Below are positions 1 to 48,321 of a stretch of 48,321 nucleotides of DNA, piece after piece. The translations under genes were made by a program, and so were the position numbers. This DNA is from a virus. The stretch covers positions 1 through 48,321 of IMG/VR virus record IMGVR_UViG_3300027881_000020; one strand, 5' to 3'. Every line of letters begins with the position of its first letter. The first letter of the stretch is position 1. The notes beneath the pieces are model-generated. The model searched no databases. It was not told the DNA's origin and worked only from the letters and a program-made list of their open reading frames with translations.

Positions 1-2
1 GA

Positions 3-119
3 GAAGAAGTCATTAGGAGAACAGGATTACATACAGAGGAACAAATTAAGGATATGCCTGATGACATGCTTAAGGATTTTTCTAATGTGGCTATGAGCAT
101 TAAGAGAGGTGTGATATGA
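3..119 (+). CDS. Partial small protein, 3' end only
   Basis: The window opens inside this reading frame; the last 38 codons are visible and end in TGA. The visible part is charged (GLHTEEQIKDMPDDMLKDF) and has no motif I recognise. It overlaps the next start by four bases (ATGA-type coupling), typical of this tightly packed early region. Function unknown. Confidence 0.5.
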   Translation, partial: EEVIRRTGLHTEEQIKDMPDDMLKDFSNVAMSIKRGVI

Positions 120-199
120 ACTTAATGCAGAGGATTAGGGATAAGCTTGATAGGAGAAAAGGGTATTATGACCTTACTGAGAAGTATGAGCATGTTTAA
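116..199 (+). CDS. Tiny basic hypothetical protein (27 aa)
   Basis: The ATG overlaps the stop of the preceding gene, which suggests translational coupling. The product (MNLMQRIRDKLDRRKGYYDL...) is short, basic and probably helical. It ends just before a small hairpin. No function can be assigned; being real rests only on the coupling. Confidence 0.4.
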   Translation: MNLMQRIRDKLDRRKGYYDLTEKYEHV

Positions 200-210
200 G
201 GGAAGCCCTT
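198..210 (+). other. Intergenic mini-hairpin
   Basis: AAGGG-AAG-CCCTT directly after a stop codon. It is one of a set of short GC-stem hairpins that follow genes in this window. There is no T-run after it, so a role as terminator is uncertain. Confidence 0.4.
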
Positions 211-271
211 TATCCCTATTTAGGTATCTGATATTTACAATTTTAACAAGTGTATTGATAGGGAGGATAAT

Positions 272-373
272 ATGCTGTATATGACAGGTTCAGGAATAGA
301 GGTTCACCTGGTAAATGGTAAAGTAGTCAAACAGCCGAGTGAGCAATTATTCAGAGATGTAGAGAAGGTTTAG
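272..373 (+). CDS. Tiny hypothetical protein (33 aa)
   Basis: It starts six bases after a good GGGAGG ribosome binding site (261-266). The product is MLYMTGSGIEVHLVNGKVVKQ... and looks like one small beta hairpin. It is followed by an inverted repeat (GATTGGG...CCCAATC). No known family; the strong binding site supports it being translated. Confidence 0.5.
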   Translation: MLYMTGSGIEVHLVNGKVVKQPSEQLFRDVEKV

Positions 374-402
374 ATTGGGATTCGGGTGAAAGCGACCCAA
401 TC
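373..402 (+). terminator. Inverted repeat after a small gene
   Basis: GATTGGG at 373-379 pairs with CCCAATC at 396-402 around a 16-nt loop that begins at the stop codon. It could end transcription or stabilise an mRNA 3' end. No T-rich tract follows, so a true terminator is not proven. Confidence 0.4.
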
Positions 403-459
403 TTTAAGGTGATATGACTAAACAATGAGAGAATTAAAGCATAGGTAAGGTTGTTAGGT

Positions 460-579
460 ATGATGACCCTAATGCATAAGGTTGAATCTCATATTGAAGC
501 AACAAACCCGATAAGTCCTGAAGTGCATGTAAGGATTTGTGGTATTCTCTTATTGGGTCGATATGAATCACAAGATTAA
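460..579 (+). CDS. Doubtful small ORF (39 aa)
   Basis: An open frame from ATG-ATG to TAA that overlaps the start of the next gene by 17 bases. The product is MMTLMHKVESHIEATNPISPE.... There is only a poor ribosome binding site. It fills an otherwise empty gap after the hairpin, but composition alone does not prove it. Confidence 0.3.
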   Translation: MMTLMHKVESHIEATNPISPEVHVRICGILLLGRYESQD

Positions 580-733
580 GCATATCGTCGTATGTCGTAT
601 ATGTGGTGTTGAGAAGGTTAAGGGGCATGAGACTAAAGAGGATAAAGAAAGATGCTTAGATGCCTGGAGAGAGAAATATAAATTAGTGAAATATGAACAA
701 CAAAAATCCTTTTGGGAGATTAAAGAGGTTTAA
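563..733 (+). CDS. Small protein with a CxxC knuckle (56 aa)
   Basis: I prefer the ATG at 563 to the in-frame GTG at 539. The product contains VVCRICG near its start and a later lone Cys in a charged helical region. A single CxxC with other Cys/His is typical of small zinc-binding viral proteins, many of which occur in this region. Function unknown. Confidence 0.55.
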   Translation: MNHKIKHIVVCRICGVEKVKGHETKEDKERCLDAWREKYKLVKYEQQKSFWEIKEV

Positions 734-791
734 ACCCGAAACATATTCAGAGAGTGCGAAAGCTTAATATCTCTTTGAATGTGCGGGAATT

Positions 792-935
792 ATGAATTTA
801 ACAGAATATGAGTTAAAGGCAATAATGGCGTTCTTTATAGGTGTAGGCACAGCAATAGGCAGAGAAAAACACGACACTAATAAGGTGATAGATAGCCATT
901 ATGATTATGCTCTTAAACTTTGTGTGAAGGGATAA
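792..935 (+). CDS. Small single-pass membrane protein (47 aa)
   Basis: The product begins MNLTEYELKAIMAFF and has a hydrophobic Gly-rich stretch (IMAFFIGVGTAIG, about residues 11-23) followed by a charged tail. It could be a membrane-anchored peptide. It is separated by one base from the next gene, so the two are probably co-translated. No family recognised. Confidence 0.5.
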   Translation: MNLTEYELKAIMAFFIGVGTAIGREKHDTNKVIDSHYDYALKLCVKG

Positions 936-936
936 G

Positions 937-1077
937 ATGAATTGTGAATGTGGGGGTATGATGGTTTACCAAGATAAGGGAATACCCTTAAACCCCTCTC
1001 CTTTATGGTTATGTATTAGATGCGGGAAGATTAGACCCATTGAATGGGGTAAAATTAGAGGGAGGACGTTAAAATGA
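937..1077 (+). CDS. Zinc-ribbon miniprotein (46 aa)
   Basis: Two Cys pairs are visible: CEC near residue 3-5 and CIRCG near residue 26-30, separated by a short loop, the layout of a four-Cys zinc ribbon. Such proteins bind nucleic acid or protein partners. It overlaps the next gene by ATGA and has a GGGAGG site inside its 3' end serving that gene. Confidence 0.55.
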   Translation: MNCECGGMMVYQDKGIPLNPSPLWLCIRCGKIRPIEWGKIRGRTLK

Positions 1078-1187
1078 AAGTAGCAAGTATGATATATGTG
1101 GATAATTATAAGAAATCTATTGAAGTGATTTATACTGACGGAAGCAAAGGATTTTTTGGTTTTGACGTTTTAGATGTGAAAAAATAA
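1074..1187 (+). CDS. Tiny hypothetical protein (37 aa)
   Basis: Its start overlaps the preceding stop and it has a GGGAGG ribosome binding site. The product (MKVASMIYVDNYKKSIEV...) alternates hydrophobic and polar residues, suggesting a small beta sheet. No family recognised. Confidence 0.5.
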   Translation: MKVASMIYVDNYKKSIEVIYTDGSKGFFGFDVLDVKK

Positions 1188-1230
1188 TTATACTTACCTA
1201 AAGAGGTATTGACTAAAGGAAGTGAATTTT

Positions 1231-1476
1231 ATGTCTCACTTTTACGGAACTTTGAAGGGAAATAGAGGAGCAGCCACAAGATGCGGAAGCAAGGATTCAG
1301 GAATGGAAACTTATTGCGCTTCTTGGAATGGTGCAGTTAGATGCTATGTGTGGTATGATGAGATTAAAGGAAAAGACATGGTAAGAGTTGAACAAGTTTC
1401 ATGGCGAGGATATGGAGAATATAGGATTCTCTATGAAGGAGAAATGGGTAAACTCGGAAAATTACCAAAAGTTTAA
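1231..1476 (+). CDS. Conserved phage-type protein of the MSHFYG family (81 aa)
   Basis: The ATG at 1231 follows AAAGGAAGTGA, so I prefer it to the in-frame GTG at 1222. The sequence MSHFYGTLKGNRGAATRCG with SGMETYCASWNGAVRCY is, from memory, typical of a small uncharacterised protein found in many tailed phages. The role is unknown. Its presence in an archaeal-looking virus shows exchange with, or deep sharing among, tailed viruses. It ends in a GAAA-tetraloop hairpin. Confidence 0.75.
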   Translation: MSHFYGTLKGNRGAATRCGSKDSGMETYCASWNGAVRCYVWYDEIKGKDMVRVEQVSWRGYGEYRILYEGEMGKLGKLPKV

Positions 1477-1491
1477 GGGCGAAAGCCCTTA
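1474..1491 (+). other. GAAA-tetraloop hairpin
   Basis: TAAGGGC-GAAA-GCCCTTA: a seven-base-pair stem closed by a GNRA tetraloop and starting at the stop codon of the preceding gene. It separates the MSHFYG gene from the Ubl operon and could stabilise or end the upstream mRNA. Confidence 0.6.
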
Positions 1492-1527
1492 TTATATTAA
1501 GCAATTTAGAGGTTTAAAGGCGATTAG

Positions 1528-1863
1528 ATGAATAAAGAGAATTTGGACGAACATAACCAACAAGCAATTTTGGACGAATTATGCTTACCGAAAGGTATTG
1601 ATGAGGGAAAAGGTGAAGATATGACAGGTGCAAATTCAGGAAGTGACAAGCCCGTTATAGTGCATCTTGGTGTAATGGGTAATGGAGTCAAGAAACAGTG
1701 CGTTAAGGTTGGTTCGACGATTGAAGAGCTTTTAGAACAAGCCGAAGTCGAGCCAGATTCTTCTGCAACGATTAGACTTAATGGCACAGTGACAAATAGC
1801 AACGCAAAGATAAGCAGTGACAATTCAGTAGTGACAATTACTTCAGCAGTTAATGGGGGGTAA
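1528..1863 (+). CDS. Ubiquitin-like beta-grasp protein ending in Gly-Gly
   Basis: The 111-residue product has about 30 polar N-terminal residues, then a compact beta-grasp-like domain (PVIVHLGVMGNGVKKQ, a GSTIEELLEQA helix, a strand with IRLNG, last strand VVTITSAVNGG). It ends exactly at Gly110-Gly111, the mature tail that E1 enzymes adenylate in ubiquitin, ThiS and MoaD proteins. No processing is needed. E2-like, JAB and E1 genes follow at once. An internal ATG at 1621 with a GGTGA site five bases upstream would give an 80-residue version without the extension, closer to the usual domain size. It could instead be a sulfur carrier, but an E2-like neighbour argues for protein conjugation. Confidence 0.82.
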   Translation: MNKENLDEHNQQAILDELCLPKGIDEGKGEDMTGANSGSDKPVIVHLGVMGNGVKKQCVKVGSTIEELLEQAEVEPDSSATIRLNGTVTNSNAKISSDNSVVTITSAVNGG

Positions 1864-1870
1864 AACCCCC
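1855..1870 (+). other. G5/C5 hairpin at the Ubl stop codon
   Basis: GGGGG-TAAAA-CCCCC spans the Gly-Gly codons and the stop of the Ubl gene, followed by ATTTTATTTT. This resembles an intrinsic terminator or a translational attenuator between Ubl and E2. It could set Ubl at a higher level than the enzymes. Confidence 0.5.
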
Positions 1871-1891
1871 ATTTTATTTTAAGGAGATATT

Positions 1892-2863
1892 ATGGATTTA
1901 GAGATAGTTAATAATGAGGGAATGAGTGAAGAGGTATATGATTATTTGACTAACACGATTATAAACGTCAAGAATAAGGATTTTAAAGGGGTTGTTGTGA
2001 ACTCAAGCCCTATGCCTTACATAGAGGATTCTGGAACTATCGTTATATGCTTTGGTGATGTTCCAGATAGTGAAGGGTGGACTGAATTAACCATAGGACG
2101 TAAAAGAGAAATCGTGGCATATTTTAGGAATCCTTATGTTTTGATTAGAAGGGAATATCTTACCAGGAAGATAGATAAGCATGTGGAGAGTGTGATGAAA
2201 TCAATACTTTTAATTGTTTCTAAGATGAAGAGAGCAAAGCCTAAAATCAGTATTCGCAAAACAGCATCTGAAATCAAAGACCTTATATACAATTCAATGG
2301 ACAAAGAAATGGAAGCGAAGGAAGTTAAGATAGGAACATATAAGAGAGAAGTAAAGAATATGTCCGACAATCTACATGATTATACCAATGAAGTATGCTC
2401 TTTGGTCAAACAGAGAAATATGTTGAAGAAGAGCATAGCCAAAGCTAAAGCCAATGATAGAGGTGGATATACCAGTAAGGTTAAAGGCATAATGAATATA
2501 GAAGGTGTAAGGACAATTTGTGTTGTGGACGGACTAATAACAATAATCACAGAGCCATTAACCGCCATAGTCCAAGAAGGTGGTGATGTTGTGGGAAGGA
2601 TATATGTAGGTTCATTTAGAATAACATGGGGTGTAGGTCAAGGGATAAGAATAAGGAATCTGGAAAAAAGGTCAAGTTACAATTACGACCACCCACATAT
2701 TAGTGACGGTCAGCCATGTTGGGGTAATATGGACGAAATAGAGAAATTGGCAGCCAATATGGAGATAGAGGTTGCGGTGTCCATGATGATAAGTTACCTA
2801 AAATCAGTAAGCATGGGTGATGAGCATGAGGATTGGGAAGATTGGAGAGATAATTGGAGGTGA
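1892..2863 (+). CDS. E2-like (UBC-fold) conjugating protein with long N-terminal extension
   Basis: The 323-residue product starts after AAGGAGATATT. The C-terminal third carries HPHISDGQPCWGN, with His267, His269 and Cys276; HPH followed about seven residues later by Cys-Trp/Leu-Gly is the active-site signature I know from prokaryotic E2-like proteins of Ubl operons. Residues about 100-190 are Lys/Glu-rich and probably coiled coil. The first 100 residues are globular and unknown. The predicted role is to take the Ubl from E1 onto Cys276 and pass it to a target. The gene lies between Ubl and JAB; the JAB ribosome binding site lies over its stop. Confidence 0.75.
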   Translation: MDLEIVNNEGMSEEVYDYLTNTIINVKNKDFKGVVVNSSPMPYIEDSGTIVICFGDVPDSEGWTELTIGRKREIVAYFRNPYVLIRREYLTRKIDKHVESVMKSILLIVSKMKRAKPKISIRKTASEIKDLIYNSMDKEMEAKEVKIGTYKREVKNMSDNLHDYTNEVCSLVKQRNMLKKSIAKAKANDRGGYTSKVKGIMNIEGVRTICVVDGLITIITEPLTAIVQEGGDVVGRIYVGSFRITWGVGQGIRIRNLEKRSSYNYDHPHISDGQPCWGNMDEIEKLAANMEIEVAVSMMISYLKSVSMGDEHEDWEDWRDNWR

Positions 2864-2867
2864 GATA

Positions 2868-3536
2868 ATGGAGATAACATTACCAGGCAACGATATTCAG
2901 CATGAAGTGATAATAACCAAAGATGTCTATGATAAAATATTAGCCATATCAGAAGTCATGGGTGACAATGAAGCAGGTGGATTATTGATTTGCGACGAAA
3001 CAATAAATGGAACAATAATTGTTGAAGACATAATAATACCCAAGCAAATTGCGTCAGGTGGTGATGTCACAATAACTGCTGAAGATGTAGCCAAGACGTT
3101 AGAGGGATTCATAACAACGAATCCAGAAATGTGGGAAAAATGCAGAGGTTGGTGGCATAGTCATGGTGGAATGGAAGCCTTCTGGTCGATAACAGATACA
3201 GATAACATTAAAAATTTGATGAAGATGTTTACACCTGTCTTATCAATAGTGACAAATTCAGTTGGACAGATGATTGTAAGGATTGACGGCAACACAAAAG
3301 ACGGAAAGCAATTTACAATAGACGGATTAATTCCAACCATAGACAATGCGCTATCAGAAGCGAAGAAATGGGCAGCCGAACAAAGCAAGAATGTGGAAAT
3401 ATCACAGATTTGGAAGAAATCGAAATGGTGGAATACAAAGAAAACGATAAGCAATATCCAGGCAGATGAAGATAGGATAGCAGATGAAGGCGAGGGATTT
3501 TATAAAGATAGTTTCGGGATATACTATGGATACTAA
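2868..3536 (+). CDS. JAB/JAMM metalloprotease (Ubl deconjugase)
   Basis: The ATG at 2868 follows GGAGGTGA, so I prefer it over upstream in-frame starts. The 222-residue protein has the whole JAMM set: Glu35 (NEAGGLL), then His97-Ser-His99, seven residues, Ser107 and Asp110 (HSHGGMEAFWSITD). These bind the zinc and the catalytic water in MPN+ isopeptidases. The tail after residue 165 is basic and Trp-rich and not part of the domain. In a Ubl-E2-E1 operon its likely job is removing Ubl from targets; the Ubl already ends in Gly-Gly, so maturation is not needed. Confidence 0.88.
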   Translation: MEITLPGNDIQHEVIITKDVYDKILAISEVMGDNEAGGLLICDETINGTIIVEDIIIPKQIASGGDVTITAEDVAKTLEGFITTNPEMWEKCRGWWHSHGGMEAFWSITDTDNIKNLMKMFTPVLSIVTNSVGQMIVRIDGNTKDGKQFTIDGLIPTIDNALSEAKKWAAEQSKNVEISQIWKKSKWWNTKKTISNIQADEDRIADEGEGFYKDSFGIYYGY

Positions 3537-4206
3537 GGTGGACTATTGGAGACAGTTAGGGATAATAAACCCCGCCGACCACCAAAAAGAAAGCATAGCT
3601 ATAATTGGTGCGGGTTCTATTGGTTCAGCGACAGCCCTTTGTCTTGCAAAGGTGGGGTTTAAAAGGATAACAGTGTGGGATTCAGATAAGATAGAAAAGC
3701 ACAATCTCCCTAATCAATTATATCCATTAGATAGTGTCGGACAATTAAAGGTGGAAGCGTTAGCTGATATGGTTGCATATATGACTGGCACTAGTATAAC
3801 CATTATGCCATTTATGTTTGAAGAAAAGTATGTATGGACTGAAACGATAGTTATAGCTGCAACTGACAGCATGGAGAGCCGTAAGATGATATGGAAGACG
3901 GTTAAATTCAAGCCCAATATCAAGCTATACATAGATGCACGAATGGGTGGGCAGCTAATGAGGGTATTCACAGTCAACCCTATGTCAGCTAATGAGTGTA
4001 AGAGGTATGAAGAATCTCTATATACAGATGAGCAATCAATAGATGAACCATGCAGCGAGAAGAGCATAGCATATAACATATTTGGCATAGCTTCAATCAT
4101 TACGAATCAGGTTAAGAAGAGATTGAAAGAAGAGCATCTATATAATGAGATAGACTTCGATTATGTAACCATGATGATAGAGACAGAGGATTGGAATAAA
4201 GATTAA
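3526..4206 (+). CDS. E1-like ThiF/MoeB-family Ubl-activating enzyme
   Basis: The 226-residue form from ATG 3526 begins just before the family's usual YxRQxGI start; an ATG at 3484 would add 14 residues. It shows the ATP-binding GAGSIG (28-33), the DSDKIEKHNLPNQ segment (52-64), Lys75 and the catalytic Asp114 (ATDSMESRK). Candidate thioester cysteines are Cys158 and Cys176 (EPCSEKS). It is single-domain, like ThiF/MoeB, and lacks the CxxC zinc pairs. Its job is to adenylate the Ubl C-terminal glycine with ATP. It overlaps JAB by 11 bases and closes the operon. Confidence 0.88.
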   Translation: MDTKVDYWRQLGIINPADHQKESIAIIGAGSIGSATALCLAKVGFKRITVWDSDKIEKHNLPNQLYPLDSVGQLKVEALADMVAYMTGTSITIMPFMFEEKYVWTETIVIAATDSMESRKMIWKTVKFKPNIKLYIDARMGGQLMRVFTVNPMSANECKRYEESLYTDEQSIDEPCSEKSIAYNIFGIASIITNQVKKRLKEEHLYNEIDFDYVTMMIETEDWNKD

Positions 4207-4207
4207 T

Positions 4208-4222
4208 CCTTTTAAATACTTA
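4208..4222 (+). promoter_or_regulatory. Candidate archaeal TATA box
   Basis: CCTTTTAAATACTTA directly after the E1 stop codon fits a BRE/TATA element, about 30 bases before the GTG start of the next gene. The transcript would have a very short leader containing GAGGTGAGA. Confidence 0.5.
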
Positions 4223-4246
4223 TGTTAAATATTTAGAGGTGAGAAT

Positions 4247-4420
4247 GTGATAAAATTAGTCTTAGGAAGGACGATTAAGGACAATGGTGGCTCATATAGG
4301 AAGTATGAGGTCGAGGTAACTAAAGAGATTGAACCAACTAGAGCCAATTTAAGCCGTCAATTTGCTATTTTAAGGCGTGAATTAGATAAGCAAGTAGAGA
4401 TAGACGAGAAGGTGGATTAG
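4247..4420 (+). CDS. Small charged hypothetical protein (57 aa)
   Basis: A GTG start lies after TTTAGAGGTGAGAAT, a good ribosome binding site. The product begins VIKLVLGRTIKDNGGSYRKY and ends in a charged helix. It abuts the next gene without a gap, so the two are likely one transcript from the TATA-like box at 4208. No family recognised. Confidence 0.5.
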   Translation: MIKLVLGRTIKDNGGSYRKYEVEVTKEIEPTRANLSRQFAILRRELDKQVEIDEKVD

Positions 4421-4552
4421 ATGCAATACTTTGTAACCTTAACCAAATCTGTATTTGTTAGAGCAAAAAACGAATTAAAGGCGAGAGACAAAGCAATAGA
4501 TTTATTTGACGCTAATATGTGTGAATCCACCATGGAAGTTGAGGAGGATTAA
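4421..4552 (+). CDS. Small hypothetical protein (43 aa)
   Basis: It starts immediately after the preceding stop. The product MQYFVTLTKSVFVRAKNELK... looks like a beta strand pair followed by a helix, with an acidic end. Its 3' end carries GAGGAGGA for the next gene. Function unknown. Confidence 0.5.
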   Translation: MQYFVTLTKSVFVRAKNELKARDKAIDLFDANMCESTMEVEED

Positions 4553-4735
4553 ATGAGCTATTCAATAGACATAGTACAGAGAATTAGAGCCATAATTGAA
4601 AAGAAGCACAAAATCAAATTAGATGAAGAGACAATAGAAGCTATGGAAGAGATAATAGACATAGTTTTCGAGGACATGGAAATGAAGGCAGATATGGCTA
4701 TGCGTTATCCTGAAACAGATATATTAAACCTTTAA
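4553..4735 (+). CDS. Small acidic helical protein (60 aa)
   Basis: A strong GAGGAGGA site sits just upstream and the start abuts the previous stop. The product is almost entirely predicted helix, with many Ile/Glu/Met residues (IRAIIEKKHKIKLDEETIEA). It may be a small protein-protein interaction module. No family recognised. Confidence 0.6.
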   Translation: MSYSIDIVQRIRAIIEKKHKIKLDEETIEAMEEIIDIVFEDMEMKADMAMRYPETDILNL

Positions 4736-4751
4736 GGCGAAAGGACGGTTC

Positions 4752-4886
4752 ATGCTAAGTTTTCTCATGGCAAACGCTATGGCAAAGTCTCTGGCGCAAG
4801 GGGAAAGCTATGAGTTTTGTAGGCATGTGGGGTGTAGATTTTCACTCGTTCGTTCCCGTCGATTTAGAGGTTTAAGGAATCCTTAA
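4752..4886 (+). CDS. Doubtful small ORF (44 aa)
   Basis: An open frame from ATG 4752 to the TAA just before the next gene, in a stretch that otherwise holds only a CCTTT/AAAGG hairpin. The product has two Cys (EFCRHVGCRF) and a basic end. Base composition is richer in G and C than the neighbours, and no good ribosome binding site is seen. It could equally be an untranslated leader. Confidence 0.25.
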   Translation: MLSFLMANAMAKSLAQGESYEFCRHVGCRFSLVRSRRFRGLRNP

Positions 4887-5306
4887 ATGAAGTGTATAAT
4901 GAGAGTATATGGTCTTACAGATAAAAAGGTATCTGGACTATTGTTTAAAGTCGAGAATGACGATAGAAAAGTAGACATATCTTTCAAATTCGACCCAAGC
5001 GTTTATAATGACTTATTAAAGGGAATCCAAAGAAATATGTTAGTTGAAGTCCAAGAGGGTGTTATCGTTTCAGCGAATGTCATAGATGACAAGATAAACC
5101 CGAACTTTGTGGCTCTATTGAACCCTATGCAGATAATAGAAATCATATTAAAAAGTAAAAAGGTAAAAAAGAAACAAACTTTTTACAAGAAATATTGTGA
5201 ATTAGCTAAATGTTGTCAAAAGACAGCACAAACACACTTACAGAGAGCAATTAGCGACGGTGTAGTTATAGAAGAGGACTATTATACTATCAAATTAAGG
5301 GGGTAA
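4887..5306 (+). CDS. Possible winged-helix DNA-binding protein (139 aa)
   Basis: The first 90 residues look like a beta-rich domain (RVYGLTDKKVSGLLFKVEND). The last 50 form a basic helical segment (KKKQTFYKKYCELAKCC, then QKTAQTHLQRAISDGVV) that reads like a helix-turn-helix with a closing hairpin. It may regulate early transcription. The HTH assignment is mine from the pattern only. Two bases separate it from the next gene. Confidence 0.5.
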   Translation: MKCIMRVYGLTDKKVSGLLFKVENDDRKVDISFKFDPSVYNDLLKGIQRNMLVEVQEGVIVSANVIDDKINPNFVALLNPMQIIEIILKSKKVKKKQTFYKKYCELAKCCQKTAQTHLQRAISDGVVIEEDYYTIKLRG

Positions 5307-5308
5307 TT

Positions 5309-5722
5309 ATGAAATTTAAGATAGGAGATAGAGTTAAGATAGCAAGTGATTTAGAAGAGGATAAATTCGATGTCGTTGAGGGCATGTTAAAACTCGCAGG
5401 TAAGACAGCAATAGTAACAAAAATAACAGGAGAAGAAGGTTACTATCTGGACATAGATAAAGGGCGATGGTATTGGAACGAGGAAATACTTAGCAGACCG
5501 AATGGAAGACCACGAAAGGAAGTGCCAACAGAGTATTTTGTTGTTGTAGATGACGATATGGAAGAGATAGCTTCAAACACTGTGTTTCTAACTGAAGAAT
5601 CAGCAATAGAACAAGCAAAGGTGATATTAGAGAACAACAATGAAGACCCAATAGTATGCAAGTTAATCCAAGTGAAGAAAGTGTTTAACAAGCAAGTAGT
5701 TGAGAAGATAAAGGGAGAGTAA
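5309..5722 (+). CDS. Small protein with KOW/SH3-like N-terminal domain (137 aa)
   Basis: The product begins MKFKIGDRVKIASDLEED and continues to LAGKTAIVTKITG and GYYLDIDKGRWYWNEE, the pattern of an SH3/KOW-like barrel common in phage proteins. A linker rich in Pro/Arg (RPNGRPRKEVP) leads to a second alpha/beta part (EYFVVVDDDMEEIAS). It has a GGGGG-type ribosome binding site and ends in a terminator-like hairpin. Role unknown. Confidence 0.6.
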   Translation: MKFKIGDRVKIASDLEEDKFDVVEGMLKLAGKTAIVTKITGEEGYYLDIDKGRWYWNEEILSRPNGRPRKEVPTEYFVVVDDDMEEIASNTVFLTEESAIEQAKVILENNNEDPIVCKLIQVKKVFNKQVVEKIKGE

Positions 5723-5730
5723 AATCTCCC
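5713..5730 (+). terminator. Terminator-like hairpin
   Basis: GGGAGA-GTAAAA-TCTCCC at the stop codon of the preceding gene, followed by CTTTATATTT. A stem plus a T-rich tail makes it the best terminator-like site in the early region. Confidence 0.5.
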
Positions 5731-5755
5731 CTTTATATTTATGGGGGTGCAAGAC

Positions 5756-5950
5756 ATGACAGATATGAACACATGCGATAAATGCGGGATAAGGGAATGT
5801 ACCCATGCTTTAGTTTGGATTGATGCAGAGGATTTTGAACCATTAAAGCGTGATAAATTCAAAGATAATAAATATAGGAAGGCATTAAAAAAAGGATATT
5901 CTGCATTATGTGAGAAATGTTACCAAGAGGAATGTTGTTATGAAGCCTAA
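5756..5950 (+). CDS. Zinc-ribbon protein (64 aa)
   Basis: Two CxxC pairs (CDKCG near the start, CEKC near the end) suggest one bound zinc; extra Cys and His (ECTH, ECCYEA) are present. I chose ATG 5756, seven bases after GGGGGTG; an in-frame ATG lies at 5741. The middle is rich in Lys. It overlaps the next zinc protein by 11 bases. Probable nucleic-acid or protein-binding miniprotein. Confidence 0.6.
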   Translation: MTDMNTCDKCGIRECTHALVWIDAEDFEPLKRDKFKDNKYRKALKKGYSALCEKCYQEECCYEA

Positions 5951-6056
5951 AGGGTGTATATGTGGAGCAAGAAGCTATTGGAAGATTGGACTTAAGCCTA
6001 ATGATGATAAGATATATTGCAGATGTGATAACTGTGGGGAGGAATGGACAGTATGA
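5940..6056 (+). CDS. Zinc-ribbon miniprotein (38 aa)
   Basis: The product has CICG near the start and CRCDNCG near the end: four to five cysteines in a ribbon layout with WT at the C-terminus (EEWTV). It overlaps genes on both sides, and a GGGGAGGA site for the next gene lies near its 3' end. Confidence 0.55.
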   Translation: MKPKGCICGARSYWKIGLKPNDDKIYCRCDNCGEEWTV

Positions 6057-6355
6057 GACTTAGATATGACCAAACAAGGGTATTATCAACAGATAAGGTT
6101 AGAAGAAATGATTTAATTGCAGATGCTTTTGATGACGGTGCAACAGTCGAGGAATTATCTGTATATTTTGGACTTAAAGTGTATGAGATAAGGAAGATAG
6201 TAGGTTTAAGGAGAAATGCAGTCCTTAAGACATGCCCTATATTAGCGATATTAAAGGAAGAACACAAATATAAGCCTGGACTTAGATGTGGATTCAAGGA
6301 CGATTGTGATAACAAATTCAAAGGGAGATACAAATTCTGTGGGGTAAAGAAATGA
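6053..6355 (+). CDS. HTH protein with C-terminal Cys cluster (100 aa)
   Basis: The ATG at 6053 lies nine bases after GGGGAGGA and overlaps the previous stop. Residues about 18-54 (DLIADAFDDGATVEELSVYF then GLKVYEIRKIVGL) look like a helix-turn-helix. The tail carries CGFKDDC...FCG, possibly a zinc site. It is a candidate early regulator that binds DNA, in a run of similar small genes. Confidence 0.6.
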   Translation: MRLRYDQTRVLSTDKVRRNDLIADAFDDGATVEELSVYFGLKVYEIRKIVGLRRNAVLKTCPILAILKEEHKYKPGLRCGFKDDCDNKFKGRYKFCGVKK

Positions 6356-6537
6356 TTAAAGTAATAATAATGTTAATAATAATTTTAATGGTTAGTGGTT
6401 GTGTTAATCATTCTTTAGTATGTAAAAATGATGGATTCAACACATGGAAAGAGTTTGATTTATATTTCAGTGAAAAGTATGATTTAAGTCAACCAAAAAG
6501 ATTCGTAATATATAGATGGAGATGGGAAAATGTGTAA
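6352..6537 (+). CDS. Small predicted lipoprotein (61 aa)
   Basis: It has a very hydrophobic N-terminus (IKVIIMLIIILMVSGC) with a lipobox-like VSGC at residues 14-17, then about 44 exported residues. It would be anchored outside the membrane by a lipid on Cys17. Its start overlaps the previous stop. It may alter the host surface, for example superinfection exclusion, which is speculation. Confidence 0.6.
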   Translation: MIKVIIMLIIILMVSGCVNHSLVCKNDGFNTWKEFDLYFSEKYDLSQPKRFVIYRWRWENV

Positions 6538-6622
6538 TATGAGATTTTGTTGGGACTGTGGAGATTGTTTTGTTGATTATGAAGAATGGAAAGAACATAG
6601 AAAACTACATGGAGGTGGATAG
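6530..6622 (+). CDS. C2H2-like zinc-finger miniprotein (30 aa)
   Basis: The whole protein is one finger: CWDCGDCF, about ten residues, then EHRKLH. The Cys-x2-Cys and His-x3-4-His spacing fits a classical C2H2 finger. It overlaps the lipoprotein gene by eight bases, and its Gly codons carry the GGAGGTGG site of the next gene. Confidence 0.5.
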   Translation: MCNMRFCWDCGDCFVDYEEWKEHRKLHGGG

Positions 6623-6623
6623 A

Positions 6624-6746
6624 ATGAGTTGGTGGGTAATACCTGCTTTATATTTTGCATTAATACTGTCTTCGATTGTATTGGTAGTTCAATCAATATC
6701 ATTATTGGTTCAATTCGATAATTGGAGAAAGAGGAAGAGAACATGA
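6624..6746 (+). CDS. Small single-pass membrane protein (40 aa)
   Basis: It starts after GGAGGTGGATAGA. Residues about 3-30 are hydrophobic (WWVIPALYFALILSS and onward) and the tail is basic (RKRKRT), so the C-terminus should face the cytoplasm. Function unknown; it leads a run of three tiny membrane genes. Confidence 0.55.
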   Translation: MSWWVIPALYFALILSSIVLVVQSISLLVQFDNWRKRKRT

Positions 6747-6847
6747 GATACTGGAGAGGTCAAAGGTGGAGCCTTAGTGGATTCCTGCTTTACTGGTGGT
6801 TTGTTGGAAGCATTAACCTGTATATCTTATGGGTATTGATATGTTAA
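6743..6847 (+). CDS. Tiny membrane peptide (34 aa)
   Basis: The ATG overlaps the previous stop. The peptide is basic at its start (MRYWRGQRW) and then entirely hydrophobic (GFLLYWWFVGSINLYILW). This is probably one membrane helix, rich in Trp and Tyr. Confidence 0.45.
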   Translation: MRYWRGQRWSLSGFLLYWWFVGSINLYILWVLIC

Positions 6848-7005
6848 ACTACATGAACACAACTAAGAAGGAATTAGTCTTCGATTCGATAGCTGCACCA
6901 GTCTATATGTGTATATTCTTGTTTTACCATGAGGTCTTTGTATTATTACCTTTGATGTGGTGTTTAAGGCGGTGGGTATATGGACAGAAAATGTTTTATG
7001 TGTGA
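6841..7005 (+). CDS. Small membrane protein (54 aa)
   Basis: It overlaps the preceding gene by seven bases. The peptide has a polar start and a hydrophobic centre (PVYMCIFLFYHEVFVLLPLM), followed by RRW. It is probably a single membrane segment, part of the same run of tiny membrane genes. Confidence 0.45.
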   Translation: MLNYMNTTKKELVFDSIAAPVYMCIFLFYHEVFVLLPLMWCLRRWVYGQKMFYV

Positions 7006-7108
7006 TGAGGAAGCTGTGAGGGTAGTTAAAGGGAAGTATGGATTCCATACAATCCATGTATTCTTATGTGAGAAGTGTTATAATGATGAAATGTTACAGC
7101 GTGGTTGA
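6980..7108 (+). CDS. Zinc-ribbon miniprotein (42 aa)
   Basis: Two CxxC pairs (CFMCDEE near the start, CEKCY near the end) flank a basic middle. It overlaps the previous gene by 26 bases in another frame. It is the last gene before the long intergenic region and ends in an AAGGC-GATA-GCCTT hairpin. Confidence 0.5.
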   Translation: MDRKCFMCDEEAVRVVKGKYGFHTIHVFLCEKCYNDEMLQRG

Positions 7109-7121
7109 AGGCGATAGCCTT
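7108..7121 (+). other. Intergenic mini-hairpin
   Basis: AAGGC-GATA-GCCTT directly after the stop codon of the zinc-ribbon gene, matching the position and size of other hairpins in this window. Confidence 0.45.
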
Positions 7122-7137
7122 ACAACAGAAAACTGGA

Positions 7138-7329
7138 TTAGACATGAGTACTTTATTCTATTGTGTTATAGTATATATGGTATAAGAGAGAACTAATTTT
7201 AAGGAAACCTTAGACCCTGTTCGATAAATCGAACACTTGTTAGATAATTAGACCGATTTGTTAATTGGTTCAAACATTAGTAATTTAGACATTTTATTAA
7301 TTGAATCTAATTCCCGACCCCTTAGACCC
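7138..7329 (+). repeat. Spaced TTAGAC repeats in the only long early intergenic region
   Basis: The region 7109-7377 has no convincing gene. TTAGAC occurs at 7138, 7210, 7248, 7285 and 7322; the last four are 37-38 bases apart. After three of them, at 9-12 bases, lies a 16-base palindrome-like unit: GTTCGATAAATCGAAC (7219-7234, perfect), GTTAATTGGTTCAAAC (7260-7275) and ATTAATTGAATCTAAT (7296-7311). Such regular sites suggest binding of a multimeric protein, as operator array or replication origin. Confidence 0.5.
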
Positions 7330-7333
7330 CTTT

Positions 7334-7352
7334 AAAGCCGAAAGCTTTATAA
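7334..7352 (+). promoter_or_regulatory. Archaeal promoter for the metallophosphoesterase gene
   Basis: GAAAG (BRE-like) followed by CTTTATAAAG, a near-perfect archaeal TATA box, lies about 30 bases before ATG 7378. There is no ribosome binding site before that ATG, so the mRNA should be leaderless. The site also sits in a small AAAGC/GCTTT inverted repeat. Confidence 0.7.
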
Positions 7353-7377
7353 AGACATCACTCCAATATCAAGCGTT

Positions 7378-8178
7378 ATGAAATTCGCCTCTACGTGGGT
7401 TAAAGGCGTGGAAGCCTTTCTTGTTCCTCTAGGTGACATTCACATTGGGGACAAAGGATTCACCGAGAAATCAAGGAAGAAGCTAATTGGCTATATAGAT
7501 TGGATTAAGGCACATAAGAACTCTCGCACAGTCCTCATGGGGGACCTCCTTAATTGTGCGACTTTGAATTCACCTACAACTCCTTTCAATCAGAACCTCA
7601 CTCTCGAAGAGCAGATAGATGAAGCCACTAAGCTTTTAACCCCGATTAAGGGCCAGATAATAGGCGCAATAGACGGCAATCATGAGCAAAGGCTCTCAAA
7701 GTATGTCGGATATAGCCCAACCATTTCAGTATGCGACAGGCTAAAGATACCTTATCTCGGGATGAGTGCTGTCATTGAATACCAAATGGGAACGCAACGG
7801 AATAGGCATGGGAAGGAAGAGAAAGAGCCTGTAAACCATTACTTCATCTATGCACACCACACAACGGGTGGAGGAAGCACACCTGGAGGCAAGTTGAATC
7901 GGGTAGACAAGTTGAGGCAGCTATGCGTCAATGCGGACATTTATCTTGGAGGACACAACCATTCGATGTCAGCCATGCCATTTGAAGTGCCTGAGATAAA
8001 CAAGAACACCAAGACAGTGAATCTTTTAAGGCAGTTCATAGTCACAACAGGAGGATTCCTTGAATGGGACGGAAGCTATTGCGAGAAGAACGAGCTACCA
8101 CCTGTAAGGGTAGGTGCTGTGAAGATTAGATTAGGTGGCAGTAAATGGTGTGGAAAGGATATTCATGTATCAATTTAG
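7378..8178 (+). CDS. Calcineurin-like metallophosphoesterase
   Basis: All motifs of the family are present in order in 266 residues: GDIHIGD (19-25), GDLLN, GNHEQR, AHH and GGHNH. They bind two metal ions and cleave phosphodiester or phosphomonoester bonds. Phage and archaeal relatives are often annotated as DNA-repair exonuclease or phosphatase. The substrate cannot be told from sequence. The gene has its own leaderless promoter after the repeat region, which may make it a key early or middle gene. A second, divergent copy of the family lies at 31261. Confidence 0.88.
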   Translation: MKFASTWVKGVEAFLVPLGDIHIGDKGFTEKSRKKLIGYIDWIKAHKNSRTVLMGDLLNCATLNSPTTPFNQNLTLEEQIDEATKLLTPIKGQIIGAIDGNHEQRLSKYVGYSPTISVCDRLKIPYLGMSAVIEYQMGTQRNRHGKEEKEPVNHYFIYAHHTTGGGSTPGGKLNRVDKLRQLCVNADIYLGGHNHSMSAMPFEVPEINKNTKTVNLLRQFIVTTGGFLEWDGSYCEKNELPPVRVGAVKIRLGGSKWCGKDIHVSI

Positions 8179-8186
8179 GAGGAATT

Positions 8187-8399
8187 ATGGAAGAAGAAAT
8201 ATGCCATTGTTTTCAATGTGATTGGATTGACGAAATTGTCACTATCCACGGAACAAAAGAAACCTGGGATGATGTCAAATTACTTGAAATCACAAATCAA
8301 GGAATTGTAATAAAGGAAACAGAAAGAGAAGGCACAGGAAAATTGTTCATTCCTTGGAACACTATACACAGTATTTGGAAGGAGGATTTAAAATGTTAG
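8187..8399 (+). CDS. Small Cys-containing protein (70 aa)
   Basis: It starts after TTAGGAGGAATT. An N-terminal CHCFQC cluster and an acidic body with beta strands (GIVIKETEREGTGKLFIPW) are visible; the end (NTIHSIWKED) resembles the surface-exposed strand of an LSM/SH3-like fold. The stop overlaps the next gene. Function unknown. Confidence 0.55.
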   Translation: MEEEICHCFQCDWIDEIVTIHGTKETWDDVKLLEITNQGIVIKETEREGTGKLFIPWNTIHSIWKEDLKC

Positions 8400-8530
8400 A
8401 TAAACAATGTAGATTTTGTAAAGAGCTATACGGAGAGAAGGATAAGAGTCCATTGGACGAGATATGCAACAAATGTTATCTTTTAGTAAGGGAATGTACC
8501 CAAGGTGGGCTTAAGATGAGGGACGGATAG
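8393..8530 (+). CDS. Zinc-ribbon miniprotein (45 aa)
   Basis: CRFC and CNKC pairs lie about 20 residues apart with one more Cys behind them, which is a ribbon-type zinc site. A GGAGGA site lies upstream and the gene overlaps the preceding one. Typical of this early cluster. Confidence 0.55.
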   Translation: MLDKQCRFCKELYGEKDKSPLDEICNKCYLLVRECTQGGLKMRDG

Positions 8531-8531
8531 A

Positions 8532-8771
8532 ATGGCTGATAGAATATATGATAGGGAATTGGAATGTGGTTGTCTCATTTCTACGGATGGTGGTGGTGGA
8601 CTCATGCCATGTCATTATGGGTATGGTTGTGGAAAGTCTGGTTGTAATGAAAAGAATGAATGTGATGAATGTAAGAAGCAAGTACAACGCTGTCAAAAGG
8701 CATGGAATGAATGGCGAAAGACACCCGATTATAAAGAGCATCTTAAAGAGATAAAGGAGAATAATAAATGA
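8532..8771 (+). CDS. Cys-rich small protein (79 aa)
   Basis: Nine cysteines in the first 55 residues (CGC, MPCHYGYGCGKSGCNE, CDECKKQ, QRCQ) imply two zinc sites. The rest is a charged helix. It follows the previous stop by one base and overlaps the next start by four. Function unknown. Confidence 0.55.
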   Translation: MADRIYDRELECGCLISTDGGGGLMPCHYGYGCGKSGCNEKNECDECKKQVQRCQKAWNEWRKTPDYKEHLKEIKENNK

Positions 8772-8998
8772 AGAAGGAAGAGATAGATAGGAAGTTAAGG
8801 AACTTGCATATGGCCTTTGTTGGATATAAGCATAGGATAATGACCATCAAAGACATGACAGCCGAAGAGAAGGATAAGCTCATAGAGGAACAGAGGTTAA
8901 AAATAGAGGCAAAGAAGAAGGAGCTATGCCAATCGAAAAACACATCGTCTGGAGATGTCCAGCTTACAAGTGTACGAAAAAAGGCGAACAAGGTTTAA
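8768..8998 (+). CDS. Small coiled-coil protein (76 aa)
   Basis: The start overlaps the previous stop (ATGA) and AAGGAGA lies upstream. Residues 1-53 are a highly charged helix (Lys/Glu/Arg) likely to form a coiled coil. The last 73 bases overlap the next gene in another frame, so the C-terminal part may be constrained by it. Confidence 0.5.
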   Translation: MKKEEIDRKLRNLHMAFVGYKHRIMTIKDMTAEEKDKLIEEQRLKIEAKKKELCQSKNTSSGDVQLTSVRKKANKV

Positions 8999-9162
8999 GG
9001 TGTCCGAAGCACGACATTCCTTTTGTTCGGACCCTTGAGAAAGAATCATCTACTTTTACAACCATGAGATTCTGGTCTAAAGGTGTCAACCGCAATAAGA
9101 AGAAGAAATTAAGGGACTTCCTTGGACCAAGCAAGACGGATTCTGCACAAGCAACTATTTAG
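8926..9162 (+). CDS. Basic zinc-knuckle protein (78 aa)
   Basis: It starts after AAGAAGGAGCT. The N-terminal segment CPAYKCTKKGEQGLRCPKHD is a C-x4-C / C-x2-H zinc site. The tail is strongly basic (NRNKKKKLRDFLG), suggesting binding to nucleic acid. It overlaps the coiled-coil gene by 73 bases. Confidence 0.55.
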   Translation: MPIEKHIVWRCPAYKCTKKGEQGLRCPKHDIPFVRTLEKESSTFTTMRFWSKGVNRNKKKKLRDFLGPSKTDSAQATI

Positions 9163-9169
9163 AGGAACC

Positions 9170-9760
9170 ATGAAAGTATTGAATTTATATGCTGGTATAG
9201 GTGGAAATAGAAAGCTATGGAAGGATGTAGATGTTGTAGCAATAGAGAACAATCCAAAGATAGCCAAGATGTACCAAGAGTTCTTTCCAAATGATAAAGT
9301 GATTATAACGGATGCTCACCAATATCTTTTAGACCACTTCAACGAGTTTGATTTTATGTGGTCATCACCACCATGCCCCACACATAGTAGAATAAGAAAG
9401 GCGAGGCACGACCAAAACCCACCCATATATCCAAATATGAAGCTCTATGAAGAAATCTTGTTATTGCAAGGATACGCCAAATGTAAATGGGTGGTCGAGA
9501 ACGTAATAAGTTGGTATAAACCGCTAATAATACCACACGATGTTGGAAGACATTATTTTTGGAGCAATTTCCACATATCACCGTTCAAGATAAAAACACG
9601 TGGTCACATGCTTCCAAATAAAGAGTTAATGAAAATAAAAGGATTTGAAGTGAACGATACGACAATATTGAGAAATTGTGTTGAACCAAGGTTAGGATTG
9701 CATGTATTCAATTGTGCCTTCAAAGATAAGCAAACGTATTTAAAGACTACTACCAATTAG
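9170..9760 (+). CDS. C5-cytosine DNA methyltransferase-like protein
   Basis: The ATG at 9170 follows TTTAGAGGAACC. In 196 residues it shows the SAM motif LNLYAGIGGNRKLW, the acidic residue of motif II (AIENNP), the catalytic loop SSPPCPTHSRIR with Cys69 (in place of the usual PPCQ) and the motif VI ENV (WVVENVIS). It would methylate cytosine C5 in DNA, perhaps protecting viral DNA from host nucleases. It is short: the target-recognition domain and motifs IX-X of bacterial Dcm enzymes are reduced. No partner restriction enzyme is beside it. Confidence 0.8.
   Translation: MKVLNLYAGIGGNRKLWKDVDVVAIENNPKIAKMYQEFFPNDKVIITDAHQYLLDHFNEFDFMWSSPPCPTHSRIRKARHDQNPPIYPNMKLYEEILLLQGYAKCKWVVENVISWYKPLIIPHDVGRHYFWSNFHISPFKIKTRGHMLPNKELMKIKGFEVNDTTILRNCVEPRLGLHVFNCAFKDKQTYLKTTTN
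9736..9747 (+). promoter_or_regulatory. Candidate TATA box for the small zinc-ribbon gene
   Basis: CGTATTTAAAGA lies inside the 3' end of the methyltransferase gene, about 25 bases upstream of ATG 9766. The ATG has no ribosome binding site, so a leaderless mRNA is likely. Confidence 0.45.
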
Positions 9761-9765
9761 TTTTT

Positions 9766-9873
9766 ATGATTTTAAAATGCCATAAATGTAGTTATGTCTG
9801 GGATTACCAAGGCAAAAGCAAATATTATGCCACATGCCCACAATGTCTACGAAAAGCCAAGGTAACAAATTGA
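9766..9873 (+). CDS. Archaeal-type zinc-ribbon DNA-binding miniprotein (35 aa)
   Basis: The product has CHKCSYVWDYQGKSKYY followed by CPQCLRK. From memory this pattern (C-x2-C, W-x-YxGxSxxYATCPxC) is common in archaeal chromosomes as a tiny DNA-binding ribbon, and it is one reason to place the host in the Archaea. It lies between the methyltransferase and the main late promoter, so it could act in late transcription. Confidence 0.7.
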   Translation: MILKCHKCSYVWDYQGKSKYYATCPQCLRKAKVTN

Positions 9874-9874
9874 C

Positions 9875-9908
9875 GAAACATTTAAATAGTTGTTACGCAT
9901 TACTTAAA
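9875..9908 (+). promoter_or_regulatory. Late promoter of the virion operon
   Basis: GAAACATTTAAATAG is a BRE plus TATA box; it runs on into GTTGTTAC. The 14-base core TAAATAGTTGTTAC (9883-9896) recurs almost exactly at 20066 and 29891, each time before a new block of late genes. TTAAAG just before the start also matches the copy at 20.09 kb. The portal ATG lies about 30 bases from the TATA box with no binding site, so a leaderless mRNA is expected. Confidence 0.7.
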
Positions 9909-9913
9909 GATGA

Positions 9914-11260
9914 ATGGCAATATTAGATTTCTTTAGGACAAAGAATTATTCACTTAAGAGCAAATCTATTTCTGAGAAACCAAGAACATTAAAGGAAGCT
10001 ATCGGGAGATTGACCCCACAGTATGGTTTTAATGCCGAAGTGAAGGACAAAGAGAACGAATGGACTGTTCCACATTTGGATAAGAACTTCAAACTCTATG
10101 AGGATATTTATACATCCATACCAGTGGCTAAGAACGCGGTAGACAACCTTTCTAATTTCGCAATCCAGAGTGGCTATGAGTTGGATGGTGGAAGTGTGAC
10201 TACAATTGAGAAATTTGTAGACACACACAATTTTGAACAGCTCATGTTGAATGTGTTAAGGCAAATGATTATCTACGGTAACGCTTATCTTGAGTTGGAT
10301 GTCAAAGGAGCAGAAATAAGCTCAATGAAGCTCCTTCCACCAAGCCAGATGTATGTGGTGGTAGCTAAAGGTGGGGGAAATGACGGTCAACTCATCAAAT
10401 ACCGACAGGTTCTTGGAACACAAAAGCAAATAGATTTTAAATTAGAACAGATAGCTCATTTCAAATGGAATGAGATTGGTCCTGCTTTTTATGGTTACTC
10501 AGATTTAAAGGCAATCCAAGGAGCATTGACAAGTCTTTTGAACTATCAGGCAGACTTGGGTGAGGTAGTTCACAGGTATGGTCATCCGACCATGCATCAC
10601 AAGCTTGGAACAGATGACAGTCCAGCAAGTGGTCCTCAAATAGAGGAATACATCGACATGATTGAAGGGAGGGAACCTGGACAGGACATCATAACATCCA
10701 CAGCAGTCGAGCTTAAATCCATATCCTCTGACTTGAGGATGGTGCAGCCCGATGGTTTGATTAAGCACATGGAGAACCAGCTCATAGCAGGGTTAGGTGT
10801 TCCAGAGATATTCATTAGAGGTGGGGAGACCTCAAACAAAGCAACCGCAGACATAGAGCTTCAGGCTTTCGATAGGAAGGTAAAGGCACTTAGGAATGCC
10901 ATGACTGAAGTGATTCACGACAAGATATTCAGCGTCTATGGCGACACCAAAATCAAGTGGCGTGAGATGAGCATACAGGAAGAGGGAGTCAAGGGTGAGA
11001 TGGTGAAGAACTTGAACCAAGCAGGAGTTCCACCCGAGGTGGCATTCAAGATAGTAGGATGGGATAACTTCATCAACGACCTAATGGACAGTGAGAATTA
11101 CCCACCACCTGAACCAACCATTGGATTCGGTGGACCGCCAGGCATGGGACCTCCCAAACCAAATGGGAAGCCCAAGCCACCTAAAGAAGATGCCTTTGAT
11201 ACACAGGCTGATTGGTTGAAGGCTATGGTCAAATACAATAGGATTAATGATGGGTTATGA
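9914..11260 (+). CDS. Portal protein
   Basis: The 448-residue product has the layout of HK97/SPP1-type portals: SIPVAKNAVDNLSNFAIQSG, then IYGNAYLEL with LLPPSQM, a stretch ending in HFKWNEIGPAFYGYSDLKA, and the long helix region with GLGVPEIFIRGG and ELQAFDRKVKALR. Twelve copies would form the ring through which DNA enters and leaves the head. The C-terminus is a Pro/Gly-rich tail with DTQADWLKAM, repeated in the next protein. It is the first gene after the late promoter, followed by protease and capsid genes, the normal order. Confidence 0.9.
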   Translation: MAILDFFRTKNYSLKSKSISEKPRTLKEAIGRLTPQYGFNAEVKDKENEWTVPHLDKNFKLYEDIYTSIPVAKNAVDNLSNFAIQSGYELDGGSVTTIEKFVDTHNFEQLMLNVLRQMIIYGNAYLELDVKGAEISSMKLLPPSQMYVVVAKGGGNDGQLIKYRQVLGTQKQIDFKLEQIAHFKWNEIGPAFYGYSDLKAIQGALTSLLNYQADLGEVVHRYGHPTMHHKLGTDDSPASGPQIEEYIDMIEGREPGQDIITSTAVELKSISSDLRMVQPDGLIKHMENQLIAGLGVPEIFIRGGETSNKATADIELQAFDRKVKALRNAMTEVIHDKIFSVYGDTKIKWREMSIQEEGVKGEMVKNLNQAGVPPEVAFKIVGWDNFINDLMDSENYPPPEPTIGFGGPPGMGPPKPNGKPKPPKEDAFDTQADWLKAMVKYNRINDGL

Positions 11261-11420
11261 GAATAATAAAAAAAGAGCCTCGCAATCACCTTGAATGGTC
11301 GGAACTTTGGGTAGCATATAATGAGTTATTGAAAGAATTCAAAGAGTATTTTTTATGTACTCGACCAATGTTAGAAAAACCAAAGGAAGAAGACTTCGAT
11401 ACACAGGCTGACTGGTTGGA
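11181..11420 (+). repeat. Direct repeat linking portal tail and next gene
   Basis: Forty bases at 11181-11220 and 11381-11420 are near copies; the core GATACACAGGCTGA is identical. The two copies lie in different reading frames of the contig but encode the same peptide FDTQADWL. A partial duplication of the portal 3' end is the simplest origin. Confidence 0.7.
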
Positions 11421-11460
11421 TGAATTAGCAAAATGGAAAAAAAGAATAAATAGGAATTAG
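11257..11460 (+). CDS. Small portal-adjacent protein sharing the portal tail motif (67 aa)
   Basis: It overlaps the portal stop by four bases. Its C-terminal half (EKPKEEDFDTQADWLDELAK) repeats the end of the portal protein almost word for word, at DNA level too, 200 bases apart. It may bind the same partner as the portal tail, for example terminase or a head protein. Otherwise unknown. Confidence 0.6.
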   Translation: MRIIKKEPRNHLEWSELWVAYNELLKEFKEYFLCTRPMLEKPKEEDFDTQADWLDELAKWKKRINRN

Positions 11461-11461
11461 T

Positions 11462-11752
11462 ATGAAATCATTAAGACAGATGTTGAATGCGGAAAGGAAA
11501 GTGAGAAAGACAGAGGGAGTTAAGACAGTTAAGCTCCCGAGTGGGTTGAAGATAGGAATGCCCGAACACGTTACAGACTACGTTGAACTCAGTTCTGAGA
11601 AACAGAAAGTCTTTGATACTTCACGACTTAACGAACACATGGGAAGGAACTACTTCATTAAGAAGGAGAAACTTGAACGATACATGTCGGAAACTGTGCC
11701 TGAAACACCATATTTCAGACAGGCACACGGTAAGATAAGGACAGGAAGTTAA
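11462..11752 (+). CDS. Small basic protein between portal and protease (96 aa)
   Basis: The product is basic at the start (LRQMLNAERKVRKTEGVK) and has a central KLPSGLKIGMPEHVTDY segment. The position between portal and protease suggests a head-assembly role. It abuts the protease gene with no gap. I do not recognise the family. Confidence 0.6.
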   Translation: MKSLRQMLNAERKVRKTEGVKTVKLPSGLKIGMPEHVTDYVELSSEKQKVFDTSRLNEHMGRNYFIKKEKLERYMSETVPETPYFRQAHGKIRTGS

Positions 11753-12742
11753 ATGCCGATACCAAAACCAAACGCTGGAGAGGAGCAAGGCAAATTCATT
11801 AGCCGATGCATGGGAAATGGCGTAATGAACAAGGAATTCCCAGACCAGAAGCAGCGTTCGGCTGTTTGTCATAGTCAGTGGAGAAAGAAGAACGAGGTGA
11901 AACCAATGATTTTGGAGAACCAAACATTGAAGTACTCCAGTCCATTAACAGTGATAACAGAGGGTTTGACCGAGACAAAGGACAACAATTCAATAAAAGT
12001 TAAAGGCACAATGATAACAGCAAGCACATCCCGTAATGGTCATACTTACAAGATGAAGGAACTTAAGAACGCAAGGTATAGTGGCAACACAATCAGCGTG
12101 GACCATACGGAATCAATGAAGGACAACGTGGGATTCTTTGAACCCCACACCACACGAAAGGGAATTGATTTCGAGGGAGTAATCCAGAACACACCTTATC
12201 ACCCAGGTATAGTTGATATGGTGAGGAACGGGTTAGTCAGATTTGTCAGTATTGAAGCGATAGCAGATGAATTGGTCAGAGAAGAAGATGAGACAGTAGT
12301 TAAAGGATTGGATTTCACAGGATTGGGTCTTGTGAAGACACCTGGTTGCACAGAAGCAACCTTCGCAATCGCAGAAGCCTTCAAAGAGGAAGCTGAAGTT
12401 GCGAAAATAACTAAAGAGGTGAAGGATATGGCAGAAGAAGAGAAGCCAAAAGAGGAACCTCCAGAGGAGCCTAAAGAGGAACCAAAAGAGGAACCTAAAG
12501 AAGAGCCACAGGAATCTGTCAATACACAGATTTTAGAGTTGGCGAAATCATTCAAGGATGATTTAGATAAAGTTCAAGAGGAACTTAAAGAAATAAAAAA
12601 GGAGCCATCAGAGACAAAGGGCGTTGTGACAGAGGAAGCTGAACCAGAGTTCGACTTTGAATTAGTCAAAGAAGGAATCGGGAAGTCAGCAGTCTTCTAC
12701 ATGAAAGACGCTAAAAGACGAGATGGTTCTTGGGGATATTAG
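11753..12742 (+). CDS. Prohead protease fused to a scaffold-like domain
   Basis: The 329-residue product has three parts. Residues 1-45 (GKFISRCMGNGVMNKEFPDQ, then QRSAVCHSQW) form a small Cys motif common in phage head proteins. Residues about 55-215 hold the protease, with His118 (SVDHTESMKDNVG) and Ser166 (VRFVSIEA) as likely catalytic pair, as in HK97-type U35/S78 enzymes. The rest has Pro/Glu repeats (KEEPKEEP, about 231-250), a coiled coil and an acidic end, like an internal scaffold. It would shape the prohead, cut itself and the capsid protein, and be lost. Confidence 0.85.
   Translation: MPIPKPNAGEEQGKFISRCMGNGVMNKEFPDQKQRSAVCHSQWRKKNEVKPMILENQTLKYSSPLTVITEGLTETKDNNSIKVKGTMITASTSRNGHTYKMKELKNARYSGNTISVDHTESMKDNVGFFEPHTTRKGIDFEGVIQNTPYHPGIVDMVRNGLVRFVSIEAIADELVREEDETVVKGLDFTGLGLVKTPGCTEATFAIAEAFKEEAEVAKITKEVKDMAEEEKPKEEPPEEPKEEPKEEPKEEPQESVNTQILELAKSFKDDLDKVQEELKEIKKEPSETKGVVTEEAEPEFDFELVKEGIGKSAVFYMKDAKRRDGSWGY
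12452..12510 (+). repeat. Tandem 12-base repeats in the protease linker
   Basis: Repeats of AAAGAGGAACCT-like units encode KEEP over and over. They form a flexible acidic hinge between protease and scaffold domains. Repeat number may vary among relatives. Confidence 0.6.
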
Positions 12743-12752
12743 GGTGATTTAA

Positions 12753-13196
12753 ATGGCAACAACACCAGTATTGGAATACGCAGGAGAAGGCGGTTACTAT
12801 ACAGCAGGGGCCTCAGAAGCGGTAAGCGGTGGACAATTCCTTAAGGGAGACACAGGTTCACCAACGACAGCACACAACACAGTCACCATGCAGGAATGTT
12901 GTGATGTTCTACTTGCTAATGCAGGCCACGACCAGGAATCGGTAGTGGGTATGGCAATGAACAACGCAGCATCAGGAGAATTAGTCACAGTTTGTACAGA
13001 GGGATTCTTCCGAATACATGCAGGTGGTACAGCCACAGCAGGACTTCCATTTAGAGCAGAATGTTCGTCGGGTAGTGCGTTTGCAGCTCAACTTGCATCA
13101 AAGGGTGCATTGGCAGCAGGTTCATATGTCGCAATAGGTAGGGCATTGAACACAGCATCAGCGAACCAGAAGTTCTGGGGACTGTTAAGGATTTGA
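12753..13196 (+). CDS. Capsid decoration protein (DUF2190/gpD-like)
   Basis: The 147-residue product has a Gly/Ala-rich small-barrel pattern with VVGMAMNNAASGELVTVCTE, GFFRIHAGGTATAGLPFRAE and a YVAIGRALNTASANQKFWGL end. This matches the small decoration proteins that bind outside HK97-type capsids and stabilise the packed head. It lies between protease and major capsid genes as usual, after a GGTGATTTAA ribosome binding site shared by several virion genes. Confidence 0.8.
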   Translation: MATTPVLEYAGEGGYYTAGASEAVSGGQFLKGDTGSPTTAHNTVTMQECCDVLLANAGHDQESVVGMAMNNAASGELVTVCTEGFFRIHAGGTATAGLPFRAECSSGSAFAAQLASKGALAAGSYVAIGRALNTASANQKFWGLLRI

Positions 13197-13206
13197 GGTG
13201 ATTTAA

Positions 13207-14052
13207 ATGCAAACACTAAGAGAGACCCTTTTATCAACGGACATTGAGCTTGAGATAATCCCAACCAAGATTTTAGGAAAAGTGATTGAAGCAGCAAGAA
13301 AGAAACTTTTTGCTACACAGCTTCTTGGACTAAGGCTTGGACCACAGGATATTCCAGGCAGCAAAGTCACAGTAATATTACAAACAGTTGATACCATTTC
13401 TATTAATAAGGTATCAGAAGGTGCGGAAGTACCAGTTGACGTTGAACAGTATTCAAGCTTCGACCTCACACCAGTTAAATATGGAGTGAGACCCGTCATT
13501 ACAAAGGAGATGATTGAGGACGCAGCTTTCGGAGTCGTTGAGAGGAACATCGAGTACGCAGGATACAAGATGGCCGAGAAGTTGGATGCTTTGATATTAA
13601 AAGAGATAGAGACAGGTGCGGATGCAAACACTACGGGACATATGGTTTCAGGTGGTGCAGCAATAACAATAGCAAATATCGCAGCAGGAATGCTATTCTT
13701 GGAAGCGGATGGTTACAGACCAACTGATTTCATAATAGGACCAGAGATAGCTAGTGACATTCGACAGATAGATACATTTGTCGAGGCAGACAAGGCAGGA
13801 GTTACGAATCCAAGCAAGTCATTGATTGGAACAATCTATGGCATGAAGGTTTGGGTGAGCAGGAATGTCAACAATGTCGAATACGCATACATAATCGACA
13901 GGGATTGGGCACTATGTCTTGCAGAGAAGAGACCGATAACCATGGAGAGGTACGACGACGTTACAAAGGACCTTACTGGAATCGTTTTCACAGCAAGATG
14001 GCATGCACGATACTTGAGAATGGAAGCGTGTGCGCACATTGAGTGTAGTTAA
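13207..14052 (+). CDS. Major capsid protein (HK97 fold)
   Basis: The 281-residue protein follows the decoration protein. Typical parts are the N-terminal helix region (LETLL-like start), VPVDVEQYSSFDLTPVKYG with RPVITKEMIEDA (E-loop to spine helix), ERNIEYAGYKMAEKLDALIL, DFIIGPEIASDIRQ, GTIYGMKVWVSRNV and the closing TARWHARYLRMEACAHIE. It has no long N-terminal delta domain, in line with the separate scaffold on the protease. It should be the most abundant virion protein. Confidence 0.88.
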   Translation: MQTLRETLLSTDIELEIIPTKILGKVIEAARKKLFATQLLGLRLGPQDIPGSKVTVILQTVDTISINKVSEGAEVPVDVEQYSSFDLTPVKYGVRPVITKEMIEDAAFGVVERNIEYAGYKMAEKLDALILKEIETGADANTTGHMVSGGAAITIANIAAGMLFLEADGYRPTDFIIGPEIASDIRQIDTFVEADKAGVTNPSKSLIGTIYGMKVWVSRNVNNVEYAYIIDRDWALCLAEKRPITMERYDDVTKDLTGIVFTARWHARYLRMEACAHIECS

Positions 14053-14057
14053 GGTAT

Positions 14058-14073
14058 AAGGGCGTAAGCCCTT
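14058..14073 (+). other. GTAA-tetraloop hairpin after the capsid gene
   Basis: AAGGGC-GTAA-GCCCTT, a six-base-pair stem with a GNRA loop, follows the capsid stop and is itself followed by TTCCCTTATATTT. It may partly terminate or stabilise the abundant capsid mRNA. Confidence 0.55.
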
Positions 14074-14102
14074 TCCCTTATATTTAAAACGAGGTGAATT
14101 AA

Positions 14103-14597
14103 ATGGGAATAGGAATGATAGACGGATTAAAGTCTGGCGAAGTAAAAATCGGCAGCGTAATATCAGACTCAGTGCTATCAACAGCCATTAGTGGTACAAC
14201 CACAGCAATCGGAACAGGTGAGCTTGGAGCAGGCGAACTTGGAAGCGGTGCGGTTACAGAACCAGCACTAGGTTCCGCAGCAGTGGGAGCAGTGCATATC
14301 GGAGCGCAGGAAGTCACAGCCAACAAACAGAGTTTCATAGGCGGAGGCAGTCCACCAGCAGCAGGAGATAATATCCAAGTTGGTGATGGTGTGATGGTCG
14401 GTGGTTCACAGGTAATCAACTTCGGAAAGAAGTATGAAGCAGCACCATATTGCTTGGCAAATAACCTTGTCACAACAGCAGTACTCGCAGAGGATACTTG
14501 CGGAGTCAATTGGGTTGTAGCTGGTTCAGCATTGATTACAGGTAGTCCAGCAACAGGAAGCTTCACGTGGATAGCTATTGGTAGCGGTGATTGGTAG
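14103..14597 (+). CDS. Repetitive Gly/Ala-rich virion protein (164 aa)
   Basis: Residues 8-75 contain short repeats (GTGELGAGELGSGAVTEPAL, GSAAVGAVHIGAQEV) that resemble a triangular beta helix of a fiber or spike. The C-terminal half is a compact beta domain (INFGKKYEAAPYC...VAGSALI). It directly follows the capsid gene, so a head fiber or decoration role is likely. Confidence 0.6.
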   Translation: MGIGMIDGLKSGEVKIGSVISDSVLSTAISGTTTAIGTGELGAGELGSGAVTEPALGSAAVGAVHIGAQEVTANKQSFIGGGSPPAAGDNIQVGDGVMVGGSQVINFGKKYEAAPYCLANNLVTTAVLAEDTCGVNWVVAGSALITGSPATGSFTWIAIGSGDW

Positions 14598-14606
14598 GTG
14601 GTCTAA

Positions 14607-14969
14607 ATGACAATGACCGAGATAAATCGAAGAGGAGACCCCTTCCAGCCAGTCGCATTATACCAAAAGATATTCGCATTCACATCGGGCGTAGGTTCAT
14701 TGGTAACAGGAATAAGCTCGGATTTGAATGGGACAGTGGACCAAATGCATTTCAATGCATTCAGCGATGCTGCAATGGGTAGCGCACGTATTCAGATGAA
14801 AGACCAGGATGACCAGATAATGTTCGATACTGGCTGGAAACTGAAGAGTGTTAATTCCGTAATCGATGGTTCACCAACATTGTTCGCAGGAACATTAAGT
14901 TGGTTTGTCGATTTGGATGTCACGAACGATACAAATGGTAGTGTAATCTGGACAGGTTATTACAAGTGA
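14607..14969 (+). CDS. Virion-operon protein of unknown role (120 aa)
   Basis: It starts after GGTGGTCTAA. The sequence is beta-rich with NRRGDPFQPVALYQKIFAF and ARIQMKDQDDQIMFDTGWKL. The place in the operon, between a head-fiber-like protein and a connector-like protein, suggests a structural role. I do not recognise the family. Confidence 0.6.
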   Translation: MTMTEINRRGDPFQPVALYQKIFAFTSGVGSLVTGISSDLNGTVDQMHFNAFSDAAMGSARIQMKDQDDQIMFDTGWKLKSVNSVIDGSPTLFAGTLSWFVDLDVTNDTNGSVIWTGYYK

Positions 14970-14974
14970 TGTAA

Positions 14975-15364
14975 ATGGCCATAACCAAATGGGATTTGGC
15001 AGGAAAGGCAGGTAGTAGAGTTTATGATAGTTCTACGACTGTCGGTTCAGGAGTAGGGACCTATGGGAGCCCATGGCTTGTCGGATTCGTAGAGGATGCC
15101 GTTAATTATTGTGAACAATTTACAGGACAGACAGTTGGGACGACAGACGTTGGGAGCAAGTTCCAAGCACCAGTTGTGAATGTGGCAGCAGCCAATGCAT
15201 TAGCTATGTTCGAGGGGAAGGCGATTGACTTCAGTGCGGGAAGACTTAGCATAAGCGGGAAGCTTGCAGGAAGACAGGCACAGATAGCGATTTGCTTGAG
15301 CCAAGCGCATAGCCAGTTGAACATGATAGGACGAAGGATTGAATATGACACAAGCGAGCCTTAA
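14975..15364 (+). CDS. Possible head-tail connector (129 aa)
   Basis: The product has a small N-terminal part, then WLVGFVEDAVNYCEQFTGQT and a helical C-terminus (GRLSISGKLAGRQAQIAICL then SQLNMIGRRI). Short proteins with a helical bundle at this place are often the adaptor that docks on the portal. The assignment rests on position and helix pattern. It overlaps the next gene by 20 bases. Confidence 0.5.
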   Translation: MAITKWDLAGKAGSRVYDSSTTVGSGVGTYGSPWLVGFVEDAVNYCEQFTGQTVGTTDVGSKFQAPVVNVAAANALAMFEGKAIDFSAGRLSISGKLAGRQAQIAICLSQAHSQLNMIGRRIEYDTSEP

Positions 15365-15719
15365 GGAAGCTATAAAGATTTCAGTCGAGAACGACACGAA
15401 GGAATATCGGGTCAAGCTTACATCAAATGAGGAACATCAGACACCGAAGCTTACTGGATATTTGGATATGATAATGGTCAAGACTGATATTATGAGTGGA
15501 AGGTTTAGCGTTGAGGGAGATATAGTTCTATTGAATGTTCAGAACTTGGAAGGGAACCAGCAATTCTTCCCAAGATTCAGGTGTCACGACGAGACTGGAG
15601 AAGAACATTTTGAAGTGGGAATGACAGCATTCACACAATACCCATTGAATGAGAGATTACTTTTGAAGCTTACTGCTCAAAGCGGTAAGAGTGCGGAGGT
15701 AATTATCAGATATGGGTGA
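15345..15719 (+). CDS. Virion-operon protein (124 aa)
   Basis: I chose ATG 15345 inside the preceding gene over a TTG six bases earlier. The product is beta-rich (EYRVKLTSNEEHQTPKLTGY, RFSVEGDIVLLNVQN) and ends RYG. It lies in the connector region. No family recognised. Confidence 0.55.
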   Translation: MTQASLKEAIKISVENDTKEYRVKLTSNEEHQTPKLTGYLDMIMVKTDIMSGRFSVEGDIVLLNVQNLEGNQQFFPRFRCHDETGEEHFEVGMTAFTQYPLNERLLLKLTAQSGKSAEVIIRYG

Positions 15720-15936
15720 ACAGATAGTCGGTCCAAACTTAAGCATCGCCAATGTCGGTAGCTTTAGTAATGCACTTAGAACGGAGTCGGTGACAGATGG
15801 CTACGCCACATTCAGTTATGCTTATACTGGGAACAACATGACACAGATGGTGAGGTGGGTAGGAGCAGGTTCAGAAGTAAGGGACTTCTCCTATAATGCA
15901 AACAACTTACCTGTACATACAACGAGTTGGTATTAA
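15712..15936 (+). CDS. Small virion-operon protein (74 aa)
   Basis: It overlaps the preceding gene by eight bases. The sequence is rich in aromatic, Asn and Ser residues (YATFSYAYTGNNMTQMVRWV), like a short beta repeat of the RHS/YD type or a fiber tip. It overlaps the next gene by one base. Role unknown. Confidence 0.5.
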   Translation: MGEQIVGPNLSIANVGSFSNALRTESVTDGYATFSYAYTGNNMTQMVRWVGAGSEVRDFSYNANNLPVHTTSWY

Positions 15937-17027
15937 TGAAGAAGGTAATGATATTTGCAACAGCTTTGATGCTGTTGACTCTGGTAGGAATAAGCTATGG
16001 GGTCTATGATTATCAGGTCATAATGAACCCGTGGACAGGCAAGCTTGATTATATAACTTACAACACTACTCATGTAGATTGTACAAACATCACTGGAGGT
16101 ACAGATACAGACTTCTGTGTGGATGCGGGAGGTACAGAACTAGACCCATATTGGACTGCAAACCAAACCGATGTGGCATTCACGAACATAGCGGAGACCT
16201 TTGATGAGAACCTGGTGTGTGCAAAGAACCTCACGGTGGATACAGATACATTAGTGGTCGAGGCAAATTCTGATTTAGTAGGGATAAACAAGATACCGAC
16301 AGACCCATGGGGACTAGGAAGCGGATTAGAAGTAGAACAATTCTTAACAGTATCGGGAGTAGCATGCGACAACGGAACGATATACCTAGGAGATTCAGGA
16401 GACCCAACACAGTCAGCAATAAGGATGTCATTTGATACATGTGGAAGCATAATGTGGTTTGAGCCTGTATATGCGAATGGAGCAACCTTCATATTCGGAA
16501 CACAGGACCAGAGATGGCTGACATTCGATACAACAGACAATGAAACCTATTTTGTAGGAGATGTGCATACAGACAGCGAGTTTCAGGGAACCTTGGATTG
16601 CGATTGGATGACAGATAACACAAGCGACTTATGTTCTTTGACAGATACTAATGTCGATAATGGAACTTATGAGTATGAGGATTGGGATACAGCATTTGGT
16701 TGGGGAGACCATGGGAGTGGAGGATATGCACCAGCCGATTCACCAACATTCACAACAGCATTCACAGCAGCAGGTTTGGTTGGAGATGAGGACTTGCAGA
16801 GTGAGGACTTTGGAGACTTCACTTGTGCTGGAGAGGATGCATGTCTTCTTGATGCGGATGTCTGTGATGATACCGCAACAGCAAATGACATAACGATTAA
16901 TTCTACGAAATGGATAAATACCACAGGTGGTGTGGCAGTTGGTTCAGGACAAAGGATTTGTCTTGATGGTGAGGATGTTTGCACTCATTATATTTGGTAT
17001 AACGGGACAGCAAGCGTTTGGGTATAG
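15936..17027 (+). CDS. Secreted, sequon-rich virion surface protein (363 aa)
   Basis: The ATG overlaps the previous stop. Residues 1-23 are a signal peptide or membrane anchor (KKVMIFATALMLLTLVGISY). The body is acidic, Cys-containing and rich in N-x-S/T sites (NTTH, NITG, NQTD, NLTV, NGTI, NETY, NSTK, NTTG). WTGKLDYI near the start occurs, from memory, in phage and archaeal fiber proteins. It is probably an N-glycosylated surface or fiber protein. Export through the membrane is unusual for a virion component. Confidence 0.65.
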   Translation: MKKVMIFATALMLLTLVGISYGVYDYQVIMNPWTGKLDYITYNTTHVDCTNITGGTDTDFCVDAGGTELDPYWTANQTDVAFTNIAETFDENLVCAKNLTVDTDTLVVEANSDLVGINKIPTDPWGLGSGLEVEQFLTVSGVACDNGTIYLGDSGDPTQSAIRMSFDTCGSIMWFEPVYANGATFIFGTQDQRWLTFDTTDNETYFVGDVHTDSEFQGTLDCDWMTDNTSDLCSLTDTNVDNGTYEYEDWDTAFGWGDHGSGGYAPADSPTFTTAFTAAGLVGDEDLQSEDFGDFTCAGEDACLLDADVCDDTATANDITINSTKWINTTGGVAVGSGQRICLDGEDVCTHYIWYNGTASVWV

Positions 17028-17035
17028 GTGGTATC

Positions 17036-19723
17036 ATGGCAAGAGTCGGACATACCCACCAAGTAACAAAAACTGGAAATTCTTATTGGCACTATCTTAA
17101 AGTCAATCATAGGTCTATCTTTGGAAGAGAGGAACATAATAGAGAGATTTCCTTAGAGAAAATTGATGTGTCTCTATGGCGTTCTGCTCGCTTGAAAATT
17201 AAAGAGTTAGTGCAACGAGTGTTCAAATATCGCAAGCGCATCACCGTCATGGGCGTGGGTGGCATTTCAACCCTCATCTTAGTCCTAATGGCTATACCAG
17301 GTGGAGCATTTACAGGCGAAGATGTTTATTGTGGAGATTATTGTGAGACTTATTTTAATTATACTAATTGGAAGTATGATATTAGGGTTTGTGATGTGAG
17401 CAATATTATCGACATGAGTTTTGATAGAGCCATACAGAATCATCAAGTCTATCTTAAACTAAAAGGAGAATGGGTGGACCGCATAGATGAGTGTGTTGTT
17501 TTTAATACGGGAATGGTATGGGAATTCAAGATGATTACTGAAAAAGATGAACGAGAGACAATCAAGTGGACTGCCAATTATGGAGATGCTCAATTAGACC
17601 CTCTTCTTATTTCTGAAGTCATAAGACCAAATAGCATTGATATTGATTTAGGTAATGACAAAAGACAATTAATTATAGGTGGACAAAGATATGCAAAGGA
17701 AGATAGGGTCTGGAAAGCGGTGGAAGAATCCAAGAGCCTTTATGGTGTTGAGGGTGGTTATGATGTTGTCTATTTGGAGCAAGACCCTAACTATGTTGTG
17801 AATATTCACGATTTTAATTATACATGGATTAGTTTTAATGTTGAAAGCAAAGAAAAGGGAGTTTTTGTTCGGTTCAATGGGAATGAAATGACAAAATCAA
17901 TTTATGTTCCTACTGGGAATTATGAATATTACGGAGAAGTCATTGGTTTGGATAACATTAGCTTTGGAAAAGGCTCAACAACAATAATACTTCAGGATAA
18001 CGACACAGAAAATTTAGATGATACACATATTCGTTCCGACCACCCCACATATGGTAATGGTGCAGCAACATCCTTTTGTAATGTTGCCAATAGTAGTGAT
18101 GCATTAGAATCCCTATTGAGATTTAATATAACATCAGTTCCAGATGGAAGTACTATTGATGATTCCATATTACATTTATGGATGTCAACCGAAGCCATAG
18201 ATAGCAACGAAGAGTATCATGTAGATATTCACCACACATTTCCATATTCAATATATAATATTTCAGATGACCCATGGGAGGAAGGCGATGAACAGAATGC
18301 TGTTTCCACACCCCCAGAATTGATTTATGATGAAAGACCTATTAGCGGTGAATATAACACAACCTATGAAGAAAGATGGACTGTTACAGGAATAAATCCC
18401 ACACCAGATGCTCCTGCATGGGTAAATTTTACTACAAAACAAATGGTTACAAGGGGTTATGATGATGGTGATGATAATATAACCATGTGGCTCAAGAGTA
18501 CTTATTCAAGTGGAACTCCCGCCATAACTGATGATGTTTGTTTCTATTCTAAAGAATGGACTGATGATACATCACTAAGACCATATCTAAATATAACATA
18601 TTCAGAAGGAGACACATCCCCACCAACTATTGACTTTGTTTCAGCCACCAAAGCGAATCTATCCTCTGATACCAACGGGTGGTTCTTCATAAACGTGTCT
18701 GCCGACGAAGACCTTAACCACTGTTTCCTTAATGTTTATCCTGAAGTTGTAGTTAATAGACCAATTCATAACACAAATTTTGAGGTTTTATATAATAGTA
18801 GTGCATCGGCAGGGTCACAATACGAAACTGATAATGAACATATGGACATGGGAAGGTTCTGTGGGTCTGATGCCTGTTCTGATAACGCATTGGGAAGAGG
18901 TTATCACTACATTGATTTGTCTTCAGTTACATCAAATGTTACTAACATGACTTATACCATTGGTTTAGATAATGATGGTTCACAGGACGCAACAGATGGT
19001 ACGGTGTGGTCTCTATGGTATCATCCTGATTTCAATTCTGATTATACCGAATGTTCTACGAGTGAATCAACAGAATCAGATTGTTATGATTGGGGTTCAA
19101 ACTCAACATGGATAGCTAATATAACGATGACCAATAAAAACCTATCTGATTTGGTTGATTTCAACATACCAAATATCGTAATAAATGATGAATTGGATGG
19201 TAATGGTGGGGACGATGAAATAACTTTCATAATTGTCACGAACAGAGAAACAGCAGACAAAACCCAAGATGTTTTGACTGGTACAATGTGGGGTGTGGGG
19301 GAAGATTATGCAACCATAAATAACACCATGAATGCGACAGAGAACATAACCATGACAGTCGATGGGGATTATTGTTACTACAACGCAAGCGTAGATTTGC
19401 TACCAGTGAACTATACACAATTCTATTTCAGAGTCTATGGCAATGACTCGGCAGGCAATCTTAATGTCACAGAGGATAGGGCATGGTTTTACAACGATGG
19501 GGTTGTTACTGACACATGTACCTATGGTGGTTCAGGTGATTGGCATGTGGACTGTGCGGATAACTGTCTGATAACATCGGATGTTGACTTGGGTGGTAAT
19601 GATTTACATATAACGGGTGATGGTGAATTCGGCACGACTGCTGCTATTCAAGCCATAGGAACTCGAATTAAATATAATGTTGGCTGTAAAGTAATTATAT
19701 ATTCAGGAGGAAGTATTTGGTAA
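17036..19723 (+). CDS. Large membrane-anchored surface glycoprotein with DNRLRE-like domain (895 aa)
   Basis: The ATG at 17036 follows AGGTGGTATC. Residues 1-66 are basic and probably cytoplasmic; one membrane segment follows (about 70-92, ITVMGVGGISTLILVLMAIP). The next part begins with a Cys-containing domain (GEDVYCGDYCETYFNYTNW). Around residues 315-520 a DNRLRE-like module is seen (DDTHIRSDHPTYGNGAATSF, SLLRFNITSVPDGSTIDDS). Ig-like stretches starting SPPTIDFVSATKANLSSD and many N-x-S/T sites follow. It may bind the host surface as a receptor-binding or adhesion protein. Confidence 0.7.
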   Translation: MARVGHTHQVTKTGNSYWHYLKVNHRSIFGREEHNREISLEKIDVSLWRSARLKIKELVQRVFKYRKRITVMGVGGISTLILVLMAIPGGAFTGEDVYCGDYCETYFNYTNWKYDIRVCDVSNIIDMSFDRAIQNHQVYLKLKGEWVDRIDECVVFNTGMVWEFKMITEKDERETIKWTANYGDAQLDPLLISEVIRPNSIDIDLGNDKRQLIIGGQRYAKEDRVWKAVEESKSLYGVEGGYDVVYLEQDPNYVVNIHDFNYTWISFNVESKEKGVFVRFNGNEMTKSIYVPTGNYEYYGEVIGLDNISFGKGSTTIILQDNDTENLDDTHIRSDHPTYGNGAATSFCNVANSSDALESLLRFNITSVPDGSTIDDSILHLWMSTEAIDSNEEYHVDIHHTFPYSIYNISDDPWEEGDEQNAVSTPPELIYDERPISGEYNTTYEERWTVTGINPTPDAPAWVNFTTKQMVTRGYDDGDDNITMWLKSTYSSGTPAITDDVCFYSKEWTDDTSLRPYLNITYSEGDTSPPTIDFVSATKANLSSDTNGWFFINVSADEDLNHCFLNVYPEVVVNRPIHNTNFEVLYNSSASAGSQYETDNEHMDMGRFCGSDACSDNALGRGYHYIDLSSVTSNVTNMTYTIGLDNDGSQDATDGTVWSLWYHPDFNSDYTECSTSESTESDCYDWGSNSTWIANITMTNKNLSDLVDFNIPNIVINDELDGNGGDDEITFIIVTNRETADKTQDVLTGTMWGVGEDYATINNTMNATENITMTVDGDYCYYNASVDLLPVNYTQFYFRVYGNDSAGNLNVTEDRAWFYNDGVVTDTCTYGGSGDWHVDCADNCLITSDVDLGGNDLHITGDGEFGTTAAIQAIGTRIKYNVGCKVIIYSGGSIW

Positions 19724-19724
19724 T

Positions 19725-20060
19725 ATGAGTGAAGTAGAAGAGATAATAAGCGAACTCGGTTCGGTGTGGCCAATGAAGGCATTGACAAGAACTTATAATA
19801 GTTATGGTGACGCAACAATAGGTTCCACGGTCTTGGCTGTAAGCGGTCTTTGGGTTCCTGTTAGCAAGAACGATGAGATAGTGAAGCTCGGTATCCTTAA
19901 CATGGGCGATGCCACATTCTGGTACAGGCCAGAGGATGGTTCCTCATTCAAGGGTGGGAACTGGATAACTTCAGGAACAGAGGTCTATGAAATCGTTGGC
20001 GAAGGGATGAACTATCAGGGCAAAGCAGGAGAAGCCTCACTAAAAAGATTAATAGATTGA
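19725..20060 (+). CDS. Possible head-closure protein (111 aa)
   Basis: The product (TRTYNSYGDATIGSTVLAVS, GLWVPVSKNDEIVKLGIL, STGTE-like end with YEIVGEGMNYQG) is a small beta barrel like the stopper/head-closure proteins of siphoviruses. It is the last gene before the second late promoter. The role is inferred from fold pattern and order only. Confidence 0.5.
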   Translation: MSEVEEIISELGSVWPMKALTRTYNSYGDATIGSTVLAVSGLWVPVSKNDEIVKLGILNMGDATFWYRPEDGSSFKGGNWITSGTEVYEIVGEGMNYQGKAGEASLKRLID

Positions 20061-20062
20061 AA

Positions 20063-20090
20063 GCTTATATAGTTGTTACATCTTATTTAA
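20063..20090 (+). promoter_or_regulatory. Second late promoter copy
   Basis: CTTATATAGTTGTTAC (core 20066-20079) matches the promoter at 9883, and the likeness continues to ATTTAAAG at 20085. It should drive the glycyl-radical miniprotein and the tail genes. The leader to ATG 20144 is about 50 bases and carries a palindrome. Confidence 0.65.
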
Positions 20091-20102
20091 AGCACAGACG
20101 TA

Positions 20103-20124
20103 ACAGAATGGGCCCATTGTCTGT
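20103..20124 (+). promoter_or_regulatory. Palindrome in the leader of the tail operon
   Basis: AATGGGCCCATT (20107-20118) is a perfect 12-base palindrome, extended by ACAG on the left and CTGT on the right with two unpaired bases. It could be an operator for a dimer or an RNA hairpin controlling the short gene that follows. Confidence 0.5.
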
Positions 20125-20143
20125 ATAACCAAAAGAGATTGGT

Positions 20144-20260
20144 ATGAAATGCGGAAAGCCTTGTGAAGTCTTCAGTAGAATCGTTGGATATTATAGACCA
20201 GTAAGTCTATGGAATCCAAGCAAACAGGAAGAGTTCAAAGACAGGAAAGCTTTCAAGTAA
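20144..20260 (+). CDS. Stand-alone glycyl-radical domain of anaerobic ribonucleotide reductase (NrdD-like, 38 aa)
   Basis: The product begins MKCGKPCEVFSRIVGYYRPV and ends WNPSKQEEFKDRKAFK. This is the C-terminal end of class III ribonucleotide reductase: the Cys pair of its zinc site (Cys3, Cys7), SRxxGYYRPV with the radical glycine at Gly15, and the WNxGKQEEFKDR tail. The body of several hundred residues is absent, and no such gene is in the window. A free glycyl-radical domain could replace a damaged one, as YfiD/GrcA does for pyruvate formate-lyase. A gene remnant or the end of a split gene is possible. The spacing is intact and it follows a promoter. Confidence 0.75.
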   Translation: MKCGKPCEVFSRIVGYYRPVSLWNPSKQEEFKDRKAFK

Positions 20261-20275
20261 TCAAGAGAGATTGAT

Positions 20276-20731
20276 ATGGTACTCACAGGTAGTGACTTTT
20301 TAGGTAAATGCTGGAATACACTTTATAATGTTATCTCTGGCGGTGTCACAGACCCCGTTAGTCGTGGAGGTTCAAGGTTTATATTTGCTGATTTTCCAGA
20401 CATACAAGAAGGCAAGGGAACGGATTTCCCTGGGTTCCCCTTAATCACAATCAATAATTTTCAGACAAACACGAACACACTCACTTTTCAGAATGGTGTG
20501 ACAACCAACTCAATCAATTCTACAATCGCAATCCATACTAAAGGTAAGGCACAGATGGATACGGTTGCTTCAGACGTATGGGATTCCATCAATTCCAAGC
20601 GGGGAGTGCTATGTCAATCGGGAATGCATATCCCAACATTGAGACCCATGGGAATAGATACCATTGCTTATAGCAGGAACAATAAAGTCCATAGTCAGAT
20701 GATTAACTTTGAGTGTGAGGTAAATATATGA
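20276..20731 (+). CDS. Tail completion / neck protein (151 aa)
   Basis: The product has FPLITINNFQTNTNTLTFQN and a helix KAQMDTVASDVWDSINSKRG, followed by a strand-rich end. This pattern fits the tail-terminator-type proteins of siphoviruses. It lies just before an HK97 gp10-like gene and overlaps it by four bases. Family assignment is by pattern and place. Confidence 0.55.
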   Translation: MVLTGSDFLGKCWNTLYNVISGGVTDPVSRGGSRFIFADFPDIQEGKGTDFPGFPLITINNFQTNTNTLTFQNGVTTNSINSTIAIHTKGKAQMDTVASDVWDSINSKRGVLCQSGMHIPTLRPMGIDTIAYSRNNKVHSQMINFECEVNI

Positions 20732-21222
20732 TTAGAGTTAAACTTAAGGGCGCAAGAAAGGTGGCAGATAAGATACGAGCCATCACAACAAAGATGCCCA
20801 AAGAGATGGATGGTTTGGGTAGATACATCACAGCAGATGTTAAAAGGGGTGCAAAATATAGGGAAATGGCAAAAAGAGTTTTTGGTGGTGTTCCAAGCAA
20901 AGGATGGCTTCAGAGCAGTATCAACAATTATAAAGCACAACAGGACAAAAATCATGTTGTTTGGGGTGTGGGGATAGGAATAGACGCACTTGGCAACATC
21001 AATCCATTTATGCGTTATGCTAACATACAGGAGAGAGGGATAACAGGATGGCACTTCGTCCGCAAAGCGGGTGCGGGAAGATTCGGTGTCGGTTATTCGG
21101 CTCTTGGTGGAAGTCTTCCCAAGGCGGGTGGAAAGCATTTCTTTAGGGATGCGGTAATTTCTACCAGATTGAGATTGCCTAACATTATAGCAGCTTGGGA
21201 AAAGAGGATGGTGAAAGGATGA
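20728..21222 (+). CDS. HK97 gp10-like tail component (164 aa)
   Basis: It begins with the typical VKLKGARKVADKIRAITTKM followed by a helix and AKRVFGGVPSKGWLQSSI, then ANIQERGITGWHFVRKAGAG and the closing HFFRDAVISTRLRLPNIIA. This is the layout of HK97 gp10-family proteins that link the head-closure ring to the tail. It overlaps its neighbours on both sides. Confidence 0.7.
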   Translation: MIRVKLKGARKVADKIRAITTKMPKEMDGLGRYITADVKRGAKYREMAKRVFGGVPSKGWLQSSINNYKAQQDKNHVVWGVGIGIDALGNINPFMRYANIQERGITGWHFVRKAGAGRFGVGYSALGGSLPKAGGKHFFRDAVISTRLRLPNIIAAWEKRMVKG

Positions 21223-21515
21223 GAATTAAAAATCTAAGGAACAAGACATTGGTATTTGGAAACATCTATGTAGAGCCTGGAGAGGAGAAGGAAGTTCCAG
21301 ATACAGATACGGTACGGGCATTAGTTAAGAACGGTTATGCTTACGCTACGAATGTCAAAGTTCAGGAGAAGGTTAAAGGGTGGACCCTTGAAACCCTTAA
21401 AGAGAAGAAGGAAAAGCTCGGCTGGAAGGAGTTCCAGAGGTGGGCTTTTGAGGCGTTCGGGGTAAAGGACACAGATGAGAACGAACTATATAAGGAGATA
21501 TTAGAGGTGAGTTAA
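21219..21515 (+). CDS. Small tail-region protein (98 aa)
   Basis: The ATG overlaps the preceding stop. The first half looks like a small beta barrel (IKNLRNKTLVFGNIYVEPGE, then EVPDTDTVRALVKNGYA). The second half is a LEM/SAP-like helical pair (LGWKEFQRWAFEAFGVKDTD). It lies right before the tail tube gene. A role in tail assembly is likely but unproven. Confidence 0.6.
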   Translation: MRIKNLRNKTLVFGNIYVEPGEEKEVPDTDTVRALVKNGYAYATNVKVQEKVKGWTLETLKEKKEKLGWKEFQRWAFEAFGVKDTDENELYKEILEVS

Positions 21516-22004
21516 ATGGCAAAAGAATTATTCTTTGCACAGGAAGGTAGCCTAACGATAGACAGCACAGATTACAGCCAACAGCTTAAGGAAATAAGAA
21601 TTAGTGGTGGAGAAAGGACAGTAAATCGAGTGACAACATTCGGATTCGGCACATACGAGCAGGTGAATCCAGTAATGGATATGATGGAATGCACAACAAC
21701 ACTCAGGAAGAAAGATAGCGATTTGGCAGTTATGCACATGGGCGGTAAGGCAGTTGCAAACTACACTGGTTCAGCATACGAAGTTTATCCATACACTCCA
21801 AAGACGATAGAATTCATATGGACTAACTTGGCGACAGGAAGCGAACAGCTTAAAATCAAATTAGCTTCAGCTTACGCCACAAGCAGGGAACAGTCACTTG
21901 GAACAGACGACCATTTAGAAGAGGTTATCACATGGAGATGCCTTCCAAAGTATTACATTGAGGGATACACACAGGATGCAACAGGTTCCGCACTAACAAT
22001 ATAG
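21516..22004 (+). CDS. Major tail tube protein
   Basis: The 162-residue beta-rich product (EGSLTIDSTDYSQQLKEIRI, TTFGFGTYEQVNPVMDMM, then TTLRKKDSD) and its place directly before the chaperone pair and the tape measure identify the tail tube protein. Hexamers stack into the tube. The start follows GAGGTGAGTTAA, one of the strongest binding sites, as expected for an abundant protein. Confidence 0.8.
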   Translation: MAKELFFAQEGSLTIDSTDYSQQLKEIRISGGERTVNRVTTFGFGTYEQVNPVMDMMECTTTLRKKDSDLAVMHMGGKAVANYTGSAYEVYPYTPKTIEFIWTNLATGSEQLKIKLASAYATSREQSLGTDDHLEEVITWRCLPKYYIEGYTQDATGSALTI

Positions 22005-22015
22005 GAGGTGTTTAA

Positions 22016-22327
22016 ATGGGTAGATTTGCCCAGTATCTTGGAAAGACTGAAATAGAGGTAGACGGGAAAAAGTTAGAGTTAGATGTCAAGCTCACGGATT
22101 TGCAAAAACTGATGTCCAAAAAGGCAACTTCAGATGAAGGAGTAACAGAGACAACAAATCATATGCTTGAAATGCTCACTCGTTCTTATCCCGAAGAACC
22201 ACCAGAAGAACTTGAGTCTTTCTTAACCAAGAACATCACAGAGTTCATAAAGCAATTCTCGATAGCTGTTCTCGGTGTTTCTGAAGAAGACTTTAAATCT
22301 GCTGAAAAAAAAGCAGCAAGCCAATGA
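22016..22327 (+). CDS. Tail assembly chaperone, short form (gpG-like)
   Basis: The 103-residue product is acidic and helical after an N-terminal beta part (KTEIEVDGKKLELDVKLTDL). The order tube - this gene - small overlapping gene - tape measure is that of the G/T chaperone pair of siphoviruses. Near its end is an A8 run where ribosomes may slip by -1 into the next frame. The start follows GGAGGTGTTTAA. Confidence 0.75.
   Translation: MGRFAQYLGKTEIEVDGKKLELDVKLTDLQKLMSKKATSDEGVTETTNHMLEMLTRSYPEEPPEELESFLTKNITEFIKQFSIAVLGVSEEDFKSAEKKAASQ
22306..22312 (+). promoter_or_regulatory. Candidate -1 ribosomal frameshift site
   Basis: A-AAA-AAA in the zero frame (codons GAA AAA AAA GCA, with eight A in a row at 22305-22312). 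A -1 slip continues AGC AGC AAG CCA into ATG 22324 and on through the next ORF without a stop. This is where phages place the G-GT slip. GCTGAAAA...AGCAGC gives a little pairing around it. Confidence 0.65.
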
Positions 22328-22536
22328 CCAAGGAAGAGGCAATGGCCATGGCCATGAAGGGGTCAAGGGACCATGAATCGGAGTGTGTGACAGCATGCTT
22401 CTATGTTCAAAAGGCATTTGGATTGGACACCGAACAAATGAAAGACATGTCGGTAAGCACATTCAATGTATTGATAGAGGAAATAGAAAGGGATATTAAG
22501 ATGCGAGAGAGAGAAATAAAGAGGAGAACAAAATAG
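22324..22536 (+). CDS. Tail assembly chaperone extension (T part of gpGT)
   Basis: The 70-residue frame (MTKEEAMAMAMKGSRDHESE...) is -1 relative to the gene before and overlaps it by four bases. Its ATG has no ribosome binding site, so it is best read as the extension made by frameshifting. The fused form would have about 170-180 residues, recruiting tail tube subunits onto the tape measure. The end is a charged helix (EEIERDIKMREREIKRR). Confidence 0.65.
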   Translation: MTKEEAMAMAMKGSRDHESECVTACFYVQKAFGLDTEQMKDMSVSTFNVLIEEIERDIKMREREIKRRTK

Positions 22537-22537
22537 T

Positions 22538-23707
22538 ATGGTAGAGAGAATCACAATCCTCACAGAAGTTATAGACTTGGCAACAGGGAAATTGAGAGAA
22601 ATAAGAAGCCAAATACTACGAACTTCAGATGCCCAACGTACAACAACACAGCACTATGATAAGATGGCAAACGGGCAAAAGAAATTAAGAAAAACAACAA
22701 CACAGACAATAAAGGGAATGCATAGGTTCCGAATGGAATTGCTTTCTGTAATGTTCTTCGGCATGGCTCTGAATAGAGTCTTCATGGGAATGTTACAACC
22801 CGCAATGGAAGCTACTGGTATCTTTGAGTTGCTGAGTGTCACATTACTTTCAGTATTCATGCCTGTTGCTTTAGAGATGTTAGAAACATTATTGTGGTGG
22901 AGTGAAGCGTTCATGGCATTAGACCCCGCAGCCAAGCTTTTCACAGGTAGGGTTGTTGCAATGGGAGCAGCAGCGTCGGCAGGACTAATGGCTTTCGGTA
23001 TGTTGGGTCTTGGTATTGACGGCATGAAGACAGCGTTTCCTATACTTGCAAAATTAGGTACTAAGGTTTTAGGTATAATTCCTGATTCAGTTAAAACAAA
23101 GATATTGGGTGCATTTAGTTCGGTATCAACCAAGATTAAGAACTTGAATAAGATGAGCCTTAAGGACATTAAATGGGGAATAATTGAACTAAAAGATAAA
23201 TTCGTCGCATTTGCCAAAGTAAAATTTACCGCATTGAAAGAAGGGCTTGCAGGACTTGGAACACAGTTAAAGGGTTTAACGAGCAAAGTACATATCATTC
23301 AGATTGCTGTTATATTGGCATCAGCAGCAGTTGGTGCATGGATAGGACAGCAATTTGCTGGTCCCGCACTAAGAGAACAACTAGGAACTTATCCAGGTGC
23401 TTCAGCAGCAGAACAGTGGGGTATTCCTGGTGCAACCGAATTTAAAAACATCATAGCACAAACTGGTTTCGGTGGCAATGTTCCTTACAATCCATATCCA
23501 GGTAGAGAGCAGAACCTAGGTGAAATAATCTCTCTTCTCGCCACCTATGGTGCTATGGCTCCAGCAGTTGCGTATGCGGGGGGATTAGAACAAAGCAATA
23601 CTTTCAATATAAATGCACAAGTATCCAATGATGTGGATGTAAGACTATTAGGAGAACAGATAGCTGATATACAAGGTCAGCAATTAAAGGGGATGTTGGT
23701 GAGATAA
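22538..23707 (+). CDS. Tape measure protein (short)
   Basis: It follows the chaperone pair. The 389-residue product has a helical start, hydrophobic stretches (LLSVMFFGMALNRVFMGMLQ; ALEMLETLLWWSEAF; AASAGLMAFGMLGLGI; IAVILASAAVGAWIGQQF) and a Gly/Ala/Pro-rich end, as tape measures do. It sets tail length and helps DNA cross the membrane. At the usual 1.5 angstrom per residue the tail would be only about 58 nm. Confidence 0.8.
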   Translation: MVERITILTEVIDLATGKLREIRSQILRTSDAQRTTTQHYDKMANGQKKLRKTTTQTIKGMHRFRMELLSVMFFGMALNRVFMGMLQPAMEATGIFELLSVTLLSVFMPVALEMLETLLWWSEAFMALDPAAKLFTGRVVAMGAAASAGLMAFGMLGLGIDGMKTAFPILAKLGTKVLGIIPDSVKTKILGAFSSVSTKIKNLNKMSLKDIKWGIIELKDKFVAFAKVKFTALKEGLAGLGTQLKGLTSKVHIIQIAVILASAAVGAWIGQQFAGPALREQLGTYPGASAAEQWGIPGATEFKNIIAQTGFGGNVPYNPYPGREQNLGEIISLLATYGAMAPAVAYAGGLEQSNTFNINAQVSNDVDVRLLGEQIADIQGQQLKGMLVR

Positions 23708-24174
23708 TGGCAATGATGCATAGCGGTAATGTGGCATTAATGAATGGAAGCCCGTGGGATAGTGGTGGTTTGAATGTTGAAATACACCCAACAGTGATGG
23801 AAAGGAATTGGACCAAAACACTCATAAAAATAAATAAATGGGTAAGTGCAGCAAACCAACCATCTGAGGGTGGAACAACCGAACCCACGACATTAATTAA
23901 AGATGGTCTCCGAAATCCAAGAAGCTTCACTCTTACAGGTACTATCGTTGGTTCTCCCACATGGTCATCGTGTGGGAGCTTAAGAGAAAAGATAGCTATG
24001 GACTTGGGTTCGTTGATAGATTATGGTGGAATGATAAACATGTCATGGGTTGATGATGCAGGAACAATCGAATGGCATGAGGTCAATTTCGATAAGGTGT
24101 TGATTAGAAACGATGCCAAGAACAATAATGATTTTCATGTCCAAATGGTTTTAGTTGAGGGAAGTGAATTTTAG
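23707..24174 (+). CDS. Distal-tail-like protein (155 aa)
   Basis: It overlaps the tape-measure stop by one base. The product is beta-rich (GLNVEIHPTVMERNWTKTLI, NPRSFTLTGTIVGSPTWSSC) and ends in strands with DFHVQMVLVEGSEF. Place and size fit a distal tail or tip-adaptor protein. Its stop overlaps the GTG start of the giant surface protein. Confidence 0.6.
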   Translation: MAMMHSGNVALMNGSPWDSGGLNVEIHPTVMERNWTKTLIKINKWVSAANQPSEGGTTEPTTLIKDGLRNPRSFTLTGTIVGSPTWSSCGSLREKIAMDLGSLIDYGGMINMSWVDDAGTIEWHEVNFDKVLIRNDAKNNNDFHVQMVLVEGSEF

Positions 24175-27100
24175 TGGCTAAAAGGATTTATGCCGAGAGT
24201 GCAAAGAAGTGGGCGGTGAAGGCAGGCATACCTATAACAGCAGGATTGATATTCATATACATAATGTACACCATCTCCATAGGAGCAATGGTGATTACAG
24301 ACACAAGGTGGTCAGATAAATGTGCAGGAACACTGGAGGAACTATGTTGGGTTGAGTATGATTTCTATGTGAATGAGGATGTGTTCTGGTATCCGATGGA
24401 TTATGACCCGTGGGGAAGAGAAACTTCTTTCCAATTCAACCCCGAGCTTGAGAGCTGGAAGCTGAAACGGAGTTGGGGTTCAAGCTGGAGAGAGATTCAC
24501 TTGGACAAGGCATGCACATCAACATGGTGTGGTGCGCCACCTAATAGTCCCGATAATAAATATGCGATTGCATGGAGGACGGGAAAGACTTATACTATAA
24601 GAATAGAGGGGATGAAGAAGAGCATTGTTGATGATATTGTTGTCAAGTTCAATCCCGAGATAACATGGAACGGTTATAAGACCGACGATTTTTTTACTGA
24701 ATTAATATCAAACAAAGCGAGCATATCCTACGGGGAAGCTATATTCATCATTAAAAATCCATTGGCTTATGAGATACCTGCTGATAAGTTTTTGGTTGAC
24801 ATTGAGAACTTCAAGGGAAGTGGTGTTTATGACATAGAGTATTACATATTGAAGAATTACACAGTCAATATCACGGATTACAAATACACATCCATAAAGA
24901 AAACCTGTTGGACTAACGAGACATTCGGGGACCCTTCTTTAATAGACCCCGATAAACCAGGAGAGCAATACGATTGTAGTTATTATGAAAGAGAAGTCTC
25001 TGGTTATCATGACGAATACGAATTAAGATATGAGTCATGGAATCCAAAAGGATATAAGCTATTCCCAGGAGAGCATCAGATTAAGATAGTCGGTAGATGG
25101 AATGCACAGATGGGTCCACAAAAGAGGGAGTGGATTCCAGAGATTGAGATTGAGGACACGAAGTTTGTGCAGTCAAAATGGGCTTGGTGGAACGCGACCT
25201 TTGCCAAGTGTAAACCAATAACGATAGCGAGTGTGAGTGGTACAGACTTGGATGATTTTCCCGCCCTCATAAATGTTACTTATGATTCAGATATGGAAAG
25301 CGACTTTCTTGACATTCGCTTCGTGAACGGAAGTACTTGCTCTAGTGGTGGAACAGAGGTAGCATATGACTTGGATACCAAGTACGATGGGCTTTATGCT
25401 CTATACCATGTAAGGACAGAGATACCGAGTGGGGGAAAGACTCTCCTCATGTATTATGATGATGAATTTGCCGAAAACGGGGAGAATGAGACAGGTGCAT
25501 GGGATGAGAATTTTATTACCGTCCAGCACATGGATGAGTATAACTCAAGCCATATAAGAGGCGTGACACAGAACTTCCTTAATGCAACCGAGCAGGGAAC
25601 CGTAACAGAAGATTCCGATGGGAATTGTGTGATAGGAAAGTGTATGACCTTTCCTGGTAGTGCGGATTACTTCCAATTCTCCAGAGATACAGATTTTGTT
25701 GATGGAACAGATGTGAGAACGATAACAGGTTGGTTCAATACTGATGTTAATAATCTAGGAGACCGTATATTTGGTTATGGTGCGTGGACTGGTAATAACA
25801 GGGCATTTGACTTTCTGTTCAGTGGTTCGACAAAACAGTTCTTGGCGGGATATGTTGTTAATTATGAAGGAAACCTATCAATATCAACAAATACATGGTA
25901 TTATTTCAGCCTGAAGATAGAAGCGAGTAAAGTGAAAATGACTCTTAATAATGTATCCTCAGATGATGCCTCCAGCACGGTGAACACAGTCCTTTCAGGT
26001 AATTCTCGTATAGGTAAAGGTGTAACAGCAGATGCTAATCAGGAGATGGATGGAGAGATAGATGAGATGCGTTATTCTGATGTCGCAAGGTCGTATGGTT
26101 GGATTGATATGGAATATAGTATGGTCATTCAGCAAGCCGATTTGGTCTCATTCGGCTCAGAGGAAACAAGTGGGGATACAGTTTCACCGACGATGACATT
26201 GACTCCTGCCAATGGAACAGATTATGAGGCAAAGTTTGACATTAACGTAACCGTGAATGAAAACGCTGATTGGTGCTGGTATAATTTCGATGCAGGAACT
26301 AATGCTACAATGAATAACGATAGTCTAACCAACTGGTTCATCGAAGCAACAGCATCAACTCGTGGAACAAGACAGATTTATATTTACTGCAACGATACCA
26401 CAGGTAATTGGGGATTGAATAATACTCAATACATAGATTGGAATTTGGTTCCACCGAATGTAGATTTTGTTACACCGACCTCTACCAATGGAACAGAATC
26501 AGATGATATTGAATACATATCATGGAACATTACCGTAAATGAGGATGTGGGCGCAGGACGATTTACAATAAACGGTACGAACCAAACATGCACATCTTCA
26601 AATGCTACCACGAATTCATATTGCATATATAACGAAACTGGAATAACAACAAATCAAACAAGATGTGCCGATGGTTGGGCAAGCGATTCGGTTGATAATT
26701 GGAATCATACAGATTTCACCATATGTAGGTCAACATCAATTCAGGTGCTTCCATTGGTTTTGAAGATATATTATCCTGCAAATACGAGTGCTACAACCGC
26801 AGGAAGATGGATAAACTGGACAAATGCTAGTGAGGTTTATTGGGCAGTATATTCATTAAATGATGGTCCAAACACAACTCTTTTACAATTAGAAGATGAT
26901 ACCGATGATGACGCAAGTTCTACTGGTACAATCAATAATGTGACAGACGCTTATGATGAAGATTGGGAAACAAATGCAACGTGCGCTTCTGGTACTTGTA
27001 ACATCATACAAAACTTTACTGCACCTGTGGGTTGGGATGAACTAAATCTAACATTTACTTACAAAGAAAGCGATGAAACAGGAGCAAACAAGGCAGCATG

Positions 27101-27857
27101 GTATTGCGAGGATGGTGCGGATTCATGGGGAACCCTTCAAAGCCCCACCACTGCCGACCCGACAAACATTTCAGTTGATATATATGATGACGGTTCAGTA
27201 AAGGAAGCATGTATAGACCAAATACAAGCAGTAGGAGAATTTAGAATAAAGACCACTTTTCCCGTAGGACCAAAGATTTATGATGCAAAGGTATTGTGGT
27301 ATGGTACAGGAGACCCCATTAATGATTCAATTACCTCGGCAGTTGGTCAAAACAACATAACTGTGTGGGCAAATACCACGCTTGGTGGCGCACACCTTGT
27401 AACAAACTTCACATCGCAATGGTGGTATTATGATATATTAAACTTGTCGGTAGCTTATTCAAATGATTTCGGAACATATTCCTTAAATACATCAACTGGA
27501 ACGATTAGCTTTAATTGGACATATAACACGGTGACTTGGTATAATGCTACACCAAATAATCAAAATACCTCTCTCGGTCCATGGAATGTGACAAGCGAAA
27601 TGAATGCAGCAAATATAAAGATACTTGGCTATTTGAACCAAAGTATAGGATGCATGAGTGTTTGGTTAGTGAATGATAGTACAGATTTGCTCGATGTCTC
27701 GGTTGGTTTCAATTTGAGTTCGACAACAAACTACACATTGAATACGACAGTAACACCAGGAACGGATAATATGTATTGGAATTGGGTGGATATGATAAAT
27801 TGCACTGTTGGAACAGGCTATTATGATGTTATAAGATTCGCTGCGGTTGATGCGTAA
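24174..27857 (+). CDS. Giant membrane-anchored adhesin with DUF2341 and LamG-like domains (1227 aa)
   Basis: A GTG start overlaps the previous stop (TAGTG). Residues 14-40 are a membrane segment (VKAGIPITAGLIFIYIMYTI). A Trp/Tyr-rich domain follows (DYDPWGRETSFQFNP, SWKLKRSWGSSWREI); from memory I associate it with DPANN-type archaeal contigs. Then a DUF2341-like domain (about 337-430, WWNATFAKCKPITIASVSG), a LamG-like domain (about 490-655, MTFPGSADYFQFSRD) and Ig-like stretches with many N-x-S/T sites. It is probably the receptor-binding tail protein. A membrane anchor on such a protein is odd. Confidence 0.72.
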   Translation: MAKRIYAESAKKWAVKAGIPITAGLIFIYIMYTISIGAMVITDTRWSDKCAGTLEELCWVEYDFYVNEDVFWYPMDYDPWGRETSFQFNPELESWKLKRSWGSSWREIHLDKACTSTWCGAPPNSPDNKYAIAWRTGKTYTIRIEGMKKSIVDDIVVKFNPEITWNGYKTDDFFTELISNKASISYGEAIFIIKNPLAYEIPADKFLVDIENFKGSGVYDIEYYILKNYTVNITDYKYTSIKKTCWTNETFGDPSLIDPDKPGEQYDCSYYEREVSGYHDEYELRYESWNPKGYKLFPGEHQIKIVGRWNAQMGPQKREWIPEIEIEDTKFVQSKWAWWNATFAKCKPITIASVSGTDLDDFPALINVTYDSDMESDFLDIRFVNGSTCSSGGTEVAYDLDTKYDGLYALYHVRTEIPSGGKTLLMYYDDEFAENGENETGAWDENFITVQHMDEYNSSHIRGVTQNFLNATEQGTVTEDSDGNCVIGKCMTFPGSADYFQFSRDTDFVDGTDVRTITGWFNTDVNNLGDRIFGYGAWTGNNRAFDFLFSGSTKQFLAGYVVNYEGNLSISTNTWYYFSLKIEASKVKMTLNNVSSDDASSTVNTVLSGNSRIGKGVTADANQEMDGEIDEMRYSDVARSYGWIDMEYSMVIQQADLVSFGSEETSGDTVSPTMTLTPANGTDYEAKFDINVTVNENADWCWYNFDAGTNATMNNDSLTNWFIEATASTRGTRQIYIYCNDTTGNWGLNNTQYIDWNLVPPNVDFVTPTSTNGTESDDIEYISWNITVNEDVGAGRFTINGTNQTCTSSNATTNSYCIYNETGITTNQTRCADGWASDSVDNWNHTDFTICRSTSIQVLPLVLKIYYPANTSATTAGRWINWTNASEVYWAVYSLNDGPNTTLLQLEDDTDDDASSTGTINNVTDAYDEDWETNATCASGTCNIIQNFTAPVGWDELNLTFTYKESDETGANKAAWYCEDGADSWGTLQSPTTADPTNISVDIYDDGSVKEACIDQIQAVGEFRIKTTFPVGPKIYDAKVLWYGTGDPINDSITSAVGQNNITVWANTTLGGAHLVTNFTSQWWYYDILNLSVAYSNDFGTYSLNTSTGTISFNWTYNTVTWYNATPNNQNTSLGPWNVTSEMNAANIKILGYLNQSIGCMSVWLVNDSTDLLDVSVGFNLSSTTNYTLNTTVTPGTDNMYWNWVDMINCTVGTGYYDVIRFAAVDA

Positions 27858-29887
27858 TGCCAGGAGAAGACACTGGAAGGATAACCATTGAAGTTCCTTA
27901 TGGGAGACCAGGCGTTTTTAGTCTTTGGGTAAGGGATACAGCACAATCTCCACAGGAATTCAATTTCTCGGATAGGCTTATAGACCATATCACGACCAAG
28001 AGAATCAACAACTTATGGTATTCTGAATTAAGATTGGCTGGAATAGGAAGTGTGGATAAGAATTACATAGAAGAGGGAAATGCCATAAAGCTTTTCGCCC
28101 AAAACACATTAGTTCTCAAAGGATACATAGAGAAGGTTGACTTCGATTCATATGGGTGGTGTACGATAAAGGTCTTGAGCTCTGCCTTTAAGATGGCAAG
28201 AGAGACCACGAACACAACATATACGAATACCGCCACAAATACAATAGTAACAGCACTTATCCCAAGCACGATGACGGAAGGTACGAACACCAATTATGGT
28301 GAGATAACAGCTAGATTCGATAACGAGAATAATCTCAAGGGGATAAAGGACTTGGCTAAGTTCATTGACTACTATTGGTGGGAGAGCCATAGTTATCCTT
28401 TCAATGCAGATACGATGAATTTCAGCAATACCATTGGTGATACGAACACAAAGACTTTCAACATATCAGGTAGTTCGGCCAATCTTAGAATCACGACAAA
28501 GGAGACAGATAAGGAGAACATGGTCAATCATGTTGTAGTGCTTGGCTATGGTGATGGTACGAATCAACTCAAATCCGAGGCTCTCTATGCAACAGATACG
28601 AGAACAACATTAGCATCTGACTTATCGGCAAGCGAAACAACCACATTAAGCCTAACGGATGCTACTGATTTCGATTCCTCTGGTGATGTGTGGGTCGGTT
28701 GCGAGAAGATAACATATACGGGTAAATCGAGTAATGACCTAACAACCCTAACAAGGAATGCTGATAGGATGGGTAATGTCGCCACGACCGAAAGCATAAA
28801 GACAGATGAAGGATATGCTCATAAAGCAGGTGTGGAAATCTATGATGCACAATATACAGCAGCCTCACCTGAGACAGATACAAGTATGGACTTGCATGGA
28901 ATAGTCAAGAAAGAGTTCAATGACCCCGCCATCGTTGACCAAAACACGCTTGATAGATTCGCATACAAGATTCTGAATAAATATAAATTGCCCATAGAAC
29001 GCATACAGGCAGAGTGTGGTGATGTGTTTGATGTTCTTGATGATGTAAGCATAGGCGATACTGTCACAGTCACAGACGCTACTGCTGGGTTAAGCGGAAC
29101 ATACAAGGTTGTCGGTATGGAATTCGGATTCTCAATAGAGAGGGGAGAGTTCCTCAACTTAGAACTTTCAAACAAGCGGGTGGCTTTCATAGACCAAGTG
29201 GAAGAAATCAGCGATAAGTCTGAGAAAATGAGTATCTACATGCAGGGTGCGACAAATATCTATGCTGTCAATGTCTATGAGAACTGTGATGATTCAACCA
29301 ACTTGGATATGAGATTCTATCTTCCAGCAACGGTGGCAGCTATCACTTCCTTTAAATTGAATTTCAAGCTAAAGGACTTTCGCTATTATACAACAACAAC
29401 TCCTTCTGGTGGAACCCACACATCTTCTGCGGGAGCAGCACACAATCACACAATCACGGTAGGTACTACTGGCACAGCACACCAACATATTATCGGTGAA
29501 CAGACATCCGATTGGCCAACATCTGGTTATCCACAAAGCGTTGCATGTGGTACAACTGTGGGTGGTGGTGATGGCACCCATTCACATACAGCAGCATCAT
29601 CTGATAATGAATCATCACACACCCACACAGTAGCTAATCATACACATGCTATGGCTCCAACCATAACAGAGGAAACCTTATCAAGTCCAAGCGTGGACCT
29701 CTATATAGGCGAAGATGGTAGTGAAGCAAGTGAAGGTACTTACACGACAGACCAGTCGGACTTAGATATAACTACCGAAATTAGGGATGTAGGCACAGGC
29801 AAATGGGTAAACATCCAGTTCAGACCCAATAAGAGAATGCGTATAGAGGCGACGTTATATGGTCAAGTTTTCGTGAAAAGTAGTTAA
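27857..29887 (+). CDS. Tail hub protein fused to a His-rich fiber domain (676 aa)
   Basis: The first 450 residues look like a gp27/gp44-type baseplate hub (FNFSDRLIDHITTKRINNLW, the strand run KGYIEKVDFDSYGWCTIKVL and DDVSIGDTVTVTDATAGLSG, YKVVGMEFGFSIERGEF). Residues about 517-598 hold repeated HxH pairs (HNHTITVG, HQHII, HSHTAA, HTHTVANHTHAM), as in tail fibers whose histidines bind metal in a trimer. The rest is a beta-rich tip. It would sit at the tail end, contacting the adhesin. Confidence 0.75.
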   Translation: MPGEDTGRITIEVPYGRPGVFSLWVRDTAQSPQEFNFSDRLIDHITTKRINNLWYSELRLAGIGSVDKNYIEEGNAIKLFAQNTLVLKGYIEKVDFDSYGWCTIKVLSSAFKMARETTNTTYTNTATNTIVTALIPSTMTEGTNTNYGEITARFDNENNLKGIKDLAKFIDYYWWESHSYPFNADTMNFSNTIGDTNTKTFNISGSSANLRITTKETDKENMVNHVVVLGYGDGTNQLKSEALYATDTRTTLASDLSASETTTLSLTDATDFDSSGDVWVGCEKITYTGKSSNDLTTLTRNADRMGNVATTESIKTDEGYAHKAGVEIYDAQYTAASPETDTSMDLHGIVKKEFNDPAIVDQNTLDRFAYKILNKYKLPIERIQAECGDVFDVLDDVSIGDTVTVTDATAGLSGTYKVVGMEFGFSIERGEFLNLELSNKRVAFIDQVEEISDKSEKMSIYMQGATNIYAVNVYENCDDSTNLDMRFYLPATVAAITSFKLNFKLKDFRYYTTTTPSGGTHTSSAGAAHNHTITVGTTGTAHQHIIGEQTSDWPTSGYPQSVACGTTVGGGDGTHSHTAASSDNESSHTHTVANHTHAMAPTITEETLSSPSVDLYIGEDGSEASEGTYTTDQSDLDITTEIRDVGTGKWVNIQFRPNKRMRIEATLYGQVFVKSS

Positions 29888-29904
29888 GCTTAAATAGTTG
29901 TTAC
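29888..29904 (+). promoter_or_regulatory. Third late promoter copy
   Basis: GCTTAAATAGTTGTTAC follows the hub stop codon; the core TAAATAGTTGTTAC (29891-29904) is identical to the portal promoter. It should drive the small membrane genes beginning at 29932, which have their own GGAGGTG binding site. Confidence 0.65.
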
Positions 29905-29931
29905 AACAACAATCAAATTGGAGGTGTTAGA

Positions 29932-30042
29932 ATGTTTGAATTAATAGAATTGATGATAGACAAGGTTGTTGCGTTCGTTGATGTAGCAATTGTCGTATTA
30001 GCAGTTGGCTACCTCGTAAGCTTTGTAAAAAAGGAAAAGTAA
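29932..30042 (+). CDS. Small single-pass membrane protein (36 aa)
   Basis: It starts after GGAGGTGTTAGA, downstream of the third late promoter. The peptide is one membrane helix (VVAFVDVAIVVLAVGYLVSF) with a basic end (KKEK). It may be a late small membrane effector, for example a pinholin-like peptide, but no family is recognised. Confidence 0.55.
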   Translation: MFELIELMIDKVVAFVDVAIVVLAVGYLVSFVKKEK

Positions 30043-30066
30043 GTCTAATTGTTTGGGATATGGTAT

Positions 30067-30080
30067 AAGGCGATTGCCTT
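30067..30080 (+). other. Intergenic mini-hairpin
   Basis: AAGGC-GATT-GCCTT, the same stem as at 7108 with a different loop, in the 109-base gap between two small membrane genes. Confidence 0.45.
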
Positions 30081-30151
30081 CCACCCAAGAAGCAATTAGC
30101 CAAATGAGCTAACCTTTGCGATGAATTTGTTAAATTATTTGAGGTGAAAAC

Positions 30152-30346
30152 ATGGGAGATTATAGTTTTATCACAGGATTTTGGAAAACCGCCAAGAACT
30201 GGATAATCGTATCTGTACCAGCCTTTACAGCAGGTTGGGTTGCTTTTGTGGCAGCATTACCACAGGAAGAACAGGTTCTTGCAATGGCATTAGCTGGTTT
30301 TGTTTCATACTTTGTTAAGAACCTAGTACAAGTTAAGATGGAATAG
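30152..30346 (+). CDS. Holin-like small membrane protein (64 aa)
   Basis: It starts after GAGGTGAAAAC. A polar aromatic start (GDYSFITGFWKTAKNW) is followed by two hydrophobic segments (IIVSVPAFTAGWVAFVAAL and VLAMALAGFVSYFVKNLV). Size and shape fit a class II holin-like protein, and the next gene has an XhlA-like layout. Lysis is the likely role; archaeal viral lysis proteins are poorly known. Confidence 0.55.
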   Translation: MGDYSFITGFWKTAKNWIIVSVPAFTAGWVAFVAALPQEEQVLAMALAGFVSYFVKNLVQVKME

Positions 30347-30347
30347 T

Positions 30348-30578
30348 ATGACTAAGAAAATGGAAAGTGACATAGTAGAGATAAAGGTGTCCGTAGGCAA
30401 GATAGAACAACATCTAAAGGCCACCAATGGTTCACTATTGAGACATGAGCAGAATATAAATTCTATGAATCAGCAAGTCGATAGGAATACCATAGGCATC
30501 GCAAAGCTAGTCGGGATGATGGCTGTCGCAGGCGGAGCTGGGGGTTTCATCGGTGTTCTCGTTGCGGTTTTACTATGA
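30348..30578 (+). CDS. XhlA-like coiled-coil membrane protein (76 aa)
   Basis: A helical coiled-coil start (DIVEIKVSVGKIEQHLKATN, with SMNQQVDRNTIGIAKL) is followed by one C-terminal membrane segment (VAGGAGGFIGVLVAVLL). This is the layout of XhlA/BhlA-type accessory holins. It follows the holin-like gene by one base and overlaps the next by four. Possible lysis or membrane-attachment protein. Confidence 0.55.
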   Translation: MTKKMESDIVEIKVSVGKIEQHLKATNGSLLRHEQNINSMNQQVDRNTIGIAKLVGMMAVAGGAGGFIGVLVAVLL

Positions 30579-30781
30579 AAAAATATCAAATAGATGGAAT
30601 AACAGAAAACAACATAAAACAATGTGTTAGATTTAATTTATTTAATCCCATCTATGCTTCATCCAAAGAGCAGGCAAGGGAATGTTTTGAAACAAGGCTG
30701 AAAGGCTTTTATCAGTTATTTAATTTTTATGAAATCGAACCCCTCCACGAAGTAATCAATTGGTTAAATGGAAGTGATTGA
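30575..30781 (+). CDS. Small hypothetical protein (68 aa)
   Basis: It overlaps the XhlA-like gene by ATGA. The product looks alpha/beta (YQIDGITENNIKQCVRFNLF then EQARECFETRLKGFYQLFNF) and ends GSD. No family recognised; co-translated with the putative lysis genes. Confidence 0.5.
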   Translation: MKKYQIDGITENNIKQCVRFNLFNPIYASSKEQARECFETRLKGFYQLFNFYEIEPLHEVINWLNGSD

Positions 30782-30828
30782 TGTGCTTATTAAAGTTCAA
30801 CTACATAAATTAAAGGGAGGTGAATCAC

Positions 30829-31260
30829 ATGAAAGGTAGAATAGGAAAGTTACTTGGTACGTGTTTATTGGCAACGACGGTTGCGGGATGTGCAACGGTC
30901 GGAGGTTATAGGTCAGACAGAGAGGATGAAATACCAGCATTCCCGAAACAGGAGGATGTTTTTGCTTTTAGAGTTTATAGCGACAAACCAGTTATTGGTG
31001 TAGAATTCGACAGAGATGGGGACAACAAGGGAGACATGATGTTTGAATATTACCTAGGGAATATGCAGATGTATCCTAACGGTGTAATTGGTATCAAGAA
31101 ATATTTGTATCGGTATGCTGAAGACGAAAATAGAAATGGAGTGTACGATGTGGAAGAGATTCAATATCCAGAAGGTAAAATACAGGACAAGATGCAGAAC
31201 AATGGATACAAACCAGCCGACCCACCAGGAGCCCGTCTGTGTGGTGAAATAGGAGACTAA
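30829..31260 (+). CDS. Predicted lipoprotein with Ca-binding-like loops (143 aa)
   Basis: It starts after GGGAGGTGAATCAC. A signal with lipobox (LLATTVAGC, Cys21) is followed by an acidic exported domain. Two Asp-rich loops (DRDGDNKGD and DENRNGVYD) resemble EF-hand or dockerin calcium loops. It would sit outside the cell membrane or in the virion envelope interface. In the late cassette it could be a spanin-like or surface-exclusion protein, which is inference. Confidence 0.6.
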   Translation: MKGRIGKLLGTCLLATTVAGCATVGGYRSDREDEIPAFPKQEDVFAFRVYSDKPVIGVEFDRDGDNKGDMMFEYYLGNMQMYPNGVIGIKKYLYRYAEDENRNGVYDVEEIQYPEGKIQDKMQNNGYKPADPPGARLCGEIGD

Positions 31261-32136
31261 ATGAAACTTAAAAAAGCCGTAAAGGACTTAAGTAGTGGAA
31301 AATTCAAATACAGAGACCTCGAAGAGTTGTGGGAGATGAATCACAACCAAGTCAGGGGAATGTTAGGTAACATACGAAATGAAGGATATAATGTCTTGCG
31401 TGAGAAAGCACCTGATGGTAGACTGATGTTCTACATACCAGAACTAGGGTTTGAAAGGGATGAATTTGATATTGATGAAAACATCTACACGAAATTCGGA
31501 ATTATCTCCGATAAGCATATCGGTTCTAAATATTGTGATAAGAAACTATTGGAAAGACTGTATGATGACTTTGGGAAAGAAGGATGTAAGTTCGTTCTTG
31601 ATGGTGGCGACATAACAGATGGGATACAAATGTATAAAGGACATATCAATGAAGTGGAAGTGTATCAATTTGATGATGAGGTTTCTTTGATTTCAGACAT
31701 CCATCCAGACAACCTAAAAACTTATATTATAACAGGCAACCACGATGATTCCTGGTATAAGCGAGTGGGTGCGGACATAATGAAATCTATCCACAAGGCA
31801 CGCCCAGACATCATTCCAGTTGGACGCACGACAGCACGACTGAAAGGCAACGATGGTGGTGAAATAGAACTCACTCATCCAAGCGGTGGGGTTGCCTATG
31901 CCCGTAGCTATAAAGCACAGAAGCAGATAGAGCAGATGGAAGATAGACCCGACTTATTGGTAAGAGGTCATTGTCACATAGCAGGTTTCTGGCCATACCT
32001 CGATACTTATGTCATAGAAGCAGGAACGACACAGACTCAGACACCATACCTAAAAGCCAAAGGATTGTATCCACAGTTAGGTGGATGGATGGTTGAACTT
32101 TACGAGGATAAGATAAAGACAGAGTGGGTAGAATAA
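31261..32136 (+). CDS. Second metallophosphoesterase with N-terminal DNA-binding-like domain (291 aa)
   Basis: Residues 1-60 (KKAVKDLSSGKFKYRDLEEL, NHNQVRGMLGNIRNEGYNV) look like a winged helix. The rest is a calcineurin-like enzyme: ISDKHIGSKY, GGDITDG, TGNHDDS, ELTHPSGG and RGHCH. It probably acts on nucleic acid. It differs strongly from the copy at 7378. The start abuts the lipoprotein stop; the stop overlaps the next start by one base (TAATG). Confidence 0.82.
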   Translation: MKLKKAVKDLSSGKFKYRDLEELWEMNHNQVRGMLGNIRNEGYNVLREKAPDGRLMFYIPELGFERDEFDIDENIYTKFGIISDKHIGSKYCDKKLLERLYDDFGKEGCKFVLDGGDITDGIQMYKGHINEVEVYQFDDEVSLISDIHPDNLKTYIITGNHDDSWYKRVGADIMKSIHKARPDIIPVGRTTARLKGNDGGEIELTHPSGGVAYARSYKAQKQIEQMEDRPDLLVRGHCHIAGFWPYLDTYVIEAGTTQTQTPYLKAKGLYPQLGGWMVELYEDKIKTEWVE

Positions 32137-32279
32137 TGCTGTATCGCAAGAGATACTGTGAGAGACATGACGAAAAAATCAACAAAGACGAATGCATCAG
32201 GTGTGGGGGTCATGGATGCTATTGGTGGGTACTATGCTGGGACGGAGGATGGCGACGACGAAGCATGGTCGGAGGATGA
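32136..32279 (+). CDS. Possible zinc-binding miniprotein (47 aa)
   Basis: The ATG overlaps the preceding stop (TAATG). The product has CERHDEK then DECIRCGGHGC and more Cys/Trp, as a compact zinc site. It occupies the same DNA as the beginning of the next listed frame, so at most one start is right. The Cys/His pattern is the reason for keeping it. Confidence 0.4.
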   Translation: MLYRKRYCERHDEKINKDECIRCGGHGCYWWVLCWDGGWRRRSMVGG

Positions 32280-32424
32280 CAGTACCTACAAACCTCTCAT
32301 AACCACGGTAGATGTCATAAGTTTAGAAGAGCATGAGATAAAGTATAAGGGAGAGAGTTGGGTCTCGAGACTCAAGAATTATACCTTATACCTTAAGAAT
32401 CTATGGAGAGGTAGGGGAGCATGA
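32167..32424 (+). CDS. Small acidic protein, start uncertain
   Basis: This frame is open from GTG 32158 or ATG 32167; ATG 32212, after GTGGGGGTC, is also possible and would reduce overlap with the zinc-like frame. The shared C-terminal part (TTVDVISLEEHEIKYKGESW and on to LKNLWRGRGA) looks like a real small protein. Function unknown. Its end overlaps the next start by four bases. Confidence 0.45.
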   Translation: MTKKSTKTNASGVGVMDAIGGYYAGTEDGDDEAWSEDDSTYKPLITTVDVISLEEHEIKYKGESWVSRLKNYTLYLKNLWRGRGA

Positions 32425-32870
32425 AATGTCCAACAACTGGTTCGATTGCAAGTGGATTGGGATTTAGAGAAAGAGTTTGCGATACGATAGATAGGTTTAA
32501 CTTTCCCGAAGACATTAAGGATGATGCCAAGAGGATTTCCTTTGACCTTCCACAGAAGCATACTGCCAAGAAGACAGCAGTAATATCACTATTCTTATCA
32601 TCTCAACTGAATGCGTTTGACTTCAGGAAGCGATTGGCTGAGACAATCAAGATATATAATGATGATGATTTCTTTGCGGTCGTGGAGAATGGACCGTCAA
32701 TTCGGATGTTCCTATCCAGAATAAAAAGGGATGCAACTGGTTTTGAATATGATTTCTCAATACTTGAGAGGATGCATAAGAAACTAGAGGACACTTCTAG
32801 CAACACCGAAAGTCAAAGCGGGTCCTTGCTTCTTAGCAGCCCAGATACCCAAAGCCAAGGCGGTAGCTAA
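32421..32870 (+). CDS. Helical protein, possibly cyclin-fold-like; tail overlaps terL (149 aa)
   Basis: It overlaps the preceding stop. The core (RERVCDTIDRFNFPEDIKDD, AKKTAVISLFLSSQLNAFDF) resembles one cyclin repeat of archaeal transcription factor B, with CPTTGS at the start. This likeness is weak. The last 24 residues are Ser/Gln-rich low complexity encoded opposite the terminase C-terminus; the genes converge and share 87 bases. It may act in viral transcription, or be unrelated. Confidence 0.5.
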   Translation: MKCPTTGSIASGLGFRERVCDTIDRFNFPEDIKDDAKRISFDLPQKHTAKKTAVISLFLSSQLNAFDFRKRLAETIKIYNDDDFFAVVENGPSIRMFLSRIKRDATGFEYDFSILERMHKKLEDTSSNTESQSGSLLLSSPDTQSQGGS

Positions 32871-33950
32871 ATCGTCGTGACCATACTTGGGATGTGATAT
32901 GCGTGTTATTGTATCTGCCTTTCTTTCTCCTTTCAACTCAACTAACTGTTTTTTCAGCTTGTCATTCTTACCCAGTATTATTTGCTCCGCCTCGATTAGC
33001 CTTTTTAAATTGAAGAACAGGTCTTGTTTCGTCTTGATGGAGAACCTGAATGCCTCATTAGGGAGCATTTCCAATATTATTCCCTCACCCATGCCTGTGG
33101 AATCGTAGACTATGTTCTTGAATCCCCATTCTTTGTGAAGCTCTTCTATTATCTTGACCTGTTGTGGGATGGTCCTTCCTATATAGGAATAGAATCGTGC
33201 GACTGAGAATGGTGTGGTATCAATCATCTTGTTGAACTTCGGTCTATATTCTATTACACATGCAGCAGCCTCATCCTTCCCCACAGTGGCAGGGTCATAT
33301 CCCAAGAAGTATTCATAGATGGGTTCAGGTCTAGTTCTATAATTATCCTTTAGCATGCACTTATCGACATCTGCTGGTCGGAAGAGCAAGTCAGCAGTAT
33401 CTATGAACGCACCGAGATATTCCTCTCTCCACTCTATCTCACTCATGGAGTCTCTCGCTATCTCTATCTCTTCCTTGCTTGCAAGCGGGTTTGCCTCTGT
33501 GACGAAATGGTGCTTGGCGAACTTGTATTTGGAGTCATGGAAGTATTTGAAGAACATGTTGTTGCATCCATTGGGTGTTCCGATGACCATTAATATCCCA
33601 TCGGTGGTGACAAGCATCGGACGGATGACAGCATAGACCTCATCCTCGATATGTCCACCCTCATCTATGATGACAAGATTTGCGGTGAATCCTCTAAGGT
33701 TGTCACCACTTCCAGCAGCAGGTAGGCTATATATAGCAGAGTCATTATCGAACTCTATGACAGTCTGTGTCTCTCTTATGATGGTATCCCTAAGTCTAAG
33801 GTCTTTCTTCTCAAAGGAGGATTTCGTTAAAAGGCTCTTCATTCTTCTAAATAGGATGTTGCTTGCTCTCTGCGTTGGGCTAATAATAAGTACAGTTACG
33901 CCATCATGCATCACAGCATACCATAAGCCCTTAATAGCAGCCATCTCGGT
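32784..33950 (-). CDS. terL: Large terminase subunit, C-terminal part (Walker B to nuclease)
   Basis: Read from ACC-GAG at 33950, this frame gives TEMAAIKGLWYAVM and on through the ATPase (LIISPTQRAS, Walker B LVIIDEGG, coupling motif MLVTTDGILMVIGTPNG) and an RNase-H-like nuclease (YFLGYDPATVGKDEA, VYDSTGMGEG, HDDLATALALG). It packages DNA into the head. The Walker A lysine is missing here and lies on the segment at 34034-34153, across an 83-nt insertion. An ATG at 33944 could start a version without Walker A, unlikely to work alone. It lies far from the portal on the other strand. Confidence 0.88.
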   Translation of the reverse strand, partial: TEMAAIKGLWYAVMHDGVTVLIISPTQRASNILFRRMKSLLTKSSFEKKDLRLRDTIIRETQTVIEFDNDSAIYSLPAAGSGDNLRGFTANLVIIDEGGHIEDEVYAVIRPMLVTTDGILMVIGTPNGCNNMFFKYFHDSKYKFAKHHFVTEANPLASKEEIEIARDSMSEIEWREEYLGAFIDTADLLFRPADVDKCMLKDNYRTRPEPIYEYFLGYDPATVGKDEAAACVIEYRPKFNKMIDTTPFSVARFYSYIGRTIPQQVKIIEELHKEWGFKNIVYDSTGMGEGIILEMLPNEAFRFSIKTKQDLFFNLKRLIEAEQIILGKNDKLKKQLVELKGERKADTITRISHPKYGHDDLATALALGIWAAKKQGPALTFGVARSVL

Positions 33951-34033
33951 TTTAGGTACCTCGGCCCTGTCCTTCTATACAAGTGGGGGATAGTACCAAC
34001 CACTTATAGTAAGAACTATCGGACAATGCAGAC
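33951..34033 (-). other. 83-nt hairpin-forming insertion in the terL Walker A codons
   Basis: Removing these 83 bases joins GGT AAG to ACC GAG and rebuilds GRQVGKTE; the exact ends can slide by up to three bases (flanks GGTAAG and AAAACC). The length is 2 modulo 3 and the exon frame hits TAG five codons in, so unremoved it breaks the gene. It folds: GTCC/GGAC, CTATA/TATAG and AGTGG/CCACT stack in one stem with a 13-base loop. Intron, translational bypass element or inactivating insertion are possible; I could not draw a canonical bulge-helix-bulge. Confidence 0.75.
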
Positions 34034-34153
34034 CTTACCCACCTGACGACCGCAAGCCATGATTTGCCTTTTGTGCATATCATTTAATGGTGCTTTCTGA
34101 TAATCGAATGCTTTCCAGTTCAATGCTACATCTGCGAATTCTGTTGGATTCAT
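34034..34153 (-). CDS. terL: Large terminase subunit, N-terminal part with Walker A
   Basis: The 40 codons read MNPTEFADVALNWKAFDYQK and APLNDMHKRQIMACGRQVGK: an adenine-binding Gln-type start and the Walker A of large terminases up to its lysine. The frame then meets TAG inside the insertion. The ATG overlaps the stop of the upstream gene by ATGA and is preceded by AAAGGAG and AAAAGGA, so it is a genuine start. Joined to the downstream part the protein has about 428 residues, a usual terminase length. Confidence 0.85.
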
Positions 34154-34329
34154 TTCCTTTTCTCTATCTCCTTTCTAATGAGTTCTCTTGAATCAGCCTT
34201 GACTCCTTCCAAACTCTTTGGTGATGTCCTGAGTATTATTGCCATCGCTTGGTCTTCTGTGAATACTTGAGTTTCCATCAATGCGGTATAGAATGCTCCA
34301 AACCATTCAGCTAAATCTTTGGGGTCCAT
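34150..34329 (-). CDS. Small helical protein upstream of terL (59 aa)
   Basis: I chose the ATG at 34329, which overlaps the preceding stop (TAATG) and follows GAGGG; an ATG at 34335 adds two residues. The product (DPKDLAEWFGAFYTALMETQ) is helical. Its coupling to terL suggests a packaging partner, but it is too short for a normal small terminase subunit. Confidence 0.6.
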   Translation of the reverse strand: MDPKDLAEWFGAFYTALMETQVFTEDQAMAIILRTSPKSLEGVKADSRELIRKEIEKRK

Positions 34330-34502
34330 TACCATCCCTCTCTAACTATGTTATCACTTCTCGGACCCTTAATGGTAAAGGGTTTGTTGCACCTTCTACA
34401 TAATGTTCTCTTCTCATATATCTCCCACTTGAAGTTTAATTTGTAATGGATATAATTCTGGACATTCTTACACTTAGGACATTGGACTATGAGCTTTAGC
34501 AT
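34329..34502 (-). CDS. Zinc-ribbon protein (57 aa)
   Basis: I chose ATG 34502, six bases after GTAGGAGG; the frame is open further upstream to 34553. The product has CPKCKN and CRRCNKPF, a four-Cys ribbon with a basic loop between, and resembles transcription-factor-type ribbons. It is co-transcribed with terL. Confidence 0.6.
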   Translation of the reverse strand: MLKLIVQCPKCKNVQNYIHYKLNFKWEIYEKRTLCRRCNKPFTIKGPRSDNIVREGW

Positions 34503-34625
34503 ATGCAATCCTCCTACATGGTAGACATAGATGAGACCAGTATTCTCCCGCATTTAAGTCATTGCGAATTATGAATGGTTGAAAAGAAGTTCTACATCTC
34601 TTACATTTTTTTAATCTTCTTCCAT

Positions 34626-35651
34626 TCACTGAACTAATAAATCTATACATTTTATTGCCTTCTCTGCTCCCTTATCCCAAGTCCATTCCTCAATGTTTGG
34701 GTACTTCTTGATTTCATATCTTTCAATATACATGCTTCTAAGTGCAGCTTTAAGGTCTACCAAGTATGGTCGCTTCCAATTACCATTGTCCCATGGGCTA
34801 AACTTGGCGGGTACGAAATTGCTTTCCAACTTCCATACCCTATCACCATTGAGGTAATCAACCTGACCACCCCATGAGTTGTGTATTATCGGCAACCCAC
34901 AAGCCATTGCCTCAAGCGTTCCCATATCAAAGCCTTCACCAGCACTTGGGCAAACATAACAGTCTGCGGTATTGAATATCTGAACCATCTCTTCTTCCGT
35001 GTAGAAATCGGTGTCAACGACAGTTCCTCTACCTTCGAGTTCCTTTGATGCATCACCATAGCTTGTATTGATTTTCAAATGAAGCAAGACCTTCGCATCT
35101 TTAATCTCGTCCTTGAACTCTTCCCTATAAGCTCTCACTAAAAGGTCTGCACCCTTTCTGTCACCTTCACCAGTATATCCGCCATTGAATAGGAACTTGA
35201 AGTATGGTTTGGAATCTCTATGTTGCATTGTATATATTGGAGTATAACCATGCGGAACTATATGTATCTTTTCGGAAATCACATTATTCGCCAACAAGTT
35301 ATCCCGAACATGTTTGCTTGGGACCCAGATTTGTGCGATTCTATCCAGATTCATGTCACGAACTGCACTTTCTGGGAACCTCGTTGACTCAAGCACAAAA
35401 TTGGCTATAATATGGTGTTCCCCGTTGAATCTGAAGGGGTTATCGAAGTAGACTCGCCCGAATACTACGTCCTGCTTGCGCAGTTTGGGCATACCCCCCA
35501 ACAATAGGGTATAAATCCTATCAGGAAGATAGCCTCTCTGAACAAAATCAACACATTTAACAGATGTCTTCTTTGACATGGCGAAAGCTAACTCTCGGAC
35601 TGCCTTCGAGTAACCACTAAATCCCCTGACATTATCTATCGTATAGAACAT
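34626..35651 (-). CDS. GT4-family glycosyltransferase (341 aa)
   Basis: It has the GT-B pattern: an N-terminal acceptor domain (RGFSGYSKAVRELAFAMSKK), then FLFNGGYTGEGDRKGADLLV, VCPSAGEGFDMGTLEAMACG and PIIHNSWGGQVDY, where the EGFxxxxLEAMA motif binds the sugar nucleotide. It would move a sugar from a nucleotide donor to a glycan in the cytoplasm. It is the last gene of the glycan island, read just before the terL group; a 123-base gap without a clear gene separates the two. Confidence 0.85.
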   Translation of the reverse strand: MFYTIDNVRGFSGYSKAVRELAFAMSKKTSVKCVDFVQRGYLPDRIYTLLLGGMPKLRKQDVVFGRVYFDNPFRFNGEHHIIANFVLESTRFPESAVRDMNLDRIAQIWVPSKHVRDNLLANNVISEKIHIVPHGYTPIYTMQHRDSKPYFKFLFNGGYTGEGDRKGADLLVRAYREEFKDEIKDAKVLLHLKINTSYGDASKELEGRGTVVDTDFYTEEEMVQIFNTADCYVCPSAGEGFDMGTLEAMACGLPIIHNSWGGQVDYLNGDRVWKLESNFVPAKFSPWDNGNWKRPYLVDLKAALRSMYIERYEIKKYPNIEEWTWDKGAEKAIKCIDLLVQ

Positions 35652-35846
35652 TCATCCCACATAGCTCATGTCTTTCTTCCCTGGATAATATTTGTCATTG
35701 ATAACCCAAAGATTCTGTTGCAATACATCGGCAATTAGGGCGGTCGCTGTTTCGACAGCCAAATCTCCTATATCTATTTCATAGACTTCTATTTCTTCTT
35801 TCTTGAATCTCCATTTGAGTCTTATAGTCCCTTGTGCATTAGTCAT
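35652..35846 (-). CDS. Small alpha/beta protein (64 aa)
   Basis: I chose ATG 35846, which overlaps the previous stop by ATGA, over ATG 35861. The product begins MTNAQGTIRLKWRFKKEEIE and ends in a Tyr/Lys tail. It is coupled on both sides (its stop touches the GT4 start). Function unknown. Confidence 0.5.
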   Translation of the reverse strand: MTNAQGTIRLKWRFKKEEIEVYEIDIGDLAVETATALIADVLQQNLWVINDKYYPGKKDMSYVG

Positions 35847-36085
35847 TTTGTTTTCCACCATCCTTCATCATAATCCCCTTTATACGCCCTAAGTGCGCTT
35901 CCCATCCTATTAGCTAAAACACCAGCTTCTCTCGTTCTTAATTTTATTTGTTCTTTAAGCCAATCGTTTTCAATATCATCTGCTGTTCTATGAATATCTC
36001 GCAATACCTCACATATAGTCCAACGGGGATTTATTATCGTCATGTCTATTTTGTCCGATTCTTCTTTTGATACTGGTCTGACCAT
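35843..36085 (-). CDS. Conserved small helical protein (80 aa)
   Basis: ATG 36085 follows AGGAGG at a good distance but overlaps the glycosyltransferase by 40 bases; ATG 36043, just past that gene's stop, is the alternative. The core (INPRWTICEVLRDIHRTADD then LRTREAGVLANRMGSALRA) is helical. No function known. Confidence 0.55.
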   Translation of the reverse strand: MVRPVSKEESDKIDMTIINPRWTICEVLRDIHRTADDIENDWLKEQIKLRTREAGVLANRMGSALRAYKGDYDEGWWKTK

Positions 36086-36843
36086 TCTTTCATCCTCCTT
36101 TTGAATTTCGTGATATTCTTAGTTCGCATGTCCTTTGTCTCATCCCGTGTTCCACCAACGGGAGCCATCACATGCCAACAAACCGCATCGGGCACAATGA
36201 AAAGCTGGTGTCCCATGATTTTCATTCGATGCACGAAATCAGTCTCTTCCCTATATCCTGTCTTCCCATAGCATTCGGCACAGCGAATCTTCTTGCCAAT
36301 CTCGTTGCGAAATATGAATGAACTCCTTATGTCATCAGATTCAATGGGTATATCGGTGTTATAAAAATAACATTGGTCTGCCTCACCATCCAAATCAAAG
36401 AACTCTGTGATGGCATTCATCTTCTCGGGAGGTTCCCTATATATCTTCTCGTTTGATAGGACTGGAACCAATCCACCAACCGCAGCAATACTATCGGTTA
36501 GGTTTATCAAATCATATAGTTTTTCCAGATAATCGGGTTCGCAGATGCTATCGTCATCAATCCTACAACCGAACTCGCAGTCGCACATGTCCATGGCAGC
36601 GTTCCTTAAGACACCAGTATCCCTCGTATCGGGCATGTGCTTGTATATGATGCGATGCCCTTCCCAGTTGATGCGGGTCAAAAGCGAACTGCATAGATGG
36701 TCATTGGAGATGGGATTGGTGGAGTTGTCCACCAGGAACAAATCCCATTCCTTTTTGGTTTGCCTTAGAAGCGAGGTGAGTAATGCTGCTAAGTATGATT
36801 GCCTATCCCTTGTTATTATCTGAATTCCTATCCTTTTAAACAT
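36046..36843 (-). CDS. GT2-family glycosyltransferase (265 aa)
   Basis: A GT-A fold enzyme: start RIGIQIITRDRQSYLAALLT, then DLFLVDNSTNP, RNAAMDMCDCEFGCRIDDDS with the metal-binding DDD, and a C-terminal ETDFVHRMKIMGHQLFIVP, the catalytic ED-like region. It transfers sugars from UDP- or GDP-donors. It overlaps the radical SAM gene upstream by 16 bases. Confidence 0.82.
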   Translation of the reverse strand: MFKRIGIQIITRDRQSYLAALLTSLLRQTKKEWDLFLVDNSTNPISNDHLCSSLLTRINWEGHRIIYKHMPDTRDTGVLRNAAMDMCDCEFGCRIDDDSICEPDYLEKLYDLINLTDSIAAVGGLVPVLSNEKIYREPPEKMNAITEFFDLDGEADQCYFYNTDIPIESDDIRSSFIFRNEIGKKIRCAECYGKTGYREETDFVHRMKIMGHQLFIVPDAVCWHVMAPVGGTRDETKDMRTKNITKFKRRMKEWSDQYQKKNRTK

Positions 36844-38105
36844 TCTATCTCATCCCTCAAGCGTACAATATTTTCGGCAGTCAGTTCATCCGTCCTCACA
36901 GGACTCACATACTTTCCAGGCTTTCCCTTATAGAAATGACTTCCCTTTGAGAAATCATCCCTGTTAAAATAAAGGCCATTGTATTTAAATAAGTATTCCT
37001 TGAACTTAGTGGATTTCACTGCATCGTCATATATTTGCGAACCAGGATAAGGATTCATTATCGTTATATCGAAATCATCGGGATTTACTCTCTCAATCCA
37101 ATCCTTTGTCAAATTGACATCTCCTTCAGTCTCACCAGGAAGTCCTATTATGAGGAATGATTTATGTCGGAATCCAGCTTTCATTATCATCTTGGCTGCC
37201 TTCATGTTGATGTCATAAGTGGTGTGCTTGTTAATAGCCTCCAGCATCCTATCGGAACCAGACTCCGCACCACTACACACCTCGACGAATCCACACTTCT
37301 CCAGATAGTCCAATGTCTCTGGATGTTTTACAATCAAATCGTTCCGCACGAATCCCCGATGGATATAGCCTCTATTCTTAAGGAGTTGTGCGAATTCCTT
37401 CAACCTTGGTGGGTTTATGTTAATCTCATCATCGAACCACATGAATGCATTATAACCAAAAGTGTCGTTAAGATAATCCATCTCTCTCACGACATCCGCA
37501 GGTTCCCGTTGCCTTGAAATCCTATACATTTCTATATCCCTTCCACAACAGAATCGGCAGTTAAATGGACAGCCTCTTTGTGTCATTATGTTTGTTGCCC
37601 CTCTTCCATTTATCTCATACTTATAAGATGACATATTGTAATGCATCCTATCAGGTATTGGTAATTCATTCACATCTATAATCGGCATCTTGACCCATTT
37701 CTCAGTATATATGTCTTTAAATAATTCGCCTTCTCCTTCGACGATGACATCAAACTTCTCCAATCGCTTTGTGTTTATATCGGTTATTCCTCTTCTTCGT
37801 AGAGCCGATATTGCTGTCGCATGAGGTCCACCGATTATGGTCCTAATACCATATCTCTTAAGAATCTTGTTCATCTCGTAAATATAGTAGAACTGTGCTG
37901 TCGTTCCAGTAAACATGACCGTATCATAATCAGGATGAAGGTCCCATATTATACACTCTATCTTGGTTTTCCAGTTGGGAATCCCAGACAAATCAACGAC
38001 TTCAGAGTTTTCCCATGTACTTGCAAGATAGAGTGGTGCGAGGGTGGGGAACACCCTCTCATTCATCAGAAACGGACTTGGCGGATTTATTATATAATTG
38101 GTCAT
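36828..38105 (-). CDS. B12-binding-type radical SAM enzyme (425 aa)
   Basis: The start follows GAGGGAGATGT. The N-terminal part (NPPSPFLMNERVFPTLAPLY, then FTGTTAQFYYIYEMNKILK and GGPHATA) is a cobalamin-binding-like domain. The middle has the iron-sulfur motif CPFNCRFC and a radical SAM barrel (FDDEINI, GAESGSDRMLEAINK, IGLPGETEGD). Such enzymes methylate or rearrange unactivated carbons. Between glycan genes it may modify a sugar or lipid; the substrate cannot be told. It is rare in viruses. Confidence 0.82.
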   Translation of the reverse strand: MTNYIINPPSPFLMNERVFPTLAPLYLASTWENSEVVDLSGIPNWKTKIECIIWDLHPDYDTVMFTGTTAQFYYIYEMNKILKRYGIRTIIGGPHATAISALRRRGITDINTKRLEKFDVIVEGEGELFKDIYTEKWVKMPIIDVNELPIPDRMHYNMSSYKYEINGRGATNIMTQRGCPFNCRFCCGRDIEMYRISRQREPADVVREMDYLNDTFGYNAFMWFDDEININPPRLKEFAQLLKNRGYIHRGFVRNDLIVKHPETLDYLEKCGFVEVCSGAESGSDRMLEAINKHTTYDINMKAAKMIMKAGFRHKSFLIIGLPGETEGDVNLTKDWIERVNPDDFDITIMNPYPGSQIYDDAVKSTKFKEYLFKYNGLYFNRDDFSKGSHFYKGKPGKYVSPVRTDELTAENIVRLRDEIECLKG

Positions 38106-38700
38106 ACATCTCCCTCACAGTAACATATTCAAATTGATGTTCTTCGAGCCATTTGACAACATTCTTGAATATTGTCGGGTCATCAATATTGTTCTCACCA
38201 TATTCCTTATTGACATGTGCATGAAGAATAACACATTCCTTCTTGGGTTCTTCGAGTTTGTGTACATGGTTTAATTGTATGTTTTTGTCCACTCGTTGGC
38301 TAAGATATGGGATAAACGACTTATAAACCTCAGTAAACTCCGATGAATATAACCAACCAGGCGGTCTCAATACCTTTGGATTCAATCTAACAACGCAATA
38401 TGTATTCATCATGGCAGTCAATCTAGCAATCAAGTCCTTATATGATAATGACAAGAATTCGCAGTCATAATAATAAGAACCAGTATGGAAGTATCCATGT
38501 GCCTCTATGGTACAGAAGTTTTCGATGTCACGAACCCACTCGAAATTGTCCCGTAGGTCATTTCTTCCCATCATATTGGCAGGCACGAATACCGTTGGTC
38601 TATATCCCATTCGGTTTAATTCCCTTAAGTTGTTATATGGTGCGCTTCCCTGTGGGCATGTTTCTGGGCAGACATCATCACAATCAAGGCTTACTAACAT
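38059..38700 (-). CDS. NodB-like polysaccharide deacetylase (213 aa)
   Basis: I chose ATG 38700 (after GAGGGGGTC); the frame is open further. The motifs are VSLDCDDVCP (catalytic and metal Asp), EAHGYFHTGSYY (metal His pair), LRPPGWLYSSE (RPPxG) and LHAH near the end. It would remove acetyl groups from N-acetyl sugars of a glycan. It lacks a signal peptide, so it works on cytoplasmic intermediates. Confidence 0.75.
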   Translation of the reverse strand: MLVSLDCDDVCPETCPQGSAPYNNLRELNRMGYRPTVFVPANMMGRNDLRDNFEWVRDIENFCTIEAHGYFHTGSYYYDCEFLSLSYKDLIARLTAMMNTYCVVRLNPKVLRPPGWLYSSEFTEVYKSFIPYLSQRVDKNIQLNHVHKLEEPKKECVILHAHVNKEYGENNIDDPTIFKNVVKWLEEHQFEYVTVREMYDQLYNKSAKSVSDE

Positions 38701-39406
38701 CTTTTTTGACCCCCTCGACTGCAACACACATGACATGACAGTTTCTCCATCTTTCTGTGTCCACAAACGAGACCATTTGATGCCCTGTACCAGCAGTCAT
38801 TTCATGTATTCCAAATATATCCATGTTACCATTCAAATTGGTCATTAATATACCCACGAATTCTTCCCAACTATATTCATAGAAATGCGAACCTCCTGGT
38901 GGGTATTTCCATAGGAAACCTTCCCTTTGCGGAGTCGTTATAAAAATGGTTCCTCCAGGCTTTACCCATTTCCGAAGATTAGCTATATATCTCTCAACAT
39001 AGTGTCTTGGAACATGCTCGAATGTCTCTATGGAAATGACCACATCGAACTGGTTTTCAAGTGGGTCCTTTTCAACATTCCTAATTATATCCCGTTGAAC
39101 GACATTGAATCCATAGTTCTTCTTGATGTGGTCCAATGCCTCTTTTTGATGGTCGAGACATGTGACTTCTTTGGCTCCGAGTGCCTTAACTACCATTGAA
39201 CCATAACCATAACCAGATGCAGCATCGAGTACTGTTTTGTCCTTACACCAATGACTTGCAACATAATATCTGTAAAGGCATGAAAAATTATCCGCATTTA
39301 CGAATGGGTCCAAATCTTCTGGTGGTATATTCTCCCTTATCGGTTTTTCCAACATTAAAACCGATTGTGGTATTTCTCTCTTCTCTTCAGGGATTCCTTC
39401 TGTCAT
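38684..39406 (-). CDS. SAM-dependent methyltransferase (240 aa)
   Basis: Class I methyltransferase motifs: VLDAASGYGYGSMVVKALGA, CLDHQKEAL, FDVVISIETFEHVP and VKPGGTIFITTPQ. It is a likely glycan O- or N-methyltransferase, given its epimerase and deacetylase neighbours. It overlaps both by a few bases. The acceptor is unknown. Confidence 0.8.
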   Translation of the reverse strand: MTEGIPEEKREIPQSVLMLEKPIRENIPPEDLDPFVNADNFSCLYRYYVASHWCKDKTVLDAASGYGYGSMVVKALGAKEVTCLDHQKEALDHIKKNYGFNVVQRDIIRNVEKDPLENQFDVVISIETFEHVPRHYVERYIANLRKWVKPGGTIFITTPQREGFLWKYPPGGSHFYEYSWEEFVGILMTNLNGNMDIFGIHEMTAGTGHQMVSFVDTERWRNCHVMCVAVEGVKKDVSKP

Positions 39407-40170
39407 ATTCCTTCCTCCAATGTTCTTTTAAGACCAGTCTCAAGCGTGTACTTTGGCTTATAACCCAACTTAGCGACCTTTGACCAATCCACTTCGACTG
39501 TCTGTGGTTGTGCGGATTCTTTCTCTGCAAACAGGATAGAACTTTTGCTTCGGGTTTCCTTTATGATTATCTTTGCTGCATCAACCACATATCTACTGTC
39601 ACTACCAATATCATAATCCTCATTCCAATCTCCCTTCTCAAGTATCAAATCGAATGCGTCGAGGAAATCGTCTATGTAAGTGAAATCTAATGTCTTCTTG
39701 TCATTACCATAAACTACAAGCGGGTCATTCTTCATGGCTGCTATGGCAAAGATGGTGACAAGTCTTGGTGTTGTATTGCAGTGTGGACCATATACAGTGG
39801 ATGGGCGTATTATCTTATATCTAAGCCCATAGCAGTCATAATACGCCTTGCAGAGTTCCTCGCCATAAATCTTGCTTGCGGTGTAGGGGTTGTTCTCCCT
39901 ATTCAATACCCTACTAGAACTAAAGAAGATAATATCCGAATCCCTCTTCCTTGCATACTCAAAGACCTCTTCAGTTAGTCGAACATTCTGAAGAAAGCAG
40001 AGTTCGGGGGCCTTTATGCATGAATTGATTTTGGTAAGCGCACCACAATGAACTATCAGTTGTGGGTTGTAATTATATAGGTCATAGAAATTTCGCAGGT
40101 CAACGCCATTGGCATTATATTTCCTAACAATATTTCCACCGATGAATCCATTGGAACCAGTCACTAACAT
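39403..40170 (-). CDS. NAD-dependent nucleotide-sugar epimerase/dehydratase (255 aa)
   Basis: An extended SDR enzyme: cofactor motif VTGSNGFIGGNIV at the very N-terminus, HCGALT, FFSSSRVLN, the catalytic Tyr-Lys pair in NPYTASKIYGEELC, IIRPSTVYGPH and FTYIDDFLDAF. It would make the activated sugar used by the neighbouring glycosyltransferases. It is shorter than the usual 310 residues, and begins right at the first strand. It overlaps the next gene by four bases and the GT2 stop by one. Confidence 0.85.
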   Translation of the reverse strand: MLVTGSNGFIGGNIVRKYNANGVDLRNFYDLYNYNPQLIVHCGALTKINSCIKAPELCFLQNVRLTEEVFEYARKRDSDIIFFSSSRVLNRENNPYTASKIYGEELCKAYYDCYGLRYKIIRPSTVYGPHCNTTPRLVTIFAIAAMKNDPLVVYGNDKKTLDFTYIDDFLDAFDLILEKGDWNEDYDIGSDSRYVVDAAKIIIKETRSKSSILFAEKESAQPQTVEVDWSKVAKLGYKPKYTLETGLKRTLEEGI

Positions 40171-41867
40171 TAGTCCAACCCCATAAACTTCGGATGTTTA
40201 CCATTATATACCATTCTCGGTCGCTGTGTGGTAACATCAATAGTGCCGACAATCCTACTTACTGGTTTTTCGGGCTGTTTGAATCCTTTATCATCCCAAA
40301 ACACGAATGGTTTTTCCTGCTCCTGATAAGTTCTCATTCGGACTCTCTCTATTCCCCGACAAAACCCATAGTGTGCAATTGCTATGCTTCTCGTTTTGGC
40401 AACCAGTCCCTCCCATTCAGGCCAGAAACGGTAAAGGTATGGTACATTCCTATATTGCTTGGTCCTTGCCACAATGTCTTTGACATTGCATGGTGCATGA
40501 TGATAGCGATGTATCATCTCAGTGGAGGGAGTTAGTTTGAAGATTCTCCTTTCGCTATAAAAGTCGCCTGGACCTTCCCCATAGTCCACCGAATTGATGT
40601 GTGCATAATCGTAGACAAAATCACGCATAATCGGATTTAGGCAGTTGAATCCCCGAAGTTCTAGGTATGTTGCTGTCTTTCTAAGCAAATCGTCTGGAAG
40701 CTCATAGAAAACCAAATCAGGTTCCATCTGTATCGCCCAATCAACCTTGCCTTTGAGCTTTTGTAATGCCCTATCCGTCAATAAATCCAATCTGTTTGAG
40801 TTGTATCCGAGAACATCAATATCCTCTGCTGGTTCGTGCAATATCTCAACGGGTGGGCTATCTTTTAGTTTCTTGAAAATATCTATGAGCTTTAATGTCT
40901 TATCCTTACTTCCGTTGTCGATAATCACTATATAATCCACGAGCTTCTGAATGCTAAGAAGGCTTTGCATCACATAGAACTGTTCGTTGCATGTTGCGTA
41001 GAATGCGCCTATCTTCTTTTTCGGAAGATTCCAGAATTCTCTATTGAATTTAAATCCATCGACATCAACAATCTCTCCTTGGTGTGGATTGAATTGAAAA
41101 CAAATATCATCCCTCCTATCTCTATATGGGAGAATCAGATTGACAAAAGCATCTTCCTCACCATTTATATTAAACCACGTGCTTCCTATGTTGCCCATAT
41201 GATAAACCCCTCCAGGGACAACGATTATCTTCTCTCCGAGATTTCGTATCGAATTCTTCGATTCCTCATACTTATCTTTTACGGGATGTCCCATCATCCA
41301 CCAGTCAATCTTGCTTCCTATTCCACTAGGCTTGGGACCCTTCATTGGGTCTGGAAGAATCGGGAGGAACTTCTTCCACCGTTCGGCAGAAGCGAATAAA
41401 TGGGTGCTTCTTTCAGTCGGTTTTGCAATGCAGTCCATACCAGCAATCTTTAACGGGAATGCGGGTTTCTTCTCTTCTTTGCATGGGTGTTCTGGAGAGG
41501 AATGGCATGTAACGAATCCTATGTTCTTGACATCGCTTTCCCATACCTTTTTGCAAGCCTCCAACCAACCCTTCCTAAAAAGGACATCATTTTCCGTGTA
41601 GCAGATATATTTAATCCTAGGGAACATTTCAAGTATTCTCATCAATCCCACATTCACCATTGCCCGAAGCCCAAAATTCTCGGGTGAATGCACATAATCA
41701 AAATTCTTTCTTTTTATCGACGATAAATATTTCACAGTATCATCCGTGCTTGCATCGTCCATTACAGAGACGAATACATCATCAGGAATCGTATTGAATA
41801 GCGATTCTAACGTGTTCTTCAAAAAATCCTTCCTATTATAACTACTAATCAAGATTGCTGTGTCCAC
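40170..41867 (-). CDS. Two-domain GT2 glycosyltransferase (565 aa)
   Basis: I chose the GTG at 41867, after GGGAGGAG, at the natural domain start (VDTAILISSYNRKDFLKNTL); an ATG at 41939 is possible. Domain 1 has MDDASTDDTVKYL and CYTENDVLF; domain 2 starts KKIGAFYATCNEQFYVMQSL with IIDNGSKDKTLKL and WAIQMEPDLVF. Two GT-A domains in one chain suggest successive addition of two sugars, as in polymerising enzymes. Its stop touches the epimerase start. Confidence 0.8.
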   Translation of the reverse strand: MDTAILISSYNRKDFLKNTLESLFNTIPDDVFVSVMDDASTDDTVKYLSSIKRKNFDYVHSPENFGLRAMVNVGLMRILEMFPRIKYICYTENDVLFRKGWLEACKKVWESDVKNIGFVTCHSSPEHPCKEEKKPAFPLKIAGMDCIAKPTERSTHLFASAERWKKFLPILPDPMKGPKPSGIGSKIDWWMMGHPVKDKYEESKNSIRNLGEKIIVVPGGVYHMGNIGSTWFNINGEEDAFVNLILPYRDRRDDICFQFNPHQGEIVDVDGFKFNREFWNLPKKKIGAFYATCNEQFYVMQSLLSIQKLVDYIVIIDNGSKDKTLKLIDIFKKLKDSPPVEILHEPAEDIDVLGYNSNRLDLLTDRALQKLKGKVDWAIQMEPDLVFYELPDDLLRKTATYLELRGFNCLNPIMRDFVYDYAHINSVDYGEGPGDFYSERRIFKLTPSTEMIHRYHHAPCNVKDIVARTKQYRNVPYLYRFWPEWEGLVAKTRSIAIAHYGFCRGIERVRMRTYQEQEKPFVFWDDKGFKQPEKPVSRIVGTIDVTTQRPRMVYNGKHPKFMGLD

Positions 41868-42430
41868 AAGAAATCTCCTCCCTTCATTAACTGGATATAC
41901 CAAACAGAACCTTTGTGGTCCAATTTGATTATATCCCAATCCTTGAATATGTCTTTAACGTCTTCCTCTGGTAATTCATATTCGTGTTCAGAACATTTGA
42001 AACTTGGGTCTGGCCATTCGATTATCATTTTACCGAATTTCTTAAGCACCCTTCTACATTCTTTGAGTACATAAATAGCATCCTTTTTGCTTAAGTGTTC
42101 AAGTGAATTGAGTGCCACAATCACCGCCACAGACTCGTTTGGCAATGGAAATGGATTTCCTTCTTTCATTTCAAATACCTTTCCATTTATTCCTATTTTC
42201 CTGCATGATTCTATTGCGACGGACGATATATCCAAATTATATGCGTTTGATGGTGCAGAGACAAGTGATAACCATTTGCCATCACCCATGCCAAGACCAA
42301 GAACTGGTCCCATAAAATTAACACTTGTTAATAATTCTTCTTCATCTGGTGATATTTCGATTGTTCTATTCTTCCAATGATGCTTATTCCACATTCCATC
42401 CCAATATTCTGCTGTATTTACCCCTGACAT
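41849..42430 (-). CDS. SAM-dependent methyltransferase (193 aa)
   Basis: I chose ATG 42430, after GGTGAAAAG; an upstream in-frame ATG lies at 42478. The motifs are VLGLGMGDGKWLSLV, NLDISSVAIESCRK, VIVALNSLEHL and KFGKMIIEWPD. It belongs to the class I family (type-11-like). It overlaps both neighbours and is probably part of the glycan pathway. Confidence 0.75.
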   Translation of the reverse strand: MSGVNTAEYWDGMWNKHHWKNRTIEISPDEEELLTSVNFMGPVLGLGMGDGKWLSLVSAPSNAYNLDISSVAIESCRKIGINGKVFEMKEGNPFPLPNESVAVIVALNSLEHLSKKDAIYVLKECRRVLKKFGKMIIEWPDPSFKCSEHEYELPEEDVKDIFKDWDIIKLDHKGSVWYIQLMKGGDFLWTQQS

Positions 42431-42960
42431 CTTTTCACCTTCACAAACATCGAATTCTCTACTGTCATCCATGCCCAATCCCTACTTCTTAAGAACCATC
42501 TGAATTTATACATGTCTCCAGCATAAACATCATGGCTTCCGAGAATCGCACCCTCATTCGCAAGCGGGAATATCGTCTTGAAAAGCGGAATCAGGTAATC
42601 AGGTTCATGTGTACCATCATCGAAGTAATAATCCACTTTGGGTCGGTGGGTCCTGAACCATTGGTGGACATCCTCGTCATACCACTTGTAAAATGGGAAT
42701 TTCTTCTCAAGCAACTTGAAGAGCTTCTTGTTTTTGCTATAATCCTGCATTTGGTCGCCATGGACACCACAATCATCTATGGTAATCACTTTGCAATAAT
42801 GTTTGATTGCGTAAGTGAGCAATACCTTAGTGGAATATCCACCACCACACTCGATTAGAGTGATGTCTTTCTTACCATGGAGCATTGTCAATCCCATGAA
42901 TGGGAATTGGTTGCTATACTTGTCGAAATCTATCTTTTCAAGCTCTTCTTTGTAGTTCAT
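42418..42960 (-). CDS. Methyltransferase-like protein (180 aa)
   Basis: It starts at ATG 42960. TLIECGGGYSTKVLLTYAIK is a SAM-binding loop and DYYFDDGTHEPDYLIPLFKT is typical of the type-24 methyltransferase group, often found beside glycan genes. The Asp in VITIDDCGVHGDQ would hold SAM. The acceptor is unknown. It is coupled to the zinc-ribbon gene upstream. Confidence 0.72.
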   Translation of the reverse strand: MNYKEELEKIDFDKYSNQFPFMGLTMLHGKKDITLIECGGGYSTKVLLTYAIKHYCKVITIDDCGVHGDQMQDYSKNKKLFKLLEKKFPFYKWYDEDVHQWFRTHRPKVDYYFDDGTHEPDYLIPLFKTIFPLANEGAILGSHDVYAGDMYKFRWFLRSRDWAWMTVENSMFVKVKRCQG

Positions 42961-43082
42961 TGACAATACCTCGCTGGGTCAAGTGGCAAGACTATCTTGC
43001 GACCACATTTGGAACAAACAGCGTCCCCTTTACACGCCTGACACTTTACATTTATCACTATATATTTGCTCTTCTTCACCAC
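42957..43082 (-). CDS. Zinc-ribbon miniprotein (41 aa)
   Basis: A GTG start lies seven bases after GAGGTGA and inside the end of the upstream glycosyltransferase gene. The product has CQACKGDAVCSKCGRK, four close cysteines forming one zinc knuckle. Coupled to genes on both sides. Role unknown. Confidence 0.5.
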   Translation of the reverse strand: MVKKSKYIVINVKCQACKGDAVCSKCGRKIVLPLDPARYCQ

Positions 43083-43954
43083 AGTTTCATCACCTCTGGT
43101 AGTTTGCCTGCGTAGTGAATGCATGGGAGTGTTCCGTTTATCTTGGGGTGCTTCGCACAGTATTCGTCGTCTGTAAGACCTTTCCTGTCGGCAAACCATG
43201 GATTGTCCTCGATTCTTCCCCTTGTAGCGTATTTGCCTCTAAGGTCCTCAATCCCTTTGCAGTGACCGAAGTGCCATATCGTTGGCATCTTGTCGTTTTC
43301 TGTCTCGACAACCGACCAAGTTGGATTAACCTTGTCTAATAGCCTTTTTGGTGTCAAACCCACATGTTTCGGGAAATATGCGTATTTCTTGTCCTTTTCC
43401 TGCTTGTACCATATCATTACCTCATGCACTTTCCTTTGGAACTCTATCTCGATGGGTTTCTTGGGTATCTTGAACAATCGCTGTGAGGAGTGATGAAATC
43501 CGCCCTTTGTCGCATCTATCGTGAAATAGTTCCACATGAAATGCCTTGTAAATATGTCAAAGACTTCGGCATAATATTTCTTCTCTTTGTCTTCTTCCTT
43601 GAATGTGAATTTTATCCTAAATAGCTTGAGAAGCTGTTTTCTTGTGACTGGACTTCCATCGGAATTGGCGAATATCTCATCCGCATCCAAAAAGAGTACC
43701 CAATCCGTTTTATGCTTTCTCATATCATCTAACATCTCATTTCGCCACTTAGCGAAATCCACTTCCCCTTCTTTTTGCATTATGAATCTCGTTTTCTCTC
43801 TGACATCCATGGGTATCTCCATGCAAGTCAAATCAGCCATCTTGCCATATTTCCTAAAAACAACAATATCATCCACGATGTCTTTTATGCTATTTATGGA
43901 ATAATGCAAGTAGGGCTCATTCTCACCGACCAATACCATTCCTGTTATTTTCAT
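43076..43954 (-). CDS. GT2-like glycosyltransferase (292 aa)
   Basis: It starts KITGMVLVGENEPYLHYSIN, with a central DWVLFLDADEIF (the DxD metal site) and FHHSSQRLFKIPKKP, then FGHCKGIEDLR. This is the layout of GT-A enzymes of the WaaE/KdtX type. The acceptor is unknown. Its start overlaps the previous stop by four bases. Confidence 0.78.
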   Translation of the reverse strand: MKITGMVLVGENEPYLHYSINSIKDIVDDIVVFRKYGKMADLTCMEIPMDVREKTRFIMQKEGEVDFAKWRNEMLDDMRKHKTDWVLFLDADEIFANSDGSPVTRKQLLKLFRIKFTFKEEDKEKKYYAEVFDIFTRHFMWNYFTIDATKGGFHHSSQRLFKIPKKPIEIEFQRKVHEVMIWYKQEKDKKYAYFPKHVGLTPKRLLDKVNPTWSVVETENDKMPTIWHFGHCKGIEDLRGKYATRGRIEDNPWFADRKGLTDDEYCAKHPKINGTLPCIHYAGKLPEVMKLW

Positions 43955-44133
43955 TTTTCATGCTCCTTCTTAAGTTTTTCATGTAATCCCGCAATCCCTT
44001 CACTCAAAACATGAGAAATAATAACTAACCATGTAGATACTGACCAATCCTTGGGTCTAAATTTCATATCAATTACTTTAAGTTCACCTTCTTTTGTTAT
44101 TATTCCTTCAATAATATATTTAAATTTGGTCAT
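43951..44133 (-). CDS. Small hypothetical protein (60 aa)
   Basis: The product starts MTKFKYIIEGIITKEGELKV (two strands) and has a helical hydrophobic centre (WLVIISHVLSEGIAGLHEK) with a Lys-rich end. It overlaps both glycosyltransferase genes by four bases, so it is translated with them. No family recognised. Confidence 0.5.
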   Translation of the reverse strand: MTKFKYIIEGIITKEGELKVIDMKFRPKDWSVSTWLVIISHVLSEGIAGLHEKLKKEHEK

Positions 44134-45353
44134 TTTACCTCCTGACTGTATTCTGTTACCTTTCCGTGTTCAAATAATTCTAACCATGCTCTGGTCACTC
44201 TCTCCCAATTATAGGTCTTAAGGACTTCCCTTCTACCCATCTCGCCCATTCTCTTCCTTTCAGCTTCATTATCATAAAGATATTCAAACTTATCCACCAT
44301 ATCCTTGATGCTCGGGATAGCCCTCTTGGTATTCAACTGTCCTATGATATAGCCCTCCTCGTCGATTTCACCGACACGCCTCACAAGTAGACCGTTCTTT
44401 CCTATGAGTTCCCTGCTTGTCGTGCAGTCTGTGAGGATATTGGGTATTCCTGCTGCCATGGATTCTATTATAGGCAAGCCGAATCCCTCGCCTGTTGTGG
44501 GGATTGTATGAATATCCATAAGATTGTATATTAAGTTGACGGTTGCTTCTCCTTCGCCATGACAGAACCGTTTCATGCTAAAGAAAACGTCCTCATTCAG
44601 TTTAAGATTGAGCCGATTGCTCAAATCGAGAAGATTCCATCCCTGTGGGTCAACTGGGTCACAATGGCATACAAGTGCCGATTTGGGGTGTTTCTTATGA
44701 AATCGCACGAAAGCCTGGAATAATGCTGGATACATCTTCCTACTTTGGTTTCTCGCTATGCAACCTATGATGAACTTATCGTTTAGTTTGAAATTCTCCC
44801 GTTCCTTTTGAACAATTTCTCTTGGAATCGGTCGGTAGATGGTGGTATCAACTCCATGAGGAATATAGAAGGAATCCATATCGAGTTCCTTTTTGAGAAT
44901 CTTCTGTCCGAACTGCGACATCGCAACCTTAATGTCAATCTGCTCCATCACTTCTTTGACTCCCGTATATGCATCTGCGGAATCAAAGGGAAAGTAGAAA
45001 AGCGTCTTGGCGTTGATTTCCTGCCTGTTTTTGATTATCATTTTCTTGTCGTCTTTGGTGACTATCTTCTCGTCACCCAACCACTTAATCATAAAGGAAT
45101 CCGCTAAGAAGGCAACTATGTCTGGTTTTATCGTGTTCGTCCAATATGGCACAGAACCTTTGTTGCCATAGGTCTCATCATGGTTCATCGGGTAATGGAG
45201 AGGATAGGGAACAGCCTCATCCATTCCCTGAAACATCCAACTAAGCTGATGTGCGTCTATACCAGCTTTCTGAAATCTAGTTAATAGGTTCCTCGTCACC
45301 TGTGCATACCCTGTTGGTAAATGAACTGTGTCTGCACACCATAGTATTCTCAT
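44130..45353 (-). CDS. GT4-family glycosyltransferase (407 aa)
   Basis: A complete GT-B enzyme: RILWCADTVHLPTGYAQVTR, then YIPHGVDTTIYRP, FIIGCIARNQSRKMYPALFQ and TTGEGFGLPIIESMAAGIP with the sugar-nucleotide-binding EGFGLPxxESMA motif. Closest in style to mannosyl- or glucosyltransferases of surface polysaccharides. It is the first enzyme read in the glycan island. Confidence 0.87.
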   Translation of the reverse strand: MRILWCADTVHLPTGYAQVTRNLLTRFQKAGIDAHQLSWMFQGMDEAVPYPLHYPMNHDETYGNKGSVPYWTNTIKPDIVAFLADSFMIKWLGDEKIVTKDDKKMIIKNRQEINAKTLFYFPFDSADAYTGVKEVMEQIDIKVAMSQFGQKILKKELDMDSFYIPHGVDTTIYRPIPREIVQKERENFKLNDKFIIGCIARNQSRKMYPALFQAFVRFHKKHPKSALVCHCDPVDPQGWNLLDLSNRLNLKLNEDVFFSMKRFCHGEGEATVNLIYNLMDIHTIPTTGEGFGLPIIESMAAGIPNILTDCTTSRELIGKNGLLVRRVGEIDEEGYIIGQLNTKRAIPSIKDMVDKFEYLYDNEAERKRMGEMGRREVLKTYNWERVTRAWLELFEHGKVTEYSQEVK

Positions 45354-45652
45354 CTTTTCTTCACCTTTGGGAAATCCCTTTTCTTCTTCTCAACTCCGAG
45401 AATCTGCTTGAATCCCTTTATGTGCTTGAGATATGTAAACAATTCCTCTGTGACAGGATAAACCACATTCTTCTCGAATGTCATCCCTCTATGAACCCAA
45501 ATCTCGTCGGGTCTGAAAGGCTGGACTCCAACATAAACAATAAAGTAATCTCCCTCCTCTACTATTTTCTGTTGCTTTTTCTCGGCTTCTATGCGGGATT
45601 TCTTATATCCCTTCCCGTTTGGGTATCTCTTCCTAAAATCTTCTTTTGTCAT
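45350..45652 (-). CDS. Basic small protein (100 aa)
   Basis: The product is Lys/Arg-rich (RKRYPNGKGYKKSRIEAEKK) with a central beta part (GDYFIVYVGVQPFRPDEIWV). Its end overlaps the GT4 start by four bases. It may bind nucleic acid. No family recognised. Confidence 0.5.
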   Translation of the reverse strand: MTKEDFRKRYPNGKGYKKSRIEAEKKQQKIVEEGDYFIVYVGVQPFRPDEIWVHRGMTFEKNVVYPVTEELFTYLKHIKGFKQILGVEKKKRDFPKVKKR

Positions 45653-46012
45653 TTAATACCTCGCCCTTCGCAAGAATAGTGTTGTTCCTATCTTCTGTAT
45701 CTGTTCTACATCGAACTTCACTTTCTTTGCTGTCTCTATCTTTTTGCATATGTCAATAGCATCACACAACGCTTTCTCGAACATCTTCACATCAGTCTCC
45801 TTTATATTGTTTCCTACTGCTGTCTGTTTAAACTCCTTTGCTGGTGCGAATGCCTTGGCATCCTCATCCTTGGCGGGTTTCGCATAAGCAGATTTCCAAC
45901 CGCATTTGTGTTCCAACCATGCTGCTGGCATTGGCTTATCACACTTGGGACATTTTCTGAAAATAGTTCCATTAAATTCCCATGTATCTTCTTCAGCTAC
46001 CATTCTTATCAC
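45653..46012 (-). CDS. Zinc-finger protein with helical tail (119 aa)
   Basis: The N-terminal half has CPKCDKPMPAAWLEHKCGW, a C-x2-C / H-x-C zinc site. A charged linker (KPAKDEDAKAFAPAKEF) leads to a helical C-terminal part (VKMFEKALCDAIDICKKIET). It overlaps the nuclease-like gene by 20 bases, so the two may work together on DNA. ATG 46012 and 46003 are both possible starts. Confidence 0.6.
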   Translation of the reverse strand: MIRMVAEEDTWEFNGTIFRKCPKCDKPMPAAWLEHKCGWKSAYAKPAKDEDAKAFAPAKEFKQTAVGNNIKETDVKMFEKALCDAIDICKKIETAKKVKFDVEQIQKIGTTLFLRRARY

Positions 46013-46364
46013 TCCATAATTTTATAATTATTATCTTACTATACTCGGGGTCCTTTATAAACCTTTCGGCTCTTTTTGGGTCAGTTTCGATTTCATAGAT
46101 ACGTCCGTCAGTCAAATCCACCACATCCCTTCGGTATCTGACCTTATTTATCGAACATTCGGCTTCAGTCAGGAAATTATGCCCCATCTCCTTGAGCTTA
46201 TAACATACCCTGAACTTCCCAAGCTCATGTTCCCATGTATTAGCAGCAGATATAAAAATAGCATTCTTCTTGACCCTATGTAAGTTGGTCATTCCAGGTA
46301 TATGATATTTATACCAGACTTTCTTCTCCTGTATCGCCTGTTCCTTTTTATTCAAATTCCTCAC
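45993..46364 (-). CDS. PD-(D/E)XK-like nuclease (123 aa)
   Basis: HELGKFRVCYKLKEMGHNFL followed by TEAECSINKVRYRRDVVDLT and GRIYEIETDP reads as the restriction-endonuclease fold: helix with Glu, hairpin with Asp (RRDVVDL) and the E-x-E/T strand where the usual Lys is replaced. It is likely a small DNA nuclease or resolvase-like protein, perhaps with the zinc-finger partner that overlaps it. Activity depends on the unusual last motif. Confidence 0.6.
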   Translation of the reverse strand: MRNLNKKEQAIQEKKVWYKYHIPGMTNLHRVKKNAIFISAANTWEHELGKFRVCYKLKEMGHNFLTEAECSINKVRYRRDVVDLTDGRIYEIETDPKRAERFIKDPEYSKIIIIKLWSDKNGS

Positions 46365-46653
46365 CTTTATCCCTACCTGTCAGGTTCTCCTGTTCCTTTA
46401 GCCACCAGATGAAGGCATATACAGCTATCTTGAAGAAATTCACTTCAGGCTTGGGCTCGGTGTTTATTATCTCTCCAGAGTATTTGACGATGTTTCCACC
46501 TATCCATTGGTTTCCAGCCACTTCACACACTAAATCGGTGAATTCCTTATCCTTTGATAACCTATACCTATCTCCACCGACCATCCATTGGGATTCACAA
46601 CTCTTTATGAATTTACTCCATAGCTTTTTCTTGAGTTCTATGCTTGTGTTCAT
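46348..46653 (-). CDS. Hypothetical protein (101 aa)
   Basis: I chose ATG 46653, just after AGGAGGATT; the open frame extends upstream through the SWIM gene. The product (NTSIELKKKLWSKFIKSCES with WIGGNIVKYSGEI) is alpha/beta and ends in a helix (FFKIAVYAFIWWLKEQE). It overlaps both neighbours. No family recognised. Confidence 0.55.
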   Translation of the reverse strand: MNTSIELKKKLWSKFIKSCESQWMVGGDRYRLSKDKEFTDLVCEVAGNQWIGGNIVKYSGEIINTEPKPEVNFFKIAVYAFIWWLKEQENLTGRDKGEEFE

Positions 46654-46855
46654 AATCCTCCTTTGCTTTCCATATATGGCTGCATTCCCTTCCGAATATG
46701 AATGCTTTGCATGTACAGGTCCATTTATCCGAAACATGGTTATATTTGGGATTGAATATGTCTCCCCTAGCATTTCTCATCGTCCAATAGGTAGAACTGT
46801 TAATAGATTCCTTATTCAGTGTTTTCAGGCTTTCTGCACGTTTGCTTAGTGACAT
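46613..46855 (-). CDS. SWIM zinc-finger protein (80 aa)
   Basis: The segment KWTCTCKAFIFGRECSHIWK has the CxC...CxH signature of SWIM zinc fingers, which bind DNA or protein. Preceding residues form strands (TYWTMRNARGDIFNPKYN). The protein is little more than this domain. It overlaps genes on both sides. Confidence 0.72.
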   Translation of the reverse strand: MSLSKRAESLKTLNKESINSSTYWTMRNARGDIFNPKYNHVSDKWTCTCKAFIFGRECSHIWKAKEDYEHKHRTQEKAME

Positions 46856-47016
46856 ACCTTGTCCAACTCTTCTTTAGCTTCCATAAGAAGTTTCTTGCAC
46901 TCTTCGGTGGTGTTCCCTTTGACTCTTATCTCATATCTAAGGCTTCCATTCGACAATTGACGAATCCTCCAGTCTAGGTTCTTGCTTTCGGGTATCTCGG
47001 GATATTGGTCGTCCAT
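46846..47016 (-). CDS. Small alpha/beta protein (56 aa)
   Basis: I chose ATG 47016, after GGAGGTG and overlapping the previous stop (TGATG). The product (WRIRQLSNGSLRYEIRVKGN then a helix ECKKLLMEAKEELDKV) has two strands and one helix. No family recognised. Confidence 0.55.
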   Translation of the reverse strand: MDDQYPEIPESKNLDWRIRQLSNGSLRYEIRVKGNTTEECKKLLMEAKEELDKVCH

Positions 47017-47261
47017 CAACACACCTCCATGATTCTGCATCTTTCACCAATCCAGCCATCTTCGTATTGCTTGCATAGCTTGTTGTCATTGAAATCAAGG
47101 CAATGATAGCCCACGCTATCCCATTCGTTCTCGGTTTCATTCCACACCATGCATTTGGTGAGCTGTGGCTCTCCCATCGGCACTACACTCGACAACATCA
47201 CACCTACCAGTACTCCGATGGCAAAACCCGCTATGAGCTTAGTTATTCCTTTTTCGTCCAT
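47016..47261 (-). CDS. Membrane-anchored Cys-containing protein (81 aa)
   Basis: A membrane segment at the N-terminus (KLIAGFAIGVLVGVMLSSVV) is followed by an outside domain with five Cys (KCMVWNETENEWDSVGYHCL, KLCKQ, ERCRIMEVC) that may form disulfides, and one sequon (NETE). It follows GAGGAGGT. Possibly a host-surface protein. Confidence 0.55.
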   Translation of the reverse strand: MDEKGITKLIAGFAIGVLVGVMLSSVVPMGEPQLTKCMVWNETENEWDSVGYHCLDFNDNKLCKQYEDGWIGERCRIMEVC

Positions 47262-47386
47262 TTTACCTCCTCACATCGACCACAGAGGTCGAGTATGGTA
47301 TAACCATTAACTAACACTTCCTGCTTCATTTCCTTGCACTTATTACATTTACTGTACTTCTTATAAGCTTTATGAATCGGATGCAT
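47243..47386 (-). CDS. Zinc-ribbon miniprotein (47 aa)
   Basis: The product MHPIHKAYKKYSKCNKCKEM ... LCGRCEEV has two CxxC pairs about 20 residues apart. It overlaps the membrane-protein gene by 19 bases, where it carries that gene's binding site, and overlaps the next small zinc gene by 17 bases. Confidence 0.5.
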   Translation of the reverse strand: MHPIHKAYKKYSKCNKCKEMKQEVLVNGYTILDLCGRCEEVKWTKKE

Positions 47387-47477
47387 ATTTCAACTCCATC
47401 TTACAATAGGGACATATATAGCCATCTTCAAACACATCTGGTATCGTTTCCTTCCCACAGTTAGGGCATTTATTCAT
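47370..47477 (-). CDS. Zinc-ribbon miniprotein (35 aa)
   Basis: MNKCPNCGKETIPDVFEDGY then CPYCKMEL: a textbook two-CPxC ribbon of minimum size. It lies between overlapping genes. Probable nucleic-acid or protein adaptor. Confidence 0.55.
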   Translation of the reverse strand: MNKCPNCGKETIPDVFEDGYICPYCKMELKYASDS

Positions 47478-47790
47478 GCTTCCACTCCCATTTGTCTATT
47501 CCAGGCATACTAGCCCATCTATCACTAAGGTCTCTATGGATGAAGGAATCATAGACTTCTCCTACTGGTTTTTGCTTTAGCTCCTCTATCTTGTTATCGG
47601 TCATGTGCTTGCAAAACATGATATACCAACCATTTAACTCATCCATGTTCTCATCCCATCTCTCATCATCAACATACTGATTCATCTCCTCAAAGGTATA
47701 TCTGTGCTTCTTCTTGTAGCCTTTAAGTGGGTCTAACGCATAAGTGAAGTCCCCATCAAATTCAATCGAAATCTGTTTTATGCTTTTCAT
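47470..47790 (-). CDS. Hypothetical acidic protein (106 aa)
   Basis: I chose ATG 47790, eight bases after AAGGAG and overlapping the previous stop; ATG 47796 is the alternative. The product (ISIEFDGDFTYALDPLKGYK, then helices with EEMNQYVDDERWDENMDELN) is alpha/beta and rich in Trp and Asp. No family recognised. Confidence 0.55.
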   Translation of the reverse strand: MKSIKQISIEFDGDFTYALDPLKGYKKKHRYTFEEMNQYVDDERWDENMDELNGWYIMFCKHMTDNKIEELKQKPVGEVYDSFIHRDLSDRWASMPGIDKWEWKHE

Positions 47791-47900
47791 TTCCATGACT
47801 CCTTCTTATAGCACAATTTACACTTTGCGAATTCTATCTCTGCTGCTGTATCATCACTTCCAATCGGTGCGCCACATTTACACACCTTTTCTAATTTCAT
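47787..47900 (-). CDS. Zinc-ribbon miniprotein (37 aa)
   Basis: CKCGAPIGSD at the start and CKLCYKKESW at the end give a four-Cys ribbon. It overlaps both neighbours by four bases. Same style as the miniproteins of the plus-strand early region. Confidence 0.5.
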   Translation of the reverse strand: MKLEKVCKCGAPIGSDDTAAEIEFAKCKLCYKKESWK

Positions 47901-48319
47901 TTCTGTGCCTTCTTCTTGAGTTTTTGGATTATTTCTGAAATCTCAATATAAGTTATATCATGTACCATAGGAGTTTTTGAATTTGGATTTCGGTGTTTTC
48001 CTATTTCCTTCTCGACATCTACGAGGACTTTGTTGTAACCATTCAAATAGCCAGTATCAAGCCAAGCCTCTTCTTTTTCTACCAAATCATCTAAACTTTC
48101 TTCAGCAAGTGTTCGTGCTTCTTTAACATCCTTTTTCAGCTTCTCGTTCTCCTCACGTAGCTTGTTTATCGTGTCTATGAACCTACTGCAATCGGCTTTG
48201 AGTTCATTTATTTCATCAATAGCTCTGTTTAACTGTTTTTGGTCTGCACGTAATGCTTCACAATGCTCTGCATCATTGTTAAAAAGCTTCGCTTTGAGTT
48301 CGGTTATCTGTTTCATCAT
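47897..48319 (-). CDS. Coiled-coil protein at the window edge (140 aa)
   Basis: From ATG 48319 (or 48316) the first 85 residues are a long charged coiled coil (INELKADCSRFIDTINKLRE, ENEKLKKDVKEARTLAEESL), ending in a small domain (LNGYNKVLVDVEKEIGKHRN). The start is two bases from the window end, so the true gene may begin outside. Role unknown. Confidence 0.55.
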   Translation of the reverse strand: MMKQITELKAKLFNNDAEHCEALRADQKQLNRAIDEINELKADCSRFIDTINKLREENEKLKKDVKEARTLAEESLDDLVEKEEAWLDTGYLNGYNKVLVDVEKEIGKHRNPNSKTPMVHDITYIEISEIIQKLKKKAQK

Positions 48320-48321
48320 TT

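Follow-up and report, generated by a model that had tools for sequence, protein, structure and literature searches.

To our knowledge, complete prokaryotic systems of an E1, an E2, a ubiquitin-like modifier (Ubl) and a DUB are found mainly in bacterial defence and in a few archaeal operons. Conjugation of SAMP and Urm1 has been reported to proceed without an E2. In the bacterial Bil operon the genes are arranged in the order BilA (Ubl), BilB (E2), BilC (JAB) and BilD (E1); BilA has two Ubl domains, BilB has a CEHH active site, and BilD combines an inactive and an active adenylation domain with a Cys domain (PMC11354881). In the type 6d neighborhoods the E2 has no upstream histidine, the JAB protein carries an alpha+beta domain at its N terminus, and a further, helical protein is encoded (PMC1779556). 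Among archaeal elements, the Borgs carry many JAMM deSAMPylase-like genes, for which a role in counter-defence has been proposed (PMC12660748).

Here we describe a four-gene cassette in a window of 48,321 nucleotides, positions 1 to 48,321 of the IMG/VR virus record IMGVR_UViG_3300027881_000020.

Results

Four intact adjacent genes at positions 1528-4206, all in the same direction, carry the signatures of a Ubl, an E2, a JAB protease and an E1 and together make up a single operon in a tailed virus (Table 1). They are spaced by 4 to 28 bases or overlap, and the whole cassette occupies about 2.7 kb. The residues named in a preliminary description of the locus were all present: Gly110-Gly111 of the Ubl, HPH and Cys276 of the E2-like protein, Glu35 and H-x-H-x7-S-x2-D of the JAB protein, and GAGSIG and Asp114 of the E1. 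The cassette stands above chance on the Pfam matches of the JAB protein (Prok-JAB, 8.7e-8) and the E1 (ThiF, 3.2e-19) and on family profiles that matched solved structures.

Table 1. Features of the cassette and of the virus that carries it (positions in the window).
Feature	Position	Strand	Remarks
Hairpin upstream of the cassette	1474..1491	+	GGGCGAAAGCCC; -11.3 kcal/mol, z -3.1
Ubl gene	1528..1863	+	111 aa; residues from about 40 to 111 form the beta-grasp domain
Terminator-like hairpin, Ubl-E2 gap	1852..1873	+	stem holds the Gly-Gly codons, then TTTTATTTT; -14.4 kcal/mol, z -2.6
E2-like gene	1892..2863	+	323 aa; UBC-like domain at the C terminus (about 205-323), preceded by a coiled coil and an N-terminal domain
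E2 active-site motif	2690..2728	+	HPHISDGQPCWGN; HPH...C; Cys276 codon 2717-2719
JAB/JAMM metalloprotease gene	2868..3536	+	222 aa; Glu35; H-x-H-x7-S-x2-D at 3156-3197
E1 gene, single-domain (MoeB/ThiF type)	3526..4206	+	226 aa; 240 aa if the start is 3484
E1 GAGSIG	3607-3624
E1 catalytic Asp codon	3865-3867
E1 conserved Cys codon	4051-4053
Portal gene	9914..11260	+	phrog_9232, 8.1e-30; in tblastn, mainly tailed viruses of haloarchaea matched
Major capsid gene (HK97 type)	13207..14052	+
Terminase large subunit	32784..33944	-	phrog_2, 1.8e-36

The window Ubl has one beta-grasp domain and ends exactly in ...VNGG (Gly110-Gly111 codons 1855-1860). Structure prediction, one of the checks proposed in the preliminary description, returned the beta-grasp fold: with the AlphaFold2 model (pLDDT 78), Foldseek matched the beta-grasp proteins MTH1743, SUMO, MoaD, ISG15 and TtuB at probability 1.00. 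The family profile matched SAMP2 (2.2e-5) as well as ThiS and TtuB. Both the fold and the C-terminal Gly-Gly are those of the ThiS/MoaD/SAMP/Ub proteins. In most relatives the Ubl tail is GG followed by 1-5 residues, with a JAB gene alongside.

The JAB gene starts at the ATG behind the ribosome site GGAGGTGAG. Its motif HSHGGMEAFWSITD reads H-x-H-x7-S-x2-D and, with the glutamate, supplies all of the metal and catalytic residues of a JAB/JAMM isopeptidase; the catalytic columns are invariant in the family alignment. Against solved structures the family profile matched Rpn11/RPN11 proteins, with archaeal Rpn11 as the best match (6.7e-13).

The catalytic aspartate of the E1 is Asp114 in the earlier residue numbering, which implies that translation starts with the ATG at 3526, and Asp128 when counted from the in-frame ATG at 3484. 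The family profile matched the structures of UBA5, UBA1, ThiF and MoeB (best 9.2e-12), and Citrobacter BubCD at only 4e-6. The protein has the GxGxxG nucleotide-binding motif, the catalytic Lys and Asp and the conserved Cys of the E1 superfamily, and it retains most adenylation residues. The invariant Cys aligns with the catalytic Cys of E. coli MoeB/ThiF. The Zn-binding CxxC pairs of MoeB/ThiF are absent from these E1s, and the position of MoeB Arg73 is not conserved in them.

The E2 is the weakest single assignment. It had no Pfam match, and a PDB fold search with its AlphaFold2 model (pLDDT 82, pTM 0.77) returned no UBC and no match below E 0.5. In the window protein the histidines lie upstream of the Cys, and the Cys-rich tail of many relatives' E2s is absent. 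The E2 motif scan used to find relatives (see below) requires H, P, H, G, C, W and G by design, so that conservation of these residues provides no evidence. E2s recovered by profile search or through the E1 motif were therefore used instead. These aligned with a eukaryotic UBC profile (P 0.0004; 0 of 100 shuffles) and the alignment extended past the active site. They retained HPH (SPH once) and the Cys, and they shared SYNxxDPY at the position of the PNPDDP of UBC. A separate UBC comparison with the motif masked gave only P 0.03. For a UBC fold the profile alignment was thus positive and the PDB fold search negative. The UBC alignment with its controls, together with the E2-JAB-E1 linkage in the recovered loci, points to a putative E2.

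An AT-rich, TATA-like stretch follows the hairpin upstream of the cassette, and archaeal-type TATA promoters are present in the virus. Strong hairpins occur at the same Ubl-E2 site in most bacterial copies and in several viral copies. The terminase was most similar to that of Halogranum tailed virus 1 (30% over 97%, 2e-46). The host of this tailed virus is probably archaeal, in agreement with the preliminary description; the terminase and portal are closest to those of haloarchaeal tailed viruses and the promoters are of archaeal type. The neighbors of the cassette in the window are small ORFs without known function, upstream of the portal gene, and no substrate or adaptor was identifiable. 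No E3 was found for the cassette, and neither a RING gene nor a sulfur-transfer gene was seen adjoining it.

Searches of viral contigs with the window E2 or E1 singly and tblastn of the E2 in phages recovered no relatives, close or otherwise. As the window proteins are too diverged for single-protein searches, degenerate DNA motifs were used. Two independent motif scans and profile searches showed that a further 19 IMG/VR contigs carry related cassettes. The E2 motif scan gave 11 real contigs, all with an E1, while 5 of 16 E2-motif loci were chance matches. The independent E1 motif scan added eight contigs, with a JAB gene in seven, a Ubl gene in five and an E2 gene in four. A divergent version with the same gene order, annotated "ThiF", was present in crAss-like and Flavobacterium phages. 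Replication genes (primase, UDG, exonuclease and Sak4-type ATPase) surround the cassette in the crAss-like phages and at two recovered loci, L008 and L012.

The cassette also occurred in 10 of 39 genomes of one bacterial phylum, with a patchy distribution and up to four copies per genome. The order was Ubl-E2-JAB-E1 in all 10 copies inspected. The bacterial copies usually lie near an integrase, and the integrase-flanked islands also hold sigma54-activator-like regulators. The bacterial E2 had no match among phage and plasmid records. The E1 tree did not resolve how the viral and bacterial copies branch relative to each other, and we therefore claim no direction of transfer. The set, first presented as a singular case, is widespread in prokaryotic viruses and present on bacterial integrase islands. 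Literature searches of incomplete coverage yielded no paper in which a virus carries such a complete Ubl cassette, and a prior report is possible.

Discussion

These data suggest with good probability that the cassette is a self-contained, reversible Ubl-conjugation module and that it belongs to a distinct family common to prokaryotic viruses and bacterial mobile islands. In the proposed chemistry, an E1 homodimer would use ATP to adenylate Gly111 at the C terminus of the Ubl, and the Ubl would then move onto the crossover Cys of the E1 (Cys176 counted from 3526) and from there to Cys276 of the E2. The E2 would attach it to a lysine or other nucleophile of the target without a separate E3, and the JAB protein would take it off again. 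In most relatives JAB would also have to trim the 1-5 residues after Gly-Gly; the window Ubl, which already ends in GG, would need no trimming. The hairpin 3' of the Ubl gene would ensure that the modifier outnumbers the enzymes.

Our leading guess is that during infection the module acts on the proteins of rival viruses or on those of the host, in a functionally Bil-like exclusion or takeover, and not only on the virus's own virion. This guess draws on the placement of bacterial copies on integrase islands with sigma54-activator-like regulators and of viral copies by replication genes; because several viral copies adjoin such genes, an early role may be argued. One tentative possibility is a Bil-like superinfection exclusion, in which conjugation of the Ubl to the structural proteins of competing viruses would spoil their assembly or infectivity. 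The functional set and gene order of the anti-phage Bil operon (PMC11354881) favor this, as does the occurrence of bacterial copies as patchy, multi-copy integrase-island cargo. However, the cassette is not homologous in detail to Bil, the argument for defence is indirect, and PADLOC gives generic E1-E2/JAB models only, recognizing neither the Ubl nor the E2. Another possibility, held just as loosely, is host takeover or modification of the virion, with the Ubl attached to proteins that serve replication, transcription or defence in the host, or to those of the virus itself; the replication genes around the crAss-like, L008 and L012 cassettes are consistent with this, but the neighbors in the window are small genes without known function, and neither a substrate nor an adaptor is identifiable.

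It could also be speculated that JAB, with E1 and E2 as sinks for Ubl, strips or disrupts a host Ubl- or SAMP-based defence. The Borg JAMM deSAMPylase-like genes (PMC12660748) are a precedent, but this is unlikely as a full set with intact E1 and E2 cysteines is superfluous for a decoy and the virus brings its own Ubl. A sulfur carrier, with the Ubl thiocarboxylated like ThiS, MoaD or TtuB for thiolation of RNA or a cofactor, is suggested by the MoeB/ThiF class of the E1 and the match of the Ubl profile to ThiS and TtuB; we consider it very unlikely given the E2-like protein, the loss of the Zn CxxC pairs and the lack of an adjoining sulfur-transfer gene. Finally, the "E2" might be some other cassette protein with a chance HPH...C, conjugation being E2-independent as in SAMPylation. 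The Pfam and PDB fold searches leave room for this, but it is improbable, since E2s recovered independently of the motif still have HPH (SPH once) and the Cys, share SYNxxDPY and align with UBC at P 0.0004.

We give an even chance to the broader view that an unrecognized family of complete systems (an HPH-type E2, a Cys-bearing Zn-free MoeB-like E1, a single Ubl and a JAB) circulates among archaeal and bacterial tailed viruses and bacterial integrase islands, and that viruses employ it as a ubiquitin-type weapon of their own against proteins of the host or of rivals.

The whole E1-E2-Ubl-DUB set is a recurrent cargo of prokaryotic viruses, masked as "ThiF" in the crAss-like ones, and of bacterial mobile islands. 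Whether prokaryotic viruses have ubiquitin-like signalling of their own, and how old and mobile the minimal set is, become testable questions, and so small a cassette should be easy to reconstitute.

Comparison with known systems

The family is not named as a system in Pfam, PADLOC or NCBIfam. Like Bil, it has a Ubl, an E2, a JAMM peptidase and an E1 in one operon and, as noted in the preliminary description, in the same order; the JAB of Bil is thought to process a Ubl precursor, as may the cassette JAB. Kinship with Bil or PRTRC was not supported. The window Ubl is a 111-aa protein with one beta-grasp domain and not two, the E2 has HPHISDGQPCWGN, with its histidines upstream of the Cys, in place of CEHH, and the E1 (226-240 aa) is a single ThiF domain and not two adenylation domains with a Cys domain. 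The PRTRC (Iyer 2006 type 6d) neighborhoods likewise hold standalone Ubl, JAB, E1-like and E2-like genes. The PRTRC models scored far under their cut-offs (TIGR03736, 38.3 bits against 144.75; TIGR03735, 13.7 against 101.8), no other NCBIfam PRTRC model matched, HPH is present in the window E2, and the JAB motif begins within the first 40 residues. CBASS type II Cap2/Cap3 has an E2-E1 fusion and an adjacent CD-NTase; in the window the E2 and E1 are separate and the neighbors are small ORFs of unknown kind.

The Caldiarchaeum subterraneum operon (CsUb, E1, E2, a small RING and CsRpn11) is likewise a complete set in one archaeal operon, and CsRpn11 is the closest solved structure to the cassette JAB. 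In contrast to that operon, the cassette E1 is MoeB-like and its E2 is too diverged for Pfam UBC. The "ThiF" operons of crAss-like phages and Fipvunavirus (Fpv3, cr85_1 and bajarodcaudo virus) have the same order of Ubl-like, E2-like, JAB and ThiF-E1 genes; their Ubl has a long tail behind SG/SGG, their E2-like motif is HSH...C, and their E2 can be aligned only weakly (P 0.06), with a fold link in BFVD. With respect to SAMP/Urm1-Uba4 and UBA5, the Ubl is closest to SAMP2 and ThiS, and the E1 is closest to the UBA5-type minimal E1, with its Cys in a MoeB-like position. Unlike SAMP and Urm1, the cassette family has an E2-like gene as a constant partner.

A ubiquitin-like conjugation cassette in a probably archaeal virus

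The window carries four intact genes on one strand at 1528-4206, and every residue cited for them in the preliminary description lies where it had been placed. The AlphaFold2 model of Ubl is a beta-grasp (Foldseek probability 1.00), as had been predicted, and its profile matched SAMP2 and ThiS among solved structures. The nearest solved relatives of the JAB protein are archaeal Rpn11, RPN11 and JAMM1. In end-to-end alignment with E. coli MoeB and ThiF, the E1 retains GxGxxG, DxD and the catalytic Lys and Asp, and its invariant Cys falls on that of MoeB/ThiF; the CxxC Zn pairs are absent and the MoeB Arg73 position is not kept. The E1 profile matched UBA5, MccB, UBA1, ThiF, Cap2, MoeB and BubCD in PDB.

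Features of the window
Position	Feature	Remarks
1528-1863	Ubl	beta-grasp model; Pfam ThiS weakly (0.009)
1892-2863	E2-like	no Pfam family matched
2868-3536	JAB	Pfam JAB 8.7e-8
3526-4206	E1	Pfam ThiF 3.2e-19; 14 residues longer if started at the in-frame ATG 3484
1852-1873	terminator-like hairpin	covers Ubl Gly-Gly codons and stop; lies ahead of E2 ribosome site
5741-5950, 8354-8530, 8532-8771	small Cys-rich ORFs	3' of cassette; may be separate Zn proteins
9881, 20064, 29889 (genes)	three near-identical archaeal-type TATA promoters upstream	TTTAAATAGTTGTTAC; composition TTTAAATA/TTATATA + GTTGTTAC
34626-45353 (- strand)	extended series of genes resembling those for glycosyltransferases, methyltransferases and radical SAM proteins	follows terminase; identified by eye from translations

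The window, whose 48,321 bases form a virus record of IMG/VR type, also encodes a portal, a terminase and an HK97-type major capsid protein. The best match of the terminase was Halogranum tailed virus 1 (30% over 97%, 2e-46), with no close relative found in IMG/VR, and almost all portal matches were haloarchaeal tailed viruses. Because of these two proteins and the archaeal-type promoters, the host is probably an archaeon and the carrier a probable archaeal tailed virus. No replication genes were seen among the ORFs listed, and the record may therefore be a fragment. The complete Ubl-conjugation cassette claimed for an archaeal-type tailed virus is real and probably functional.

Possible relationship of the E2-like protein to UBC-type E2s

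A Pfam scan of 11 E2 domains of the family returned zero matches. With the AlphaFold2 model of the E2 (pLDDT 82, pTM 0.77), Foldseek found nothing below E 0.5 in PDB and matched phage proteins in BFVD, including a CrAss-like virus protein (probability 0.96). For the UBC-like assignment proposed earlier, the PDB fold search was thus negative and the profile alignment positive. Against a profile of four human UBC proteins, the full family scored P 0.00025, with 0/100 in every shuffle control; with the motif masked, P was 0.03. E2s recovered without the E2 motif scored P 0.0004 (0/100 shuffles). The alignment brings HPH/HPN and the Cys into register and places the conserved SYNxxDPY on the PNPDDP loop of UBC-type E2s. 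Three E2s derived from the E1 scan carry HPHIRDDQLCEG, HPHIHENGSICWG and HPHVHENGKPCFG, which resemble the eukaryotic HPNxxxxGxICL.

In one relative (L056) a natural SPH replaces HPH, suggesting that of the two histidines the second is essential. Many relatives (L007, L018, L019, L055, L062) have a Cys-rich, Zn-finger-like tail beyond the UBC-like domain, possibly a built-in E3-like part; the window E2 has none.

Relatives in viruses and bacteria

Since single-protein searches (E2 and E1 against viral contigs, E2 against phages by tblastn) found nothing, IMG/VR was scanned with a degenerate DNA motif for HPHxxxGxxCWG. Real E2-like proteins were present at 11 of 16 loci. An E1 lay nearby in all 11 of these contigs, and a JAB in 10/10 loci whose sequenced stretch extends that far. 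Wherever the upstream flank was covered, the E2 was directly preceded by a short ORF whose product ends in GG, SG or HG followed by 0-5 residues. Because the E2 motif fixes its own residues, a second, independent scan used the E1 motif DARMGAE and yielded eight further contigs with a cassette-type E1 (JAB in 7/8, E2 in 4/8, Ubl in 5/8). The expected order was not universal: L084, L080, L086 and L088 are rearranged (E1-Ubl-E2-JAB; E2-JAB-E1-Ubl; JAB-E1-Ubl, E2 not detected). It is the gene set that is conserved, not its order. In L007, a viral contig of 200 kb, the JAB (L007:4537-6657) contains DnaJ-type CxxCxGxG repeats.

A tblastn search of phage records with the E1 gave 47 matches, predominantly crAss-like and Flavobacterium phages. 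All three phages inspected have the order Ubl-like, E2-like (HSH...C), JAB and "ThiF" amid replication genes. For these divergent operons the E2 is more weakly linked to that of the cassette (profile P 0.06, and the BFVD fold match to a CrAss-like virus protein given above).

A genome scan located the cassette in one Calditrichaeota MAG and one Anaerolineae MAG. In the phylum of the former, 10 of 39 genomes carry the E2 (at most four copies each); in that of the latter, 2 of 201. All 10 Calditrichaeota-phylum loci inspected have the Ubl-E2-JAB-E1 order and intact motifs, seven lie near a tyrosine-recombinase-like gene, and a sigma54-activator-like regulator accompanies some of them. These loci appear to be mobile islands rather than proviruses. 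In the Anaerolineae locus (L029), an additional MoeB-like E1 gene and one for an AAA ATPase (4541-5686 and 8322-9902) lie 5' of E2-JAB-E1-Ubl. In the E1 tree, viral and bacterial cassette E1s form one group separate from MoeB/ThiF (98/97 support), with branching inside the group unresolved.

Predicted mechanism and targets

Genes, catalytic residues, linkage and recurrence are established for the cassette; we infer the catalytic steps from established E1/E2/JAMM chemistry. Ubl would be adenylated at the expense of ATP, passed as a thioester from E1 to E2 and transferred to target proteins, and JAB would reverse the conjugation. Because most relatives bear short tails behind GG, JAB may also mature the Ubl precursor, a step unnecessary in the window. 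A role for Ubl as a sulfur carrier is disfavoured, as both the E2 in the cassette and the loss of the E1 Zn sites speak against it. As for the targets of conjugation, early-gene neighbourhoods in several viruses and defence-like islands in bacteria make proteins of the host or of rival viruses better candidates than virion decoration only.

The Ubl-E2 junction may add a level of control. Besides the window, L053-L055, L057-L061, L010, L012 and L019 have a hairpin there; strong ones mark the majority of bacterial copies (z -3.7 to -6.9) and several of the viral copies. Their position at the Ubl stop/E2 start is conserved across the family, their sequence is not. As a possible attenuator, the hairpin would yield Ubl in excess of its enzymes.

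Comparison with known systems

A literature search of incomplete coverage found no paper describing such a cassette in viruses. The Borg study reports JAMM proteases in archaeal elements, and the present cassette is not among its descriptions (PMC12660748). The order given for Bil is indeed identical to that of the cassette, but kinship with Bil is not supported, as three Bil-defining features are missing (PMC11354881). Nor is the cassette of the PRTRC/type 6d kind, from which it departs in model scores and in E2 and JAB features (PMC1779556). It belongs to a hitherto unrecognised family that viruses share with bacterial mobile islands.

What the first reader, a model, noticed from the sequence alone, without database searches (positions are those of the whole stretch)
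33951..34033. Terminase P-loop interrupted by an 83-nt structured insertion
Seen: the minus strand reads ...ACGRQVGK then 83 bases with an early TAG, then TEMAAIKGLWYAVM... The flanks together make a standard Walker A and a protein of about 428 residues. The N-terminal part is coupled by ATGA to its upstream gene, so it is translated. The insertion forms a stacked hairpin (GTCC/GGAC, CTATA/TATAG, AGTGG/CCACT). Known: terminase P-loops are favoured sites for inteins and introns, but those are much longer; archaeal bulge-helix-bulge introns in protein genes are rare. Inference: a mini-intron removed by the host tRNA endonuclease, or a translational bypass with Lys codons AAG and AAA as take-off and landing sites.
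Basis: partly seen in the sequence, partly recalled or inferred. Interest (0 to 1): 0.88.

Follow-up and report, generated by a model that had tools for sequence, protein, structure and literature searches.

The report
tRNA-type intron inside viral terminase gene
A virus that probably infects archaea has its DNA-packaging motor gene broken in the ATP-binding loop by 83 bases that carry the RNA shape archaea use to cut introns out of tRNAs, so the virus very likely borrows the host's tRNA-splicing enzymes to make this essential protein.

Summary
On the minus strand, TerL is split after CGRQVGK by 83 nt with stops in every frame. The nearest ortholog (52% identity) reads IMACGRQVGKTEMAAIKGL straight through the junction, and some 50 other TerL relatives are uninterrupted there.

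The decisive feature lies at the borders: a 3-4-3 bulge-helix-bulge (hA GGU/ACC, central GGGU/ACCU, hB GUCU/AGGU; bulges AA^G and AA^A). Archaeal endonuclease cuts there would excise 34034..33952 and leave GGT-AAA-ACC-GAG (GKTE), exactly the Walker A. Only one of seven registers has it; chance is about 0.0002-0.002. Six predicted tRNA introns in an archaeal MAG score alike at their splice sites, which validates the register.

The host is probably archaeal (HGTV-1-like TerL, halovirus-like portal, BRE/TATA sites 35-56 nt upstream of ORF starts) but is not identified.

Best explanation (0.8): a tRNA-type intron cut by host EndA and sealed by RtcB. In the literature searched, proven precedent in protein genes is cbf5; in viruses, only unproven 12-bp SIRV1 insertions. 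Splicing is not shown, and the unconstrained RNA minimum shifts the 5' bulge by one base.

The parts
34035..34153 (-). TerL exon 1 (119 nt): codons 1-39 and the first two bases of the Lys40 codon of Walker A
   Evidence: ortholog alignment
33952..34034 (-). 83-nt putative BHB intron (GGTC...CTAA)
   Evidence: absent from orthologs
32784..33951 (-). TerL exon 2 (1168 nt): last base of the Lys40 codon, then TEMAAIKG... to the stop; Terminase_6N/6C matches
34041..34043 (-). 5' strand of exon helix hA (GGU), pairs with 33948-33950 (ACC)
34037..34040 (-). 5' strand of the 4-bp central helix (GGGU), pairs with 33954-33957 (ACCU)
34034..34036 (-). 5' bulge AA^G, predicted cut between 34035 and 34034
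34030..34033 (-). 5' strand of intron helix hB (GUCU), pairs with 33958-33961 (AGGU); two G-U pairs, not in the unconstrained minimum
33958..33961 (-). 3' strand of hB (AGGU)
33954..33957 (-). 3' strand of the central helix (ACCU)
33951..33953 (-). 3' bulge AA^A, predicted cut between 33952 and 33951
33948..33950 (-). 3' strand of hA (ACC, the Thr41 codon)
34150..34335 (-). upstream 61-aa ORF, coupled to TerL by ATGA

Best explanation
The 83 nt are an archaeal tRNA-type (bulge-helix-bulge) intron in the pre-mRNA of a tailed-virus terminase. In the transcript, the end of exon 1 pairs with the 3' end of the intron and the start of exon 2, forming hA (GGU/ACC), a 4-bp central helix (GGGU/ACCU) and hB (GUCU/AGGU) with two 3-nt bulges. 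The host splicing endonuclease EndA cuts AA^G and AA^A, the host ligase RtcB joins the exons, and the mRNA then reads GGT AAA ACC GAG, a complete Walker A (GRQVGKTE), giving a 428-aa TerL. The intron interrupts the codon of the catalytic lysine (phase 2), so unspliced mRNA gives only a 45-aa peptide. Shown: interruption, empty site in orthologs, BHB in one of the registers that restore the protein, exact restoration. Inferred: archaeal host, cleavage, ligation and any regulatory effect.
For: Joined protein matches uninterrupted orthologs across the junction. Only register 34034 of seven has hA 3, central 4/4, hB 4, and it is one of the five that restore the protein. Chance 0.02-0.2%. Central-helix pairing probability 0.95-0.97 with 30-400 nt of flank. 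Six predicted tRNA introns (23-80 nt) in a Pacearchaeota MAG score hA 5-6, central 4/4, hB 0-3 at or within two bases of their predicted splice site with the same function. [quoted passage not shown] Archaeal-type virus. A MAG holding a related viral contig has EndA and RtcB.
Against: No RNA evidence. The unconstrained minimum extends the central helix by one U-A pair and prefers UC/GA to hB; enforcing the strict motif costs 5.1 kcal/mol. The exon helix is only 3 bp before an internal loop. No second intron-bearing copy, so no covariation test. Host not identified; the record encodes neither EndA nor RtcB.
Confidence: 0.8

Rival explanations
1. Inactivating insertion: terL of this genome, or of a minority variant, was broken by an 83-nt insertion, possibly a small element with a TAA target duplication, and the copy is dead.
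For: TAA is repeated at both borders. No RNA data. All relatives lack the insert. Recent loss of function would leave the two ORFs intact.
Against: The insert carries the BHB in a protein-restoring register (chance 0.02-0.2%). No copy of the insert anywhere else. Both exons are fully open, and this is the only TerL found in the record.
Confidence: 0.09
2. Translational bypass: ribosomes stop at AAG (34034), skip 83 nt and resume at AAA-ACC.
For: Lys codons AAG and AAA lie at the two borders and the gap is structured.
Against: The codons are not identical and there is no stop after take-off; the first stop is six codons on. The gap is longer than the 50 nt of T4 gene 60 (general knowledge). The model does not account for the exon-intron BHB.
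Confidence: 0.04
3. Assembly or sequencing artefact: a chimeric join introduced 83 foreign bases.
For: Single metagenomic record; no raw reads available here.
Against: The insert matches nothing else in the window, in IMG/VR by exact pattern, or in the fetched loci; a random join would rarely be exactly reparable and carry a BHB in register.
Confidence: 0.04
4. Another class of intervening sequence: a degenerate self-splicing intron, an intein, or frameshifting through the insert.
For: Phage terminase P-loops are known homes of introns and inteins (general knowledge).
Against: No Rfam match in the window. 83 nt is far below group I/II size. Stops in all frames exclude an intein, and frameshifting would need two shifts and would leave residues inside Walker A.
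Confidence: 0.03

Closest known systems
BHB introns of archaeal cbf5 pre-mRNA (Yokobori 2009, PMC2738675)
   Different: cbf5 introns are 16-44 bp, lie in cellular crenarchaeal genes, usually have relaxed motifs, and splicing is proven; this one is 83 nt, viral and unproven
Archaeal tRNA introns
   Same: Core geometry (4-bp central helix, two 3-nt bulges) and size (11-175 nt in PMC2738675; 23-80 nt)
   Different: Sits in a protein gene; exon helix is 3 bp plus 9 more pairs beyond an internal loop instead of an anticodon stem
Putative 12-bp introns of rudivirus SIRV1 (Peng et al., as cited in PMC2738675)
   Same: Proposed introns in protein genes of an archaeal virus
   Different: Those are 12 bp, frame-neutral, arose during passage and were not shown to be spliced; this one is 83 nt, not frame-neutral and carries a 3-4-3 BHB
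T4 gene 60 translational bypass
   Same: Structured non-coding gap inside a phage gene with similar codons at both ends
   Different: No stop directly after take-off, longer gap, BHB pairing present

Membership tests
Archaeal BHB (tRNA-type) intron | 4-bp central helix and two 3-nt bulges at the exon-intron borders | tested here: met
   (central 4/4 with both 3-nt bulges in register 34034 only); positive control
Archaeal BHB (tRNA-type) intron | Cuts after bulge residue 2 restore the mature sequence | tested here: met
   GGTAA + AACCGAG gives GKTE as in the ortholog
Archaeal BHB (tRNA-type) intron | Stable outer and intron helices (hBHBh') | tested here: inconclusive
   hA 3 bp and hB 4 bp (two G-U) can form, but the strict motif lies 5.1 kcal/mol above the minimum; hB is also weak or absent in control tRNA introns
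Archaeal BHB (tRNA-type) intron | Intron-free relatives of the gene | tested here: met
Archaeal BHB (tRNA-type) intron | Host with EndA and RtcB | tested here: inconclusive
   Host unknown; archaeal-type relatives and promoters; EndA and RtcB in the one MAG that holds a related viral contig
Archaeal BHB (tRNA-type) intron | Excision and ligation observed | not testable with these tools
   No RNA data
Group I / group II intron | Catalytic RNA core | tested here: not met
   No Rfam match; 83 nt
Intein | Open frame through the insert | tested here: not met
   Stops in all three frames
Translational bypass (T4 gene 60 type) | Matched take-off and landing codons with a stop directly after take-off | tested here: not met
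   AAG/AAA are synonymous, not identical; first stop six codons later

The most novel reading that the evidence does not exclude
Splicing by the host tRNA machinery is an obligatory and possibly rate-setting step of late gene expression in this virus: the intron gates production of the packaging ATPase and ties virion assembly to host EndA/RtcB capacity.
Probability: 0.2. Interest if true: 0.88.

Novelty: new variant of a known kind. Interest (0 to 1): 0.72.

Why it matters
In the literature searched, demonstrated pre-mRNA introns of archaea are essentially cbf5, and in archaeal viruses only unproven 12-bp insertions have been proposed. A BHB intron in the catalytic loop of a tailed-virus terminase would show that viruses rely on tRNA splicing for an essential protein, would mark EndA and RtcB as host factors, and would mean that gene callers truncate such viral genes. 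It is also easy to test: one short RNA and one purified enzyme.

Tried and rejected
Rfam over the whole window: nothing. ARAGORN on the window and related viral loci: no tRNA. Insert searched in IMG/VR by exact pattern, in annotated phages, and against 0.88 Mb of fetched loci: no copy. A BHB of the opposite topology (central helix between intron 5' end and exon 2) was tried by hand and does not form; the control tRNA introns confirmed the topology used. A second split gene in a reciprocal scan (relative G005, L025:11337-10772) proved to be two ATGA-coupled genes. TerL splits in L048 and L079 lie between the ATPase and nuclease domains and have no insert at the P-loop. An apparent coding gap at 38105-38684 was an artefact of ORF selection. 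The window MCP gave no tblastn hit in annotated phages. A direct scan for other MACGRQVGK-type P-loops in IMG/VR returned only the known ortholog.

Full report
What is there. The window is a whole IMG/VR virus record of 48,321 bases (ends classed linear, so it may be a fragment) with a capsid, portal and large terminase of tailed-virus type. On the minus strand TerL starts at 34153 and reads to CGRQVGK, is interrupted by 83 nt, and resumes with TEMAAIKGLWYAVM to the stop ending at 32784. The insert has stops in all three frames and 83 is not a multiple of three, so neither readthrough nor a single frameshift gives a fused product. Only one TerL was found in the record.

It is an insertion relative to orthologs. 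The closest relative found, IMGVR_UViG_3300032118_000017, has TerL in one frame at 52% identity and reads IMACGRQVGKTEMAAIKGL without interruption, identical over 19 residues to the joined window protein. TerLs of Halogranum tailed virus 1, a Meiothermus phage and a Thermus phage align across the junction too. About 50 further relatives have an open P-loop where that part is present. A degenerate DNA scan for MACGRQVGK in IMG/VR returned only the same ortholog. Comparing ORFs of related viruses with the window, TerL is the only window gene that appears split.

The border structure. The insert alone is not unusually stable (z -1.18). With 30 nt of flank it is (z -2.36; 5 of 200 shuffles fold as well), because the exons take part. 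I scored the archaeal bulge-helix-bulge topology: an exon helix, a 4-bp central helix between the end of exon 1 and the end of the intron, two 3-nt bulges, and an intron helix. One register of seven fits, intron 34034..33952: hA U-A, G-C, G-C; central G-U, G-C, G-C, U-A; hB G-U, U-G, C-G, U-A. Cuts between the second and third bulge residues, the rule used for cbf5 (PMC2738675), give GGTAA + AACCGAG = GGT AAA ACC GAG, Gly-Lys-Thr-Glu. Five registers would restore the protein because TAA is repeated at the borders; only this one carries the motif.

Chance and control. Keeping the exons and shuffling the insert, a protein-restoring register with hA>=3, central 4/4, hB>=3 arises in 0.2% of trials (0.07% with hB>=4); shuffling everything, 0.05% and 0.02%. 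As a positive control, 220 kb of a Candidatus Pacearchaeota MAG was scanned with ARAGORN. Six intron-bearing tRNA predictions (introns 23-80 nt; one called with a stop anticodon) gave hA 5-6, central 4/4, hB 0-3 at or within two bases of the predicted splice site. The scoring therefore recovers archaeal introns, and the terminase site has the same core. Its exon helix is shorter: 3 bp, then an internal loop and 9 more pairs.

Caveat on folding. The central helix is robust (pair probabilities 0.95-0.97 with 30 to 400 nt of flank; hA 0.74-0.98). The energy model, however, prefers to extend the central helix by one U-A pair and to use UC/GA rather than hB; forcing the strict motif costs 5.1 kcal/mol. 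Control tRNA introns also had weak or absent hB, and some archaeal endonucleases accept relaxed motifs (PMC12397907). The 5' site is therefore less certain than the 3' site.

Host. TerL is closest among annotated phages to Halogranum tailed virus 1, and 52 of 54 portal hits are haloarchaeal viruses. All four matches to a CGAAA plus TATA-like promoter in the window lie 35-56 nt upstream of an ORF start (background 7-8% of positions; the distance range was chosen after seeing the data), but the related virus records do not show the same pattern. Sigma-70-like sites occur at shuffle level. The only capsid relative in the genome scan is a viral contig in a Pacearchaeota MAG that also holds EndA and RtcB. 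That contig could be misbinned: it carries a PolyA_pol-HD nucleotidyltransferase that resembles the bacterial CCA enzyme. The host is probably archaeal but is not named.

Mechanism. Shown: interruption, exact reparability, motif in register. From established knowledge: archaeal EndA cuts BHB motifs and RtcB joins the ends; tRNA introns are 11-175 nt and cbf5 introns 16-44 bp (PMC2738675). Inferred: host EndA and RtcB remove these 83 nt. As in cbf5, the intron sits in the codon of a catalytic residue, here Walker A Lys40, so splicing would be obligatory for an active packaging motor. The record itself encodes neither enzyme.

Comparison and novelty. In the papers held, verified BHB splicing of protein genes is cbf5; in viruses only 12-bp putative introns of SIRV1 are mentioned, with splicing not demonstrated. 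The library lacks most subscription papers, so an unlisted precedent is possible. This intron differs by its size, by lying in an essential viral enzyme, and by shifting the frame. It works like a known kind of intron in a new setting, hence 'new variant of a known kind'. The main remaining doubts are a dead or defective copy and the missing RNA evidence.

Noticed in passing
L121:11781-16464 (contig JAGLGM010000008.1 in a Ca. Pacearchaeota MAG): A tailed-virus contig related to the window encodes an apparent RNA-repair set: RtcB ligase, PolyA_pol/HD nucleotidyltransferase (CCA-adding type), PTH2 and an RlaP-type RNA-repair protein.
   Followed up: partly
L079:2099-3496: TerL of that contig is divided between its ATPase and nuclease domains by one in-frame TAA directly followed by ATG; L048 shows a similar two-gene TerL.
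   Followed up: partly
window 2817-4206: Adjacent genes for a JAB-domain protease and a ThiF/E1-like protein, a pair known from ubiquitin-like systems.
   Followed up: no
window 34626-45353: Island of glycosyltransferase-like, methyltransferase-like, epimerase-like and radical-SAM-like genes next to TerL, largely shared with the relative IMGVR_UViG_3300032118_000017.
   Followed up: no
window 9122-9760: Cytosine-5 DNA methylase ORF of 212 aa that matches only the first 81 of 324 profile positions, perhaps truncated.
   Followed up: no
L025:10772-11337: A gene that is one ORF in relative G002 is two ATGA-coupled ORFs in relative G005, which mimics an intron in a split-gene scan.
   Followed up: yes
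window 757, 7339, 9874 (+) and 46068 (-): CGAAA plus TATA-like sequences 35-56 nt before ORF starts, resembling archaeal BRE/TATA promoters.
   Followed up: partly
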